A stretch of DNA of 40,420 bases from the NCBI RefSeq assembly GCF_002571225.1, contig NZ_NVEC01000031.1, forward strand, positions 1-40,420, in the 5' to 3' direction. The stretch comes from Bacillus sp. AFS059628 (GTDB taxonomy: Bacteria; Bacillota; Bacilli; Bacillales; Bacillaceae_G). Numbering within the stretch: the first letter of the stretch is position 1; every line of letters starts with the position of its first letter. The notes beneath the pieces were generated by a model. It searched no databases. It was not told the origin of the DNA and saw only the letters and a list, made by a program, of their open reading frames with translations. This document shows, in pieces, positions 1 through 40,420 of this stretch. The position numbers and the translations under genes were made by a program.

Positions 1-84
1 TTTTATGGGCAGTTGAACCCCCCCCTAAATTCTTTGCTTTTGCTGCATTTTGAGTTGGGGGTCTTACTGCCCATTAAAGCGGGA
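1..84 (+). repeat. bcr1-like repeat, 3' part
   Basis: This is the right-hand half of a repeat also present at 22883-23040 and, inverted, at 40266-40420. It forms a long stem: TGGGCAGT (about 6-13) pairs with ACTGCCCA (about 66-73), with an inner ACCCCC/GGGGGT pairing, and it ends in GCGGGA. The inner stem bases differ between the three copies while pairing is kept. It resembles the roughly 155 bp bcr1 repeat of the B. cereus group. The 5' half lies outside the window. Confidence 0.75.
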
Positions 85-108
85 TAAAGTGTAAGGAGAT
101 TGTGTCGA

Positions 109-258
109 ATGAACAAAAAAAATTTCAAACAAAACAAAGCTACTGATGGCATTGATGTTGAGTTCTCTCGTGAACTCGCTGATCACGATGACTTAGAAGC
201 GAACGCACGTGCAAATGCCGCTGATGCACGTCAAAAACGCCAGTCAACAGAAAAATAA
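109..258 (+). CDS. YfhD-like small protein
   Basis: This is a 49-residue, highly charged and probably soluble protein. After a Lys/Asn-rich start it carries EFSRELADHDDLEANARANA followed by a basic tail, a pattern I associate with the YfhD family of small Bacillus proteins of unknown function. The start is ATG with GGAG about 10 bases upstream. The gene begins only 25 bases after the bcr1-like repeat, so its promoter must lie in or before that repeat. It converges on sqhC, sharing the terminator at 304-337. The family call rests on the short acidic/alanine motif only. An alternative is a small acid-soluble spore-type protein. Confidence 0.55.
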   Translation: MNKKNFKQNKATDGIDVEFSRELADHDDLEANARANAADARQKRQSTEK

Positions 259-303
259 GGAAAGCACAACCTTATTCTTTTCAACAGGGACCTACTACCC
301 AAT

Positions 304-337
304 AAAATAAACCGAGAGACATCTCTCGGTTTATTTT
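304..337. terminator. bidirectional terminator between the YfhD-like gene and sqhC
   Basis: AAAATAAACCGAGAGA pairs with TCTCTCGGTTTATTTT around a tiny loop, giving an A-run on one side and a T-run on the other. It can stop both convergent genes. The sqhC stop codon (331-333) lies inside the 3' arm. Confidence 0.85.
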
Positions 338-2184
338 CGATATTTTTTTATATAATGTGCCAAAGTAAGTAGCGGATAAATTTGGGCATAGCTATGATAA
401 CGAATATAAAACCCACCTGGTAAACCTGTTCCAGTAGGATATTTTCCATTCACATAAGGATTGGCAAGCAAATATGAAATACCTTTTCGAATAGTTGGTG
501 TTTCTTTATCATAGTAAGAAATGAGAGCATCTAACGCCCATGCTGTTTGAGATGGTGTACTAAATGGTAAAGTAACGAATCTTTTCTCCACACTACTTTG
601 GCATGATTCTCCCCACCCACCATCTTCATGCTGTATATGTTCAAGCCATAAAGCTGCTCGTTTCAACGATGGATTGCTAGATGAAATTCCGAGTGACCGC
701 AAACCCGTCATTACAGCCCACGTACCATATATATAACAAATCCCCCATTTCCCATACCAGGATCCATTTTTCTCTTGTACATCCATTAACCAATTTATCG
801 CACTTTGTTTTTGTTTCTCAGGTAATTCATTTTGCGTATATGTCCCGAAAAGTTCTAACACTCTCCCTGTAATATCTGGTGTAGAAGGATCTGTAATCAT
901 GTCGCTTGCGTTTTCGATTGGTAAATTTGCTAATAATTTGCTCGTCACGCCTTTTTCAAACGCTCCCCAGCCACCATCATTATTTTGTAATCCTTTAATC
1001 CAATTGACCCCTTTCTTCCATGCATTTTCTATATTTTCGTTTCCTCTACTTCTTGCCAACACTCTTAGCACAGCTGTTGTATCATCGACATCTGGAATTG
1101 TCGTATTCACATCCGAAAAACCCCAACCACCAGGAGTCAGCGCGGGAGCATGTACGCTCCAATCAGCTTTTTTTGTATGCTGTTTTTTTAATAAATATGT
1201 TATTGTCTGTTGAATCATCTTGTTATCTTTCGGAACGTGTGCCTCTTGTAACGCATAGCTGAGTAAAGCCGTATCCCATACAGTTGAAGGAGAGTTTTGC
1301 AAATGATTCCCTCTTTCCATCTTCCATATATAAGATGTTATCCCCGTTATGGCCTTTTGAATCATTGATGATTGAAGAGAATGTCCTAATGCGAGTAAAG
1401 CATAAATCATATAAAACGAGGCAGTTGCGTAACTATATAACGTTCCATTTTCTTCAATACGCTCTTTCATAAAACGTTCAACTTCCTCATATCCTTTATG
1501 ATGTAACGAAAGAGGATACGATATAATTTGCTTTACATCACTTAATAATGTTTGAAACACCGGAGACCGATCCTCCCGAAACCATTCTCCGCCCCCGCCG
1601 GAAATGTGATTTAAATTTGGCAATAACTTTTTCCCTACTTGAAATCTTTTATTTAAACAAAGCATCATCGGAATTAAATGAATACGTGCTGAGCTACTCA
1701 ATTCAAATATACTGAGAGGGGAATCATTTTGGAGAAACATGATTGGTGTTGGCAAATGAAAGAGTGAAGGATATTCATACTCTCCATGAATTGCTAACAA
1801 AAACTTCGTCATAAAATGAGCACGCGCTACGCCTCCACGTTCCTTAATAAAGATTTCGGCCCGCCTCATATTCGCATCTTCTTTTGTATATTTTTTCGAT
1901 GCTAGCAGGGCCACATAAGATTGAATTGTAGCAGATAAATTACCACCTACTTCATCTTCATACAATTTCCATGTTCCTTCATTTGTTTGGAGTGATGCTA
2001 ACCTTTTTACAAATGGTTCTATCTCTTTATCTCTACCTAATAATTTTAATAAAAAAATCATATGGCAATCTGTTAATGGTGCCCCTTCAAAACAAAACCG
2101 CCACGTTCCATCTCGCTGTTGCATCGTTTGAAGGGCCGTTGTTCGCCTCGCTATTTCTTCATGCACTTTTTCATATAATAACAA
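331..2184 (-). CDS. sqhC: squalene-hopene cyclase
   Basis: This enzyme cyclises squalene or a related C30-C35 linear terpenoid into a pentacyclic hopanoid-type product at the cytoplasmic face of the membrane. The catalytic DVDD (DxDD) motif is at residues 365-368, and several QW repeats are visible (QTNEGTW, QNNDGGW, QEKNGSW, QHEDGGW). At 617 residues it fits the family. I chose the TTG start at 2182-2184 (product begins MLLYEKVHEE) with a G-rich stretch just upstream. The longer frame back to TTG 2226 lacks a ribosome site. Bacillus species also make sporulene or sesquarterpenes with related cyclases, so the exact product is uncertain. The gene is monocistronic. Confidence 0.93.
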   Translation of the reverse strand: MLLYEKVHEEIARRTTALQTMQQRDGTWRFCFEGAPLTDCHMIFLLKLLGRDKEIEPFVKRLASLQTNEGTWKLYEDEVGGNLSATIQSYVALLASKKYTKEDANMRRAEIFIKERGGVARAHFMTKFLLAIHGEYEYPSLFHLPTPIMFLQNDSPLSIFELSSSARIHLIPMMLCLNKRFQVGKKLLPNLNHISGGGGEWFREDRSPVFQTLLSDVKQIISYPLSLHHKGYEEVERFMKERIEENGTLYSYATASFYMIYALLALGHSLQSSMIQKAITGITSYIWKMERGNHLQNSPSTVWDTALLSYALQEAHVPKDNKMIQQTITYLLKKQHTKKADWSVHAPALTPGGWGFSDVNTTIPDVDDTTAVLRVLARSRGNENIENAWKKGVNWIKGLQNNDGGWGAFEKGVTSKLLANLPIENASDMITDPSTPDITGRVLELFGTYTQNELPEKQKQSAINWLMDVQEKNGSWYGKWGICYIYGTWAVMTGLRSLGISSSNPSLKRAALWLEHIQHEDGGWGESCQSSVEKRFVTLPFSTPSQTAWALDALISYYDKETPTIRKGISYLLANPYVNGKYPTGTGLPGGFYIRYHSYAQIYPLLTLAHYIKKYRK

Positions 2185-2251
2185 CTTACTCACCCACCCT
2201 TTCGAAATCCGTATAACGATATTCAAAAAGGTAGCTGAATATGTATGAAAA

Positions 2252-2284
2252 CAAAGAAAAGCAGAACATATAAAATGTTCTGCT
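2252..2284 (-). terminator. terminator of the YuiD-like gene
   Basis: AGCAGAACAT (2260-2269) pairs with ATGTTCTGCT (2275-2284) around a 5-base loop, followed on the minus strand by TTTTCTTTG. It lies directly after the stop of the YuiD-like gene and upstream of sqhC. Confidence 0.85.
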
Positions 2285-2709
2285 CATAAACAATATCCCA
2301 CTCCGACAATTATCCCTACTAAAGCACCAACTACTACTTCATACGGTGTATGCCCAACAAGTTCATTTAATTTCTTATACTCTGTTTGTCTACCATGAAA
2401 AAACTCATTCAATATTTTCGCTTGTTTACTTACCGCAAGCCTTACTCCTGAGGCGTCATACATAACAATAATGGCAAAAATAGCAGCAATTGCAAACATG
2501 GAACTTTCCACGCCTTCCACAACGCCAACACCTGTCGCGAGTGCTGTAACAGTTGAAGCATGAGAACTTGGCATCCCACCTGAAGCGAAAAACTTTGCAA
2601 AATCAAATTCACCCGTTTTAACCAATTTAAAGACCACTTTCGTTAATTGTGCTAAAAACCATGAAATTACAGCGGCCATAAGCGGATCATTATGTAAAAT
2701 TGTTTCCAC
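2284..2709 (-). CDS. YuiD/DUF212-family membrane protein (PAP2-related)
   Basis: This 141-residue protein has several hydrophobic helices and the motif GGMPSSHAS, which resembles the phosphate-binding PSSH signature of acid phosphatase/vanadium haloperoxidase proteins. That places it in the DUF212 (YuiD-like) family. Biochemical function is not established for this family. The start is GTG with GGGAG about 10 bases upstream, giving METILHNDP. A terminator follows the stop codon, and the gene appears to be transcribed alone. Confidence 0.85.
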   Translation of the reverse strand: METILHNDPLMAAVISWFLAQLTKVVFKLVKTGEFDFAKFFASGGMPSSHASTVTALATGVGVVEGVESSMFAIAAIFAIIVMYDASGVRLAVSKQAKILNEFFHGRQTEYKKLNELVGHTPYEVVVGALVGIIVGVGYCL

Positions 2710-2761
2710 GTTCTCAGCTCCCTACTAGCTATAATGGAAATCCTATATAGTATCAGTATAA

Positions 2762-2789
2762 AGAAAAATGCGTAGAAAATACTACGCAT
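2762..2789 (-). terminator. terminator of the rarD-like gene
   Basis: ATGCGTAG (2768-2775) pairs with CTACGCAT (2782-2789), followed by TTTTTCTT on the minus strand. The 5' arm overlaps the stop codon of the upstream gene. Confidence 0.85.
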
Positions 2790-3730
2790 TATGATACTTT
2801 TGCTGATTTATTTTTTATAAATTTCGGTTGTTTCTGCACTAAGAACTTTGTTTTCGCTACCGAGAATACAAATAATGCAACCCATATACAGAAAAATGCA
2901 ATCATATGAGTAGAGGTGAAATGTTCACCAAATACAAATACACCTAAAATTAAACTAATCGTTGGCGCAATATATTGTAAAAATCCGACCATATAAAGTG
3001 GAATAAGTTGCGCTCCTTTCGCAAAATAAAAAAGTGGTAAAGCAGTAACAATGCCCGCTCCTATTAATAGTAACGTCGATAACATGGAAATAGATCCAAA
3101 TGAACCGAAGCCATGTGCTCCAGTCATAATAAGATAAATAATTGCAAACGGCGTCACTAACATCGTTTCCATCGTAAGCCCAATTGTCGCATCATAGTTT
3201 AACAATTTTTTCGTTAATCCGTATAATCCAAATGAAAAGGCGAGTGATAAAGAAACCCACGGTATAGATCCGAAACGTACCGTTAAAATAATAACTCCTA
3301 CTCCAGCTAAACCAACTGCAACATATTGCCAAAAGTTTAACTTTTCCTTTAAAACGACTGTACCAAGTAAAATACTAATAAGCGGATTAATATAATACCC
3401 AAGACTTGCTTCAATGACATGATTATGATTCACGGCCCATATGTAGACAAACCAGTTTCCGCTAATCAAAACTGAAGCTATTGTTAATGACATTAATAAT
3501 TTAGGTCGTTTAAAAAGATTCAAAAACTCCCCAATAAACTGACGAAACCTTTTCGTAACACCTAATACTAGTAACATAAAAACGAACGCCCAAACGATGC
3601 GGTGTGCTAATATTTCATCTGCAGGAACTTCCTCAACCCATTTCCAATAGATTGGTAGGATTCCCCACATCGTATAAGCACCAGCCGCATATATAATCCC
3701 TTTTTTTTGCTGTGCTGATTGACTCCCCAT
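2789..3730 (-). CDS. rarD: RarD-type EamA/DMT-family transporter
   Basis: This 313-residue integral membrane protein has about ten hydrophobic helices. It starts GIIYAAGAYTMWGILPIYWK, followed by EVPADEILAHRIVWAF, which is characteristic of the RarD subgroup of drug/metabolite (EamA) transporters. The substrate is unknown. I placed the start at ATG 3728-3730 (MGSQSAQQKK), behind an AGAGGAG stretch about 10 bases upstream. The open frame extends another 34 codons, but none of those starts has a ribosome site, and the extension would overlap the DUF1294 gene. A TATAAT at 3762-3767 on the minus strand may be its -10 box. Confidence 0.85.
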   Translation of the reverse strand: MGSQSAQQKKGIIYAAGAYTMWGILPIYWKWVEEVPADEILAHRIVWAFVFMLLVLGVTKRFRQFIGEFLNLFKRPKLLMSLTIASVLISGNWFVYIWAVNHNHVIEASLGYYINPLISILLGTVVLKEKLNFWQYVAVGLAGVGVIILTVRFGSIPWVSLSLAFSFGLYGLTKKLLNYDATIGLTMETMLVTPFAIIYLIMTGAHGFGSFGSISMLSTLLLIGAGIVTALPLFYFAKGAQLIPLYMVGFLQYIAPTISLILGVFVFGEHFTSTHMIAFFCIWVALFVFSVAKTKFLVQKQPKFIKNKSAKVS

Positions 3731-3821
3731 CTTCCTTTTTCTCCTCTTCTCGTTTTTCTCCATTATACGGTCCCGCATGCTCACTTTACCAATAATCAAT
3801 CTGCAATTCTTTCGACATTTC

Positions 3822-4070
3822 TCATACAGCAAAAAGTAAACATACTGTTATAACGACAAGTAATGGTATACCGAAAACAAATTTCTTTTTATGAGTTTTA
3901 TGGTGAAACATATACATACCGATCCAAGCACCAACTGCTCCTCCAGCTGCCGCTGATAAAAACAACGTACTTTCTGGTGTTCTCCACTGTTTCTTCTTCG
4001 CTTTTCGTTTATCAAGCCCCATAAGGCTAGAAGCTATAACGTTAATAATAATAAAATAAATCCATTTCAT
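3822..4070 (-). CDS. DUF1294-family small membrane protein
   Basis: This 82-residue protein has an N-terminal helix (MKWIYFIIINVIASSLMG), the family-typical DKRKAKKKQWRTPESTL motif, a glycine-rich helix (AAAGGAVGAWIG), MYMFHHKTHKKKF and a final hydrophobic helix. This order is characteristic of DUF1294 proteins such as B. subtilis YsdA, which are of unknown function. The ATG start has GGGAG 8 bases upstream. It is probably co-transcribed with the rarD-like gene 91 bases downstream. Confidence 0.85.
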   Translation of the reverse strand: MKWIYFIIINVIASSLMGLDKRKAKKKQWRTPESTLFLSAAAGGAVGAWIGMYMFHHKTHKKKFVFGIPLLVVITVCLLFAV

Positions 4071-4207
4071 CGCTTTCTCTCCCTATGAAAAATTCGCTTA
4101 ATGGTAACATGAAAAAACGACGGAAACAACTGAAGAACGCTTTTTATTAATTAGTTACCTTTATATTTATATAGCCAATTAAACAGAAAGTTGTTATGAG
4201 CAGAACC

Positions 4208-4606
4208 TTATATTTCATTCCCTTCACCCACTACCAAATCATCGAAAAAACTTCTCTCAATCTCTTTTTCATCAAAATGAAGAACTACGATTAGCCCTAC
4301 ATATAAAGAGACGAAATTTAGAAACCATTCGCCATTATCACCTTTGTTAGCTAAACATTTAAATATCTCTTGAAATTGCATACGCTCATCTGTAGCAATA
4401 ACTGGTCGCACGCCAAAGTATTTCAATACGAGATTCAGCTTCAGTTGCACGGATAATGATAAAATATATTTTAATAGCTTTGTATAATAAACAACATTTT
4501 TTTTGCTATATAACGTCACAAGTTTTTGATGTAAATGAGAAATCGATAATTCCTTTTCAGTCACTTGTGTTGCTTCTATTGTTTCAACCATCTTTCTCAT
4601 ATCCAT
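4208..4606 (-). CDS. uncharacterised 132-residue protein, last gene of the Mrp/Moco cluster
   Basis: I do not recognise this protein. It is 132 residues long and mostly helical. Its middle is leucine-rich (YYTKLLKYILSLSVQLKLNLVLKYFG), and there is a second hydrophobic stretch (WFLNFVSLYVGLIVVLHF) before an acidic tail. There is no signal peptide and no cysteine cluster. The ATG start has a strong AGGAGGGG 8 bases upstream. It follows the 74-residue gene by 38 bases and so is probably the last gene of the mrp end of the formate dehydrogenase/molybdenum-cofactor cluster. A soluble helical partner protein is as likely as a membrane protein. Confidence 0.7.
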   Translation of the reverse strand: MDMRKMVETIEATQVTEKELSISHLHQKLVTLYSKKNVVYYTKLLKYILSLSVQLKLNLVLKYFGVRPVIATDERMQFQEIFKCLANKGDNGEWFLNFVSLYVGLIVVLHFDEKEIERSFFDDLVVGEGNEI

Positions 4607-4644
4607 TACATTTACCCCTCCTGAAAAAACAAAGCAAAAAATAT

Positions 4645-4869
4645 TTATTTTATAATCAGCAATAATTGAGTATTTCTCGTCTCTCTTTCTTCTTCACTAA
4701 CTAAGTCATACTTTTTTAAAAGATGAAAGATATCGTTTAATATTTCCTGCGAATGATTACGTTGCAAAAATCCCTTCAATCCTGTAAAAATCCCTTCCGG
4801 TAAAAAACTCTTCTGACTTTCCAGCTTATTCATTACATCTTCCATAGTATGATCGATATTACAAGCCAT
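4645..4869 (-). CDS. uncharacterised 74-residue protein downstream of mrp
   Basis: I do not recognise this protein. It is a small, probably helical cytosolic protein (MACNIDHTMEDVMNKLESQK, then GIFTGLKGFLQRNHSQEILNDIFHLLKKYDLVSEEERE). A single cysteine sits at residue 3. The ATG start has AGGAGG 8 bases upstream. It starts 14 bases after the mrp stop, so co-transcription with mrp is very likely. The position suggests a role linked to Fe-S or molybdoenzyme maturation, but nothing in the sequence itself shows that. Confidence 0.75.
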   Translation of the reverse strand: MACNIDHTMEDVMNKLESQKSFLPEGIFTGLKGFLQRNHSQEILNDIFHLLKKYDLVSEEERETRNTQLLLIIK

Positions 4870-4883
4870 AAAAAATCCCTCCT

Positions 4884-5933
4884 TTATCCTTTATAAATAA
4901 TATCCTCTGCTAACGATGTAAACACTTCTCCTACAAGAGAGTCTTCATCATATACAGATGAACCGTTGTTTTCTTCTCGTTTTGCAAAAGGTATTTGCGC
5001 GATCACTTCTGTTTGCAATTGTTCTGCAAGCATTTCTCCTCCACCTTTTCCGAAGAGATAATTTTTCAATCCATCTCGTTCTTCATAATAAGCCATATTT
5101 TCCACAATACCTAAAATTTCGTGTTTCGTATGTTTTGCCATAACACCTACTCTAGATGCTACGAATGAAGCTACATTGTGTGGTGTTGTAACGATAATTT
5201 CTTGCGCCTGCGGGATCATTGCAGCAACATCAATAGCAACATCCCCTGTACCAGGTGGTAAATCAAGAAGTAAATAATCTAATTTTCCCCAGTGCGTATT
5301 CGCTAGGAAATTTTGAATCCATTTATTTAACATCGGCCCGCGCCACATAACCGGGTTATTTCCTTCCGTAAAAAATCCCATCGACATAATTTTAACACCG
5401 TGACTAACGACTGGAATTGCCGTTTGATCAATCATCGTTGGCTTTTGATTCGTTTCCATCATAGCTGGAATGCTAAAACCATATATATCTGCATCTAATA
5501 TCCCCACTTTTTTGCCCATACGAGCTAAAGCAGTTGCAAGATTAATTGTCACTGTTGATTTTCCAACTCCACCTTTTCCGCTCGTTACAGTAATAAATCG
5601 TACCCCTGAATCAAGGCGAAGCATGCTTAGCATACCAGTTTCTGTTCTACTATTTTTCTTTAACTTTTCTGTTAGCGCAGCTCGCTCTTCTTGCGTCATA
5701 GAACCGAATGTCACATCTACTTTAGATGCACCAATTGCATGCAGAGACTCTTCCACATCTTGTTGAATTTTTGCTTTTAACGGACAACCTTGAATCGTTA
5801 ATACTACTTCCAGTTTAACCTTTGTTCCATTTATTTGTATATCTCTAACCATATTTAATTCTACAATACTTTTGTGTAACTCTGGATCCTCTACATGTTT
5901 TAACGCGTTCATTATTTGTTCTTGCGTAATCAT
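4884..5933 (-). CDS. Mrp/ApbC/SalA-type P-loop ATPase
   Basis: This 349-residue protein has an N-terminal DUF59/MIP18-like domain (EDPELHKSIVELNMVRDI, IQGCPLKAKI). A ParA/MinD-like ATPase domain follows, with the Walker A motif GKGGVGKST and LLLDLPPGTGD. Mrp/Nbp35 relatives carry Fe-S clusters. The usual C-terminal CxxC cluster motif is missing here: the segment reads ENMAYYEERDGLKNYLFG, as I recall for B. subtilis SalA. The role could therefore be Fe-S delivery to the formate dehydrogenase or SalA-like regulation. I chose the second ATG (5931-5933), 9 bases from AAGGG. The first ATG at 5942 abuts it. Confidence 0.85.
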   Translation of the reverse strand: MITQEQIMNALKHVEDPELHKSIVELNMVRDIQINGTKVKLEVVLTIQGCPLKAKIQQDVEESLHAIGASKVDVTFGSMTQEERAALTEKLKKNSRTETGMLSMLRLDSGVRFITVTSGKGGVGKSTVTINLATALARMGKKVGILDADIYGFSIPAMMETNQKPTMIDQTAIPVVSHGVKIMSMGFFTEGNNPVMWRGPMLNKWIQNFLANTHWGKLDYLLLDLPPGTGDVAIDVAAMIPQAQEIIVTTPHNVASFVASRVGVMAKHTKHEILGIVENMAYYEERDGLKNYLFGKGGGEMLAEQLQTEVIAQIPFAKREENNGSSVYDEDSLVGEVFTSLAEDIIYKG

Positions 5934-6005
5934 TGAACTCATCCCTTCTCGTGTTCGAATTTATATACAACATCTTCTTAGCGCTTCATCTCGTGAAAAA
6001 GCTTA

Positions 6006-6242
6006 TTACCCTCCGCTAGCAGGCGGAATGAATGCGACTATATCTCCAGCTTTTATCATCTCTTCATTCGTTACAAACTCTTCATTAACTGCTACCATTA
6101 CAGTATCTAACGACTGCAAATGATAGCTTTCTTTCAACCATTCTTTTAATTGCACTACTGTCATTTCTTGTTTTTCTAAAATGACTAATTGATCCAATCC
6201 GACTTCCTCACGCAAATTTGCGAACAATAAAATTGTAATCAT
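6006..6242 (-). CDS. moaD: molybdopterin synthase small subunit MoaD
   Basis: This 77-residue ubiquitin-fold protein begins MITILLFANLREEVG and ends in PPASGG. The C-terminal Gly-Gly is adenylated by MoeB and then thiocarboxylated, and it donates sulfur to precursor Z within the MoaD-MoaE complex. I took ATG 6240-6242, which is 4 bases after the moaE stop. The open frame runs upstream inside moaE, but those residues are not MoaD-like. Tight spacing indicates translational coupling with moaE. Confidence 0.92.
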   Translation of the reverse strand: MITILLFANLREEVGLDQLVILEKQEMTVVQLKEWLKESYHLQSLDTVMVAVNEEFVTNEEMIKAGDIVAFIPPASGG

Positions 6243-6246
6243 TTTC

Positions 6247-6711
6247 TCATTCTTCCTTCTTCGGTTTTCCTTCTGGATATGCCGTATTTTCAAGTTGATC
6301 TCCAATCCACATCGTTCCATCTTCCCAAAATTCTTTTTTCCAAATTGGGACGATTCTCTTTATACGTTCAATCGCGTATTCATTCGCTTCATAAGCTACT
6401 TTCCGATGCGGTGATGAAACTGCAATAACGACCGCGATATCCATAATTTCTAGCCGCCCTACACGGTGCGTAATTGCTACTTTTGCATCCGGCCACTTTT
6501 CATTTATTTCTTCACCAATTCTCGTAAGTTGTTTTACTGCCATCGGTTTATATGCTTCATACTCTAAATGTAGCGTTCGTTTTCCTTTTGTTAATTCTCT
6601 TACCGTACCAATAAATGTTGTAATTGCACCTGCTTCTCTTCTTGCGACTTTATTCGTTACTCTTTCAACTACAATCGGTATATCTACAATTTCAAATAGT
6701 ACTTGTCCCAT
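6247..6711 (-). CDS. moaE: molybdopterin synthase large subunit MoaE
   Basis: This 154-residue catalytic subunit converts precursor Z (cPMP) to molybdopterin with MoaD thiocarboxylate. Visible family motifs are GAITTFIGTVRE, HRVGRLEIMD, SSPHRKVAYEA and the active-site lysine region PIWKKEFWEDG. The start is ATG 6709-6711 with GAGGGG 8 bases upstream, and it overlaps the last codons of moeA by 20 bases. An upstream GTG (6720) is in frame but lies too close to that ribosome site. Confidence 0.93.
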   Translation of the reverse strand: MGQVLFEIVDIPIVVERVTNKVARREAGAITTFIGTVRELTKGKRTLHLEYEAYKPMAVKQLTRIGEEINEKWPDAKVAITHRVGRLEIMDIAVVIAVSSPHRKVAYEANEYAIERIKRIVPIWKKEFWEDGTMWIGDQLENTAYPEGKPKKEE

Positions 6712-7999
6712 TAGAAACACCCCTCACTTTATAAAATGTTCCAGGCCATTCACTACCTTCGTTATCTTCCAGCAAGAGAACGTCTACGAACATATCTTTT
6801 TTATAACCTCTCGTACCACCGGGAAGTACAATAAATATATTTGTCTCTGCTAATGAAGAAACCGAACTAGATTTATCAAACCCTGACGGATAAGCGATTA
6901 ATTGTCCTTCCTTATATGTCAGTTTTGCTCGTACAAATCTCGTAAATGGATTTGGTTTCAGAAAATCTTCTCCTAATAACGCTTTTTCTCTTTTTGCATG
7001 TGCTTTTTTACTAAACATATACGTCCGAATACAAGGTCTTACAAACAATTCAAATCCTACGTAACAAGCAGATGGATTTCCTGATAAACCAAATAATAAC
7101 TTGCCATTTAATTGCGCTACAGTCGTAACACTTCCTGGCCTCATTGCAACTTTATTGAAAAGAACAGATGCACCTAATTTTTCATATATAGCTGGCAAAT
7201 AATCGTAATCTCCTACTGATACACCACCTGTTGTAATGACCATATCTACTTGGCTTAACGCTTCTTTAACAACTGTAAAACATGTAGGAAAATCATCGCT
7301 AAACTTCCCAAAATATTTCACTCTCCCGCCCGCTCTTCGAATTTGAGACGATATCATACACGTATTACTATTTCGGATTTTCCCTGGCTGTAATGAGTCA
7401 TTTACATCCAGTAATTCACTACCGGTCGCTAATAATCCAATTACAGGCTTTCTCGCCACTGGTACTTCACTATAACCGAATGTGGCAAGAAGAGCTGAAA
7501 TACCTGGATGAATGTATGACCCTTTCTTTGCAAGAACCGTTCCTTTACGAGCATCTTCACCTTGAAAAGAAATATTGTCGCCTTTTTTGAACGATCGCTT
7601 CACTTCCATATAATCCTTGCCATCCTTCTCATATTGACGAGTCAGCTCTAACATAACAACCGCATCACACCCATTCGGAATTTGGGCTCCCGTCATAATT
7701 CGAACTGCTTGAAACGGACCTATTTTCTCATGGAATAGTGACCCCGCACCAATTTCACCAATTACTTCAAACACAATTGGCGTTTCATAACTTGCTACAT
7801 TCGTATCTTCTGCCCTAATAGCAAATCCGTCATACGGTGAACGATTGAATGAAGGTACATCATGGTCAGCTACTAAATCCTCTGCTAATATACGCCCGTA
7901 GGCTAATTCAATTGGCAATAGCTCCTTTAATCCCTCATTAGCAAATTCCATTACTTTACGAACAGCTTCTTCAACCGTAATTGGCACTCTTCTTTCCAT
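6692..7999 (-). CDS. moeA: molybdopterin molybdenumtransferase MoeA
   Basis: This 435-residue enzyme inserts molybdenum into adenylylated molybdopterin. It carries the MoeA signatures VPSFNRSPYDGFAIRAED, GAQIPNGCDAVVMLE, ITTGGVSVGDYDYLP and FGLSGNPSACYVGFE, and a C-terminal beta-barrel domain. I used ATG 7997-7999 (MERRVPITVEEA), 9 bases after AAAGGG. A TTG three codons upstream abuts the ribosome site. It follows moeB by 18 bases in the same operon. No gene for MobA, MobB, MoaB or MoaC is in the window, so those steps must be encoded elsewhere. Confidence 0.93.
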   Translation of the reverse strand: MERRVPITVEEAVRKVMEFANEGLKELLPIELAYGRILAEDLVADHDVPSFNRSPYDGFAIRAEDTNVASYETPIVFEVIGEIGAGSLFHEKIGPFQAVRIMTGAQIPNGCDAVVMLELTRQYEKDGKDYMEVKRSFKKGDNISFQGEDARKGTVLAKKGSYIHPGISALLATFGYSEVPVARKPVIGLLATGSELLDVNDSLQPGKIRNSNTCMISSQIRRAGGRVKYFGKFSDDFPTCFTVVKEALSQVDMVITTGGVSVGDYDYLPAIYEKLGASVLFNKVAMRPGSVTTVAQLNGKLLFGLSGNPSACYVGFELFVRPCIRTYMFSKKAHAKREKALLGEDFLKPNPFTRFVRAKLTYKEGQLIAYPSGFDKSSSVSSLAETNIFIVLPGGTRGYKKDMFVDVLLLEDNEGSEWPGTFYKVRGVSNGTSTI

Positions 8000-8017
8000 T
8001 GTTGACAACCCTTTCTA

Positions 8018-9034
8018 TTAACCGAATACGCGATAATATAATTGTTTCGCTTTCGATATATCATTTGTACCATGAATGAAAACACGACCATCTCGAAAAA
8101 TAACGACGCGGTAATCATCTAGTTGGCAAGATAGTAAATATGGATTCCGCTCTACTCTCCCTAGTTTTTTTAGTACTTTTTCTATATCATCAAAATCGTA
8201 CTTCCTATTTTCTACCGGCCTAATTTGAACTGTATTTCTTCCGCATAAAACAGCTACCTTCGTTTGGTTTTCGTATGATAAATAAGGATAAGTGCGATTC
8301 AAACCGCACGAAGGGCAATCGTCTGTTTTAATTTTCCCTAGTTTTATAAAATGGTTTTGATTACTCCATACATCAAACATGAAAAATGTTTTTCTAATTG
8401 CTGAAAAATCCTCTACTAAAATTTTGATTGCTTCCGCCACTTGATAGGCTGCAACGATTTGAACAGTCGGGCTAATAATTCCATCGGTATCACACGTCAC
8501 ACCTGTAACTGGAACATTCTTCAGCACACAATGTAAACACGGTGTCCCTTGCGGAATAATTGTATAACTCATACCGTACGATCCAACGCAAGAACCATAT
8601 ACCCACGGAATATTATGTTTTTGTGATAAATCATTGATTACAAATCGAATATCAAAATTATCTGTTGCATCAATTATTACATCTACATTTTTTAATAGCT
8701 CTTCCATATTTTCTGCAACTGCATCCATTACGAAAGCATGTATTTGTACTTCCGAATTAATTTGTTCTAGCCGGTTTTTAGCAGCAATTGCTTTCGGCAT
8801 TTTCTCTCTCGCATCTTGTTCAGAGTACAATTGTTGCCTCTGTAAATTACTCCATTCAACGTAGTCACGATCGATAATCGTCAACTTGCCAATACCTGCA
8901 CGTACGAAACATTCTGCACTCGCACTTCCTAATGCGCCTGCTCCTACAATTAATACATGTTTATTACGAATTTTTTCTTGTCCTTTACTCCCAATTGGTT
9001 TGAACAACTGTTGTCGTGAATACCGCTCATTCAT
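8018..9034 (-). CDS. moeB: MoeB/ThiF-family adenylyltransferase
   Basis: This 338-residue E1-like enzyme adenylates the MoaD C-terminus. It has the nucleotide-binding GAGALGSASAE (about residues 31-41), DRDYVEWSNLQRQ, two zinc-ligand pairs (CLHC and CPSC), and GVTCDTDG at the expected catalytic-cysteine position. The 90-residue C-terminal extension is not a recognisable rhodanese: it lacks the CRxG-type active loop. ThiF and MoeB cannot be separated by motif, but the neighbouring moeA, moaE and moaD favour MoeB. The ATG start has GAGGAAGGG upstream. Confidence 0.88.
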   Translation of the reverse strand: MNERYSRQQLFKPIGSKGQEKIRNKHVLIVGAGALGSASAECFVRAGIGKLTIIDRDYVEWSNLQRQQLYSEQDAREKMPKAIAAKNRLEQINSEVQIHAFVMDAVAENMEELLKNVDVIIDATDNFDIRFVINDLSQKHNIPWVYGSCVGSYGMSYTIIPQGTPCLHCVLKNVPVTGVTCDTDGIISPTVQIVAAYQVAEAIKILVEDFSAIRKTFFMFDVWSNQNHFIKLGKIKTDDCPSCGLNRTYPYLSYENQTKVAVLCGRNTVQIRPVENRKYDFDDIEKVLKKLGRVERNPYLLSCQLDDYRVVIFRDGRVFIHGTNDISKAKQLYYRVFG

Positions 9035-9058
9035 TACATACCCTTCCTCTCACGAACT

Positions 9059-9838
9059 CTATTTCATATTAGAATGTTGTTTTTGATAACAAGCAAAGTA
9101 AGCAAATCCAACAAATCCAGCTCCTCCAATTACATTTCCAATAAAGACAGGAACAAAATTTCTAGCAAGGTCCATCCATGTCAGATGACCTGCAAAAATA
9201 ACTGCCGAGATGACAAACATATTTGCTACTACTTGCTGAAATCCAATCACTACAAATGCCATGATCGGGATCCAAATTCCGATTATTTTTCCGATAAAAT
9301 CACTCGTCCCATAAGCGAGCCAAAGCGCCAAACAAACGAGCCAATTACAACCAATTGCTAAAATTAAAGTTCTTCCAAACGATTCATGTAATTTCCCTTC
9401 TGCTATCGCTACCGTTTTATTTAAATAATCTCCCTCTGTTAATCCACCAAGATGACCGAAACAATACGCAACAAAAATAGCTCCCACAAAATTCATGAAA
9501 GTAATCCAAATCCAGTTATTTAGTACACTTACCAATGTAATTTTCTTTGCATATAGTGCCATAGACAGTGACATCATATTTCCAGTAATTAATTCTCCTC
9601 CTGCTAATACGACGAGCATTAATCCAACAGGAAAAACCGCTCCTCCTAAAACATTGACTAAACTACCCCAGCGTTCAGGTAAATTACCTAAAACGCGAAT
9701 GTTAAGTAAAAAACCAAGCGAAATAAACGCTCCTCCTAAAAAACCGAGAATAAGCATTGCTGGCAACGTCTGACTTACTTTTTGAATACCGGCCTCAATT
9801 ACGAGTTCAGCAATTTGTTCCGGTTTATGAAATGCCAT
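9059..9838 (-). CDS. formate/nitrite channel (FNT family)
   Basis: This 259-residue membrane protein has about six helices. Family features are LPAMLILGFLGGAFISLGFLL, FPVGLMLVVLAGGELITGNMM, NWIWITFMNFVGAI and IGNVIGGAGFV, typical of FocA/NirC pentameric channels. Its place between the formate dehydrogenase and Moco genes favours formate as the substrate, although nitrite cannot be excluded. The start is ATG 9836-9838 with GGAGG 8 bases upstream; the longer open frame runs into the leader. An intrinsic terminator (9861-9917) sits directly ahead of the ribosome site, so expression probably needs read-through or antitermination. Confidence 0.9.
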   Translation of the reverse strand: MAFHKPEQIAELVIEAGIQKVSQTLPAMLILGFLGGAFISLGFLLNIRVLGNLPERWGSLVNVLGGAVFPVGLMLVVLAGGELITGNMMSLSMALYAKKITLVSVLNNWIWITFMNFVGAIFVAYCFGHLGGLTEGDYLNKTVAIAEGKLHESFGRTLILAIGCNWLVCLALWLAYGTSDFIGKIIGIWIPIMAFVVIGFQQVVANMFVISAVIFAGHLTWMDLARNFVPVFIGNVIGGAGFVGFAYFACYQKQHSNMK

Positions 9839-9860
9839 TACTAATTCCTCCATTTTCTCC

Positions 9861-9917
9861 AAATAAAAAAGCAGCTTCAAAAAACTCCTCAAAAAAAAAG
9901 GTTTTTGAATGCTGCTT
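9861..9917 (-). terminator. leader terminator (attenuator candidate) upstream of the formate channel gene
   Basis: On the minus strand AAGCAGC-ATTCAAAAA (from 9917 down to 9902) pairs with TTTTTTGAA-GCTGCTT (9884-9869) with one bulged base, and T-rich sequence follows. It ends about 10 bases before the GGAGG of the channel gene. It could simply end moaA transcription, but any promoter for the channel gene must lie upstream of it, because under 25 bases remain downstream. Confidence 0.75.
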
Positions 9918-9921
9918 AATT

Positions 9922-9944
9922 TCTCTGCACATCTTTTACAGAGA
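9922..9944 (-). promoter_or_regulatory. leader hairpin with AAGATGTGC motif, formate channel leader
   Basis: On the minus strand TCTCTG pairs with CAGAGA around an 11-base loop holding AAGATGTG. The 9-base AAGATGTGC (9927-9935) also occurs in the leader hairpin of the formate dehydrogenase gene (15880-15888). In both places it lies just upstream of an intrinsic terminator. A weak -10-like TATAGT at 9962-9967 could start this leader. Confidence 0.5.
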
Positions 9945-10038
9945 TATCAATCATCACTTTTACTATAAAATAGAAAATCTACAAACATTGCACATTTTCC
10001 ATTTTGTATATACTTCATCATAGTATCACTTTTACATA

Positions 10039-11055
10039 TCAGCCACCAATATGTGACATTTCAATTTTAGGTACTCTTTTCTTACTTGTATGACTTAAAC
10101 GTTCATCTGAATAACGATCTTCTCGGTTGTTCCATATATCACGTACGATATCTGTTATTTCCTCGTCTGTGTAACCAGATCGAAGTAATTCTCTCAAGTC
10201 ATTTCCTTTAGAAGCAAACAAACAAGTATATAATTTCCCTTCTGCAGAAATACGTGCTCTCGTACATGAGGAACAGAAGGAATCGGTTACTGATGAAATG
10301 ATACCTATTTCCTCTTCACTTCCAATATAACGATAGCGAGTTGCAACCTCACCTGCATAATTCGCTTCTATCCGTTCTAATGGCATAACTTGATGAATGG
10401 CATCTACTATTTCTTGTTTAGATACGACCTCTTTTAACTCCCAACCGTTATAATTTCCAACGTCCATATACTCAATAAATCGAAGAATATGTTTATTTTC
10501 CTTAAAGTATCGCGCCATCTGTAAGATGTCCTGTTCATTTTTCCCCTTTTGAACGACCATGTTTATTTTAATTTTCATACCAACTTCAGCTACAGCCTGT
10601 ATTCCTTCTAGTACCCTTTGTACCTTGCTTCTATTGCCGTTCAAATAGAAAAAACGCTCTTCTTCTAAAGAATCCAAACTAACTGTCACACGTGATAAAC
10701 CCGCCTTATATAAATCAGGAGCAAACTTTTTCAGTAACGATCCATTGGTTGTTAAGCCGATATCCTCCACACCATCCACTTTATTAAGGCGCTCAATAAG
10801 CTGCGGAAGACCTCTTCGCAGTAACGGTTCTCCGCCCGTAATTCGTAACTTTCTTACACCTAAAGAAACAAAAATACGTGTTATCCTTTCAATCTCATCA
10901 AAAGATAAAATTTTATCATTAGACAAAAACGAATAATCAGGACCAAATATTTCTTCCGGCATACAATAACGGCAGCGAAAATTACAGCGATCAGTAACAG
11001 AAATACGTAAATCCTTTAAAGGACGTTGTAGTTTGTCTAATGTGACAGATTTCAT
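10039..11055 (-). CDS. moaA: GTP 3',8-cyclase MoaA
   Basis: This 338-residue radical-SAM enzyme performs the first step of molybdenum cofactor synthesis, converting GTP to 3',8-cyclo-GTP (MoaC then forms cPMP). The radical-SAM cysteines are C24, C28 and C31 ([14 protein letters not shown]), followed by [12 protein letters not shown]. The second cluster shows as [21 protein letters not shown], and the C-terminus ends in the expected Gly-Gly. The ATG start lies 20 bases after the fdhD stop. MoaC is not encoded here. Confidence 0.95.
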
Positions 11056-11075
11056 ATTTATTGCCTCGCTTTTAC

Positions 11076-11873
11076 TTATTTTATATTTAAAACACGCTCT
11101 GGATGCGTATATACGTTTAAGGATTGATTCCGAATAAATCCTATCGTAGTAATACCTAATTCTTCTGCTAGCTGCAAAGCCAACTCAGTTGGAGCTGATT
11201 TTGAAAGTATAATTTCACAACCAATCTTTGCAACTTTCAATAATATCTCCGAAGAAATACGACCACTAAAAACAATGATCTTATCGCTTATAGAAATATT
11301 ATTTTTTAAGCAATAACCGTAAATTTTATCTAACGCATTATGTCTACCGATATCCATTCGGCTTAAAATAACGCCATTCACATCACACAAAGATGCATTA
11401 TGAACGCCACCTGTATGACGAAATGTCTCTGCAGATTGCTGCATTTCTTTCATTAATCGAAAACAGTCTTCTGCAGCAACCTGTACATGAACACCATTCA
11501 TTTTCTTTGCACTTAGTGCATCATTTGCAAAAACAAACCCTTGTCTACTCATGCCACAGCATGAAGTAATATAACGTTTATTTTGCATTTGTTCGTAATA
11601 TGGATTCAATTTTGCCGTCGTGACATGTACAAATCCTTCTTTCTCTTGTACCCATATATCATCGATATCTTCATACTTCCGAATGATTCCTTCAGATGCT
11701 AAAAAGCCTATTACCATATCTTCTATATATTCTGGAGTACTAACCATTGTAACAAACTCCTGTCCGTTCATTTTAATCGTGACTGGAAACTCTGTTACAA
11801 TGCTGTCCTCTATATGTTTAAATGCCCCTTGTTCATAACGAAAGATTTCTCTTTCTACCTGTATCGGTTTCAC
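11076..11873 (-). CDS. fdhD: formate dehydrogenase sulfurtransferase FdhD
   Basis: This 265-residue accessory protein delivers sulfur from a cysteine desulfurase to the Mo-bisMGD of formate dehydrogenase, which is needed for activity. Family motifs include [14 protein letters not shown], the cysteine segment [11 protein letters not shown] (C105 and C106), [11 protein letters not shown] and [12 protein letters not shown]. The cysteines are adjacent rather than in the CxxC known from E. coli FdhD. The start is GTG with AGAAGGAT 7 bases upstream. It follows the DUF2294 gene by 16 bases and precedes moaA by 20, so co-transcription is clear. Confidence 0.93.
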
Positions 11874-11889
11874 GATCAGTATCCTTCTC

Positions 11890-12234
11890 TCACGTTATAT
11901 TTTTATCAAAAACAAATACCGAAACTGCAATATCTTCTTCTACTTTCATATCTGAAAACAAATTCACTAATTTCGCTCCAACAAGTTCCTCCAAATGTTC
12001 ACGGGAATTCGCAGCATACACTTCTTGAATCATTTTCGTTCTAGCCATATGAACCATTTCCGCACCGTCCATCGTACTTGAAATAAATTTTTCAGTAGGT
12101 GTTAAGTTTCCATAAAGAGTCGCTATAGCCATATTTTCCGCAAAAACAGTATGAATTCGTTCTGGTCCTTTTCCGAAAAGTTCCTTTCGAAGTTTTCGTA
12201 TCATATCATTAAATTCATGTACTTTTTTTGACAT
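11890..12234 (-). CDS. DUF2294-family protein
   Basis: This 114-residue soluble protein has the pattern RKLRKELFGKGPERIHTVFAEN, LTPTEKFISSTMDGAEMVHMAR and LEELVGAKLVNLFSDM, matching the DUF2294 family, whose function is unknown to me. The ATG start has GGGAGG 9 bases upstream. It sits between yjgD and fdhD in the cluster, so a link to formate metabolism or molybdoenzyme assembly is plausible, but only by position. Confidence 0.8.
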   Translation of the reverse strand: MSKKVHEFNDMIRKLRKELFGKGPERIHTVFAENMAIATLYGNLTPTEKFISSTMDGAEMVHMARTKMIQEVYAANSREHLEELVGAKLVNLFSDMKVEEDIAVSVFVFDKNIT

Positions 12235-12250
12235 ACAATTATACCTCCCA

Positions 12251-12328
12251 AAAGCCTCATTTTACTTTATTATATATTTTACCAAAATGAGCCTTCCGCC
12301 CAAACTATTTCGTACAAATATTCGGGCG
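12251..12328 (-). other. two intergenic stem-loops between yjgD and the DUF2294 gene
   Basis: At 12297-12328 CGCCCGAA and TTTGGGCG close a second short stem (TATTT/AAATA). At 12251-12295 CTCATTTT pairs with AAAATGAG across an AT-rich loop, next to the DUF2294 ribosome site. Neither is followed by a clear T-run, so they may be processing or stability elements rather than terminators. Confidence 0.4.
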
Positions 12329-12350
12329 AAAAGAATTCACTTCATGAAGG

Positions 12351-12833
12351 TTATTCGTCTTTTAACCCTTTCCCCATACCTTTTAAGAAATGAAGCCCAA
12401 ACCCGATAGCACGGTTAATGTCTGGGTCTTTTAATACTTTCATAAGATCGAATACCCCTACTTTTTTATTACTCTCTAGATGTTCATTACCTTCTTCTAG
12501 CCCGACTAATAAACTACCTATAAGCTTTTTCGTAAGTTCTGGGTCAAGTTCAGTTAACGCACCTGCAGCGCCCATCATATTATTAATTAAATTTGTAACA
12601 GGCTCACGAGTTACTTGACCTAGAACAATTTTCGCAATTGGTTCTTTCGCTTTTAGCATTGAATTTGCAGCTTCTAGCATTCCAATGTCATTTAATTCCC
12701 CTACTATATTAAACATCTGATTTAGAGCTTCTTCATTATTAGTTAGAAGCTCTTTTAAATCATCTAACTTTTGCTGTTTTATTTCTTCCTCAGTTAATTC
12801 TTGTTTTTGAATCATTTTTATAGGTGCAGCCAT
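12351..12833 (-). CDS. yjgD: YjgD-like DUF1641 protein
   Basis: This 160-residue, acidic, helical protein has ELNDIGMLEAANSMLKAKEP, PVTNLINNMMGAAGALTELD and the C-terminal KDPDINRAIGFGLHFLKGMGKGL, typical of DUF1641. In B. subtilis yjgD lies directly downstream of the formate dehydrogenase gene yjgC, exactly as here with a 12-base gap. It probably serves the dehydrogenase as a subunit or partner, but this is not shown in the sequence. The ATG start has AGGAGGAG upstream. Confidence 0.9.
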   Translation of the reverse strand: MAAPIKMIQKQELTEEEIKQQKLDDLKELLTNNEEALNQMFNIVGELNDIGMLEAANSMLKAKEPIAKIVLGQVTREPVTNLINNMMGAAGALTELDPELTKKLIGSLLVGLEEGNEHLESNKKVGVFDLMKVLKDPDINRAIGFGLHFLKGMGKGLKDE

Positions 12834-12845
12834 AGTTTTCTCCTC

Positions 12846-15785
12846 CTACTTATCCGTTAAATGCACATACCCTGGACGTGCCCACTTACGATGTACCTCA
12901 ATTCCAGCTTGAGGATGACGTTTTTTATTACGTGGGTTCGCTTTTGGCATCGGATTTTCGCCATCAACTTCTAATACTTCCATACGTACTTTCGTTTGTT
13001 TATACGCAGGTGTATTCGTACGTACATCCACAGCAGGACCTGTTAAGAAATTAATTGCCGTTTCGTTATCTGTAGAGTTCATCGGTAAATATAACTCATT
13101 CGCTTTTACACGATCTGTAACGAGTGCACGTAATTTCAATGCTCCAAAAGGAGAGACAAGACGAACTAACGAACCTGTTTTTACGCCACGTTCTTTTGCA
13201 AGGTCTGGAGAGATTTCAACGAAAACACCAGGTACTTTCGTTTGAATACCTGTTGATTTATTTGTCATATTCCCTTCATGGAAATGTTCAAGCATACGAC
13301 CGTTGTTAATGTGAAGGTCAAACTCAGCTGGAAATTCAGCTGGACGTACCCAGTCAGCAATCGCAAAACGAGCTTTTTTATCTGGGAAGTTAAATCCGTC
13401 TTGGAACAGAAGTGGTGTATTCGTTCCATCAAAACTTCCCCAATGGAAACTGTTCCATCCTTCAAGCACTTCATAGTTCGCTTGCGAGAACAATGGTGAT
13501 AAACTTGCCATCTCAGCAAAGATTTCACTTGGGTGGCTATAATTCCAGTTTGCACCTAGTTTATTCGCAACTTCCTGGACGATCCACCAGTCTGGTTTCG
13601 CATCTCCTAGCGTAGGAAGAACTTGATATAATCTTTGGACACGGCGCTCTGTATTTGTGAACGTACCTTCTTTCTCAAGAGATGGCGCTGCTGGTAATAC
13701 AACATCTGCATATTGAGCAGTTTTAGAAAGGAAAACATCTTGCACAACGAAGAAATCAAGGCTCGATAACACTTCATGTACATGATTTGCATTAGAATCT
13801 ACAAGAGCCATATCTTCTCCGACAAGATACATTGCTTTCATTTTTCCTTCGTCAATTGCGTGAAGCATTTCAATATTATTAAGACCTGGTTCACTATCAA
13901 TTTTCACTCCGTAAGCAGTTTCAAATTTCGCACGTTCCATCTCGTTCGTAACGTGCTGATATCCTGGAAGCCATCCTGGTAAAGTACCCATATCACAAGC
14001 ACCTTGTACGTTATTGTGACCTCGAAGTGGGTATGCACCTGCTCCTGGACGACGATAGTTCCCTGTTGCAAGAAGTAAGTTTGAAATTGCAGCGGAAGTA
14101 TCAGAACCACCTGTATTTTGCGTTACCCCCATACCCCAAAGGATACATGTACCATCTGCATCACGAATCATTTCAGCCATTTGAATAAGTGTTTCTTTTG
14201 AAATACCTGTTACTTCTTCTGCATATTCAAGTGTATATTCTTCTAGGCTTTCTTTGAAATCTTCAAAGAAGTTTACATTCTCATTAATAAATTCCTGATC
14301 ATGCCAGCCTTGATCAATCATATATTTCGTAACAGCCATTAACCATACTTGATCTGTTCCTTGTTTTGGACTAATAAAGACGTCTGAACGCTCTGCCATT
14401 TCTGTTTTACGAAGATCAGCGACAATTAATTTTTGTCCGTGTAATTTATGCGCACGTTTAATACGTGTAGCTAAAACAGGATGACCTTCTGTCGGATTAC
14501 AACCTACAATGATAACAAGACCAGATTGTGCGATGTCTTTAATCGTTCCAGCATCTCCGCCCATACCAATTGTACGGAATAATCCGTCTGTGGCTGGCGA
14601 TTGGCAATAACGTGAGCAGTTATCAATATTATTCGTTTCAAATACTTGTCGGGCTAATTTTTGAATCACATAATTGTCTTCATTTGTAATTTTAGATGAA
14701 GAAATAAAACCGATAGCATCGTTACCGTATTCTTCTTTAATCGATCCTAATTTACTTGCAACTACATGTAGTGCTTCTTCCCAAGTAGATTCAACAAACG
14801 TTCCATTTTTACGAATTAAAGGTTTCGTAATTCGTTCTTTAGAATTTACGAAATCCCAACCGAATTTTCCTTTTACACAAGTAGAAATTGCGTTAACTGG
14901 CGCATCAGAAGAAGGTTGTACTTTAAGGATTTTACGCCCTTTCGTCCACACTTCAAATGAACAACCTACACCGCAAAATGTACATACTGTTTTCGTTTTC
15001 TTCGTACGAGTATCACGCATAGCGGCTTCCACTTCTGATACCGCAAAAATACCGCTATATCCAGGCTCAACCTCTTTAATTAAATCTACCATCGGTTCAA
15101 GAATATCTGTTTTTAATCCTGTCATAAATCCAGCTTCACCGAGCATCGTTTTTTCCATTAAAGCGTTACAAGGGCAAATTGTTACACATTGACCACAGCT
15201 CACGCAGGAAGAGTCATTAATATTTACTCCTTCATCCCAAATAACTCGTGGGCGTTCCGCTTCCCAATCTATCGATAACGTTTCATTTACTTGTAAGTTT
15301 TGACACACCTCAACGCATTGACCGCATGCAATACATTGATTCGGGTCATAGCGATAAAACGGATGCGTCATATCAACTTCACTTACATCCACTTTCGGTT
15401 CATAAGGATATTTTTGATGTTCGATTTCCATTAATTCTGCTGTATTATGCAGTTTACAGTTCCCATTGTTGTTGTCACATACTGTACAGTATAGTAAATG
15501 ATTTTCTAATAACCGATCCATCGCTTCTGTTTGTGCTTCTTTTGCACGAGCAGAATTACGTTCAATATTCATACCTTCTGTCACTACTGCCGAACAAGAG
15601 CGCATTAACTTTCCGTTAACTTCTACAATACAAGTGTCACATGTTTGAATAGGATCTACTTCTGGCACGTAACAAATTTGCGGATGTTCAATCCCGTTCT
15701 CATTAATCACACCCAATATTGTTGAACCGGGCTCCGCTGTATACTTTTTTCCGTCAATTGTAATATGAACCATGTTGTTATTCAT
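12846..15785 (-). CDS. formate dehydrogenase alpha subunit (YjgC type, Mo-bisMGD)
   Basis: This 979-residue molybdoenzyme is predicted to oxidise formate to CO2. In order it has a 2Fe-2S domain (C38, C49, C52, C64), a His-Cys3 4Fe-4S site (H96, C100, C103, C110), a two-cluster ferredoxin domain (C151, C154, C157, C161 and C194, C197, C200, C204), and the molybdopterin part with a 4Fe-4S site (C268, C271, C275, C303). Cys394 in NCSRYCQSPA replaces selenocysteine as Mo ligand. It has no signal peptide, so it is cytosolic. The start is ATG 15783-15785 behind AAGGGGGAAA; the 53 extra upstream codons lie in the leader. It heads the cluster. Confidence 0.95.
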   Translation of the reverse strand: MNNNMVHITIDGKKYTAEPGSTILGVINENGIEHPQICYVPEVDPIQTCDTCIVEVNGKLMRSCSAVVTEGMNIERNSARAKEAQTEAMDRLLENHLLYCTVCDNNNGNCKLHNTAELMEIEHQKYPYEPKVDVSEVDMTHPFYRYDPNQCIACGQCVEVCQNLQVNETLSIDWEAERPRVIWDEGVNINDSSCVSCGQCVTICPCNALMEKTMLGEAGFMTGLKTDILEPMVDLIKEVEPGYSGIFAVSEVEAAMRDTRTKKTKTVCTFCGVGCSFEVWTKGRKILKVQPSSDAPVNAISTCVKGKFGWDFVNSKERITKPLIRKNGTFVESTWEEALHVVASKLGSIKEEYGNDAIGFISSSKITNEDNYVIQKLARQVFETNNIDNCSRYCQSPATDGLFRTIGMGGDAGTIKDIAQSGLVIIVGCNPTEGHPVLATRIKRAHKLHGQKLIVADLRKTEMAERSDVFISPKQGTDQVWLMAVTKYMIDQGWHDQEFINENVNFFEDFKESLEEYTLEYAEEVTGISKETLIQMAEMIRDADGTCILWGMGVTQNTGGSDTSAAISNLLLATGNYRRPGAGAYPLRGHNNVQGACDMGTLPGWLPGYQHVTNEMERAKFETAYGVKIDSEPGLNNIEMLHAIDEGKMKAMYLVGEDMALVDSNANHVHEVLSSLDFFVVQDVFLSKTAQYADVVLPAAPSLEKEGTFTNTERRVQRLYQVLPTLGDAKPDWWIVQEVANKLGANWNYSHPSEIFAEMASLSPLFSQANYEVLEGWNSFHWGSFDGTNTPLLFQDGFNFPDKKARFAIADWVRPAEFPAEFDLHINNGRMLEHFHEGNMTNKSTGIQTKVPGVFVEISPDLAKERGVKTGSLVRLVSPFGALKLRALVTDRVKANELYLPMNSTDNETAINFLTGPAVDVRTNTPAYKQTKVRMEVLEVDGENPMPKANPRNKKRHPQAGIEVHRKWARPGYVHLTDK

Positions 15786-15806
15786 GGTCTTTCCCCCTTT
15801 TTGAGA

Positions 15807-15870
15807 ATAAAAAAACTCCACCACGAAAATATACGCACCACATTTCGGCACGTTATTATCATGGTGGAGT
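15807..15870 (-). terminator. leader terminator (attenuator candidate) of the formate dehydrogenase gene
   Basis: On the minus strand ACTCCACCA (15870-15862) pairs perfectly with TGGTGGAGT (15823-15815), followed by a run of seven T. It ends about 10 bases before the ribosome site and lies inside the transcript that starts near 15964. CACCA in the first arm could instead pair with TGGTG in the loop (near 15836-15842), giving a possible competing structure. Confidence 0.8.
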
Positions 15871-15876
15871 AGTTTA

Positions 15877-15893
15877 TTAGCACATCTTGCTAA
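15877..15893 (-). promoter_or_regulatory. leader hairpin with AAGATGTGC motif, formate dehydrogenase leader
   Basis: On the minus strand UUAGCA pairs with UGCUAA around AGAUG. The hairpin lies 6 bases upstream of the terminator stem and carries AAGATGTGC (15880-15888), shared with the formate-channel leader. The shape recalls hairpins bound by antiterminator proteins, but the loop does not fit the ANTAR hexaloop rule. Confidence 0.5.
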
Positions 15894-15957
15894 AATACCA
15901 ATCCATTTATTCATAAATAAAACGATAGATTCATAACAGGTCATATCACGATTCCAT

Positions 15958-15999
15958 CTTTAACACTATAATTATAGCGTTAAAGTTAAAAATATACAA
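15958..15999 (-). promoter_or_regulatory. formate dehydrogenase promoter overlapped by a palindromic operator
   Basis: On the minus strand there is TTGTAT (15999-15994), a 17-base spacer, and TATAAT (15976-15971). This is a good sigma-A promoter, with the start expected near 15964. The -10 box is the centre of a 28-bp palindrome (15958-15985) with arms CTTTAACACTATAA and TTATAGCGTTAAAG, of which 13 of 14 pairs match. A bound repressor would block RNA polymerase. The regulator is unknown. Confidence 0.75.
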
Positions 16000-16026
16000 T
16001 ATAAAATTTAAACTACGCATATGTCC

Positions 16027-16056
16027 GCATGGAACCATCCATAATAACCCATATAA
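16027..16056 (+). promoter_or_regulatory. possible forespore (sigma-G-like) promoter
   Basis: GCATG (16027-16031), an 18-base spacer and CATATAA (16050-16056) precede the GerA-fragment gene. This is close to the sigma-G pattern, with one -10 mismatch. A TATAAT at 16052-16057 overlaps it, so a sigma-A reading is also possible. Confidence 0.3.
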
Positions 16057-16081
16057 TACATAGCAAGGAGTAAGCGAACAA

Positions 16082-16438
16082 ATGGGGTCTTTTAATAAAT
16101 GGATACGTGGTGAAAAATCTTTTTCTGCACAAGAGCAAGCTGATCACCTATTAAATAAATCTATCTCTTCTTCTCTTTTCCTTAATCTAAAGCACTTGTC
16201 CAAGCTGTTTAGTGGTATTCCAGAATTAATTACACGAACCTTTCCGTTAAAAAACGGAAAAGAAGCTGCCCTTATATATATGGAAGGACTTGTAGACAAA
16301 ACCGTTATTAACATTGATATTCTTCGCCCACTCCTATTTAAAGAGTGGAATGAAGATAATTGGCCGAGTGCCTTTTCAAAAGCTAACGTGAAAGTAACTC
16401 CTACTATTAAAATTTTAGAAAACGGGATTATTAAATAG
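16082..16438 (+). CDS. stand-alone N-terminal domain of a GerA-type germinant receptor subunit
   Basis: This 118-residue protein resembles only the start of GerAA/GerKA/GerLA-type proteins: LNLKHLSKLFSGIPELITRTF, AALIYMEGLVDKTVINIDIL and a following PLLF. Full family members are about 480-500 residues, with a second soluble subdomain and about five membrane helices. All of that is missing here. The ATG start has AAGGAG 10 bases upstream, and a strong terminator follows the stop at once, so the gene looks complete as it stands rather than freshly broken. It may be a degenerate remnant or a functional soluble decoy or regulator. Confidence 0.7.
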   Translation: MGSFNKWIRGEKSFSAQEQADHLLNKSISSSLFLNLKHLSKLFSGIPELITRTFPLKNGKEAALIYMEGLVDKTVINIDILRPLLFKEWNEDNWPSAFSKANVKVTPTIKILENGIIK

Positions 16439-16440
16439 TA

Positions 16441-16489
16441 AAAAACACGCTACTTGCTCTTATACATTTAAAGAGTAAATAGCGTGTTA
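16441..16489. terminator. bidirectional terminator
   Basis: AAACACGCTA (16443-16452) pairs with TAGCGTGTT (16480-16488), and an inner TGCTCTT/AAGAGTA pairing extends the stem. There is an A-run on the left and a T-rich right flank. It serves both the GerA-fragment gene and the convergent 44-residue ORF. Confidence 0.85.
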
Positions 16490-16518
16490 TCATTTTTATT
16501 TTGAAGCTTCTTATATAG

Positions 16519-16653
16519 TTACACTTCTGTCTCTTGTTCTTCGTTTTCCACTTCTTCCAATCTTTGCTGCTCTGCAAGTTCAGCTGAAATCATTCCATAA
16601 TAAATTTCTGGATACAATCCAAATATTTGATATACACTTCCTAAAAACGGCAT
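16519..16653 (-). CDS. 44-residue small protein downstream of the tubulin-like gene
   Basis: I recognise no family. The reading frame gives MPFLGSVYQIFGLYPEIYYG, then MISAELAEQQRLEEVENEE and QETEV: an aromatic N-terminal half and a strongly acidic helical tail. The ATG has AGAGGG 6 bases upstream, the frame starts 57 bases after the tubulin-like gene, and a terminator follows. These points support a real gene and membership of the vWA-tubulin operon. The acidic tail could mediate binding to a partner, though that is inference. It is too short for most automatic gene finders. Confidence 0.55.
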   Translation of the reverse strand: MPFLGSVYQIFGLYPEIYYGMISAELAEQQRLEEVENEEQETEV

Positions 16654-16710
16654 CGGAATCCCTCTTTTCTAAAGTTGTATTGCCACTTTTAAGGATTCCC
16701 TATTCATTCA

Positions 16711-19700
16711 TTATACATTCGTTTTTGACGTTTCCTCTTCATCATGAACGCTTAATAAATTTTGCCACTTTTTATAAGGAGCACTATTTGGATCTACATA
16801 TCCTTTCGCATACGAACGATCCCACAATTGTTTAATAAACATCTCTTTCTCTTTCTTTGCAACCATATCGGCACCTGTACCGTAATAGTTTTGGAAATAT
16901 AACTCAATTTCATCAAGGAATAGCCTTAATAATTCATCAGAAGTTTCTTCTAGCGTTGGGTCATATTTCGCTTCACGGTCATACATTAAAATCATATCTA
17001 AAATATTATGGACATGCTCTTTACGAAGCCATCTAATATCTTGAGCGCCTAATACAAACGGATGTGTATATAAATGTCCACCTTGTATCATCGCCTTTTC
17101 TTGTTCTTCTTCAAATCTGGACAAGATGTTTTCATAAATAAATGGGTTATGAAGCAATGCTCTGTGTAATTTATAACTTTCGCTTGAAATATTTTTCCCC
17201 ATCGATTGAATTAAGAAGCTACGTCCAACGCCGTTATATTGATATACAAACTGGCCATCAACAGCAACTAAACTAATCCAGCGATACATATACGCGTATA
17301 GAAGAGCGCGATTACATTTATCGTAATCTAACTTCGTTTGCGTTGCATTTAAGTCTGGCATGAATGCTGGTAAGTGCCAATACTTATCTAAATGCGGCGT
17401 TAAACTAGATTTTTTACTATTCAACTTGTTCACTCGGCGATAGTACGACTGAAAATAATCACCTTTATCATTCATAAATCCATTTGCAATATGTCCAGAC
17501 GAAAGCTTTGGAAAGTCTTGCAACGATAAACCGTAATGTGCACGATAACAAATGACTTCAAATGGCGAGAAAGCTTCATGTACTGTATCCTTTTCTTTAA
17601 ACATTTCTTGCATTAATTCCTCTTGCAGTTCTTTCTTTAAAGATGGATGTATACCCCAGTATTGTAATTCCCTATGATGTGAAACTTTCGGCACGAATGG
17701 ACTTGCTAAATGGAACAAGTCTTCAATTTTTTCACGGACATATTCATCACGATCACGCTTCTTATAATCCGCTTCTTTTCTTAGTGCTTCAACGATATTT
17801 AGCTCTAATTTATCGCGATAGCGTATTTGTAATTCATCGTAGCAGTAACTTAGTATGTGCTCACGATAAAAGTCTTCTACCTTTTTCGATTGAATCTCTT
17901 CCGTTTTCGCATCCCGGCAATATTCCCCGTATAAACTCATATAAATTTCTGCTGATATATCTTTCGGTAATACTCCTAAATTTAAATGTTGCTGCATATC
18001 TTGCCATATCTTTTCTTGCAACTTCTCTTCCGCTAATACGTATACATTCGTTGGGTTTGTTTTCCCTTCAAATTCCTTGCTTCGTTTTTGAATTTCGAAC
18101 AATAAATTTTCACGTGTTTCGTGTAAATTATCAAAAAATCTTTCCCAATATTGAATCATTTTATTAACCACTTGATATAGCGATTGATAAACGAGTTCTA
18201 ATAGCATTTCTTTACGATACTCGTTTAATTTGTGTACGTACTGCGTTACAATGTCTTCAAATTCCTTTTTAAATAAACGCTGCTGATTATGAATCATTTT
18301 TCCAAACCAGCCTTGTTGCTGCGCGATTTCTACTCGGCGCACAGCTGTTACCGTTCCATCAATATTACTCACATTAAATTTCTTATCGTAGTTTTGAATT
18401 AAATTACGCTTTTGTTCATTATTTTCATGTAGTCGATTCATTTTCTCGACTAACTGCTTTCGAATTTCATACAACATAAAACGAGCGGATACTGGATGAA
18501 CAGGATCTGTTTTCTTTAAAAACCATGTATTTAATTGATATGACTGTCCCTCAGAACCACTTGGTGAAAAACGGTCTGATTCAATCATGTCATATAAAAG
18601 TGTCGTTACATGTTCATGTACACGGCTCGGAATCGCATACGCATATAAACGAACCGCATGATCCACCCTTGCTACTTCACCTTTCATTTGTTCCATCATT
18701 TTCAGTTTCGCAGCTGAAATTTTACACTCATGCTGTAGACGATTTAATTCCTCATCTTTTTGCACCGTACGCTGTACATAACTTTCTACAGCCTCTAAAA
18801 ACAGTTTAGATTTCGCAACTCCAACCTTACCGCCTTCTGCTCCTTCACGCGTTTCATTATACATTTGTCTATAGAAAATATGAGCCTGTTCTGGGCGAGT
18901 AGCAAGATGTTCTAAGTCTTCTAAATAACTTTTCCCTCGCTCTGGCTTTTCACGTTGCATACCACGTTTTACATCTTGATCATACCTTTGTTTCTTCTCT
19001 TGAAACAGTTGATCTAAATGAAGCCAAGATTCATCTAAACCTTGCACAGCCCATTTTAAAGCACAATATTTTAACACGTGCTCATACGGATAAATAATCT
19101 TTGCCGTTCCTGCACCGCAATATCGCCCTTTCCCGCTCGATTCTGCTAATTGTTGAATTTGATTATCTTCCTGTGCAAAATGGTTTGCAGACATCGGACT
19201 AAATAACTGTAAATAAATCGTATTGGCCATTTGCTCCATATAATCTGATAAATTATGCAGATGGTGTCCATGTAAATTTTCGTAATCGTATAAGAAACAA
19301 TAATTGTACGGTAAATGATGTTGTTTAATCGTATGATTCGTTCTTCCATCTTCATCTACTTGATCAGGTCGATACTCTAATTCAATCGTCACGCCACCAC
19401 GCTTTGACAATTCTCCAGTAGAGCCGAGTGTAATGGCATGTAATTCTTTTAACGATGCATAGCCGTTTGCTTGCACCGTTTCAAACTCTTTTGCACTAAC
19501 TGTTCTCGTCTTCACTAACACGTCTGGCATTAGAAACGCACCGCGTATTAAAATGTTGTGATGTTGCAGTTTTTTCCGAAGCATTTCACGTAAATATAAT
19601 GCAATTTGTAGAAACATCCCTGAACCTGTTCCGCCCGCTAGCGATGTTACAATAATGACACGCACTCCATATTCCGTTTGATCGCTTGTAACCGGAAAAA

Positions 19701-20073
19701 TTTTCTCAATTTCTTGCCAAAAGGACGTCAATTTATCTTCTTTCATCGCAGCACGTAACGCTAAACGGGAAATAACACGTAACTGTCCTGCCCCTTCTGT
19801 CAGTGGTTTATCAAGTATTGTCGGGTCCATCGGAAACCACTCTGGAATCGTTGGATCTCCCGCAATATACTCTCTTGGCGTTTTACTCGAACTCGTTTGT
19901 GTTTTAAACTTTCGAATATGGTCAAATTTACTCAATGTATTCACATCTGTATCAAATACGTGCATTGCTACCTTTTTCCGGCGCTCCTCAGGTAGTCTTT
20001 CATATATTTGATGTGTTACAGTACTACCGATTCCACCTAAACCAATTAATATCGTTGGAACTTGTAACGTCAT
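16711..20073 (-). CDS. large tubulin/FtsZ-like GTPase (Tubulin_2 type)
   Basis: This 1120-residue protein has tubulin-superfamily nucleotide-binding features near its N-terminus: IGLGGIGST (residues 10-18), FDTD (40-43) and VTSLAGGTGSGMF (142-154), the last matching the tubulin/FtsZ G-box GGGTGSG. The remaining 900 or so residues are charged and largely helical, with no membrane segment. This fits the long prokaryotic tubulin-like family (PF13809 type). I recall a report of such proteins co-occurring with von Willebrand A proteins and being proposed to remodel membranes. The start is ATG 20071-20073 after GGAAGGTGG; a GTG three codons upstream is too close. It lies 76 bases after the vWA gene. 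Confidence 0.85.
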   Translation of the reverse strand: MTLQVPTILIGLGGIGSTVTHQIYERLPEERRKKVAMHVFDTDVNTLSKFDHIRKFKTQTSSSKTPREYIAGDPTIPEWFPMDPTILDKPLTEGAGQLRVISRLALRAAMKEDKLTSFWQEIEKIFPVTSDQTEYGVRVIIVTSLAGGTGSGMFLQIALYLREMLRKKLQHHNILIRGAFLMPDVLVKTRTVSAKEFETVQANGYASLKELHAITLGSTGELSKRGGVTIELEYRPDQVDEDGRTNHTIKQHHLPYNYCFLYDYENLHGHHLHNLSDYMEQMANTIYLQLFSPMSANHFAQEDNQIQQLAESSGKGRYCGAGTAKIIYPYEHVLKYCALKWAVQGLDESWLHLDQLFQEKKQRYDQDVKRGMQREKPERGKSYLEDLEHLATRPEQAHIFYRQMYNETREGAEGGKVGVAKSKLFLEAVESYVQRTVQKDEELNRLQHECKISAAKLKMMEQMKGEVARVDHAVRLYAYAIPSRVHEHVTTLLYDMIESDRFSPSGSEGQSYQLNTWFLKKTDPVHPVSARFMLYEIRKQLVEKMNRLHENNEQKRNLIQNYDKKFNVSNIDGTVTAVRRVEIAQQQGWFGKMIHNQQRLFKKEFEDIVTQYVHKLNEYRKEMLLELVYQSLYQVVNKMIQYWERFFDNLHETRENLLFEIQKRSKEFEGKTNPTNVYVLAEEKLQEKIWQDMQQHLNLGVLPKDISAEIYMSLYGEYCRDAKTEEIQSKKVEDFYREHILSYCYDELQIRYRDKLELNIVEALRKEADYKKRDRDEYVREKIEDLFHLASPFVPKVSHHRELQYWGIHPSLKKELQEELMQEMFKEKDTVHEAFSPFEVICYRAHYGLSLQDFPKLSSGHIANGFMNDKGDYFQSYYRRVNKLNSKKSSLTPHLDKYWHLPAFMPDLNATQTKLDYDKCNRALLYAYMYRWISLVAVDGQFVYQYNGVGRSFLIQSMGKNISSESYKLHRALLHNPFIYENILSRFEEEQEKAMIQGGHLYTHPFVLGAQDIRWLRKEHVHNILDMILMYDREAKYDPTLEETSDELLRLFLDEIELYFQNYYGTGADMVAKKEKEMFIKQLWDRSYAKGYVDPNSAPYKKWQNLLSVHDEEETSKTNV

Positions 20074-20149
20074 GTGAACCACCTTCCTATTCTTGCTTGT
20101 TTGAGAAAAGGAGAGAGAAAGCTAAAACCCTCCCTCTTCATCGTATCTA

Positions 20150-22249
20150 CTATTCACACTCGTACCTGTAAATTTCTTTACCGTATCCTCTATCAATTAC
20201 TAAAAGTTCATTTGGATATAGCGTCTTATGTTCCATTCCAACCTCATCCTCTGTTATAAACATCCCATCAATAATCATTCCTACTACTTGTGACTCTTTC
20301 GCTACAAATATCGATTTCGATCCTTTCTTTGCTATAAATGTAACGGATTGTACTGTCTTCCTTTCCGCTCTAAACGGAATGCCAAAATAATGTTTCCACC
20401 ATTTATTTTTAAGTAATTCTGGCTCAGATTGATATAACCAATCTTTCGCTACTTCTTGATCCCATTCGTAATACAATAATGCTTTCCGGTGAAATCTTGG
20501 ACGAACAATCCATCCTAAAACGATTATTCCTACTATTAACAGTAATAAAGTGATAGGAATAACAAACTTAAAAATAAGCGCATATTTTTCATAAAACGGT
20601 GCATTTTGAATATGAAGTGATATTTTTTTCTTTACTTCTTGTAATTTTGAATCTTGCACTACGATGGTAGCTTCTACGGTGCCGGTATCTGTGAAATTAA
20701 ATGTGTCGGAGTAATGAGGGCGAGGATAAATATAAATTTGATTACCCTGTTGTTTTATTTCATAGTTGATTGATTGTTTAGATGTGACACCAGTAGATTT
20801 TAATAGTTTCTTTACAGCCTCTTCTGTCATCGGCTTACCATCTAACTGTGGTTGTATAATAAACGGTTTACTATTCTCTAAATTTGTTACTTTTTCTTCA
20901 TAATCTTTCGTAATCGTTTGTAGTGATAATTTTGGTTTTTCCGTTACTTCGATTTTAAATTCTTTCGTCTGTCTGTAAAATCCCTTTATGTTCATATGAA
21001 CTTTCCCACGTACTAAACCTTTATCAACCTTCATTTCGTAGTAAAATACATGTTTTTTATCGTCCCATTTCATCGGGTACTGTTTTCCGTCTATTTCTAC
21101 TTCTGCCTGAAAATAGGAAGGCTGAATTGGTAATTCCGTAGGCTGCGCTTCAATAACAGCAGTAACACCTTCGTACATTTCTTCCACATTTTTTTGACTA
21201 CTATCCTCTTTGTCATAAGTAGAAACGGTATAGTTAAGCGCCGGTTCAACTAGTACCTGTAGTCCTTCTTTCTCAATATCGCGATCCACTTCTATCGTAT
21301 ACGTTCCTGGTTTAATAACTTCCTGATTTTCCGTATTGATATGAACTATATTTCCGAATAATTTCGCTTCTCCTGGTGCATGTATGGAATAAGAAGATTG
21401 TAATTGTAACGGTTTAGAAATTTGTGTGACCTGATAATTAGACAAAGAAGGCGATTGTCGTACAAGCGTCATACGCTTTAACGGAAATGGTGTTGTAATC
21501 TCTACTTTCTTTCCTACTACTTTCGTTTTTACAATCGATTCAACTGAAGAGAACGGATCACGATTTGCAACTAATGCTGCTACTTGATTGACGCTTTTTA
21601 CAATACCATCCTCTCCACTAGATGGCATCGTAACTCCATTTATCTCTTTCTTCCATATTTCTTTAAACGTATTTAGCTGTGCCTTTTCTTGCTGTCCTAA
21701 ATCCTCTTCCATCGTAATTAAAATTGGATGTAACGATATCTTTTTTGCATCCATATCTTTCTTAAACTGCGCTAGTTTCTGCAAAATTTGTTCTTTTCCA
21801 CCAACCTTATCTTTCTCTAAATCATTAAATGCCCCGTCAGTTAAGACAATAAGCCAAAATTCACGTTTTCCATCTATATCTGCTTCCTTTTTTATAGATT
21901 GCATCGCCGTTTCTACTGCGCTAAACGGAGTATTTAAATACGTCTTCCATGCTCCAATTCCCTCAATTTCTGTTTGTCTCTTATCCTTCGTTAACGAAAT
22001 GTTTAATGGATCATTCGGTTTGCTCATTGGAACGTAAGAAAATTTATCTTTTTCATCTAATAGCGCAACTAAACTTTGCAAAGCGTAATTGGCATATTTC
22101 CAGCGATCGTTATTTCTCATGCTGCCCGAATCATCATATACAAGTGAAACGACCCTTTCCTTTGCCTCCTCTCCTTTTGCAAAAGTCCAAAAAGGATGTA
22201 ACCATATAAATAGAAACAACATGAATGTGGCACAAATTCGAATTTTCAT
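20150..22249 (-). CDS. membrane-anchored von Willebrand factor A protein
   Basis: This 699-residue protein has a signal peptide (hydrophobic residues about 8-24, likely cleaved after a TFAKG-like site). A vWA domain follows, with the metal-binding MIDAS motif DDSGS (39-43) and LTDGAFND. Next come beta-rich, possibly Ig-like modules, one membrane helix (about 556-581, FVIPITLLLLIVGIIVLGW) and a 117-residue basic cytoplasmic tail. The bulk is therefore outside and the tail inside, where it could contact the tubulin-like protein encoded next. The start is ATG 22247-22249. AAAGGTGG lies rather far upstream (12 bases), and longer frames lack a ribosome site and would spoil the signal peptide. Confidence 0.85.
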   Translation of the reverse strand: MKIRICATFMLFLFIWLHPFWTFAKGEEAKERVVSLVYDDSGSMRNNDRWKYANYALQSLVALLDEKDKFSYVPMSKPNDPLNISLTKDKRQTEIEGIGAWKTYLNTPFSAVETAMQSIKKEADIDGKREFWLIVLTDGAFNDLEKDKVGGKEQILQKLAQFKKDMDAKKISLHPILITMEEDLGQQEKAQLNTFKEIWKKEINGVTMPSSGEDGIVKSVNQVAALVANRDPFSSVESIVKTKVVGKKVEITTPFPLKRMTLVRQSPSLSNYQVTQISKPLQLQSSYSIHAPGEAKLFGNIVHINTENQEVIKPGTYTIEVDRDIEKEGLQVLVEPALNYTVSTYDKEDSSQKNVEEMYEGVTAVIEAQPTELPIQPSYFQAEVEIDGKQYPMKWDDKKHVFYYEMKVDKGLVRGKVHMNIKGFYRQTKEFKIEVTEKPKLSLQTITKDYEEKVTNLENSKPFIIQPQLDGKPMTEEAVKKLLKSTGVTSKQSINYEIKQQGNQIYIYPRPHYSDTFNFTDTGTVEATIVVQDSKLQEVKKKISLHIQNAPFYEKYALIFKFVIPITLLLLIVGIIVLGWIVRPRFHRKALLYYEWDQEVAKDWLYQSEPELLKNKWWKHYFGIPFRAERKTVQSVTFIAKKGSKSIFVAKESQVVGMIIDGMFITEDEVGMEHKTLYPNELLVIDRGYGKEIYRYECE

Positions 22250-22423
22250 GATGAGGCTTCGCCACCTTTGTAGACAAATTCCTATGTTTAAATTTATGAG
22301 AGGATGCAAGATATATGACTTGTATTTTAGGACAACGAACACAGCATAACTTTATTATGTAAACAGTTATACACACTGAATATGATTCCTTCTAGCGTTT
22401 TCTATCCGATACTATAAGTAAAA

Positions 22424-22457
22424 AAGTCTGTTTAAGCTCTACACTTAAAACAGACTT
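22424..22457. terminator. terminator downstream of the VOC gene
   Basis: AAGTCTGTTTAAG (22424-22436) pairs with CTTAAAACAGACTT (22444-22457), with T-runs on both sides. It isolates the vWA operon from the VOC gene upstream. Confidence 0.85.
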
Positions 22458-22505
22458 TTCCTACTTTTTATATTGAAAACAAATAACAAAAAGTTTGATT
22501 TTGAA

Positions 22506-22844
22506 CTAACACATCACTTCAATTGTAAATCCACCAGGTGCTTGCACATAAAACGTATACGCATGTGCATGCTTAGGAGGTTCGACCAAAAATCCATCCT
22601 CCTTCAACCTTTGATTCATCTTATTTACTTGTTCTTCACTTTCTTGAGGAAACCCTACATGAAATGTTTTCGGATAATGTACGTCTTTCCCTTTCATTAA
22701 CGTTAATATAAACCCATCGTTATCACGCATAACCGCAAAGCCATTTCCCCTTGCCCCGCTACAAGTTAAACCAAAATATTTTTCTAAAAACTCTCTAGTA
22801 GCTGCTACATCTGAAACTGTTAAATTAAGATGTTTAATTTTCAA
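22506..22844 (-). CDS. VOC (glyoxalase-like) family protein
   Basis: This 112-residue protein has one vicinal-oxygen-chelate fold: MKIKHLNLTVSDVAATREFL, then FGLTCSGARGNGFAVM, TFHVGF and PPKHAHAYTFYVQAPGGFTIEV. The His near the start and the C-terminal FTIEV glutamate match the metal-ligand positions of the family. The substrate is unknown; glyoxalase, dioxygenase or antibiotic-binding roles all occur. The start is TTG with AAGGTGAAGG upstream, and no nearby ATG is possible. It is monocistronic. Confidence 0.85.
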   Translation of the reverse strand: MKIKHLNLTVSDVAATREFLEKYFGLTCSGARGNGFAVMRDNDGFILTLMKGKDVHYPKTFHVGFPQESEEQVNKMNQRLKEDGFLVEPPKHAHAYTFYVQAPGGFTIEVMC

Positions 22845-22882
22845 ACCTTCACCTTCTTTCTCAATTTTCTAATATTTTATCA

Positions 22883-23040
22883 TATAAAGTGAAACTTGAA
22901 TCAGTGGGAGTTTTGTTCATTTCCCACTGATTATTAGCCCTCACCAATCGGGCTTTTACGGGCAGTTAATCCTCTACCTAACTTCTTTGCTTCCGCTGAA
23001 TTTTGAAGTGAGGGTCTTACTGCCCACAAATAGCGGGACA
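22883..23040 (+). repeat. full-length bcr1-like repeat
   Basis: This roughly 158-bp element starts ATAAAGTGAAACTT, contains an inverted repeat (AGTGGGA/TCCCACT near 22904-22930), and then the conserved stem GGGCAGT...ACTGCCC. It ends AGCGGGACA. The first half also contains ACCAATCGG. TTTAT at 22876-22880 precedes it, like the TTTAT target duplications reported for bcr1. It is intergenic and disrupts no gene. Confidence 0.8.
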
Positions 23041-23043
23041 ATT

Positions 23044-23070
23044 AAAAAACACGCCTTTCACAGCGTGTTT
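23044..23070 (-). terminator. terminator of the 111-residue gene
   Basis: AAACACGC (23047-23054) pairs with GCGTGTTT (23063-23070), and a T6 run follows on the minus strand. It abuts the bcr1-like repeat. Confidence 0.85.
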
Positions 23071-23405
23071 CATTTCTTCACATAAACTTCAACAATTGGA
23101 TTATCTTTATGATCCGCATGCAAGCGTATATTCTCTTCACTTGTACTATAAATACTAGCTAATAACATAATCGTTAGCACGTTAGGAGTTTTTGCATCGC
23201 TCCCGTATTTCCTTTCCAGCGCTTCCTTATATTCAAAATCCAAATCCCCTTGCACATATGTATACACTTCAAAACCGTCTTCTAAATTGCAAACTACTGT
23301 ATCAATAATATCCGCTCCTACTTGCTTCTTCATTTCCTCTCGCAACGCTTCAATAAATTCTTCCCACGGTACTTCGTATGTCTGAAACTGATCTGTAGAT
23401 TTCAT
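23070..23405 (-). CDS. uncharacterised 111-residue protein
   Basis: I recognise no family. It is a soluble, mixed alpha/beta-looking acidic protein: VPWEEFIEALREEMKKQVGA, DTVVCNLEDGFEVYTYVQGD, then NVLTIMLLASIYSTSEENI and a C-terminal PIVEVYVKK strand. The start is ATG with AAGGAGG 8 bases upstream, and a clean terminator follows, so the gene is convincing. It is divergent from the Cys/Gly-rich gene, with 134 bases between the start codons. Confidence 0.75.
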   Translation of the reverse strand: MKSTDQFQTYEVPWEEFIEALREEMKKQVGADIIDTVVCNLEDGFEVYTYVQGDLDFEYKEALERKYGSDAKTPNVLTIMLLASIYSTSEENIRLHADHKDNPIVEVYVKK

Positions 23406-23539
23406 GAATTTTCCTCCTTATATATCCTCTTACTATATTTCCCCTTTCCTATAACAATTATGATACATAGGACATTCGTACAAGCCGCACTTGTCCCCTT
23501 TACATATCGTATTACTGTAATGGGGAAGGAGGAATGAAT

Positions 23540-23902
23540 ATGCATAGACAAAAATGTTACGATACGTGCCAACGTTATTTCGGCAAAGTCGTTCGCATTG
23601 AAGATCGTGATGGTCGCATTCATTTAGGAAAAATAATTGATGTGACAAAAAGCTCTGTATGGATTGAACCAGTGCAACAGCGCTCATCTTTTGATACAGG
23701 TTTTGGATACTATGACGCATATGCAAACGGTGGTTGTGACCTTTGTGGTGGCCTTAGCAGATGTGATAGTTGCGGCTGTGGATGTGGCGGTCGTGGTTGC
23801 GGTAGTTGCGGCGGCTGGGGAGGCGGCGGTTGTGGCTGGGGCGTCGAACTCGGATTTGGTTTCATCTTCGGAATTACATTAGCTGCATTATTTTTCATTT
23901 AA
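23540..23902 (+). CDS. Cys/Gly-rich protein with C-terminal membrane segment
   Basis: This 120-residue protein has three parts. The first is a small beta-barrel-like N-terminal part (FGKVVRIEDRDGRIHLGKII, then TKSSVWIEP). The second is a Cys/Gly-rich stretch (residues about 65-100) with ten or so cysteines, mostly as CGxC and CGCG. The third is a hydrophobic C-terminus (FGFIFGITLAALFF). The Cys/Gly part is far more GC-rich than the surrounding DNA. I chose the second ATG (23540), 7 bases after AAGGAGG, because the first ATG (23534) touches the ribosome site. A spore-surface structural protein is possible, but I do not recognise the family. Confidence 0.75.
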   Translation: MHRQKCYDTCQRYFGKVVRIEDRDGRIHLGKIIDVTKSSVWIEPVQQRSSFDTGFGYYDAYANGGCDLCGGLSRCDSCGCGCGGRGCGSCGGWGGGGCGWGVELGFGFIFGITLAALFFI

Positions 23903-23906
23903 CATA

Positions 23907-23940
23907 GTAAAGAGTTGACTACCTTTAGCCAACTCTTTAC
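23907..23940. terminator. bidirectional terminator
   Basis: GTAAAGAGTTG (23907-23917) pairs with CAACTCTTTAC (23930-23940). It separates the Cys/Gly-rich gene from the convergent methyltransferase gene. Confidence 0.85.
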
Positions 23941-23942
23941 CT

Positions 23943-24662
23943 TTATTTTTCACATATAAAAATACGATGTCCTAAAATATGTTGGTACATAAGTCGTACA
24001 TTTTCATGCTGTACCCATGCCTCATACAATTCATTTGGAATATGCGAGGATACATTCCATTCTGGCTCTTCTATATAGCCCGAAATCGTTTCTGCAATTG
24101 TACCACCGCCAGCAATTGTAATTCTTTTAAAGTTTGCTTTCTGAAATAATTGTACCCACTCGCTCTCAGTTAATAGTTCTTTCATCCCGTATAATTGAGC
24201 GATTTTTTCTTCCTCTACCTTATCAATGTGCCTATCAATAATCATTTCAATGACAACAAGCTTACCGTCTTTCTGTAGTACACGATAGCACTCCGAAATA
24301 ACCTTTTCTTTCTCTGTAAAAGCGAGTATCGATTCTCCGAGTACGAACTCAAATGATTCATGCAAACATGGTAATTGCTCTACACTTCCTTCAATTAATT
24401 GAATATCTATTCCTTCAAACGACCATCTATCTTTCGCCTTTTGAATCATAATCTCATTCTTTTCAACCGCCGTTACTTTATAACCACATTCTTTTGTCAT
24501 ATACGCCGCTGTTTTCCCCGTACCGCAGCCGATTTCAAGGACATTTGCTCCATATTTAAAAGGCAATTGTGCTAACAATTGTTTCGTTAACGTAAAACCA
24601 CCAGGATGAGCACTCCCTATTCCGTAATAAGCTAGGAAATCGATGTAAGTATTTCGTTTCAT
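23943..24662 (-). CDS. class I SAM-dependent methyltransferase
   Basis: This 239-residue enzyme has a Rossmann methyltransferase fold: NVLEIGCGTGKTAAYMTKE (motif I), VTAVEKNEIMIQKAK (motif II, acidic residue for the SAM ribose), FEFVLGESILAFTEKEKVI and LQKDGKLVVIEM. The family is the UbiE/Methyltransf_11 type, but the substrate cannot be read from the sequence. The start is ATG 24660-24662 with AAAGGAG 6 bases upstream. The 13 longer codons upstream lack a ribosome site. Confidence 0.88.
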   Translation of the reverse strand: MKRNTYIDFLAYYGIGSAHPGGFTLTKQLLAQLPFKYGANVLEIGCGTGKTAAYMTKECGYKVTAVEKNEIMIQKAKDRWSFEGIDIQLIEGSVEQLPCLHESFEFVLGESILAFTEKEKVISECYRVLQKDGKLVVIEMIIDRHIDKVEEEKIAQLYGMKELLTESEWVQLFQKANFKRITIAGGGTIAETISGYIEEPEWNVSSHIPNELYEAWVQHENVRLMYQHILGHRIFICEK

Positions 24663-24722
24663 AAAATTCTCCTTTAAATTTTCTATAATACATATATTCA
24701 CCCATCAATAAATCGTGCGCAT

Positions 24723-24765
24723 AAAAAAAGCATTCCCAAGTGCGATACCGCAACTTGAAAATGCT
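24723..24765 (-). terminator. terminator of OppA paralogue A
   Basis: On the minus strand AGCATT-TT-CAAGT pairs with ACTTG-GG-AATGCT, followed by TTTTTTT. Confidence 0.85.
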
Positions 24766-24775
24766 CTTCTCTTTT

Positions 24776-26482
24776 CTATTTCTCTTCAATATACGCCCAT
24801 TTAAAGCTATATTCCGGACTAATATTATGTTTTACAATTCCCTTTACATTCGGTTTCATAACATATGATTTAGCACTTTGATATAAAGGTACGAGCGCTA
24901 CATCTTCTTCAAGTAACAATTTCTCTGCCTTCCCTAATTCTGTCCAACGTTTTTTTGCATCAGCCATCCATTCTGTCTTACTTTTCGTAATAGCGTCATC
25001 ATATTTTGAATTTGAGTAGCTCATCTGATTTTGAGAATTTGTCGTTTCAAACATATCAAGGTACGTCATTGGATCCGCATAATCTGGATTCCAGCCACCA
25101 TATGAAAAATCATAATCTTGGTCTGATTCTAATTTTAGTTTTTGTTTAAATGGTTGCAATTTAATATTTACTGTCACGCCTTTCAAATTCTTTTCAACTT
25201 GATCTTTTACATACTCCCCAACTTTTTTCGCATTACCAGTATCATAATTTAACAGTTCAATTGTTACTTGATCTTTTCCAAGTTCTTTTTTCGCTTCTTC
25301 CCAAGCTGCTGCTGCCTTTTTGGAGTCTTGTTTTAAACCATTCTTGAACGTTTCTGCGAAATCTTTACCGTCTGGTCCACTCGCTAAACCTTTTGGTACT
25401 AAGTAATCCACTGGTTTTGAACCATCATTTAAAATGACATTCGTTAAAGCTTTCTTATCAATTGATAATGCAATTGCTTCACGTAATTTTTTGCTCTTTA
25501 ACGGTGTATCTTGCCCGCCACGCTTTTGGTTTAAACGTAAGTAAAACGTACTTGTTTCCGAATAGGCTCCAAATTCCTCTTTATTATTTCTATACTTATC
25601 AACGAATTCACCTGATAATAGTGCGAAATCAATCGCTCCTGTATCATATAAATTTACTCTAGTAGCTGGTTCTTTAACTACACTATAGTTAATTTCTTCT
25701 AGTTTTACAGTCTTTTTGTCCCAATACTGCTCATTTTTCTTTAATTTCCATCCTTGCTCATGTTTCCAATCAGTAAGAACGAACGGTCCGTTATATACTG
25801 TTGTATCAGACTCTAAACCGAATTTATTCCCTTTTTCTTTTACGAACTTTTCATTTAATGGATAGTATGACGCAAATGCCATTAAGTTCAAGAAATATGG
25901 TACAGGCCTTTCTAGTTCTACTTCAAGTGTATAATCATCTACCGCTTTTACACCTAATGTAGAAACTTCTCCTTTTCCTTGATTAATCGCTTCTGCATTT
26001 TTAAGATAGTAAGCAATAAATGCATACTCAGCAGCTGTTTTTGGATCTACTAGACGTTGCCATGCAAATACAAAATCTTTCGCTGTTACAGGATCACCGT
26101 TTGACCATTTTGCATCTTTCCGCAGTTTAAATGTATATTTTTTACCATCCTCACTTTTTGTGCTAGATTCTGCTACAGCTGGGATTGGCTTATTATCTTT
26201 ATCAAGGCGATATAACCCTTCCATCGTATTCCCTAAAATTTGTGAGCCAAGTGTATCTGTATTTTTTGAAGTATCCATCGTCGGAATTTCATTCGTTTCT
26301 GTACGATTTAGCACTTGCTTTGCCGCATATTTAATATCAGATTTCTTCTCTTCTCCACCATTATTAGATGTCGTTGTCGTTTTCTTCTCCCCACCTGAAG
26401 ATCCAGAACACGCTGTTAACGCCATACTCATCGCTAAAACTGGTGCTACAACCGCCGTAAACTTTTTCATCTTTTTCTTCAT
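24776..26482 (-). CDS. oppA: OppA-type oligopeptide-binding lipoprotein (paralogue A)
   Basis: This 568-residue extracellular lipoprotein is the substrate receptor of an oligopeptide ABC importer. A signal peptide ends in the lipobox LTAC with lipidated Cys25, then a Ser/Thr/Lys/Gly linker and an SBP_bac_5 domain (YTFKLRKDAKWSNGDPVTAKDF, YNGPFVLTDWKHEQGWKL, LREAIALSIDKK). No OppBCDF genes lie nearby, so it must use a transporter encoded elsewhere. The ATG start has GGGGAGGG upstream. It is the last of three tandem paralogues, each transcribed from its own promoter. Confidence 0.93.
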   Translation of the reverse strand: MKKKMKKFTAVVAPVLAMSMALTACSGSSGGEKKTTTTSNNGGEEKKSDIKYAAKQVLNRTETNEIPTMDTSKNTDTLGSQILGNTMEGLYRLDKDNKPIPAVAESSTKSEDGKKYTFKLRKDAKWSNGDPVTAKDFVFAWQRLVDPKTAAEYAFIAYYLKNAEAINQGKGEVSTLGVKAVDDYTLEVELERPVPYFLNLMAFASYYPLNEKFVKEKGNKFGLESDTTVYNGPFVLTDWKHEQGWKLKKNEQYWDKKTVKLEEINYSVVKEPATRVNLYDTGAIDFALLSGEFVDKYRNNKEEFGAYSETSTFYLRLNQKRGGQDTPLKSKKLREAIALSIDKKALTNVILNDGSKPVDYLVPKGLASGPDGKDFAETFKNGLKQDSKKAAAAWEEAKKELGKDQVTIELLNYDTGNAKKVGEYVKDQVEKNLKGVTVNIKLQPFKQKLKLESDQDYDFSYGGWNPDYADPMTYLDMFETTNSQNQMSYSNSKYDDAITKSKTEWMADAKKRWTELGKAEKLLLEEDVALVPLYQSAKSYVMKPNVKGIVKHNISPEYSFKWAYIEEK

Positions 26483-26522
26483 TCTTGTACCCTCCCCAAT
26501 TTATATGTACGAAACTAACTTT

Positions 26523-26556
26523 GAGAGATTTCTAATTCAAATTATCAGAAGATTAT
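26523..26556 (-). promoter_or_regulatory. 5' leader hairpin of OppA paralogue A
   Basis: TTCTAAT (26530-26536) pairs with ATTATCAGAA-type sequence (26541-26550) just after the predicted start site. It is the weakest of the three equivalent leader hairpins (compare 28533-28569 and 30541-30594). Confidence 0.45.
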
Positions 26557-26567
26557 TACTAATTATT

Positions 26568-26595
26568 ATTCTACTAATTTTCCTTGGAATGTAAA
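26568..26595 (-). promoter_or_regulatory. promoter of OppA paralogue A
   Basis: On the minus strand TTTACA, a 16-base spacer and TAGAAT, identical in both boxes and spacer length to the promoters at 28580-28607 and 30604-30631. The 304-base gap holding it otherwise contains the ribosome site, the leader hairpin, AT-rich sequence and the terminator of paralogue B. Confidence 0.7.
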
Positions 26596-26736
26596 GTATT
26601 TTTAAAAATATTCGTAATAATTAATTTATTTAATTTAATAACAATCTATTACTACTATACGAATTCTCCCCCATCTACTATATGTAAGTACCACTTTTCT
26701 TATTCTTCTCTATCTATTTAAATTTAATTGGATAGC

Positions 26737-26786
26737 AAAAGAGCATTTTAAAAAATAAATAATATATTTTTCAAACGCTCTTTTTT
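26737..26786 (-). terminator. terminator of OppA paralogue B
   Basis: On the minus strand AAAAGAGCGTTT pairs with AAATGCTCTTTT, with an AT-rich extension of the stem. It lies directly after the stop of paralogue B. Confidence 0.75.
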
Positions 26787-28493
26787 CTATTTCCCTTCCG
26801 TTACATACGCCCACTTAAAGCTATATTCTGGACTAATATTGTGTTTCACAATTCCTTTAACAGTTGGTTTCATTACATACGCTCTTCCTGTTTGATATAA
26901 AGGAACTAGCCCAGCATCTTCTTCAAGGAATAGTTTTTCAGCTTTTCCTAACGTTTCCCAACGTTTCTTCGCATCACCCATTAATTCATTACCTGCTTTT
27001 TGTACCATTTCGTCGTATTTTGCATTTGAATAACTCATTTGGTTATATGGACTCTTCGATTCAAACATATCAATAAATGTCATTGGATCCGCATAGTCTG
27101 GACTCCAACCTGCATAAGAAATTTCATAATCTTGTGCAGTCTCTAATTTTAATTTTTGTTTGAACGGCTGAATTTTTGTATTAATTGTTACACCTTTTAA
27201 ATTTTTCTCAATTTGATCTTTAACATAATCAGCAATCTTTTTCGCAGTTCCATCATCATAGCTTAGTAATTCAATTGTAACTTGATCTTTTCCAAGTTCT
27301 TTTTTCGCTGCTTCCCAAGCTGCTGCACCTTTTTTCGGATCATATTTCAGACCATTTTTAAATGTATCTTGGTAATCTTTACCGTCTGGTCCTGTCGCAA
27401 GTCCTTTTGGTACTAATTGATCTGTTGCTTTTGAACCGTTATTTAAAATAACATTTGCTAAACCTTTTTTATCAACTGATAATGCGATTGCTTCACGTAG
27501 TTTTTTGCTCTTTAACGGTGTATCTTGTCCGTTACGCTTTTGATTTAAACGTAAGAAGAATGTACTTGCTTCTGAATACTCACCGTACTCATCTTTGTTC
27601 GATTTATATTTATCTACAAATTCTCCTGATAGCAGTGTGAAATCAATTGATCCTGTATCATATAAGTTTACTTTCGTCGCAACTTCTTTTACTACACTAT
27701 AGTTGATTTCTTCCAATTTCACAGTCTTCTTATCCCAATACTTATCATTTTTCTTTAGCTGCCATCCTTGTTCATGTTTCCATGAAGACATCACGAACGG
27801 TCCATTATACACCGTTGTATCTGCTTCTAAACCGTACTTATCGCCTTTTTCTTTTACGAATTTTTCATTTAACGGATAGTATGATGGGAATGCTAGTAAA
27901 TTCAAGAAATATGGTACTGGTTTTTCTAATTCGACTTCTAGTGTATAATCATCTACTGCTTTTGCCCCCAAATCTGTTAGAGGTTTTTCACCCTTATTAA
28001 TTGCTTCTGCGTTTTTAATATAGTAAGCAATAAATGCGTATTCTGACGCTGTGTTTTTATCAAGTAAGCGCTGCCATGCAAATACGAAATCTTTCGCTGT
28101 TACAGGATCACCATTCGACCATTTTGCATCTTTACGTAATTTAAATGTATATTTTTTGCCATCCTCGCTTTTCGTACTAGATTCTGCAGCAGCTGGGATT
28201 GGCTTATTATCTTTATCAAGACGATATAATCCTTCCATCGTGTTCCCTAAAATTTGTGACCCTAACGTATCAGTAGATTTAGAAGTATCCATCGTCGGAA
28301 TTTCTTGATTCTCTGTACGATTTAATACTTGTTTTGCTGCGTATTTAATTTCGGATTTGTTCTCTTCCCCACCACCATTAGACGTCGTAGTTGTTTTCTT
28401 CTCCCCACCAGATCCGGAACACGCTGTCAACGCCATACTCACCGCTAAAACTGGTGCTACAACCGCCGTGAACTTTTTCATCTTTTTCTTCAT
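26787..28493 (-). CDS. oppA: OppA-type oligopeptide-binding lipoprotein (paralogue B)
   Basis: This 568-residue protein is the second of three tandem paralogues, and the signal peptide and first part are nearly the same as paralogue A. It has lipobox Cys25, a linker of Gly/Thr/Lys, and the SBP_bac_5 domain. Differences cluster in the ligand-binding half: for example DYEISYAGWSPDYADPMTFI and SKSPYNQMS here against DYDFSYGGWNPDYADPMTYL and TTNSQNQMS in A. This suggests altered peptide preference. The ATG start has GGGGAGGG upstream. It has its own promoter and terminator. Confidence 0.93.
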   Translation of the reverse strand: MKKKMKKFTAVVAPVLAVSMALTACSGSGGEKKTTTTSNGGGEENKSEIKYAAKQVLNRTENQEIPTMDTSKSTDTLGSQILGNTMEGLYRLDKDNKPIPAAAESSTKSEDGKKYTFKLRKDAKWSNGDPVTAKDFVFAWQRLLDKNTASEYAFIAYYIKNAEAINKGEKPLTDLGAKAVDDYTLEVELEKPVPYFLNLLAFPSYYPLNEKFVKEKGDKYGLEADTTVYNGPFVMSSWKHEQGWQLKKNDKYWDKKTVKLEEINYSVVKEVATKVNLYDTGSIDFTLLSGEFVDKYKSNKDEYGEYSEASTFFLRLNQKRNGQDTPLKSKKLREAIALSVDKKGLANVILNNGSKATDQLVPKGLATGPDGKDYQDTFKNGLKYDPKKGAAAWEAAKKELGKDQVTIELLSYDDGTAKKIADYVKDQIEKNLKGVTINTKIQPFKQKLKLETAQDYEISYAGWSPDYADPMTFIDMFESKSPYNQMSYSNAKYDEMVQKAGNELMGDAKKRWETLGKAEKLFLEEDAGLVPLYQTGRAYVMKPTVKGIVKHNISPEYSFKWAYVTEGK

Positions 28494-28532
28494 TTTTGTA
28501 CCCTCCCCAATTATATGTACGAAACTAATTTT

Positions 28533-28569
28533 GAGAGATTTTCTAATAAATATTTATCAGAAAATTCTC
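28533..28569 (-). promoter_or_regulatory. 5' leader hairpin of OppA paralogue B
   Basis: On the minus strand ATTTTCTGATAAAT pairs with ATTTATTAGAAAAT (13 Watson-Crick pairs and one G-T) and is flanked by GAG/CTC. It sits at the predicted 5' end of the transcript. Confidence 0.6.
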
Positions 28570-28579
28570 ATTAATTAAT

Positions 28580-28607
28580 ATTCTACTAACTTTTCTATTT
28601 TTGTAAA
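28580..28607 (-). promoter_or_regulatory. promoter of OppA paralogue B
   Basis: On the minus strand TTTACA, 16 bases, TAGAAT. The rest of the 308-base gap is AT-rich, with the leader hairpin, ribosome site and the terminator of paralogue C. Confidence 0.7.
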
Positions 28608-28748
28608 GTTATTTTTTAAAATATTTAGAAAATTTATTTTACTTAACGATAGTAACATTCTATTTTCTATGACCATCCTACACGTATCCTCCATCTACTA
28701 CATTTCATTTCTTCTCTACTCTTTCATTTTCACTTTCAATTGCACAAT

Positions 28749-28793
28749 AAAAAAAGTACTTCAAGGCATGTAGTCTGCTTTGAAGTACTTTTT
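28749..28793 (-). terminator. terminator of OppA paralogue C
   Basis: AAAAAGTACTTCAA pairs with TTGAAGTACTTTTT, followed by a T-run on the minus strand. Confidence 0.9.
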
Positions 28794-28801
28794 CAACTCT
28801 A

Positions 28802-30505
28802 TTATTTTTCAGTAACATATGCCCACTTATAGCTGTATTCTGGGCTAATATTATGCTTAACAACACCTTTTACATGCGGTTTCATAACATAAGATCTAGC
28901 ACTTTGATATAAAGGTACAAGAGCTACATCTTCTTCAAGAAGTAATTTCTCTGCTTTTCCTAGTTCCTCCCAGCGTTTCTTCGCATCACTCATTAATTCC
29001 CCACCAGCTTTTTTAATTATTTCATCATATTTCTGATCAGAGAAACTCATTTGGTTATGAGAGTGCTTACTTTCAAACATATCTAAATATGTCATTGGAT
29101 CCGCATAATCTGGGCTCCATCCACCATATGAAATATCATAATCTTGATCTGATTCTAATTTAAGTTTTTGTTTAAACGGCTGCAGTTTAATATTTACTGT
29201 TACACCTTTTAAGTTTTTCTCAATTTGATCTTTTACATATTCCCCAACTTTTTTCGCATTACCAGTATCATAGTTTAAAAACTCAATTGTAACTTGATCT
29301 TTTCCAAGTTCTTTTTTCGCTTCTTCCCATGCAGCAGCTGCTTTTTTCGCATCTGGTTTAACACCGTTTTTAAACGTTTCTTGGAAGTCTTTCCCATCAG
29401 GTCCAGCTGCTAAGCCTTTCGGCACTAAATAATCTGCAGGTTTTGACCCATCATTTAAAATAACATTTGTTAAATTCTTTTTATCAATTGATAGCGCAAT
29501 TGCTTCACGTAATTTCTTGCTCTTTAATGGTGTATCTTGTTCACCACGTTTCTGGTTTAAACGTATAAAGAACGTACTTGGTTCGTTATACACCCCATAT
29601 TCCTCTTTATTATTTCTATATTTGTCAACAAATTCACCTGTTAATAAGGAGAAATCAATTTGACCACTATCATATAAATTCACATTAGTTGCTGGCTCTT
29701 TTACAACACTATAGTTAATTTCATCTAATTTTACAGTCTTTTTATCCCAATATTGATCATTCTTCTTCAGTTTCCAACCTTGCTCATGCTTCCAATCAGT
29801 AAGAACGAACGGTCCGTTATATACAGTTGTATCAGATTCTAAACCGTATTTATCCCCTTTTTCTTTTACGAATTTCTCATTTAATGGATAGTACGATGGG
29901 AATGCTACTAAGTTTAAGAAGTATGGTACTGCTTGTTCTAATTCAACTTCTAAAGTAAGGTCATCTACTGCTTTAACTCCAAGTTCTGTTACAGGTTTTT
30001 CACCTTTATTAACCGCTTCTGCATTTTTAATTGGGAATGCAATGAATGCATACTCAGCAGCTGTTTTTGGATCTAATAAACGTTGCCATGCAAATACGAA
30101 ATCTTTCGCTGTTACAGGATCACCATTTGACCATTTTGCATCTTTACGTAATTTAAATGTATATTTTTTACCATCCTCACTCTTCGTGCTTGATTCTGCC
30201 GCAGCTGGGATTGGTTTATTCTCTTTATCTAAACGGTATAAGCCTTCCATTGTGTTCCCTAAAATTTGAGAGCCCAAAGTATCTGTACTCTTCGACGTAT
30301 CCATTGTTGGAATTTCCTGATTTTCTGTTTTATTGAACACTTGTTTCGCTGCTAATTTTTCTTCTGATTTGCTATCTCCGCCAGAGCTAGAATTTGTGCT
30401 TGTCTTCTTATCTCCGCCTGATGTAGAACATGCTGTCAATGCCATACTCATTGCTAAAACTGGTGCTACAACTGCTGTTAGTTTTTTCATTTTTTTCTTT
30501 TTCAC
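28802..30505 (-). CDS. oppA: OppA-type oligopeptide-binding lipoprotein (paralogue C)
   Basis: This 567-residue protein is the first transcribed of the three paralogues. It starts with GTG (GGGAGGG 8 bases upstream), whereas A and B use ATG. The signal peptide has one extra Lys, so the lipidated residue is Cys26. The mature part has the same SBP_bac_5 layout, closer to A than to B in several segments (DYLVPKGLA, LNYDTGNAKKVGEYVKDQ). The 349-base gap upstream, before the symporter gene, contains its promoter and leader hairpin, a short inverted repeat ATACCT/AGGTAT near 30715, and otherwise AT-rich sequence with no convincing gene. Confidence 0.93.
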   Translation of the reverse strand: MKKKKMKKLTAVVAPVLAMSMALTACSTSGGDKKTSTNSSSGGDSKSEEKLAAKQVFNKTENQEIPTMDTSKSTDTLGSQILGNTMEGLYRLDKENKPIPAAAESSTKSEDGKKYTFKLRKDAKWSNGDPVTAKDFVFAWQRLLDPKTAAEYAFIAFPIKNAEAVNKGEKPVTELGVKAVDDLTLEVELEQAVPYFLNLVAFPSYYPLNEKFVKEKGDKYGLESDTTVYNGPFVLTDWKHEQGWKLKKNDQYWDKKTVKLDEINYSVVKEPATNVNLYDSGQIDFSLLTGEFVDKYRNNKEEYGVYNEPSTFFIRLNQKRGEQDTPLKSKKLREAIALSIDKKNLTNVILNDGSKPADYLVPKGLAAGPDGKDFQETFKNGVKPDAKKAAAAWEEAKKELGKDQVTIEFLNYDTGNAKKVGEYVKDQIEKNLKGVTVNIKLQPFKQKLKLESDQDYDISYGGWSPDYADPMTYLDMFESKHSHNQMSFSDQKYDEIIKKAGGELMSDAKKRWEELGKAEKLLLEEDVALVPLYQSARSYVMKPHVKGVVKHNISPEYSYKWAYVTEK

Positions 30506-30540
30506 TTTCTGTACCCTCCCTAATTCTAAACGCTCTCATT

Positions 30541-30594
30541 TAAGAATTTTCTGATAATTCTGTTTTTCTTTATATATTTATCAGAAGATTCTTA
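30541..30594 (-). promoter_or_regulatory. 5' leader hairpin of OppA paralogue C
   Basis: On the minus strand TAAGAAT-C-TTCTGATAA pairs with TTATCAGAA-A-ATTCTTA, giving 16 pairs with one C-A mismatch. Sequence differs from the copy at 28533-28569 but the structure and position are kept. Confidence 0.65.
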
Positions 30595-30603
30595 TTAACT
30601 ATT

Positions 30604-30631
30604 ATTCTACTAATTTTTTCGGTTTTGTAAA
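30604..30631 (-). promoter_or_regulatory. promoter of OppA paralogue C
   Basis: On the minus strand TTTACA, 16 bases, TAGAAT, as in the other two copies. Confidence 0.7.
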
Positions 30632-30829
30632 GTGTTATTATTGAAAATTTTTAAAAAATTATTTTTTTACAGTAATATTCATAAAAATCCTATAATCTTT
30701 CGAAATACTATACCTCATTGAATGTTAGGTATTGATTTAATAGTCTTTATATCCCCACCGCTATAAACCTCCTGTAAATTATTGTTAATAAATAATGTAT
30801 ATCGTAACAAACCTCTTTTCTACAAAAAT

Positions 30830-30856
30830 AAAAAAGTCAGCATTGCTGACTTTTTT
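30830..30856 (-). terminator. terminator of the symporter gene
   Basis: AAAAAGTCAGC pairs with GCTGACTTTTT around a 3-base loop. It is perfectly symmetric and overlaps the stop codon. Confidence 0.9.
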
Positions 30857-32117
30857 ATCCGACCATGTTCTCTTTTTTCATTTCCTCTATTACTCTCGTA
30901 TACTTCTCTTCATCAAATTCATTTTCACTTTTTGCAACAACTATAGTCGCAATACCGTTACCAATTAAATTGACGATAGCACCTGCCTCTGACATGAAAC
31001 GATCTACACCAAGTAATAGTGCTAACCCTTCTAATGGAATAACATTCATCGCAGATAACGTAGATGCTAATACAATAAACCCTCCACCTGTTACTGCGGC
31101 TGCACCTTTAGATGTAACTAATAAAATAGCTATTATCGTTAATTGTTGACCGAGTGAAAGATCGACGTGAAAGACTTGTGCTAAAAATATAGTAGCCATC
31201 GATAAATAAATCGTCGTTCCATCTAAATTAAAAGAGTATCCCGTCGGAATGACTAAACCTACTACTGGCTTCGAACATCCGAAGTCTTCCATCTTTGTCA
31301 TCATTCGCGGCAATACTGATTCTGATGATGATGTCCCGAGAACAATGAGTAATTCTTCTTTAATGTGAGCTAAATATTTCCACAAACTAAATTTGTACAG
31401 TTTACAAATAAAATTTAAAACAATAAAAACAAATAATGCCATTGTCGCATATACACAAATCATTAATTTACCAAGTGGTATGAGCGTGCTTAAACCATAC
31501 TTTCCAATTGTAAATGCCATCCCACCGAACGCTCCAACCGGTGCTAACTTCATAACAATAGATAAAATATTAAAAAATACTTTTGATAGTCTTTCAAAAA
31601 AATCGATAACTGGTTGTCCATTTTTCCCGAGCATCGTTAACCCTGCACCGAATAAAATGGAGAAAAACAGCACTTGTAAAATATCACCTTTTGCAAATGC
31701 TTCAAACATGTTAGACGGTACAATATGTAAAAAGAAATCCACCCACTTCATTTCTTGCCCGCTTTGTACATATTGCGAAACATCTCCGCCCTTTAGCTTT
31801 GAGGGATCTAATCCATCTCCAGGACGTACAACATTCGCTATGATGATACCAATAATTAAAGCCGCAGTTGTAACAATTTCAAAATATAATAGTGCCTTAC
31901 CACCAACACGACCTACCTTTTTCATACTTCCCATACTTGCAATACCAAGCACAATCGTTAAAAAGATTATCGGTGCAATGACCATTTTAATCATATTGAT
32001 AAACGTTTCACCAATTGGCTTCATCTGCTGTCCAACACTAGGCCAAATTGCCCCTACTGCAATACCACAAATAATGGCCACAATAACTTGGAATGTTAAA
32101 TTTTTTACAATTCTCAT
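30855..32117 (-). CDS. dicarboxylate/amino acid:cation symporter (DctP/GltP family)
   Basis: This 420-residue membrane transporter belongs to the DAACS family. It begins MRIVKNLTFQVIVAIICGIA. Diagnostic motifs are the serine-rich reentrant loop GTSSSESVLPRM and the substrate-site segment PTGYSFNLDGTTIYL, followed by TSKGAAAVTGGGFIVLA and VDRFMSEAGAIVNLIGNG. C4-dicarboxylates, or glutamate/aspartate, are likely substrates; motifs do not separate them. The start is ATG 32115-32117 with AGGGGAG 8 bases upstream; 15 further upstream codons lack a ribosome site. It is transcribed alone. Confidence 0.92.
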   Translation of the reverse strand: MRIVKNLTFQVIVAIICGIAVGAIWPSVGQQMKPIGETFINMIKMVIAPIIFLTIVLGIASMGSMKKVGRVGGKALLYFEIVTTAALIIGIIIANVVRPGDGLDPSKLKGGDVSQYVQSGQEMKWVDFFLHIVPSNMFEAFAKGDILQVLFFSILFGAGLTMLGKNGQPVIDFFERLSKVFFNILSIVMKLAPVGAFGGMAFTIGKYGLSTLIPLGKLMICVYATMALFVFIVLNFICKLYKFSLWKYLAHIKEELLIVLGTSSSESVLPRMMTKMEDFGCSKPVVGLVIPTGYSFNLDGTTIYLSMATIFLAQVFHVDLSLGQQLTIIAILLVTSKGAAAVTGGGFIVLASTLSAMNVIPLEGLALLLGVDRFMSEAGAIVNLIGNGIATIVVAKSENEFDEEKYTRVIEEMKKENMVG

Positions 32118-32299
32118 TTTTAATACTCCCCTGTTTCTTTCATTTCTCCCATACAATTTCAATAATTGCTAATGATGCATTCTATGTAATAGCCCCCCTG
32201 CTATTTAACTTAAACCACATTATTATGTTACACTATTATCCATAACTCCAAAAAAAGTATATAACATTTAAATTTAAATGACATACTATTAAACATAAT

Positions 32300-32322
32300 A
32301 AAAAGCAGACATTATGCCTGCG
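32300..32322 (-). terminator. terminator of the sigma/anti-sigma/LCP operon
   Basis: On the minus strand GCAGGCA pairs with TGTCTGC around TAA, followed by TTTTTATT. Confidence 0.8.
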
Positions 32323-33360
32323 TCAATTCTCCTCAATCTGCTTTTCACTTAATCCTAGATGCGTTCTAAGCGTATTACTCAAACTCTGTAGATCTTTTTT
32401 ATTAGGATTATAATAATATACACGTTGTCCATTTGGACCGTTAGGTAAATACAAATCATCACCAGCTAGTTGAATTTTTTCAACTGAACCGTTTAAACCG
32501 TACTTATAAAATGATAAAATATCATCCATTACTAAGTTTGTTTTAAAATCACCGTCAACCGCCTCAACTATTTTTTCTAGCTTCGTAATCGAGCCTACAC
32601 TTTTTAATTTGCTTAACATCGCTTCAATAACAAGTAGTTGGCGCTGACCTCTCATTGCATCACTATCAATATGACGCGTTCTTGCCAGTGCAAGCGCTTC
32701 TTCCCCTGTTAATTTTTGTAGCCCTTTTTTCAAATGAATCGCGTCAGGTTCATCTTTACTATTTTGCTCCGTAAATTCAACTGGGACATCTACTTCAATC
32801 CCATCTAATCCATCAACAATTTTAGTAAATGCATTAAAATTAAACTTCACAAAATAATCAACAGGTACTTGTAACAATTTTTCTACCGCTTCCACTGAAG
32901 CTTGCGGCCCTCCATCTTTACCATTTTTAACGAAACCACTTCCATATGCATGCGTTATTTTATCTTTTTTCTTTTCAACTGGAACATATGTATATGTATC
33001 ACGTGGTATGCTCGTTAATTTCACTGTCTTATCATTTTTATTAAAAGTAGCTAACAGTAGTGCATCTGTATGAAAAGCACCATTATACTCCTTTTGTCGT
33101 TCTTGATTTTCATCAATGCCCATAATTAAAAGTGAAACATTATTTGTAATCGGCTTTACAGCTTTCTCACGTAAATTTGATTTTTCACCACGCGCTAAAT
33201 TCAAACTAGATTTTTGTACGAGATTAGAGGTTTTCATATATATATAAGTACCATATCCAACTCCGCCAAATAGTAATACTACTAACAGTACACTTATTAT
33301 CATTGTCTTCTTATATTTTCTTTTATTTTTCTTTTCTCTTGAAGAAGAGGTATTCTCCAT
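32323..33360 (-). CDS. LytR-CpsA-Psr (LCP) family cell-wall ligase
   Basis: This 345-residue membrane-anchored protein has a basic N-terminus, one membrane helix (about residues 20-42) and an extracellular LCP domain. The conserved LCP arginines and aspartates show in LLIMGIDEN, FHTDALLLATFN, SIPRDTYTYVP and ALARTRHIDSDAMRGQRQ. LCP enzymes transfer teichoic acid or other polymers from polyprenyl-phosphate to peptidoglycan. The ATG start has GGAGGGAAC upstream. It is the third gene of an operon with an ECF sigma factor and its likely anti-sigma factor, suggesting wall-stress control. Confidence 0.92.
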   Translation of the reverse strand: MENTSSSREKKNKRKYKKTMIISVLLVVLLFGGVGYGTYIYMKTSNLVQKSSLNLARGEKSNLREKAVKPITNNVSLLIMGIDENQERQKEYNGAFHTDALLLATFNKNDKTVKLTSIPRDTYTYVPVEKKKDKITHAYGSGFVKNGKDGGPQASVEAVEKLLQVPVDYFVKFNFNAFTKIVDGLDGIEVDVPVEFTEQNSKDEPDAIHLKKGLQKLTGEEALALARTRHIDSDAMRGQRQLLVIEAMLSKLKSVGSITKLEKIVEAVDGDFKTNLVMDDILSFYKYGLNGSVEKIQLAGDDLYLPNGPNGQRVYYYNPNKKDLQSLSNTLRTHLGLSEKQIEEN

Positions 33361-33377
33361 ATCGTTCCCTCCGTTTT

Positions 33378-34376
33378 CTATTCATCTAATATATTTTTCA
33401 ATTTTTCATACTTAGCGCTATCCTTTTGAAATACATTCTCTTTTAACCCCTTGTTTATTTGTATCCATTCAGTCGTAATCGAATATTGAATCATACCTTC
33501 GTGGAAACTAAGGAACTTTAGCATAATTCCTGTATTTTTCTCTACAACCATTTCAAATTTCCCTCTTAAATCTTCAGATGTACTTACAGGCATTTCTATG
33601 TTTATTGTCCCTTCTATTTTGTAACAATCAAGTCCAAGGTACTTCGTTTCTTTATAATTCCAATCTTTATATCGGATTAATAAATCAGCAAATTCTGATT
33701 GAATACTATACTTCGCGAATCCTATATATTCATCATCATACCTTTTTTTCTCGCCCGATTTTCTCAATAACCTTTCCGTAGGATTTAATTTTAATAGTTC
33801 ATAGTTCCTTTCTTTCGGGCTCCATTTCTTCTCTTTGTATGTATACTTCTCATCATCAAATTCTTTTTTCTTACCCTCGTTATATATAATGGTTCGTTTT
33901 TTCGTTAGCTTGTCTTCTTTTGAAGAAATTCCTCTTTGTTGCTCCGTATCAATCGCATATTTATATGTTGTAGCAATTCTTGACGAGCTAGAATATTCCT
34001 CAAATTGCCCTGAAATATTTTTAAAATGATCAATAGAATCCAGCATCTTTTCATGAATCTTTTCTTTATCTGGATAATTTACATTCGATTTTATTTCTTC
34101 TTCATTTTCATAGTCAGAAAAATCCTTCTTCTTTATATATTCAAATACTCCACCATTTTGAGCAAAAATTTGATCAGAAAACTCCGACATAGACACAATG
34201 GAAAGTGTTAGAACCGCAGCGCTTATAGCCATCATATAAACTCTGTAACCTTTCTTTTTTACCGGGAGATTATGTAGTGTACGATTAATTTTTTCATTTA
34301 ACTCTGGTGGTACTATAACATTCTCTTCGTTTATTCTCTTTTTTAATTGTTCATCAAATAATTTTTCGTTATCCAT
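33378..34376 (-). CDS. probable membrane anti-sigma factor
   Basis: This 332-residue protein has a short cytoplasmic N-terminus (FDEQLKKRINEENVIVPPELNEKINRTLHNL), one membrane helix (about residues 45-62, RVYMMAISAAVLTLSIVSM) and a long extracellular domain ending in a LolA/RseB-like segment (YKETKYLGLDCYKIEGTI, FEMVVEKNTGIMLKFLSF). A single-pass protein encoded 12 bases after an ECF sigma gene is very likely its anti-sigma factor. It lacks the ZAS zinc motif (HxxxCxxC). The start is ATG 34374-34376 with GGGGG 8 bases upstream. The signal sensed is unknown. Confidence 0.75.
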   Translation of the reverse strand: MDNEKLFDEQLKKRINEENVIVPPELNEKINRTLHNLPVKKKGYRVYMMAISAAVLTLSIVSMSEFSDQIFAQNGGVFEYIKKKDFSDYENEEEIKSNVNYPDKEKIHEKMLDSIDHFKNISGQFEEYSSSSRIATTYKYAIDTEQQRGISSKEDKLTKKRTIIYNEGKKKEFDDEKYTYKEKKWSPKERNYELLKLNPTERLLRKSGEKKRYDDEYIGFAKYSIQSEFADLLIRYKDWNYKETKYLGLDCYKIEGTINIEMPVSTSEDLRGKFEMVVEKNTGIMLKFLSFHEGMIQYSITTEWIQINKGLKENVFQKDSAKYEKLKNILDE

Positions 34377-34388
34377 CCTATACACCCC

Positions 34389-34922
34389 CTATTCCATCTG
34401 TAATCGTTTTTGCAGTTGTTCCCTCGCACGTGACAATCTCGACTTTACTGTTCCTTTTGGCACTTCTAAAAGCTTCGCTATACTCTCTTGATTCATATCT
34501 TCATAATAATAAAGCACTGTAACAGCTCTTAACTCTTCATGTAATGATTGAATCGCATTACACAAATCTATATCTTCATACTGATCATAAGCACTCATAT
34601 TGTAATCATTTTCTTCTATTACCATTACCTTTTTGTATGATCTAATAATGTTGTTACACTCATTTATCAAAATACGAATTAACCAAGTTTGGAAAAACTC
34701 TTCTTTCTTTAATTTTTTTATATTTTCATAGGCTTTTAAAATTGTTGCCTGTATCGCATCCTCTATATTTGTCTCATCGCGTAACATAGCCTTTGCAATG
34801 CGATACATCTTCACTTTTTCTGTATGTATAAGCGCCATAAATGCTTCATGATCACCTTGTTTCGCTAAAGAAACATCCGTTTCTTCTTTTACAATCATTT
34901 TATATAAAGGGATTACTTTCAC
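34389..34922 (-). CDS. ECF-type RNA polymerase sigma factor
   Basis: This 177-residue protein has region 2 (DHEAFMALIHTEKVKMYRIA, DETNIEDAIQATILKAYENI, FQTWLIRILINECNNIIR) and region 4 (LHEELRAVTVLYYYEDMNQE, SIAKLLEVPKGTVKSRLSRA). No region 1 or 3 is present, as expected for the ECF class. It broadly resembles B. subtilis SigV. The start is GTG with AGGAGGAG 6 bases upstream. It is followed by the anti-sigma gene and an LCP gene, and an ECF-type promoter lies 49 bases upstream of the start codon. Confidence 0.92.
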   Translation of the reverse strand: MKVIPLYKMIVKEETDVSLAKQGDHEAFMALIHTEKVKMYRIAKAMLRDETNIEDAIQATILKAYENIKKLKKEEFFQTWLIRILINECNNIIRSYKKVMVIEENDYNMSAYDQYEDIDLCNAIQSLHEELRAVTVLYYYEDMNQESIAKLLEVPKGTVKSRLSRAREQLQKRLQME

Positions 34923-34970
34923 AATTGCTCCTCCTGTTTCATCCTCACTTCAAATTTAACTTTACATGTA

Positions 34971-34999
34971 TTAGACGGATGAGCCTAGAAAAAGGTTCA
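34971..34999 (-). promoter_or_regulatory. ECF-type promoter of the sigma operon
   Basis: On the minus strand TGAACC (34999-34994), 16 bases, then CGTCTAA (34977-34971). This matches the Bacillus ECF pattern TGAAAC-N16-CGTC and suggests positive autoregulation. Confidence 0.75.
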
Positions 35000-35018
35000 T
35001 TTTTTTGAATATTTTCAT

Positions 35019-35054
35019 AAAAAAAGGTAAACATTCTTCATGTTCACCTTTTTT
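35019..35054. terminator. bidirectional terminator-like hairpin upstream of the sigma promoter
   Basis: AAAAAAAGGT-A-AACA pairs with TGTT-C-ACCTTTTTT. It shields the ECF promoter from transcription coming from the ABC operon. Confidence 0.7.
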
Positions 35055-35116
35055 ATACGTAACTCTGAGGACATATCCATTTGGCACGACAACTTTAAAA
35101 CAATTATTTTCTCATC

Positions 35117-35144
35117 AAAAAAGCCCACTCTATCAGTGGACTTT
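35117..35144 (-). terminator. terminator of the ABC operon
   Basis: On the minus strand AAGTCCACT pairs with AGTGGGCTT (one G-T), followed by TTTT, just after the permease stop. Confidence 0.8.
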
Positions 35145-35149
35145 CTACT

Positions 35150-35956
35150 TTACAACGGTAAATCCCTCTTCTTAAACACTACAATCGCTACAATGAAAAT
35201 ACAAAGCGCTCCAGAAGTTAAACCTATACTCACTGGCCATATATTATACGTTCCCTCAGCAATTTCTTTCGGACGAAATAGCGTAAATAATGATATATTT
35301 CTCATCCACTCTAACTTATCACTTAATTTACCTACCATATCCGTTACGAAAAACAAAATTGTTAAACTTGCTGAGTAGCTAAGTGCCTTTCTTTCGTCGT
35401 TACATATACAAGAAAAGAAAAATGAATAAGCACTAACGACTAAAAATATGAGCCCTCCAACTACATTTATCTTCAGGAATAATTCTTTATTTAAGTTATT
35501 ATCTTCTAAAAACCATTCTGCACCTACTATACCTGCTACATACGTAACAGCTACAATAATCAGAAGTCCCAACATAAGAATAGCCGCTTGTGTAATAGCA
35601 ATTTGCACTCTAGATACAGGTGTTGCGAGCAAGTATGCCATCGCTCCTTTATCTACATGACGAGCAATTAAATGTGTTGCAACTGTTACACAAAAAATTG
35701 TTAATATGATAATAAACAATAGACTATAATATTCGCCAGCTAAAAAATCCATTACATTTTGAATCGGACTTTCCATGCCAACAATTTTTTTCACACTATC
35801 AGGCATAGCACTTATTAATTCATTTAGCCCTTTCGCCGATACCATGGAAGGGAATATCCAAATTAACAACCATAAATATAGAGCTGCACCAGTTGCATAA
35901 CTCAAAATACTTTTTTGTGTTTCTTTCAAACTAGCTAAAAACAATTGCTTATTCAT
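35150..35956 (-). CDS. ABC-2 type exporter permease
   Basis: This 268-residue membrane protein has about six helices. It starts MNKQLFLASLKETQKSILSY and contains AHLIARHVDKGAMAYLLATP, a feature of ABC-2 permeases with a large first extracellular loop. Its ATG start overlaps the stop of the ATPase gene by 8 bases (ATGAATAA), so the two are translationally coupled subunits of one exporter. The substrate is unknown. A drug or antimicrobial compound is plausible because a TetR regulator is divergently encoded. Confidence 0.88.
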   Translation of the reverse strand: MNKQLFLASLKETQKSILSYATGAALYLWLLIWIFPSMVSAKGLNELISAMPDSVKKIVGMESPIQNVMDFLAGEYYSLLFIIILTIFCVTVATHLIARHVDKGAMAYLLATPVSRVQIAITQAAILMLGLLIIVAVTYVAGIVGAEWFLEDNNLNKELFLKINVVGGLIFLVVSAYSFFFSCICNDERKALSYSASLTILFFVTDMVGKLSDKLEWMRNISLFTLFRPKEIAEGTYNIWPVSIGLTSGALCIFIVAIVVFKKRDLPL

Positions 35957-36842
35957 GCTTTACCCCTTCTTTCTTATCGTAATAATGCATAAATAAATGT
36001 TCTAAATCCATCGCTCTCGTTTGAAGTGCCGTTACATTATAGTTTGAAAGTGTTTGTAAAACAGCTTGATAGTTTCCTTGTACAATAATCGATGCTTCTC
36101 TTCCTTTCACCGCTTCAAATTGCAAGTTACATTGTGTAAGAGATTCAATCTCTTCTTGCGATGATACGGTTACATCTATTACCTGTCGTCTCATACTTTG
36201 TAAATCATGAATATTTTCAACCGTTACAAGGCGACCATCTTTAATAATCGCTACTCGATCACACGTACGCTCAATTTCAGTGAAAATATGCGACGACATA
36301 AGAATTGTTTTCCCTCTTTGCTTTTCCTCTACTATTAAATCTATAAATACTTGCTGCATAAGTGGATCGAGCCCTGAAGTCGGTTCATCTAAAATTAACA
36401 CTTCTGGATCATGCATAAAGGCTGCAACAATCCCTACTTTTTGCTTCATACCTTTAGACATTTTTCGAATCGGTGTTTTCACATCAAATTGCAGACGTTC
36501 TATTAATTCATCTCGTCTTTTCGCATCCTTTAACCCGCGCATTCCTTGCATTAATTTTAAAAACTCTAATCCGTTCATTCCTTCAATAAAAGAAATTTCT
36601 CCTGGTAAATAACCAACTTCTCTTTGAATTTTCGCTGCTTCATCCCAGCAATCTAATCCAAAAATTGTCGCTTTACCATCTGTCGGTTTTATAAATCCCA
36701 TTAAATTACGAATTGTTGTAGATTTCCCAGCACCATTTGGTCCTAAGTAACCGAATACTTCCCCTTCTTTTACATCAAATGTAATATGAAACAAACCTTT
36801 TCCATTTGAAAACTGTTTTGTGACATTTTGAACTGAAATCAT
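35949..36842 (-). CDS. ABC exporter ATP-binding protein
   Basis: This 297-residue ATPase has the Walker A motif GPNGAGKST, the signature MSKGMKQKVGI, Walker B VLILDEPTSGLDPLMQQ and the switch region LMSSHIFTEIERTCD. A C-terminal extension of about 80 residues is typical of the DrrA/CcmA-like subgroup that partners ABC-2 permeases. The start is ATG 36840-36842 with GAGGTGG 5-6 bases upstream; the 23 longer codons run through the operator. The proximal palindromic operator (36857-36888) lies immediately upstream of the ribosome site. Confidence 0.93.
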   Translation of the reverse strand: MISVQNVTKQFSNGKGLFHITFDVKEGEVFGYLGPNGAGKSTTIRNLMGFIKPTDGKATIFGLDCWDEAAKIQREVGYLPGEISFIEGMNGLEFLKLMQGMRGLKDAKRRDELIERLQFDVKTPIRKMSKGMKQKVGIVAAFMHDPEVLILDEPTSGLDPLMQQVFIDLIVEEKQRGKTILMSSHIFTEIERTCDRVAIIKDGRLVTVENIHDLQSMRRQVIDVTVSSQEEIESLTQCNLQFEAVKGREASIIVQGNYQAVLQTLSNYNVTALQTRAMDLEHLFMHYYDKKEGVKHE

Positions 36843-36856
36843 AGTTCCACCTCGTT

Positions 36857-36888
36857 TTTTGAAATATTTAATGTATGATATTTCAAAA
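36857..36888. promoter_or_regulatory. TetR-type operator 1
   Basis: TTTTGAAATAT, a 10-base spacer, ATATTTCAAAA: perfect 11-base arms. It is the same site as at 36925-36956, 68 bases away, and sits just upstream of the ATPase ribosome site, so binding would repress the exporter. Confidence 0.8.
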
Positions 36889-36924
36889 TTATTGTACTCC
36901 TCACCTTTCATATTCGCAACAACT

Positions 36925-36956
36925 TTTTGAAATATTTATATGTCCATATTTCAAAA
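36925..36956. promoter_or_regulatory. TetR-type operator 2
   Basis: TTTTGAAATAT, a 10-base spacer, ATATTTCAAAA, extended by one further pair on each side (36924-36957). It lies midway between the two genes and suggests control of the regulator's own transcription. Confidence 0.8.
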
Positions 36957-37006
36957 ATATTGTTTTCCATTATTTTTTCTTGTATATTTTAATTGAGGTG
37001 ATTGCA

Positions 37007-37600
37007 TTGAACGGCTTTGAAAAAGTGAAAGAAAAGAAAAAACGTGCCATAAAAGAGGCAGCCTTCTTATTATTTTCAGAACGTGGATTTAATGAAGTAA
37101 AAATAGAACATATTGCAAAAAAAGCAAACGTTTCTCAAGTTACCATTTATAATCATTTCGGAAGTAAAGATGCGTTATTTCGAGAGCTTATACAAGAATT
37201 TATTATATCTGAATTTCAATATTATAAAGATCTTGCAGAGGAAAAATTACCTTTTCATGATATGATGCAAAAAATGATTGTAAGAAAAATGAATACTGGT
37301 GGGTTATTTCAGCCCGATATGTTACTGCAAATGATGCAAAGGGATGAAGAGCTCCGAGAGTTTATTTATAGTTATCAAAACGAAAAAATCCTGCCTTGGT
37401 ATTTAGAAATATTAGAACAAGCACAGCAAAAAAATGAAATTAACCCTCATCTTACTAAAGAAATGATGTTGCTATACATTCAAATGTTCACTAAATTAGG
37501 TGATGATTTCGGAGCACATCTTCTTGAGGGAGATCGCGAAAAACATATACAAGATATCGTTACGATGTTCTTTTATGGACTATCCGTCCCAGAAAAATAA
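37007..37600 (+). CDS. TetR/AcrR-family transcriptional regulator
   Basis: This 197-residue protein has an N-terminal helix-turn-helix (KRAIKEAAFLLFSERGFNEV, then IEHIAKKANVSQVTIYNHFG, SKDALFREL) and an all-helical C-terminal ligand domain. The start is TTG 37007-37009 with GAGGTGA 6 bases upstream. The open frame extends 44 codons further but without a ribosome site and across the operator. Two identical palindromes in the shared intergenic region are its probable binding sites, making it the likely repressor of the exporter and of itself. Confidence 0.9.
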   Translation: MNGFEKVKEKKKRAIKEAAFLLFSERGFNEVKIEHIAKKANVSQVTIYNHFGSKDALFRELIQEFIISEFQYYKDLAEEKLPFHDMMQKMIVRKMNTGGLFQPDMLLQMMQRDEELREFIYSYQNEKILPWYLEILEQAQQKNEINPHLTKEMMLLYIQMFTKLGDDFGAHLLEGDREKHIQDIVTMFFYGLSVPEK

Positions 37601-37626
37601 TGTTTCTATTGAAAAAATAACATCAC

Positions 37627-37666
37627 AAAAAAGCCCTTTGGATATTTTAAATCTCAAGGGCTTTTT
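37627..37666. terminator. terminator after the TetR gene
   Basis: AAAAAAGCCCTT pairs with AAGGGCTTTTT. T-runs in both directions serve the convergent TetR and WYL genes. Confidence 0.85.
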
Positions 37667-37692
37667 CATGTCAAAAATAACTAAAACTAACT

Positions 37693-38637
37693 TTATCTTA
37701 AAGAAGTTAAATGCTGCTTTAAAGATAATACCTTATTATAGATTAACTCTTTTAGCGTCACAGGCTGAATTGAAATAATCGTTTCACCGAAATTTAGAAA
37801 ATAACTTGAAATAAACTCAACTTCTTGCTTGTTAAAATAGCCTGTTATACTATAATTTTCATTTTCTTTTTGTATCCTCATGGAAGGATAATTCTCTTTA
37901 TCAAAAATATCTTTTCCTTTTTGATTAACAATGACACTAAAATCAATTGCATCAGGTTTTCTGTGAAAGTTTGTAAGATAACTTAATAGTTCTTCAAGAT
38001 TTTTTGAATTCGTGTTGCTTGTTTCCTCAATAGAAAGAATTTTATCACATCTAATTATTTGAACATCATTTGTCTCAAAATTAAAGATTTTAGCATACCA
38101 CTGGCCAAATTTAGATTCGATTCGAATAAATTGGGCGACCAATACTTTCTCCTCATCTTTTTTTAAATATGTTAAATGATAAACTCGCTCAGCAAAAATC
38201 CCCTGTAAAATTTCTTTTAAGAATGGACTAAAATTACTATGATTTGTTACTTCAAAGGAAAGCGTTCGTTCCATAATCGAAATGTTTTTACTCACATTAT
38301 CAGGTAGTACATGTTTAAATTTATTTTCAAGCGCAATACTTTCTATATTAAATGGTTTTGTCTTGTATCCATTTAGTGTAAGAATTGAAAAGTATAACGC
38401 ATACATTTCATCCACACTAAAATAAATTGGAGATAATACACTATTTTCTATAATTTTATAACTTCCATTTCTACCTAGTTCAGAATATATTGGTACACCT
38501 ATTTCTTCTAATGATTGAATATCTCGTAAAGCTGTACTTTTAGAAATATCATATCTAACCATCAAATCTTTTAAATTAAAATATCTTTTATTATTTAAGA
38601 AAATAAGCATATCATTTATTCGTTCCGTTTTTTTCAT
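37693..38637 (-). CDS. WYL-domain transcriptional regulator
   Basis: This 314-residue protein has an N-terminal winged HTH (FNLKDLMVRYDISKSTALRD, IQSLEEIGVPIYSELGRNGS) and a central WYL domain (ERVYHLTYLKKDEEKVLVAQ, FGQWYAKIFNFE), followed by a WCX-like C-terminal region. WYL proteins are often ligand-responsive regulators. The ATG start has GGGAGGGG upstream. It is divergent from a VOC-protein gene with a palindrome between, suggesting control of that gene and of itself. Confidence 0.88.
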   Translation of the reverse strand: MKKTERINDMLIFLNNKRYFNLKDLMVRYDISKSTALRDIQSLEEIGVPIYSELGRNGSYKIIENSVLSPIYFSVDEMYALYFSILTLNGYKTKPFNIESIALENKFKHVLPDNVSKNISIMERTLSFEVTNHSNFSPFLKEILQGIFAERVYHLTYLKKDEEKVLVAQFIRIESKFGQWYAKIFNFETNDVQIIRCDKILSIEETSNTNSKNLEELLSYLTNFHRKPDAIDFSVIVNQKGKDIFDKENYPSMRIQKENENYSITGYFNKQEVEFISSYFLNFGETIISIQPVTLKELIYNKVLSLKQHLTSLR

Positions 38638-38650
38638 ATTCCCCTCCCGA

Positions 38651-38673
38651 AAGGTGTCATGTACTGAAACCTT
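38651..38673. promoter_or_regulatory. palindromic operator between the WYL and VOC genes
   Basis: AAGGTGTCA, TGTAC, TGAAACCTT: 9-base arms with one mismatch. It lies 12-23 bases upstream of a TATAAT (38686-38691) facing the VOC gene, covering its -35 region. Confidence 0.6.
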
Positions 38674-38719
38674 TTTAGTCTATATTATAATTATTAACGA
38701 ATAAAGGAGTTGTGAATTT

Positions 38720-39163
38720 ATGACATTAGAAATAGCTATTTTTCTCTCAATGAATGGGCAAGCAAAGGAGGCAATTAACTTTTATACACGTAATTTAGAA
38801 GCCAAAAAATTAATGGTTGTTACGTATGAAGAACTGGCGAAAAGAGATCGTTCTTTTAAAATTACAAGTGAAAATAAAGAACATATCGCTCACTCTGTTT
38901 TACAAATTGGGAATACAAAGCTAATGATAGCAGAAGATACAATGAATCCTAATGAACGTTATAACGTTGGAAATAACATGTCACTTTGCATTCAAAGCGC
39001 TAATTTAGAAGAGATACAAAGGTTTTATAATAATTTAATTTCCGATAAGCATGTGAAAATAATCTCTCCGCTAGAAAAAAATATATTTAGTGAAGCATAT
39101 GGTATTATTGAAGACCCTTACGGCATACAAATCCAGTTAATGTATGATAAACGATTAAGCTAA
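38720..39163 (+). CDS. PhnB-like VOC family protein
   Basis: This 147-residue protein has the PhnB/3-demethylubiquinone-methyltransferase-like form of the VOC fold: IAIFLSMNGQAKEAINFYTR, HSVLQIGNTKLMIAEDTMNP, NNMSLCIQSANLEEIQRFYN and a C-terminal EAYGIIEDPYGIQIQL. The substrate is unknown. Proteins of this type in Bacillus are usually small cytosolic binding or resistance proteins. The ATG start has AAGGAG 9 bases upstream. It is probably regulated by the divergent WYL protein. Confidence 0.88.
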   Translation: MTLEIAIFLSMNGQAKEAINFYTRNLEAKKLMVVTYEELAKRDRSFKITSENKEHIAHSVLQIGNTKLMIAEDTMNPNERYNVGNNMSLCIQSANLEEIQRFYNNLISDKHVKIISPLEKNIFSEAYGIIEDPYGIQIQLMYDKRLS

Positions 39164-39192
39164 ATAATTAGCTATATTCACATATCCCTAGT

Positions 39193-39221
39193 AAAAAAGA
39201 CACGAAATTCGTGTCTTTTTT
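39193..39221. terminator. bidirectional terminator
   Basis: AAAAAAGACACGAA pairs with TTCGTGTCTTTTTT around a single-base loop. It serves the convergent VOC and oxidoreductase genes. Confidence 0.9.
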
Positions 39222-40251
39222 ACTTTACAGTGATAACTCTACCCGTCTCACTACTTTCAATTGCTAATTGAATAAGCCTAATAACTTCTAATCCTTCTTC
39301 TGCTGTCACAGGTGGTTTCTCACCATTTACAATACTATCTCTTACACCTTTATAATACATGTCATAACAGCCAACTTCTGTCGGAATACGTACTAACTCT
39401 TCTTCTGTTTCTAGAGTAGCAAAATTCGCTTCAACGTCTACTCCATAACCGTTATCGCCTGGCTTCATTCCATTTTTTAATTGTTCTTCCTGTGAATCCA
39501 TACCGTATTTCACAATAGAACCTTTATCTCCATGCAGTGTAAAGTGTGGACCTGCTTGCTTTACGTAACTGCTACTATGTAAAGTGATACGTTTCACACC
39601 GTAGTGAAGTATAACATGGAAGTAATCATCAATTTCTGCACCTGGTCGTTGTTTGATTACATCTGCACTTATCGCTTCTGGTTTCCCAAATAATGATAAT
39701 GCTTGATCAATTAAATGCGAGCCTAAATCATATAATATTCCTGATCCTGGTAAGTTCTTTTCTCTCCAGCGGTCGCGTACATGTGGACGGAAACGATCAA
39801 AATGCGCTTCATATGCATATACATTCCCTATTCTATTGTCTTCTAACAATTTCTTTATCGTTAAAAAATCATTATCAAAACGACGATTATGATATACACT
39901 TAATACTACATTATATTGCTCTGCTAATGAAATAAGCTCTTTTCCTTCTTCAATTGAAACAACAAATGGTTTTTCCACAACAACATGCTTACCGTTTAAT
40001 ATCGCTTCTTTTACATATGGAAAATGAGTTGTATTCGGTGAAGTAATGACCACTAAGTCAATATCAGCTCGCTTCACCAATTCATCAATTGTACTAACGA
40101 CGTTAGCATTTGGTAATGCTTCTTTTACTACCTCTTCTTTTGAAGATAATACGGCACGAATATCGTATTCCTCTATCGTTTGTAATAATGGGATATGAAA
40201 TGTTGTACTGGAAAATCCAAATCCTACAATGCCTACACCTATTTTTTTCAT
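39220..40251 (-). CDS. Gfo/Idh/MocA-family oxidoreductase (IolW/YvaA-like)
   Basis: This 343-residue NAD(P)-dependent dehydrogenase has an N-terminal Rossmann part (VGIVGFGFSSTTFHIPLL), the family catalytic lysine motif VVEKPF, SVYHNRRFDNDFLT and HFDRFRPHVRDRWRE, then GSGILYDLGSHLIDQAL with the conserved D and H. The closest match I recall is B. subtilis YvaA/IolW, an NADPH-dependent scyllo-inositol dehydrogenase, so an inositol or sugar substrate is likely. The ATG start has GGAGGGG 5 bases upstream, only 14 bases from the bcr1-like repeat, so the promoter must lie in or beyond the repeat. Confidence 0.88.
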   Translation of the reverse strand: MKKIGVGIVGFGFSSTTFHIPLLQTIEEYDIRAVLSSKEEVVKEALPNANVVSTIDELVKRADIDLVVITSPNTTHFPYVKEAILNGKHVVVEKPFVVSIEEGKELISLAEQYNVVLSVYHNRRFDNDFLTIKKLLEDNRIGNVYAYEAHFDRFRPHVRDRWREKNLPGSGILYDLGSHLIDQALSLFGKPEAISADVIKQRPGAEIDDYFHVILHYGVKRITLHSSSYVKQAGPHFTLHGDKGSIVKYGMDSQEEQLKNGMKPGDNGYGVDVEANFATLETEEELVRIPTEVGCYDMYYKGVRDSIVNGEKPPVTAEEGLEVIRLIQLAIESSETGRVITVK

Positions 40252-40265
40252 GTTGCCCCTCCATC

Positions 40266-40420
40266 TGTCCCGCTTTAACAGGCAGTAAGATTCCTACCTC
40301 AAAATGCAGCGTAAGCAAAGAAATTAAGTAAGGAATCAACTACTCGTTAAAGTCCGATTGGTTCAACTAATAATCAATGGGTGATGAAGAAAACCCCCAC
40401 TGATTAAAGTTTCACTTTAT
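40266..40420 (-). repeat. bcr1-like repeat, inverted
   Basis: Read on the minus strand it begins ATAAAGTGAAACTT at the window edge and ends AGCGGGACA at 40266, matching 22883-23040. The internal stem uses GATTCC/GGAATC instead of the ACCCCC/GGGGGT of the first copy. It lies directly upstream of the oxidoreductase gene and is probably complete or nearly so. Confidence 0.8.

What the first reader, a model, noticed from the sequence alone, without database searches (positions are those of the whole stretch)
16519..22249. Operon of a membrane vWA protein, a giant tubulin/FtsZ-like GTPase and a 44-residue ORF
Seen: an exported, single-pass vWA protein with an intact MIDAS and a 117-residue cytoplasmic tail, followed by a 1120-residue protein with GLGGIGS and AGGTGSG tubulin boxes, then a tiny acidic ORF, all on one strand. 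Established: tubulin-like proteins of this class have been noted next to vWA proteins and proposed as membrane-remodelling systems, but I know of no worked-out function in Bacillus. Inference: the vWA ectodomain senses or binds an outside partner and its tail anchors a tubulin-like filament under the membrane, a transmembrane cytoskeletal device possibly used in sporulation or envelope stress.
Basis: partly seen in the sequence, partly recalled or inferred. Interest (0 to 1): 0.75.

Follow-up and report, generated by a model that had tools for sequence, protein, structure and literature searches.

The report
Sporulation-linked membrane vWA–tubulin-like gene pair
A Bacillus-type bacterium carries a membrane protein and a giant tubulin-like protein encoded together behind what looks like a conserved sporulation switch, so a long-known but unexplained cytoskeletal family may have a testable job in spore formation.

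Summary
On the minus strand lie an exported single-pass vWA protein (699 aa, complete MIDAS), a 1120-aa protein with a Tubulin_2 domain (PF13809, E 7.7e-81) and a 44-aa ORF, between two terminators. The pair belongs to the FtsZl1-vWA system predicted in 2010, function unsolved. (2) All 6 clade loci carry GTCATAT-N14-CATA, resembling a SigE mother-cell promoter, 69-87 nt before the vWA gene; it occurs nowhere else in the 28 loci scanned, though the string was chosen after seeing it. (3) A T6-like Asn is kept in 28 of 29 homologues, in a region the 2010 authors could not align. Likeliest reading: a mother-cell, membrane-anchored tubulin-like scaffold or switch made during sporulation. Filaments, GTPase activity and tail binding are untested; the AlphaFold model of the tubulin failed. 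The 44-mer is probably not a core part.

The parts
20150..22249 (-). exported single-pass vWA protein, 699 aa
22121..22135 (-). MIDAS core D39-x-S41-x-S43 of the vWA domain
   Evidence: sequence; YDDSGSM in 13 of 13 vWA proteins aligned (the L048 fragment was left out)
20507..20563 (-). single membrane segment, aa 563-581
   Evidence: hydropathy
20153..20506 (-). 118-aa inside tail; best-conserved region within the window clade (62.8% mean identity), but not between clades
16711..20073 (-). giant tubulin-like protein, 1120 aa
19039..20052 (-). Tubulin_2 (PF13809) domain, aa 8-345
16519..16653 (-). 44-aa ORF; N-terminus related to a 100-102-aa protein in the same position in L002, L042, L043; probably a shortened neighbour gene, not a core part
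22291..22319 (-). SigE-type promoter candidate GTCATATA-N13-CATAAATT, beginning 70 nt before the vWA start codon
16444..16488 (-). intrinsic terminator ending the unit (dG -20.3, z -4.2)
   Evidence: not listed by the simple scan
22416..22466 (-). intrinsic terminator after the upstream glyoxalase-like gene (dG -20.9, z -5.5)
   Evidence: not listed by the simple scan
20112..20137 (-). hairpin in the 76-nt gap between vWA and tubulin gene; possible weak attenuator; the gap as a whole folds no better than shuffles (z -0.66)

Best explanation
A minimal, two-gene, sporulation-linked form of the vWA-FtsZl1 (Tubulin_2) system. Shown by sequence: family membership; vWA topology (outside vWA plus beta-rich domains, one membrane segment, about 117-aa inside tail); a terminator-bounded unit; a conserved SigE-like promoter element. 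Inferred: during sporulation SigE turns the unit on in the mother cell. The vWA protein sits in the mother-cell or outer forespore membrane with its metal-binding domain facing the outside or the space around the forespore. Its tail holds the GTP-binding tubulin-like protein on the mother-cell face, where it acts as a GTP-controlled scaffold or polymer coupling what the ectodomain binds to membrane shape or envelope assembly around the forespore.
For: Family: PF13809 E 7.7e-81; hhalign of 24 homologues against 8 FtsZ, probability 90.8, E 1.2e-6 for that single comparison, aligning T1, the DTD strand, GAG, T4 and H5. Pairing: vWA gene next to the tubulin gene in 24 of 25 loci (blastp with the window's vWA, or clustering with a Pfam-confirmed vWA of L045); L048 has only a 174-aa piece of it, L061 has none. 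Unit: gaps of 14-76 nt in 13 of 13 loci (start codon of L044 uncertain) and flanking terminators. Promoter: GTCATAT-N14-CATA in 6 of 6 clade loci, 0 elsewhere in 28 loci, 1,099,402 strand bases; no SigA site of 9 of 12 directly upstream in the window. In the same genomes known SigE genes have as best SigE-type site GTCATAAT-N15-CATA (spoIVA, 3 of 5) or GCATATA-N14-CATACAAT (spoIIID, 3 of 5). SigE, SpoIVA and SpoIIID genes above cut-off in 5 of 5 clade genomes held. Tail: best-conserved region within the clade (62.8% versus 55.7% for vWA); length 113-119 in 21 of 21 vWA proteins of two operon types (two more distant ones 141 and 163).
Against: The promoter string was read off the data. In 4 whole genomes it is barely commoner than its reversed control (19 versus 13 hits); 4 of the 19 are the vWA sites, 9 of the other 15 lie inside long frames, and the genes near the other 6 were not identified. 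The five sites scored match 12-13 of 15 positions of the recalled consensus, shuffle p 0.01-0.095; the same scan does not single out spoIVA either (p 0.13-0.64). L044 has an 11 of 12 SigA-type site further upstream. None of the sister-clade loci has the string. Between clades the tail is less conserved than the vWA domain (24.0% versus 39.2%), and within the sister clade too (36.3% versus 48.2%), which weakens the tail-as-dock inference. No tail homology between the two operon types (probability 2.6, E 0.018; 20 shuffled controls at most 0.4). The tubulin model failed. Five of 19 genomes of the family of G001 carry a full-domain copy, and L048 is decaying, so the system is dispensable. Both Azospirillum plasmid loci examined show no vWA neighbour. 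The main text of a B. anthracis sporulation Tn-seq paper names no tubulin or vWA gene.
Confidence: 0.42

Rival explanations
1. A GTP-dependent signalling or transport switch that does not form filaments: the tubulin-like domain is a nucleotide-controlled hub docked on the vWA protein, as reviewer 1 of the 2010 paper proposed (transport or signalling).
For: No canonical T7 NxDxxD motif was recognised and PF00091 is below cut-off; D303 is only a candidate T7 acid (25 of 29). The 2010 authors list absence of filaments as an option.
Against: T1, a T3-like GA, T4 and a T6-like Asn are kept almost without exception; the 2010 authors state that all characterised members of the superfamily form filaments.
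Confidence: 0.25
2. A general membrane-remodelling device used in vegetative cells, with the SigE-like site incidental or only one of several inputs.
For: The family occurs outside spore formers (control genomes; Thermaceae and Azospirillum); sister-clade loci show other candidate sites (SigW-type 10 of 10 in L053, SigH-type 14-15 of 15 in L054 and L053, TGTCGAA in L049, L053, L054); L044 has a SigA-type site.
Against: No SigA site of 9 of 12 directly upstream in the window; the best-conserved upstream block in the alignment of five clade loci is the SigE-type one.
Confidence: 0.2
3. An anti-phage or conflict system.
For: In 3 of 3 Thermaceae plasmid loci the order is vWA, tubulin, unknown, brxL (BrxL of L128 confirmed, E 6.3e-98; the other two by annotation); Azospirillum L131 has two caspase-family genes beside it; a paper on conflict systems mentions vWA domains often (PMC7159879, search listing only).
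Against: PADLOC finds nothing in the three window proteins. The neighbourhood is shared with relatives: downstream genes with clade loci, upstream genes with L001. The six neighbouring ORFs run against Pfam gave no mobile or defence family.
Confidence: 0.08

Closest known systems
FtsZl1 (FtsZ-like 1, Tubulin_2, PF13809) plus vWA operons, Makarova and Koonin 2010 (PMC2875224)
   Same: N-terminal tubulin domain, long C-terminal remainder, vWA partner with signal peptide and MIDAS; a reviewer of that paper names a B. thuringiensis konkukian vWA gene, so a Bacillus member was already in their set
   Different: Two genes only, no GTPase, kinase or OmpA partner; conserved SigE-like promoter element; T6-like Asn pointed out
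   Same: same gene order; tubulin 41.5-45.8% and, where complete, vWA 28-29.5% identical
   Different: two further genes, the last (about 1280 aa) with membrane segments and an HExxH motif; the SigE-like string is absent
   Same: vWA with about 117-aa tail next to the tubulin gene
   Different: further genes, in L045 among them a second vWA membrane protein and a double-GTPase (PF19993) protein; tubulin about 25% identical over 230-400 aa
FtsZ
   Same: T1, T4 and H5 align; a T6-like Asn by eye
   Different: PF00091 below cut-off, three times longer; FtsZ is also present in 8 of 8 genomes checked
TubZ/RepX and PhuZ plasmid and phage tubulins
   Same: tubulin superfamily (recalled)
   Different: only a weak PhuZ profile hit (E 0.028); not otherwise compared

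Membership tests
FtsZl1 / Tubulin_2 | PF13809 match above curated cut-off over the full domain | tested here: met
   272.5 bits vs 27, profile 1-354 of 356
FtsZl1 / Tubulin_2 | GTP loops T1 GxGGxG and T4 GGTGSG | tested here: met
   G13, G14, G16, G147, T149, G150, G152 29/29; G11, G148, S151 28/29
FtsZl1 / Tubulin_2 | vWA-domain gene next to it (most operons) | tested here: met
   in the window, and in 24 of 25 loci in all; of 5 plasmid loci 3
FtsZl1 / Tubulin_2 | coiled-coil and helical C-terminal part | tested here: inconclusive
   model is nearly all helix after aa 331 but mean pLDDT 37.1; no coiled-coil prediction run
FtsZl1 / Tubulin_2 | GTP binding, GTPase activity, polymerisation | not testable with these tools
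   -
FtsZ (division protein) | PF00091 above cut-off | tested here: not met
   28.3 bits vs 33
vWA protein with MIDAS | DxSxS...T...D and vWA fold | tested here: met
   Pfam VWA_2 sub-threshold
SigE regulon | -35 KMATATT-like and -10 CATA-like elements at fixed spacing, conserved in relatives | tested here: met
   6 of 6 clade loci, 12-13 of 15 positions in the five scored, controls; consensus recalled, not looked up
SigE regulon | SigE-dependent transcription | not testable with these tools
   -
Known anti-phage systems | PADLOC model match | tested here: not met
   no hit for the 3 window proteins

The most novel reading that the evidence does not exclude
A developmental tubulin: an ancient membrane-remodelling (or conflict) tubulin system that one Bacillaceae lineage stripped to two proteins and placed under the mother-cell factor SigE, so that a transmembrane vWA receptor organises a dedicated GTP-driven scaffold on the membrane facing the forespore. 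It would be a second tubulin-type cytoskeleton in sporulation, distinct from FtsZ and absent from B. subtilis.
Probability: 0.3. Interest if true: 0.85.

Novelty: new variant of a known kind. Interest (0 to 1): 0.58.

Why it matters
The FtsZl1-vWA family has been known since 2010 in bacteria and archaea. My searches listed no paper that I could recognise as reporting an experimental function, though I opened only three papers, in part, and the library lacks most subscription journals. A two-gene version with a stage- and cell-specific promoter candidate in relatives that carry sporulation genes gives a defined time, cell and phenotype screen in which to test it. It would also add a cytoskeletal part to sporulation that the standard model lacks (PF13809 did not ring in the B. 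subtilis control genome).

Tried and rejected
AlphaFold of the full tubulin with three sequences failed (pLDDT 37.1), so no fold search was run on it. A PDB profile search gave FtsZ first but only at E 0.047. A global hhalign on a 13-sequence subset failed. A shared tail fold between vWA proteins of the two operon types was not shown. c5 could not be linked to third genes of other operons. Scans for other sigma factors gave no site at a shared place in the clade. The idea that the 44-mer is a dedicated partner was dropped. Plasmids held no close copy of the tubulin (7 records, all under 60% identity) and none of the 44-mer. The window's own genome is not held, so presence of c5 and c3 elsewhere in it could not be tested; in 5 clade genomes neither was found (0 of 5 each). 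The supplementary tables of the B. anthracis Tn-seq paper were not available to me.

Full report
WHAT IS THERE. On the minus strand, in order of transcription, lie a vWA protein (20150-22249, 699 aa), a tubulin-like protein (16711-20073, 1120 aa) and a 44-aa ORF (16519-16653). The vWA protein has a signal-like N-terminus, an intact MIDAS (D39, S41, S43, T107, D138), one further membrane segment at aa 563-581 and a 118-aa tail. Its Pfam hit is below cut-off (24 versus 27 bits). Its AlphaFold model (mean pLDDT 66.1) is best over the vWA domain and usable over much of a beta-rich stretch up to about aa 545; the tail is of low confidence. Foldseek lists vWA domains such as 9qh8 and 7n1o at ranks 34 and 43, behind larger proteins such as Sec23/24 and integrins. 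The big protein matches Tubulin_2 (PF13809) at 272.5 bits over aa 8-345 and PF00091 only below its cut-off. A profile-profile comparison of 24 homologues with 8 FtsZ sequences gives probability 90.8 and E 1.2e-6 (for that one comparison), aligning T1, the DTD strand, GAG, T4 and helix H5. The AlphaFold model of this protein failed (mean pLDDT 37.1), so the tubulin fold is a profile result, not a structural one.

ONE UNIT. The vWA-to-tubulin gap is 14-76 nt in 13 of 13 loci examined (L048 and the other operon types left out; start codon of L044 uncertain). Strong hairpins with T-runs close the unit below the 44-mer (16444-16488, z -4.2) and separate it from the upstream gene (22416-22466, z -5.5). 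The simple terminator scan (5 found, 3.6 expected) did not list these two, presumably because of its limits on loop size and stem form. It does list a hairpin in the vWA-tubulin gap, but the gap as a whole folds no better than shuffles (z -0.66).

THE FAMILY. Makarova and Koonin 2010 (PMC2875224; parts 1-3 of 5 read; term search) described this class as FtsZl1, in most operons beside a vWA gene, and proposed membrane remodelling. A reviewer there names a B. thuringiensis vWA gene. No word beginning with 'spor' was found in the main text. A 2023 study (PMC9871819; passages only) set the Tubulin_2 proteins aside as too divergent. My paper searches listed none that I could recognise as an experimental study of the family; only three papers were opened, in part.

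RELATIVES. PF13809 is above cut-off in 6 of 19 genomes of the family of G001 (5 over the whole domain), 16 of 397 sampled from the order (14 over the whole domain) and 11 of 398 sampled from the phylum (10 over the whole domain). Genome contigs gave two loci, L001 (Ectobacillus funiculus, 78%) and L002 (Bacillus sp. 165, 64%). I fetched up to 20 kb around 22 further whole-domain hits, and around 3 weak ones in which blastp with the window protein found nothing. Of the 25 loci with the tubulin gene, window included, 24 have a vWA gene beside it; L048 has only a 174-aa piece and L061 none. The window, L001, L002 and L042-L044 have vWA and tubulin only. L047-L054 (8 of 8) add c5 (about 720 aa) and c3 (about 1280 aa, membrane segments, HExxH); both are split in L048. 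c5 and c3 were not found in 5 of 5 clade genomes held and were found in 3 of 3 sister genomes tested. A tree of 29 proteins (24 of the 25 loci, L056 left out, plus 5 plasmid copies) puts the window clade (support 100/100) beside the c5/c3 clade (the two together 97/97), with L062 and L127 next (the tool warns of long branches, so the deep part is unsure). Loss of c3 in the window's lineage is the simplest reading.

PROMOTER. Upstream of the window's vWA gene stands GTCATATA-N13-CATAAATT. The string GTCATAT-N14-CATA is found in 6 of 6 clade loci, 69-87 nt before the start (for L044 counted to the internal start that fits the other proteins), and nowhere else in 28 loci or 1,099,402 strand bases, though the spacers have diverged. 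L042 and L043 are near-copies, so five are independent. The SigE consensus is recalled, not looked up; the five sites scored match 12-13 of its 15 positions. As controls in the same genomes, the best SigE-type site is GTCATAAT-N15-CATA before spoIVA in 3 of 5 and GCATATA-N14-CATACAAT before spoIIID in 3 of 5. Against: the string was chosen after seeing the data; in 4 whole genomes it has 19 hits against 13 for the reversed control, of which 4 are the vWA sites, 9 lie inside long frames and 6 stand elsewhere with genes not identified; and the SigE score alone is not striking at single loci (p 0.01-0.095; spoIVA p 0.13-0.64). No SigA site of 9 of 12 stands directly before the window's vWA gene, but L044 has an 11 of 12 site further up. 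SigE, SpoIVA and SpoIIID genes are above cut-off in 5 of 5 clade genomes; SigE is above cut-off in 16 of 18 genomes with Tubulin_2 that were tested. A recent B. anthracis sporulation Tn-seq paper (PMC12700454; abstract and outline, sections 8 and 16, part 1 of section 19, term search) names no tubulin or vWA gene in its main text and says that genes for coat and exosporium are largely absent from its heat-resistance screen; its tables were not available.

GTP SITE. The 2010 authors could not place T6-H7. In my alignments an Asn (N266) closing a hydrophobic strand after H5 is invariant in 22 of 22 (L056, L061, L063 left out) and 28 of 29, the exception being L061; it has the setting of the FtsZ 'VDTLIVIPND' Asn, with a family-specific insert between H5 and this strand. 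D303 (25 of 29; not in L061, L063, L127, L131) is a candidate T7 acid. These assignments are by eye; hhalign was not reliable beyond H5.

HOW IT MIGHT WORK. Within the clade (5 loci, L043 left out as a near-copy) the tail is the best-conserved region of the vWA protein (62.8% mean identity against 55.7% for the vWA domain and 37.7-46.5% for the rest of the ectodomain). In the sister clade (36.3 versus 48.2%) and between the clades (24.0 versus 39.2%) it is less conserved than the vWA domain. Tail length is 113-119 aa in 21 of 21 vWA proteins of two operon types, and 163 and 141 in L062 and L063; homology between the types was not detected (probability 2.6 against at most 0.4 in 20 shuffled controls). 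I infer that the tail is a docking module that changes together with its own tubulin. With SigE timing this gives a mother-cell scaffold or switch under the membrane that faces the forespore or the outside. Binding, filaments and GTPase activity are untested.

THE 44-MER. Ten of its first 15 residues are shared with a 100-102-aa protein at the same place in L002, L042 and L043, but that protein's family occurs in 97 of 397 genomes. It is most likely a shortened neighbour gene carried on the transcript.

OTHER SETTINGS. In 3 of 3 Thermaceae plasmid loci the order is vWA, tubulin, unknown, brxL. The two Azospirillum loci show no vWA neighbour by annotation (for L127 also by hhalign), and L131 has two caspase-family genes beside the tubulin. 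A conflict role in other lineages is therefore open; in the window nothing points to it.

VERDICT. A real, reduced variant of a known but functionally unsolved system, kept in a shared neighbourhood within its clade, with new and testable evidence for a place in sporulation. That the window comes from the B. cereus group is a guess from gene content, not tested.

Noticed in passing
window 16082-16438 (+): 118-aa ORF matching only the start of GerA spore germination proteins (PF03323, E 8e-6, just under its cut-off), convergent with the operon: looks like a short remnant of a germination gene.
   Followed up: no
window 24776-30505 (-): Three tandem, similar proteins (568, 568, 567 aa) that look by eye like oligopeptide-binding lipoproteins.
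   Followed up: no
window 4884-15944 (-): A block that looks by eye like molybdenum-cofactor and formate-dehydrogenase genes (MpsC and DUF1641 by Pfam) lies between the operon and the genes that follow it directly in relatives (clusters c10-c12, c14).
   Followed up: partly
L047-L054, last gene of the operon: About 1280-aa protein with N-terminal membrane segments and a C-terminal HExxH motif (weak, sub-threshold DUF6782 metallopeptidase match), homologous over most of its length in L062 and partly in Azospirillum L127.
   Followed up: partly
L048 10689-11213: vWA gene reduced to a 174-aa piece and c5 and c3 each in two frames: the operon appears to be decaying there.
   Followed up: partly
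L128, L129, L130: vWA-tubulin-unknown-brxL in three Thermaceae plasmids, with HEPN, exonuclease or helicase genes annotated nearby.
   Followed up: partly
L049, L053, L054 upstream of vWA: TGTCGAA (Spo0A-box-like, recalled) in all three, seen by eye; L053 also a 10 of 10 SigW-type and a 15 of 15 SigH-type site, the latter overlapping a ribosome-binding-like GGAGG.
   Followed up: no
L063 6611-8410: A second protein with a GLGGAG motif encoded beside the tubulin gene.
   Followed up: no
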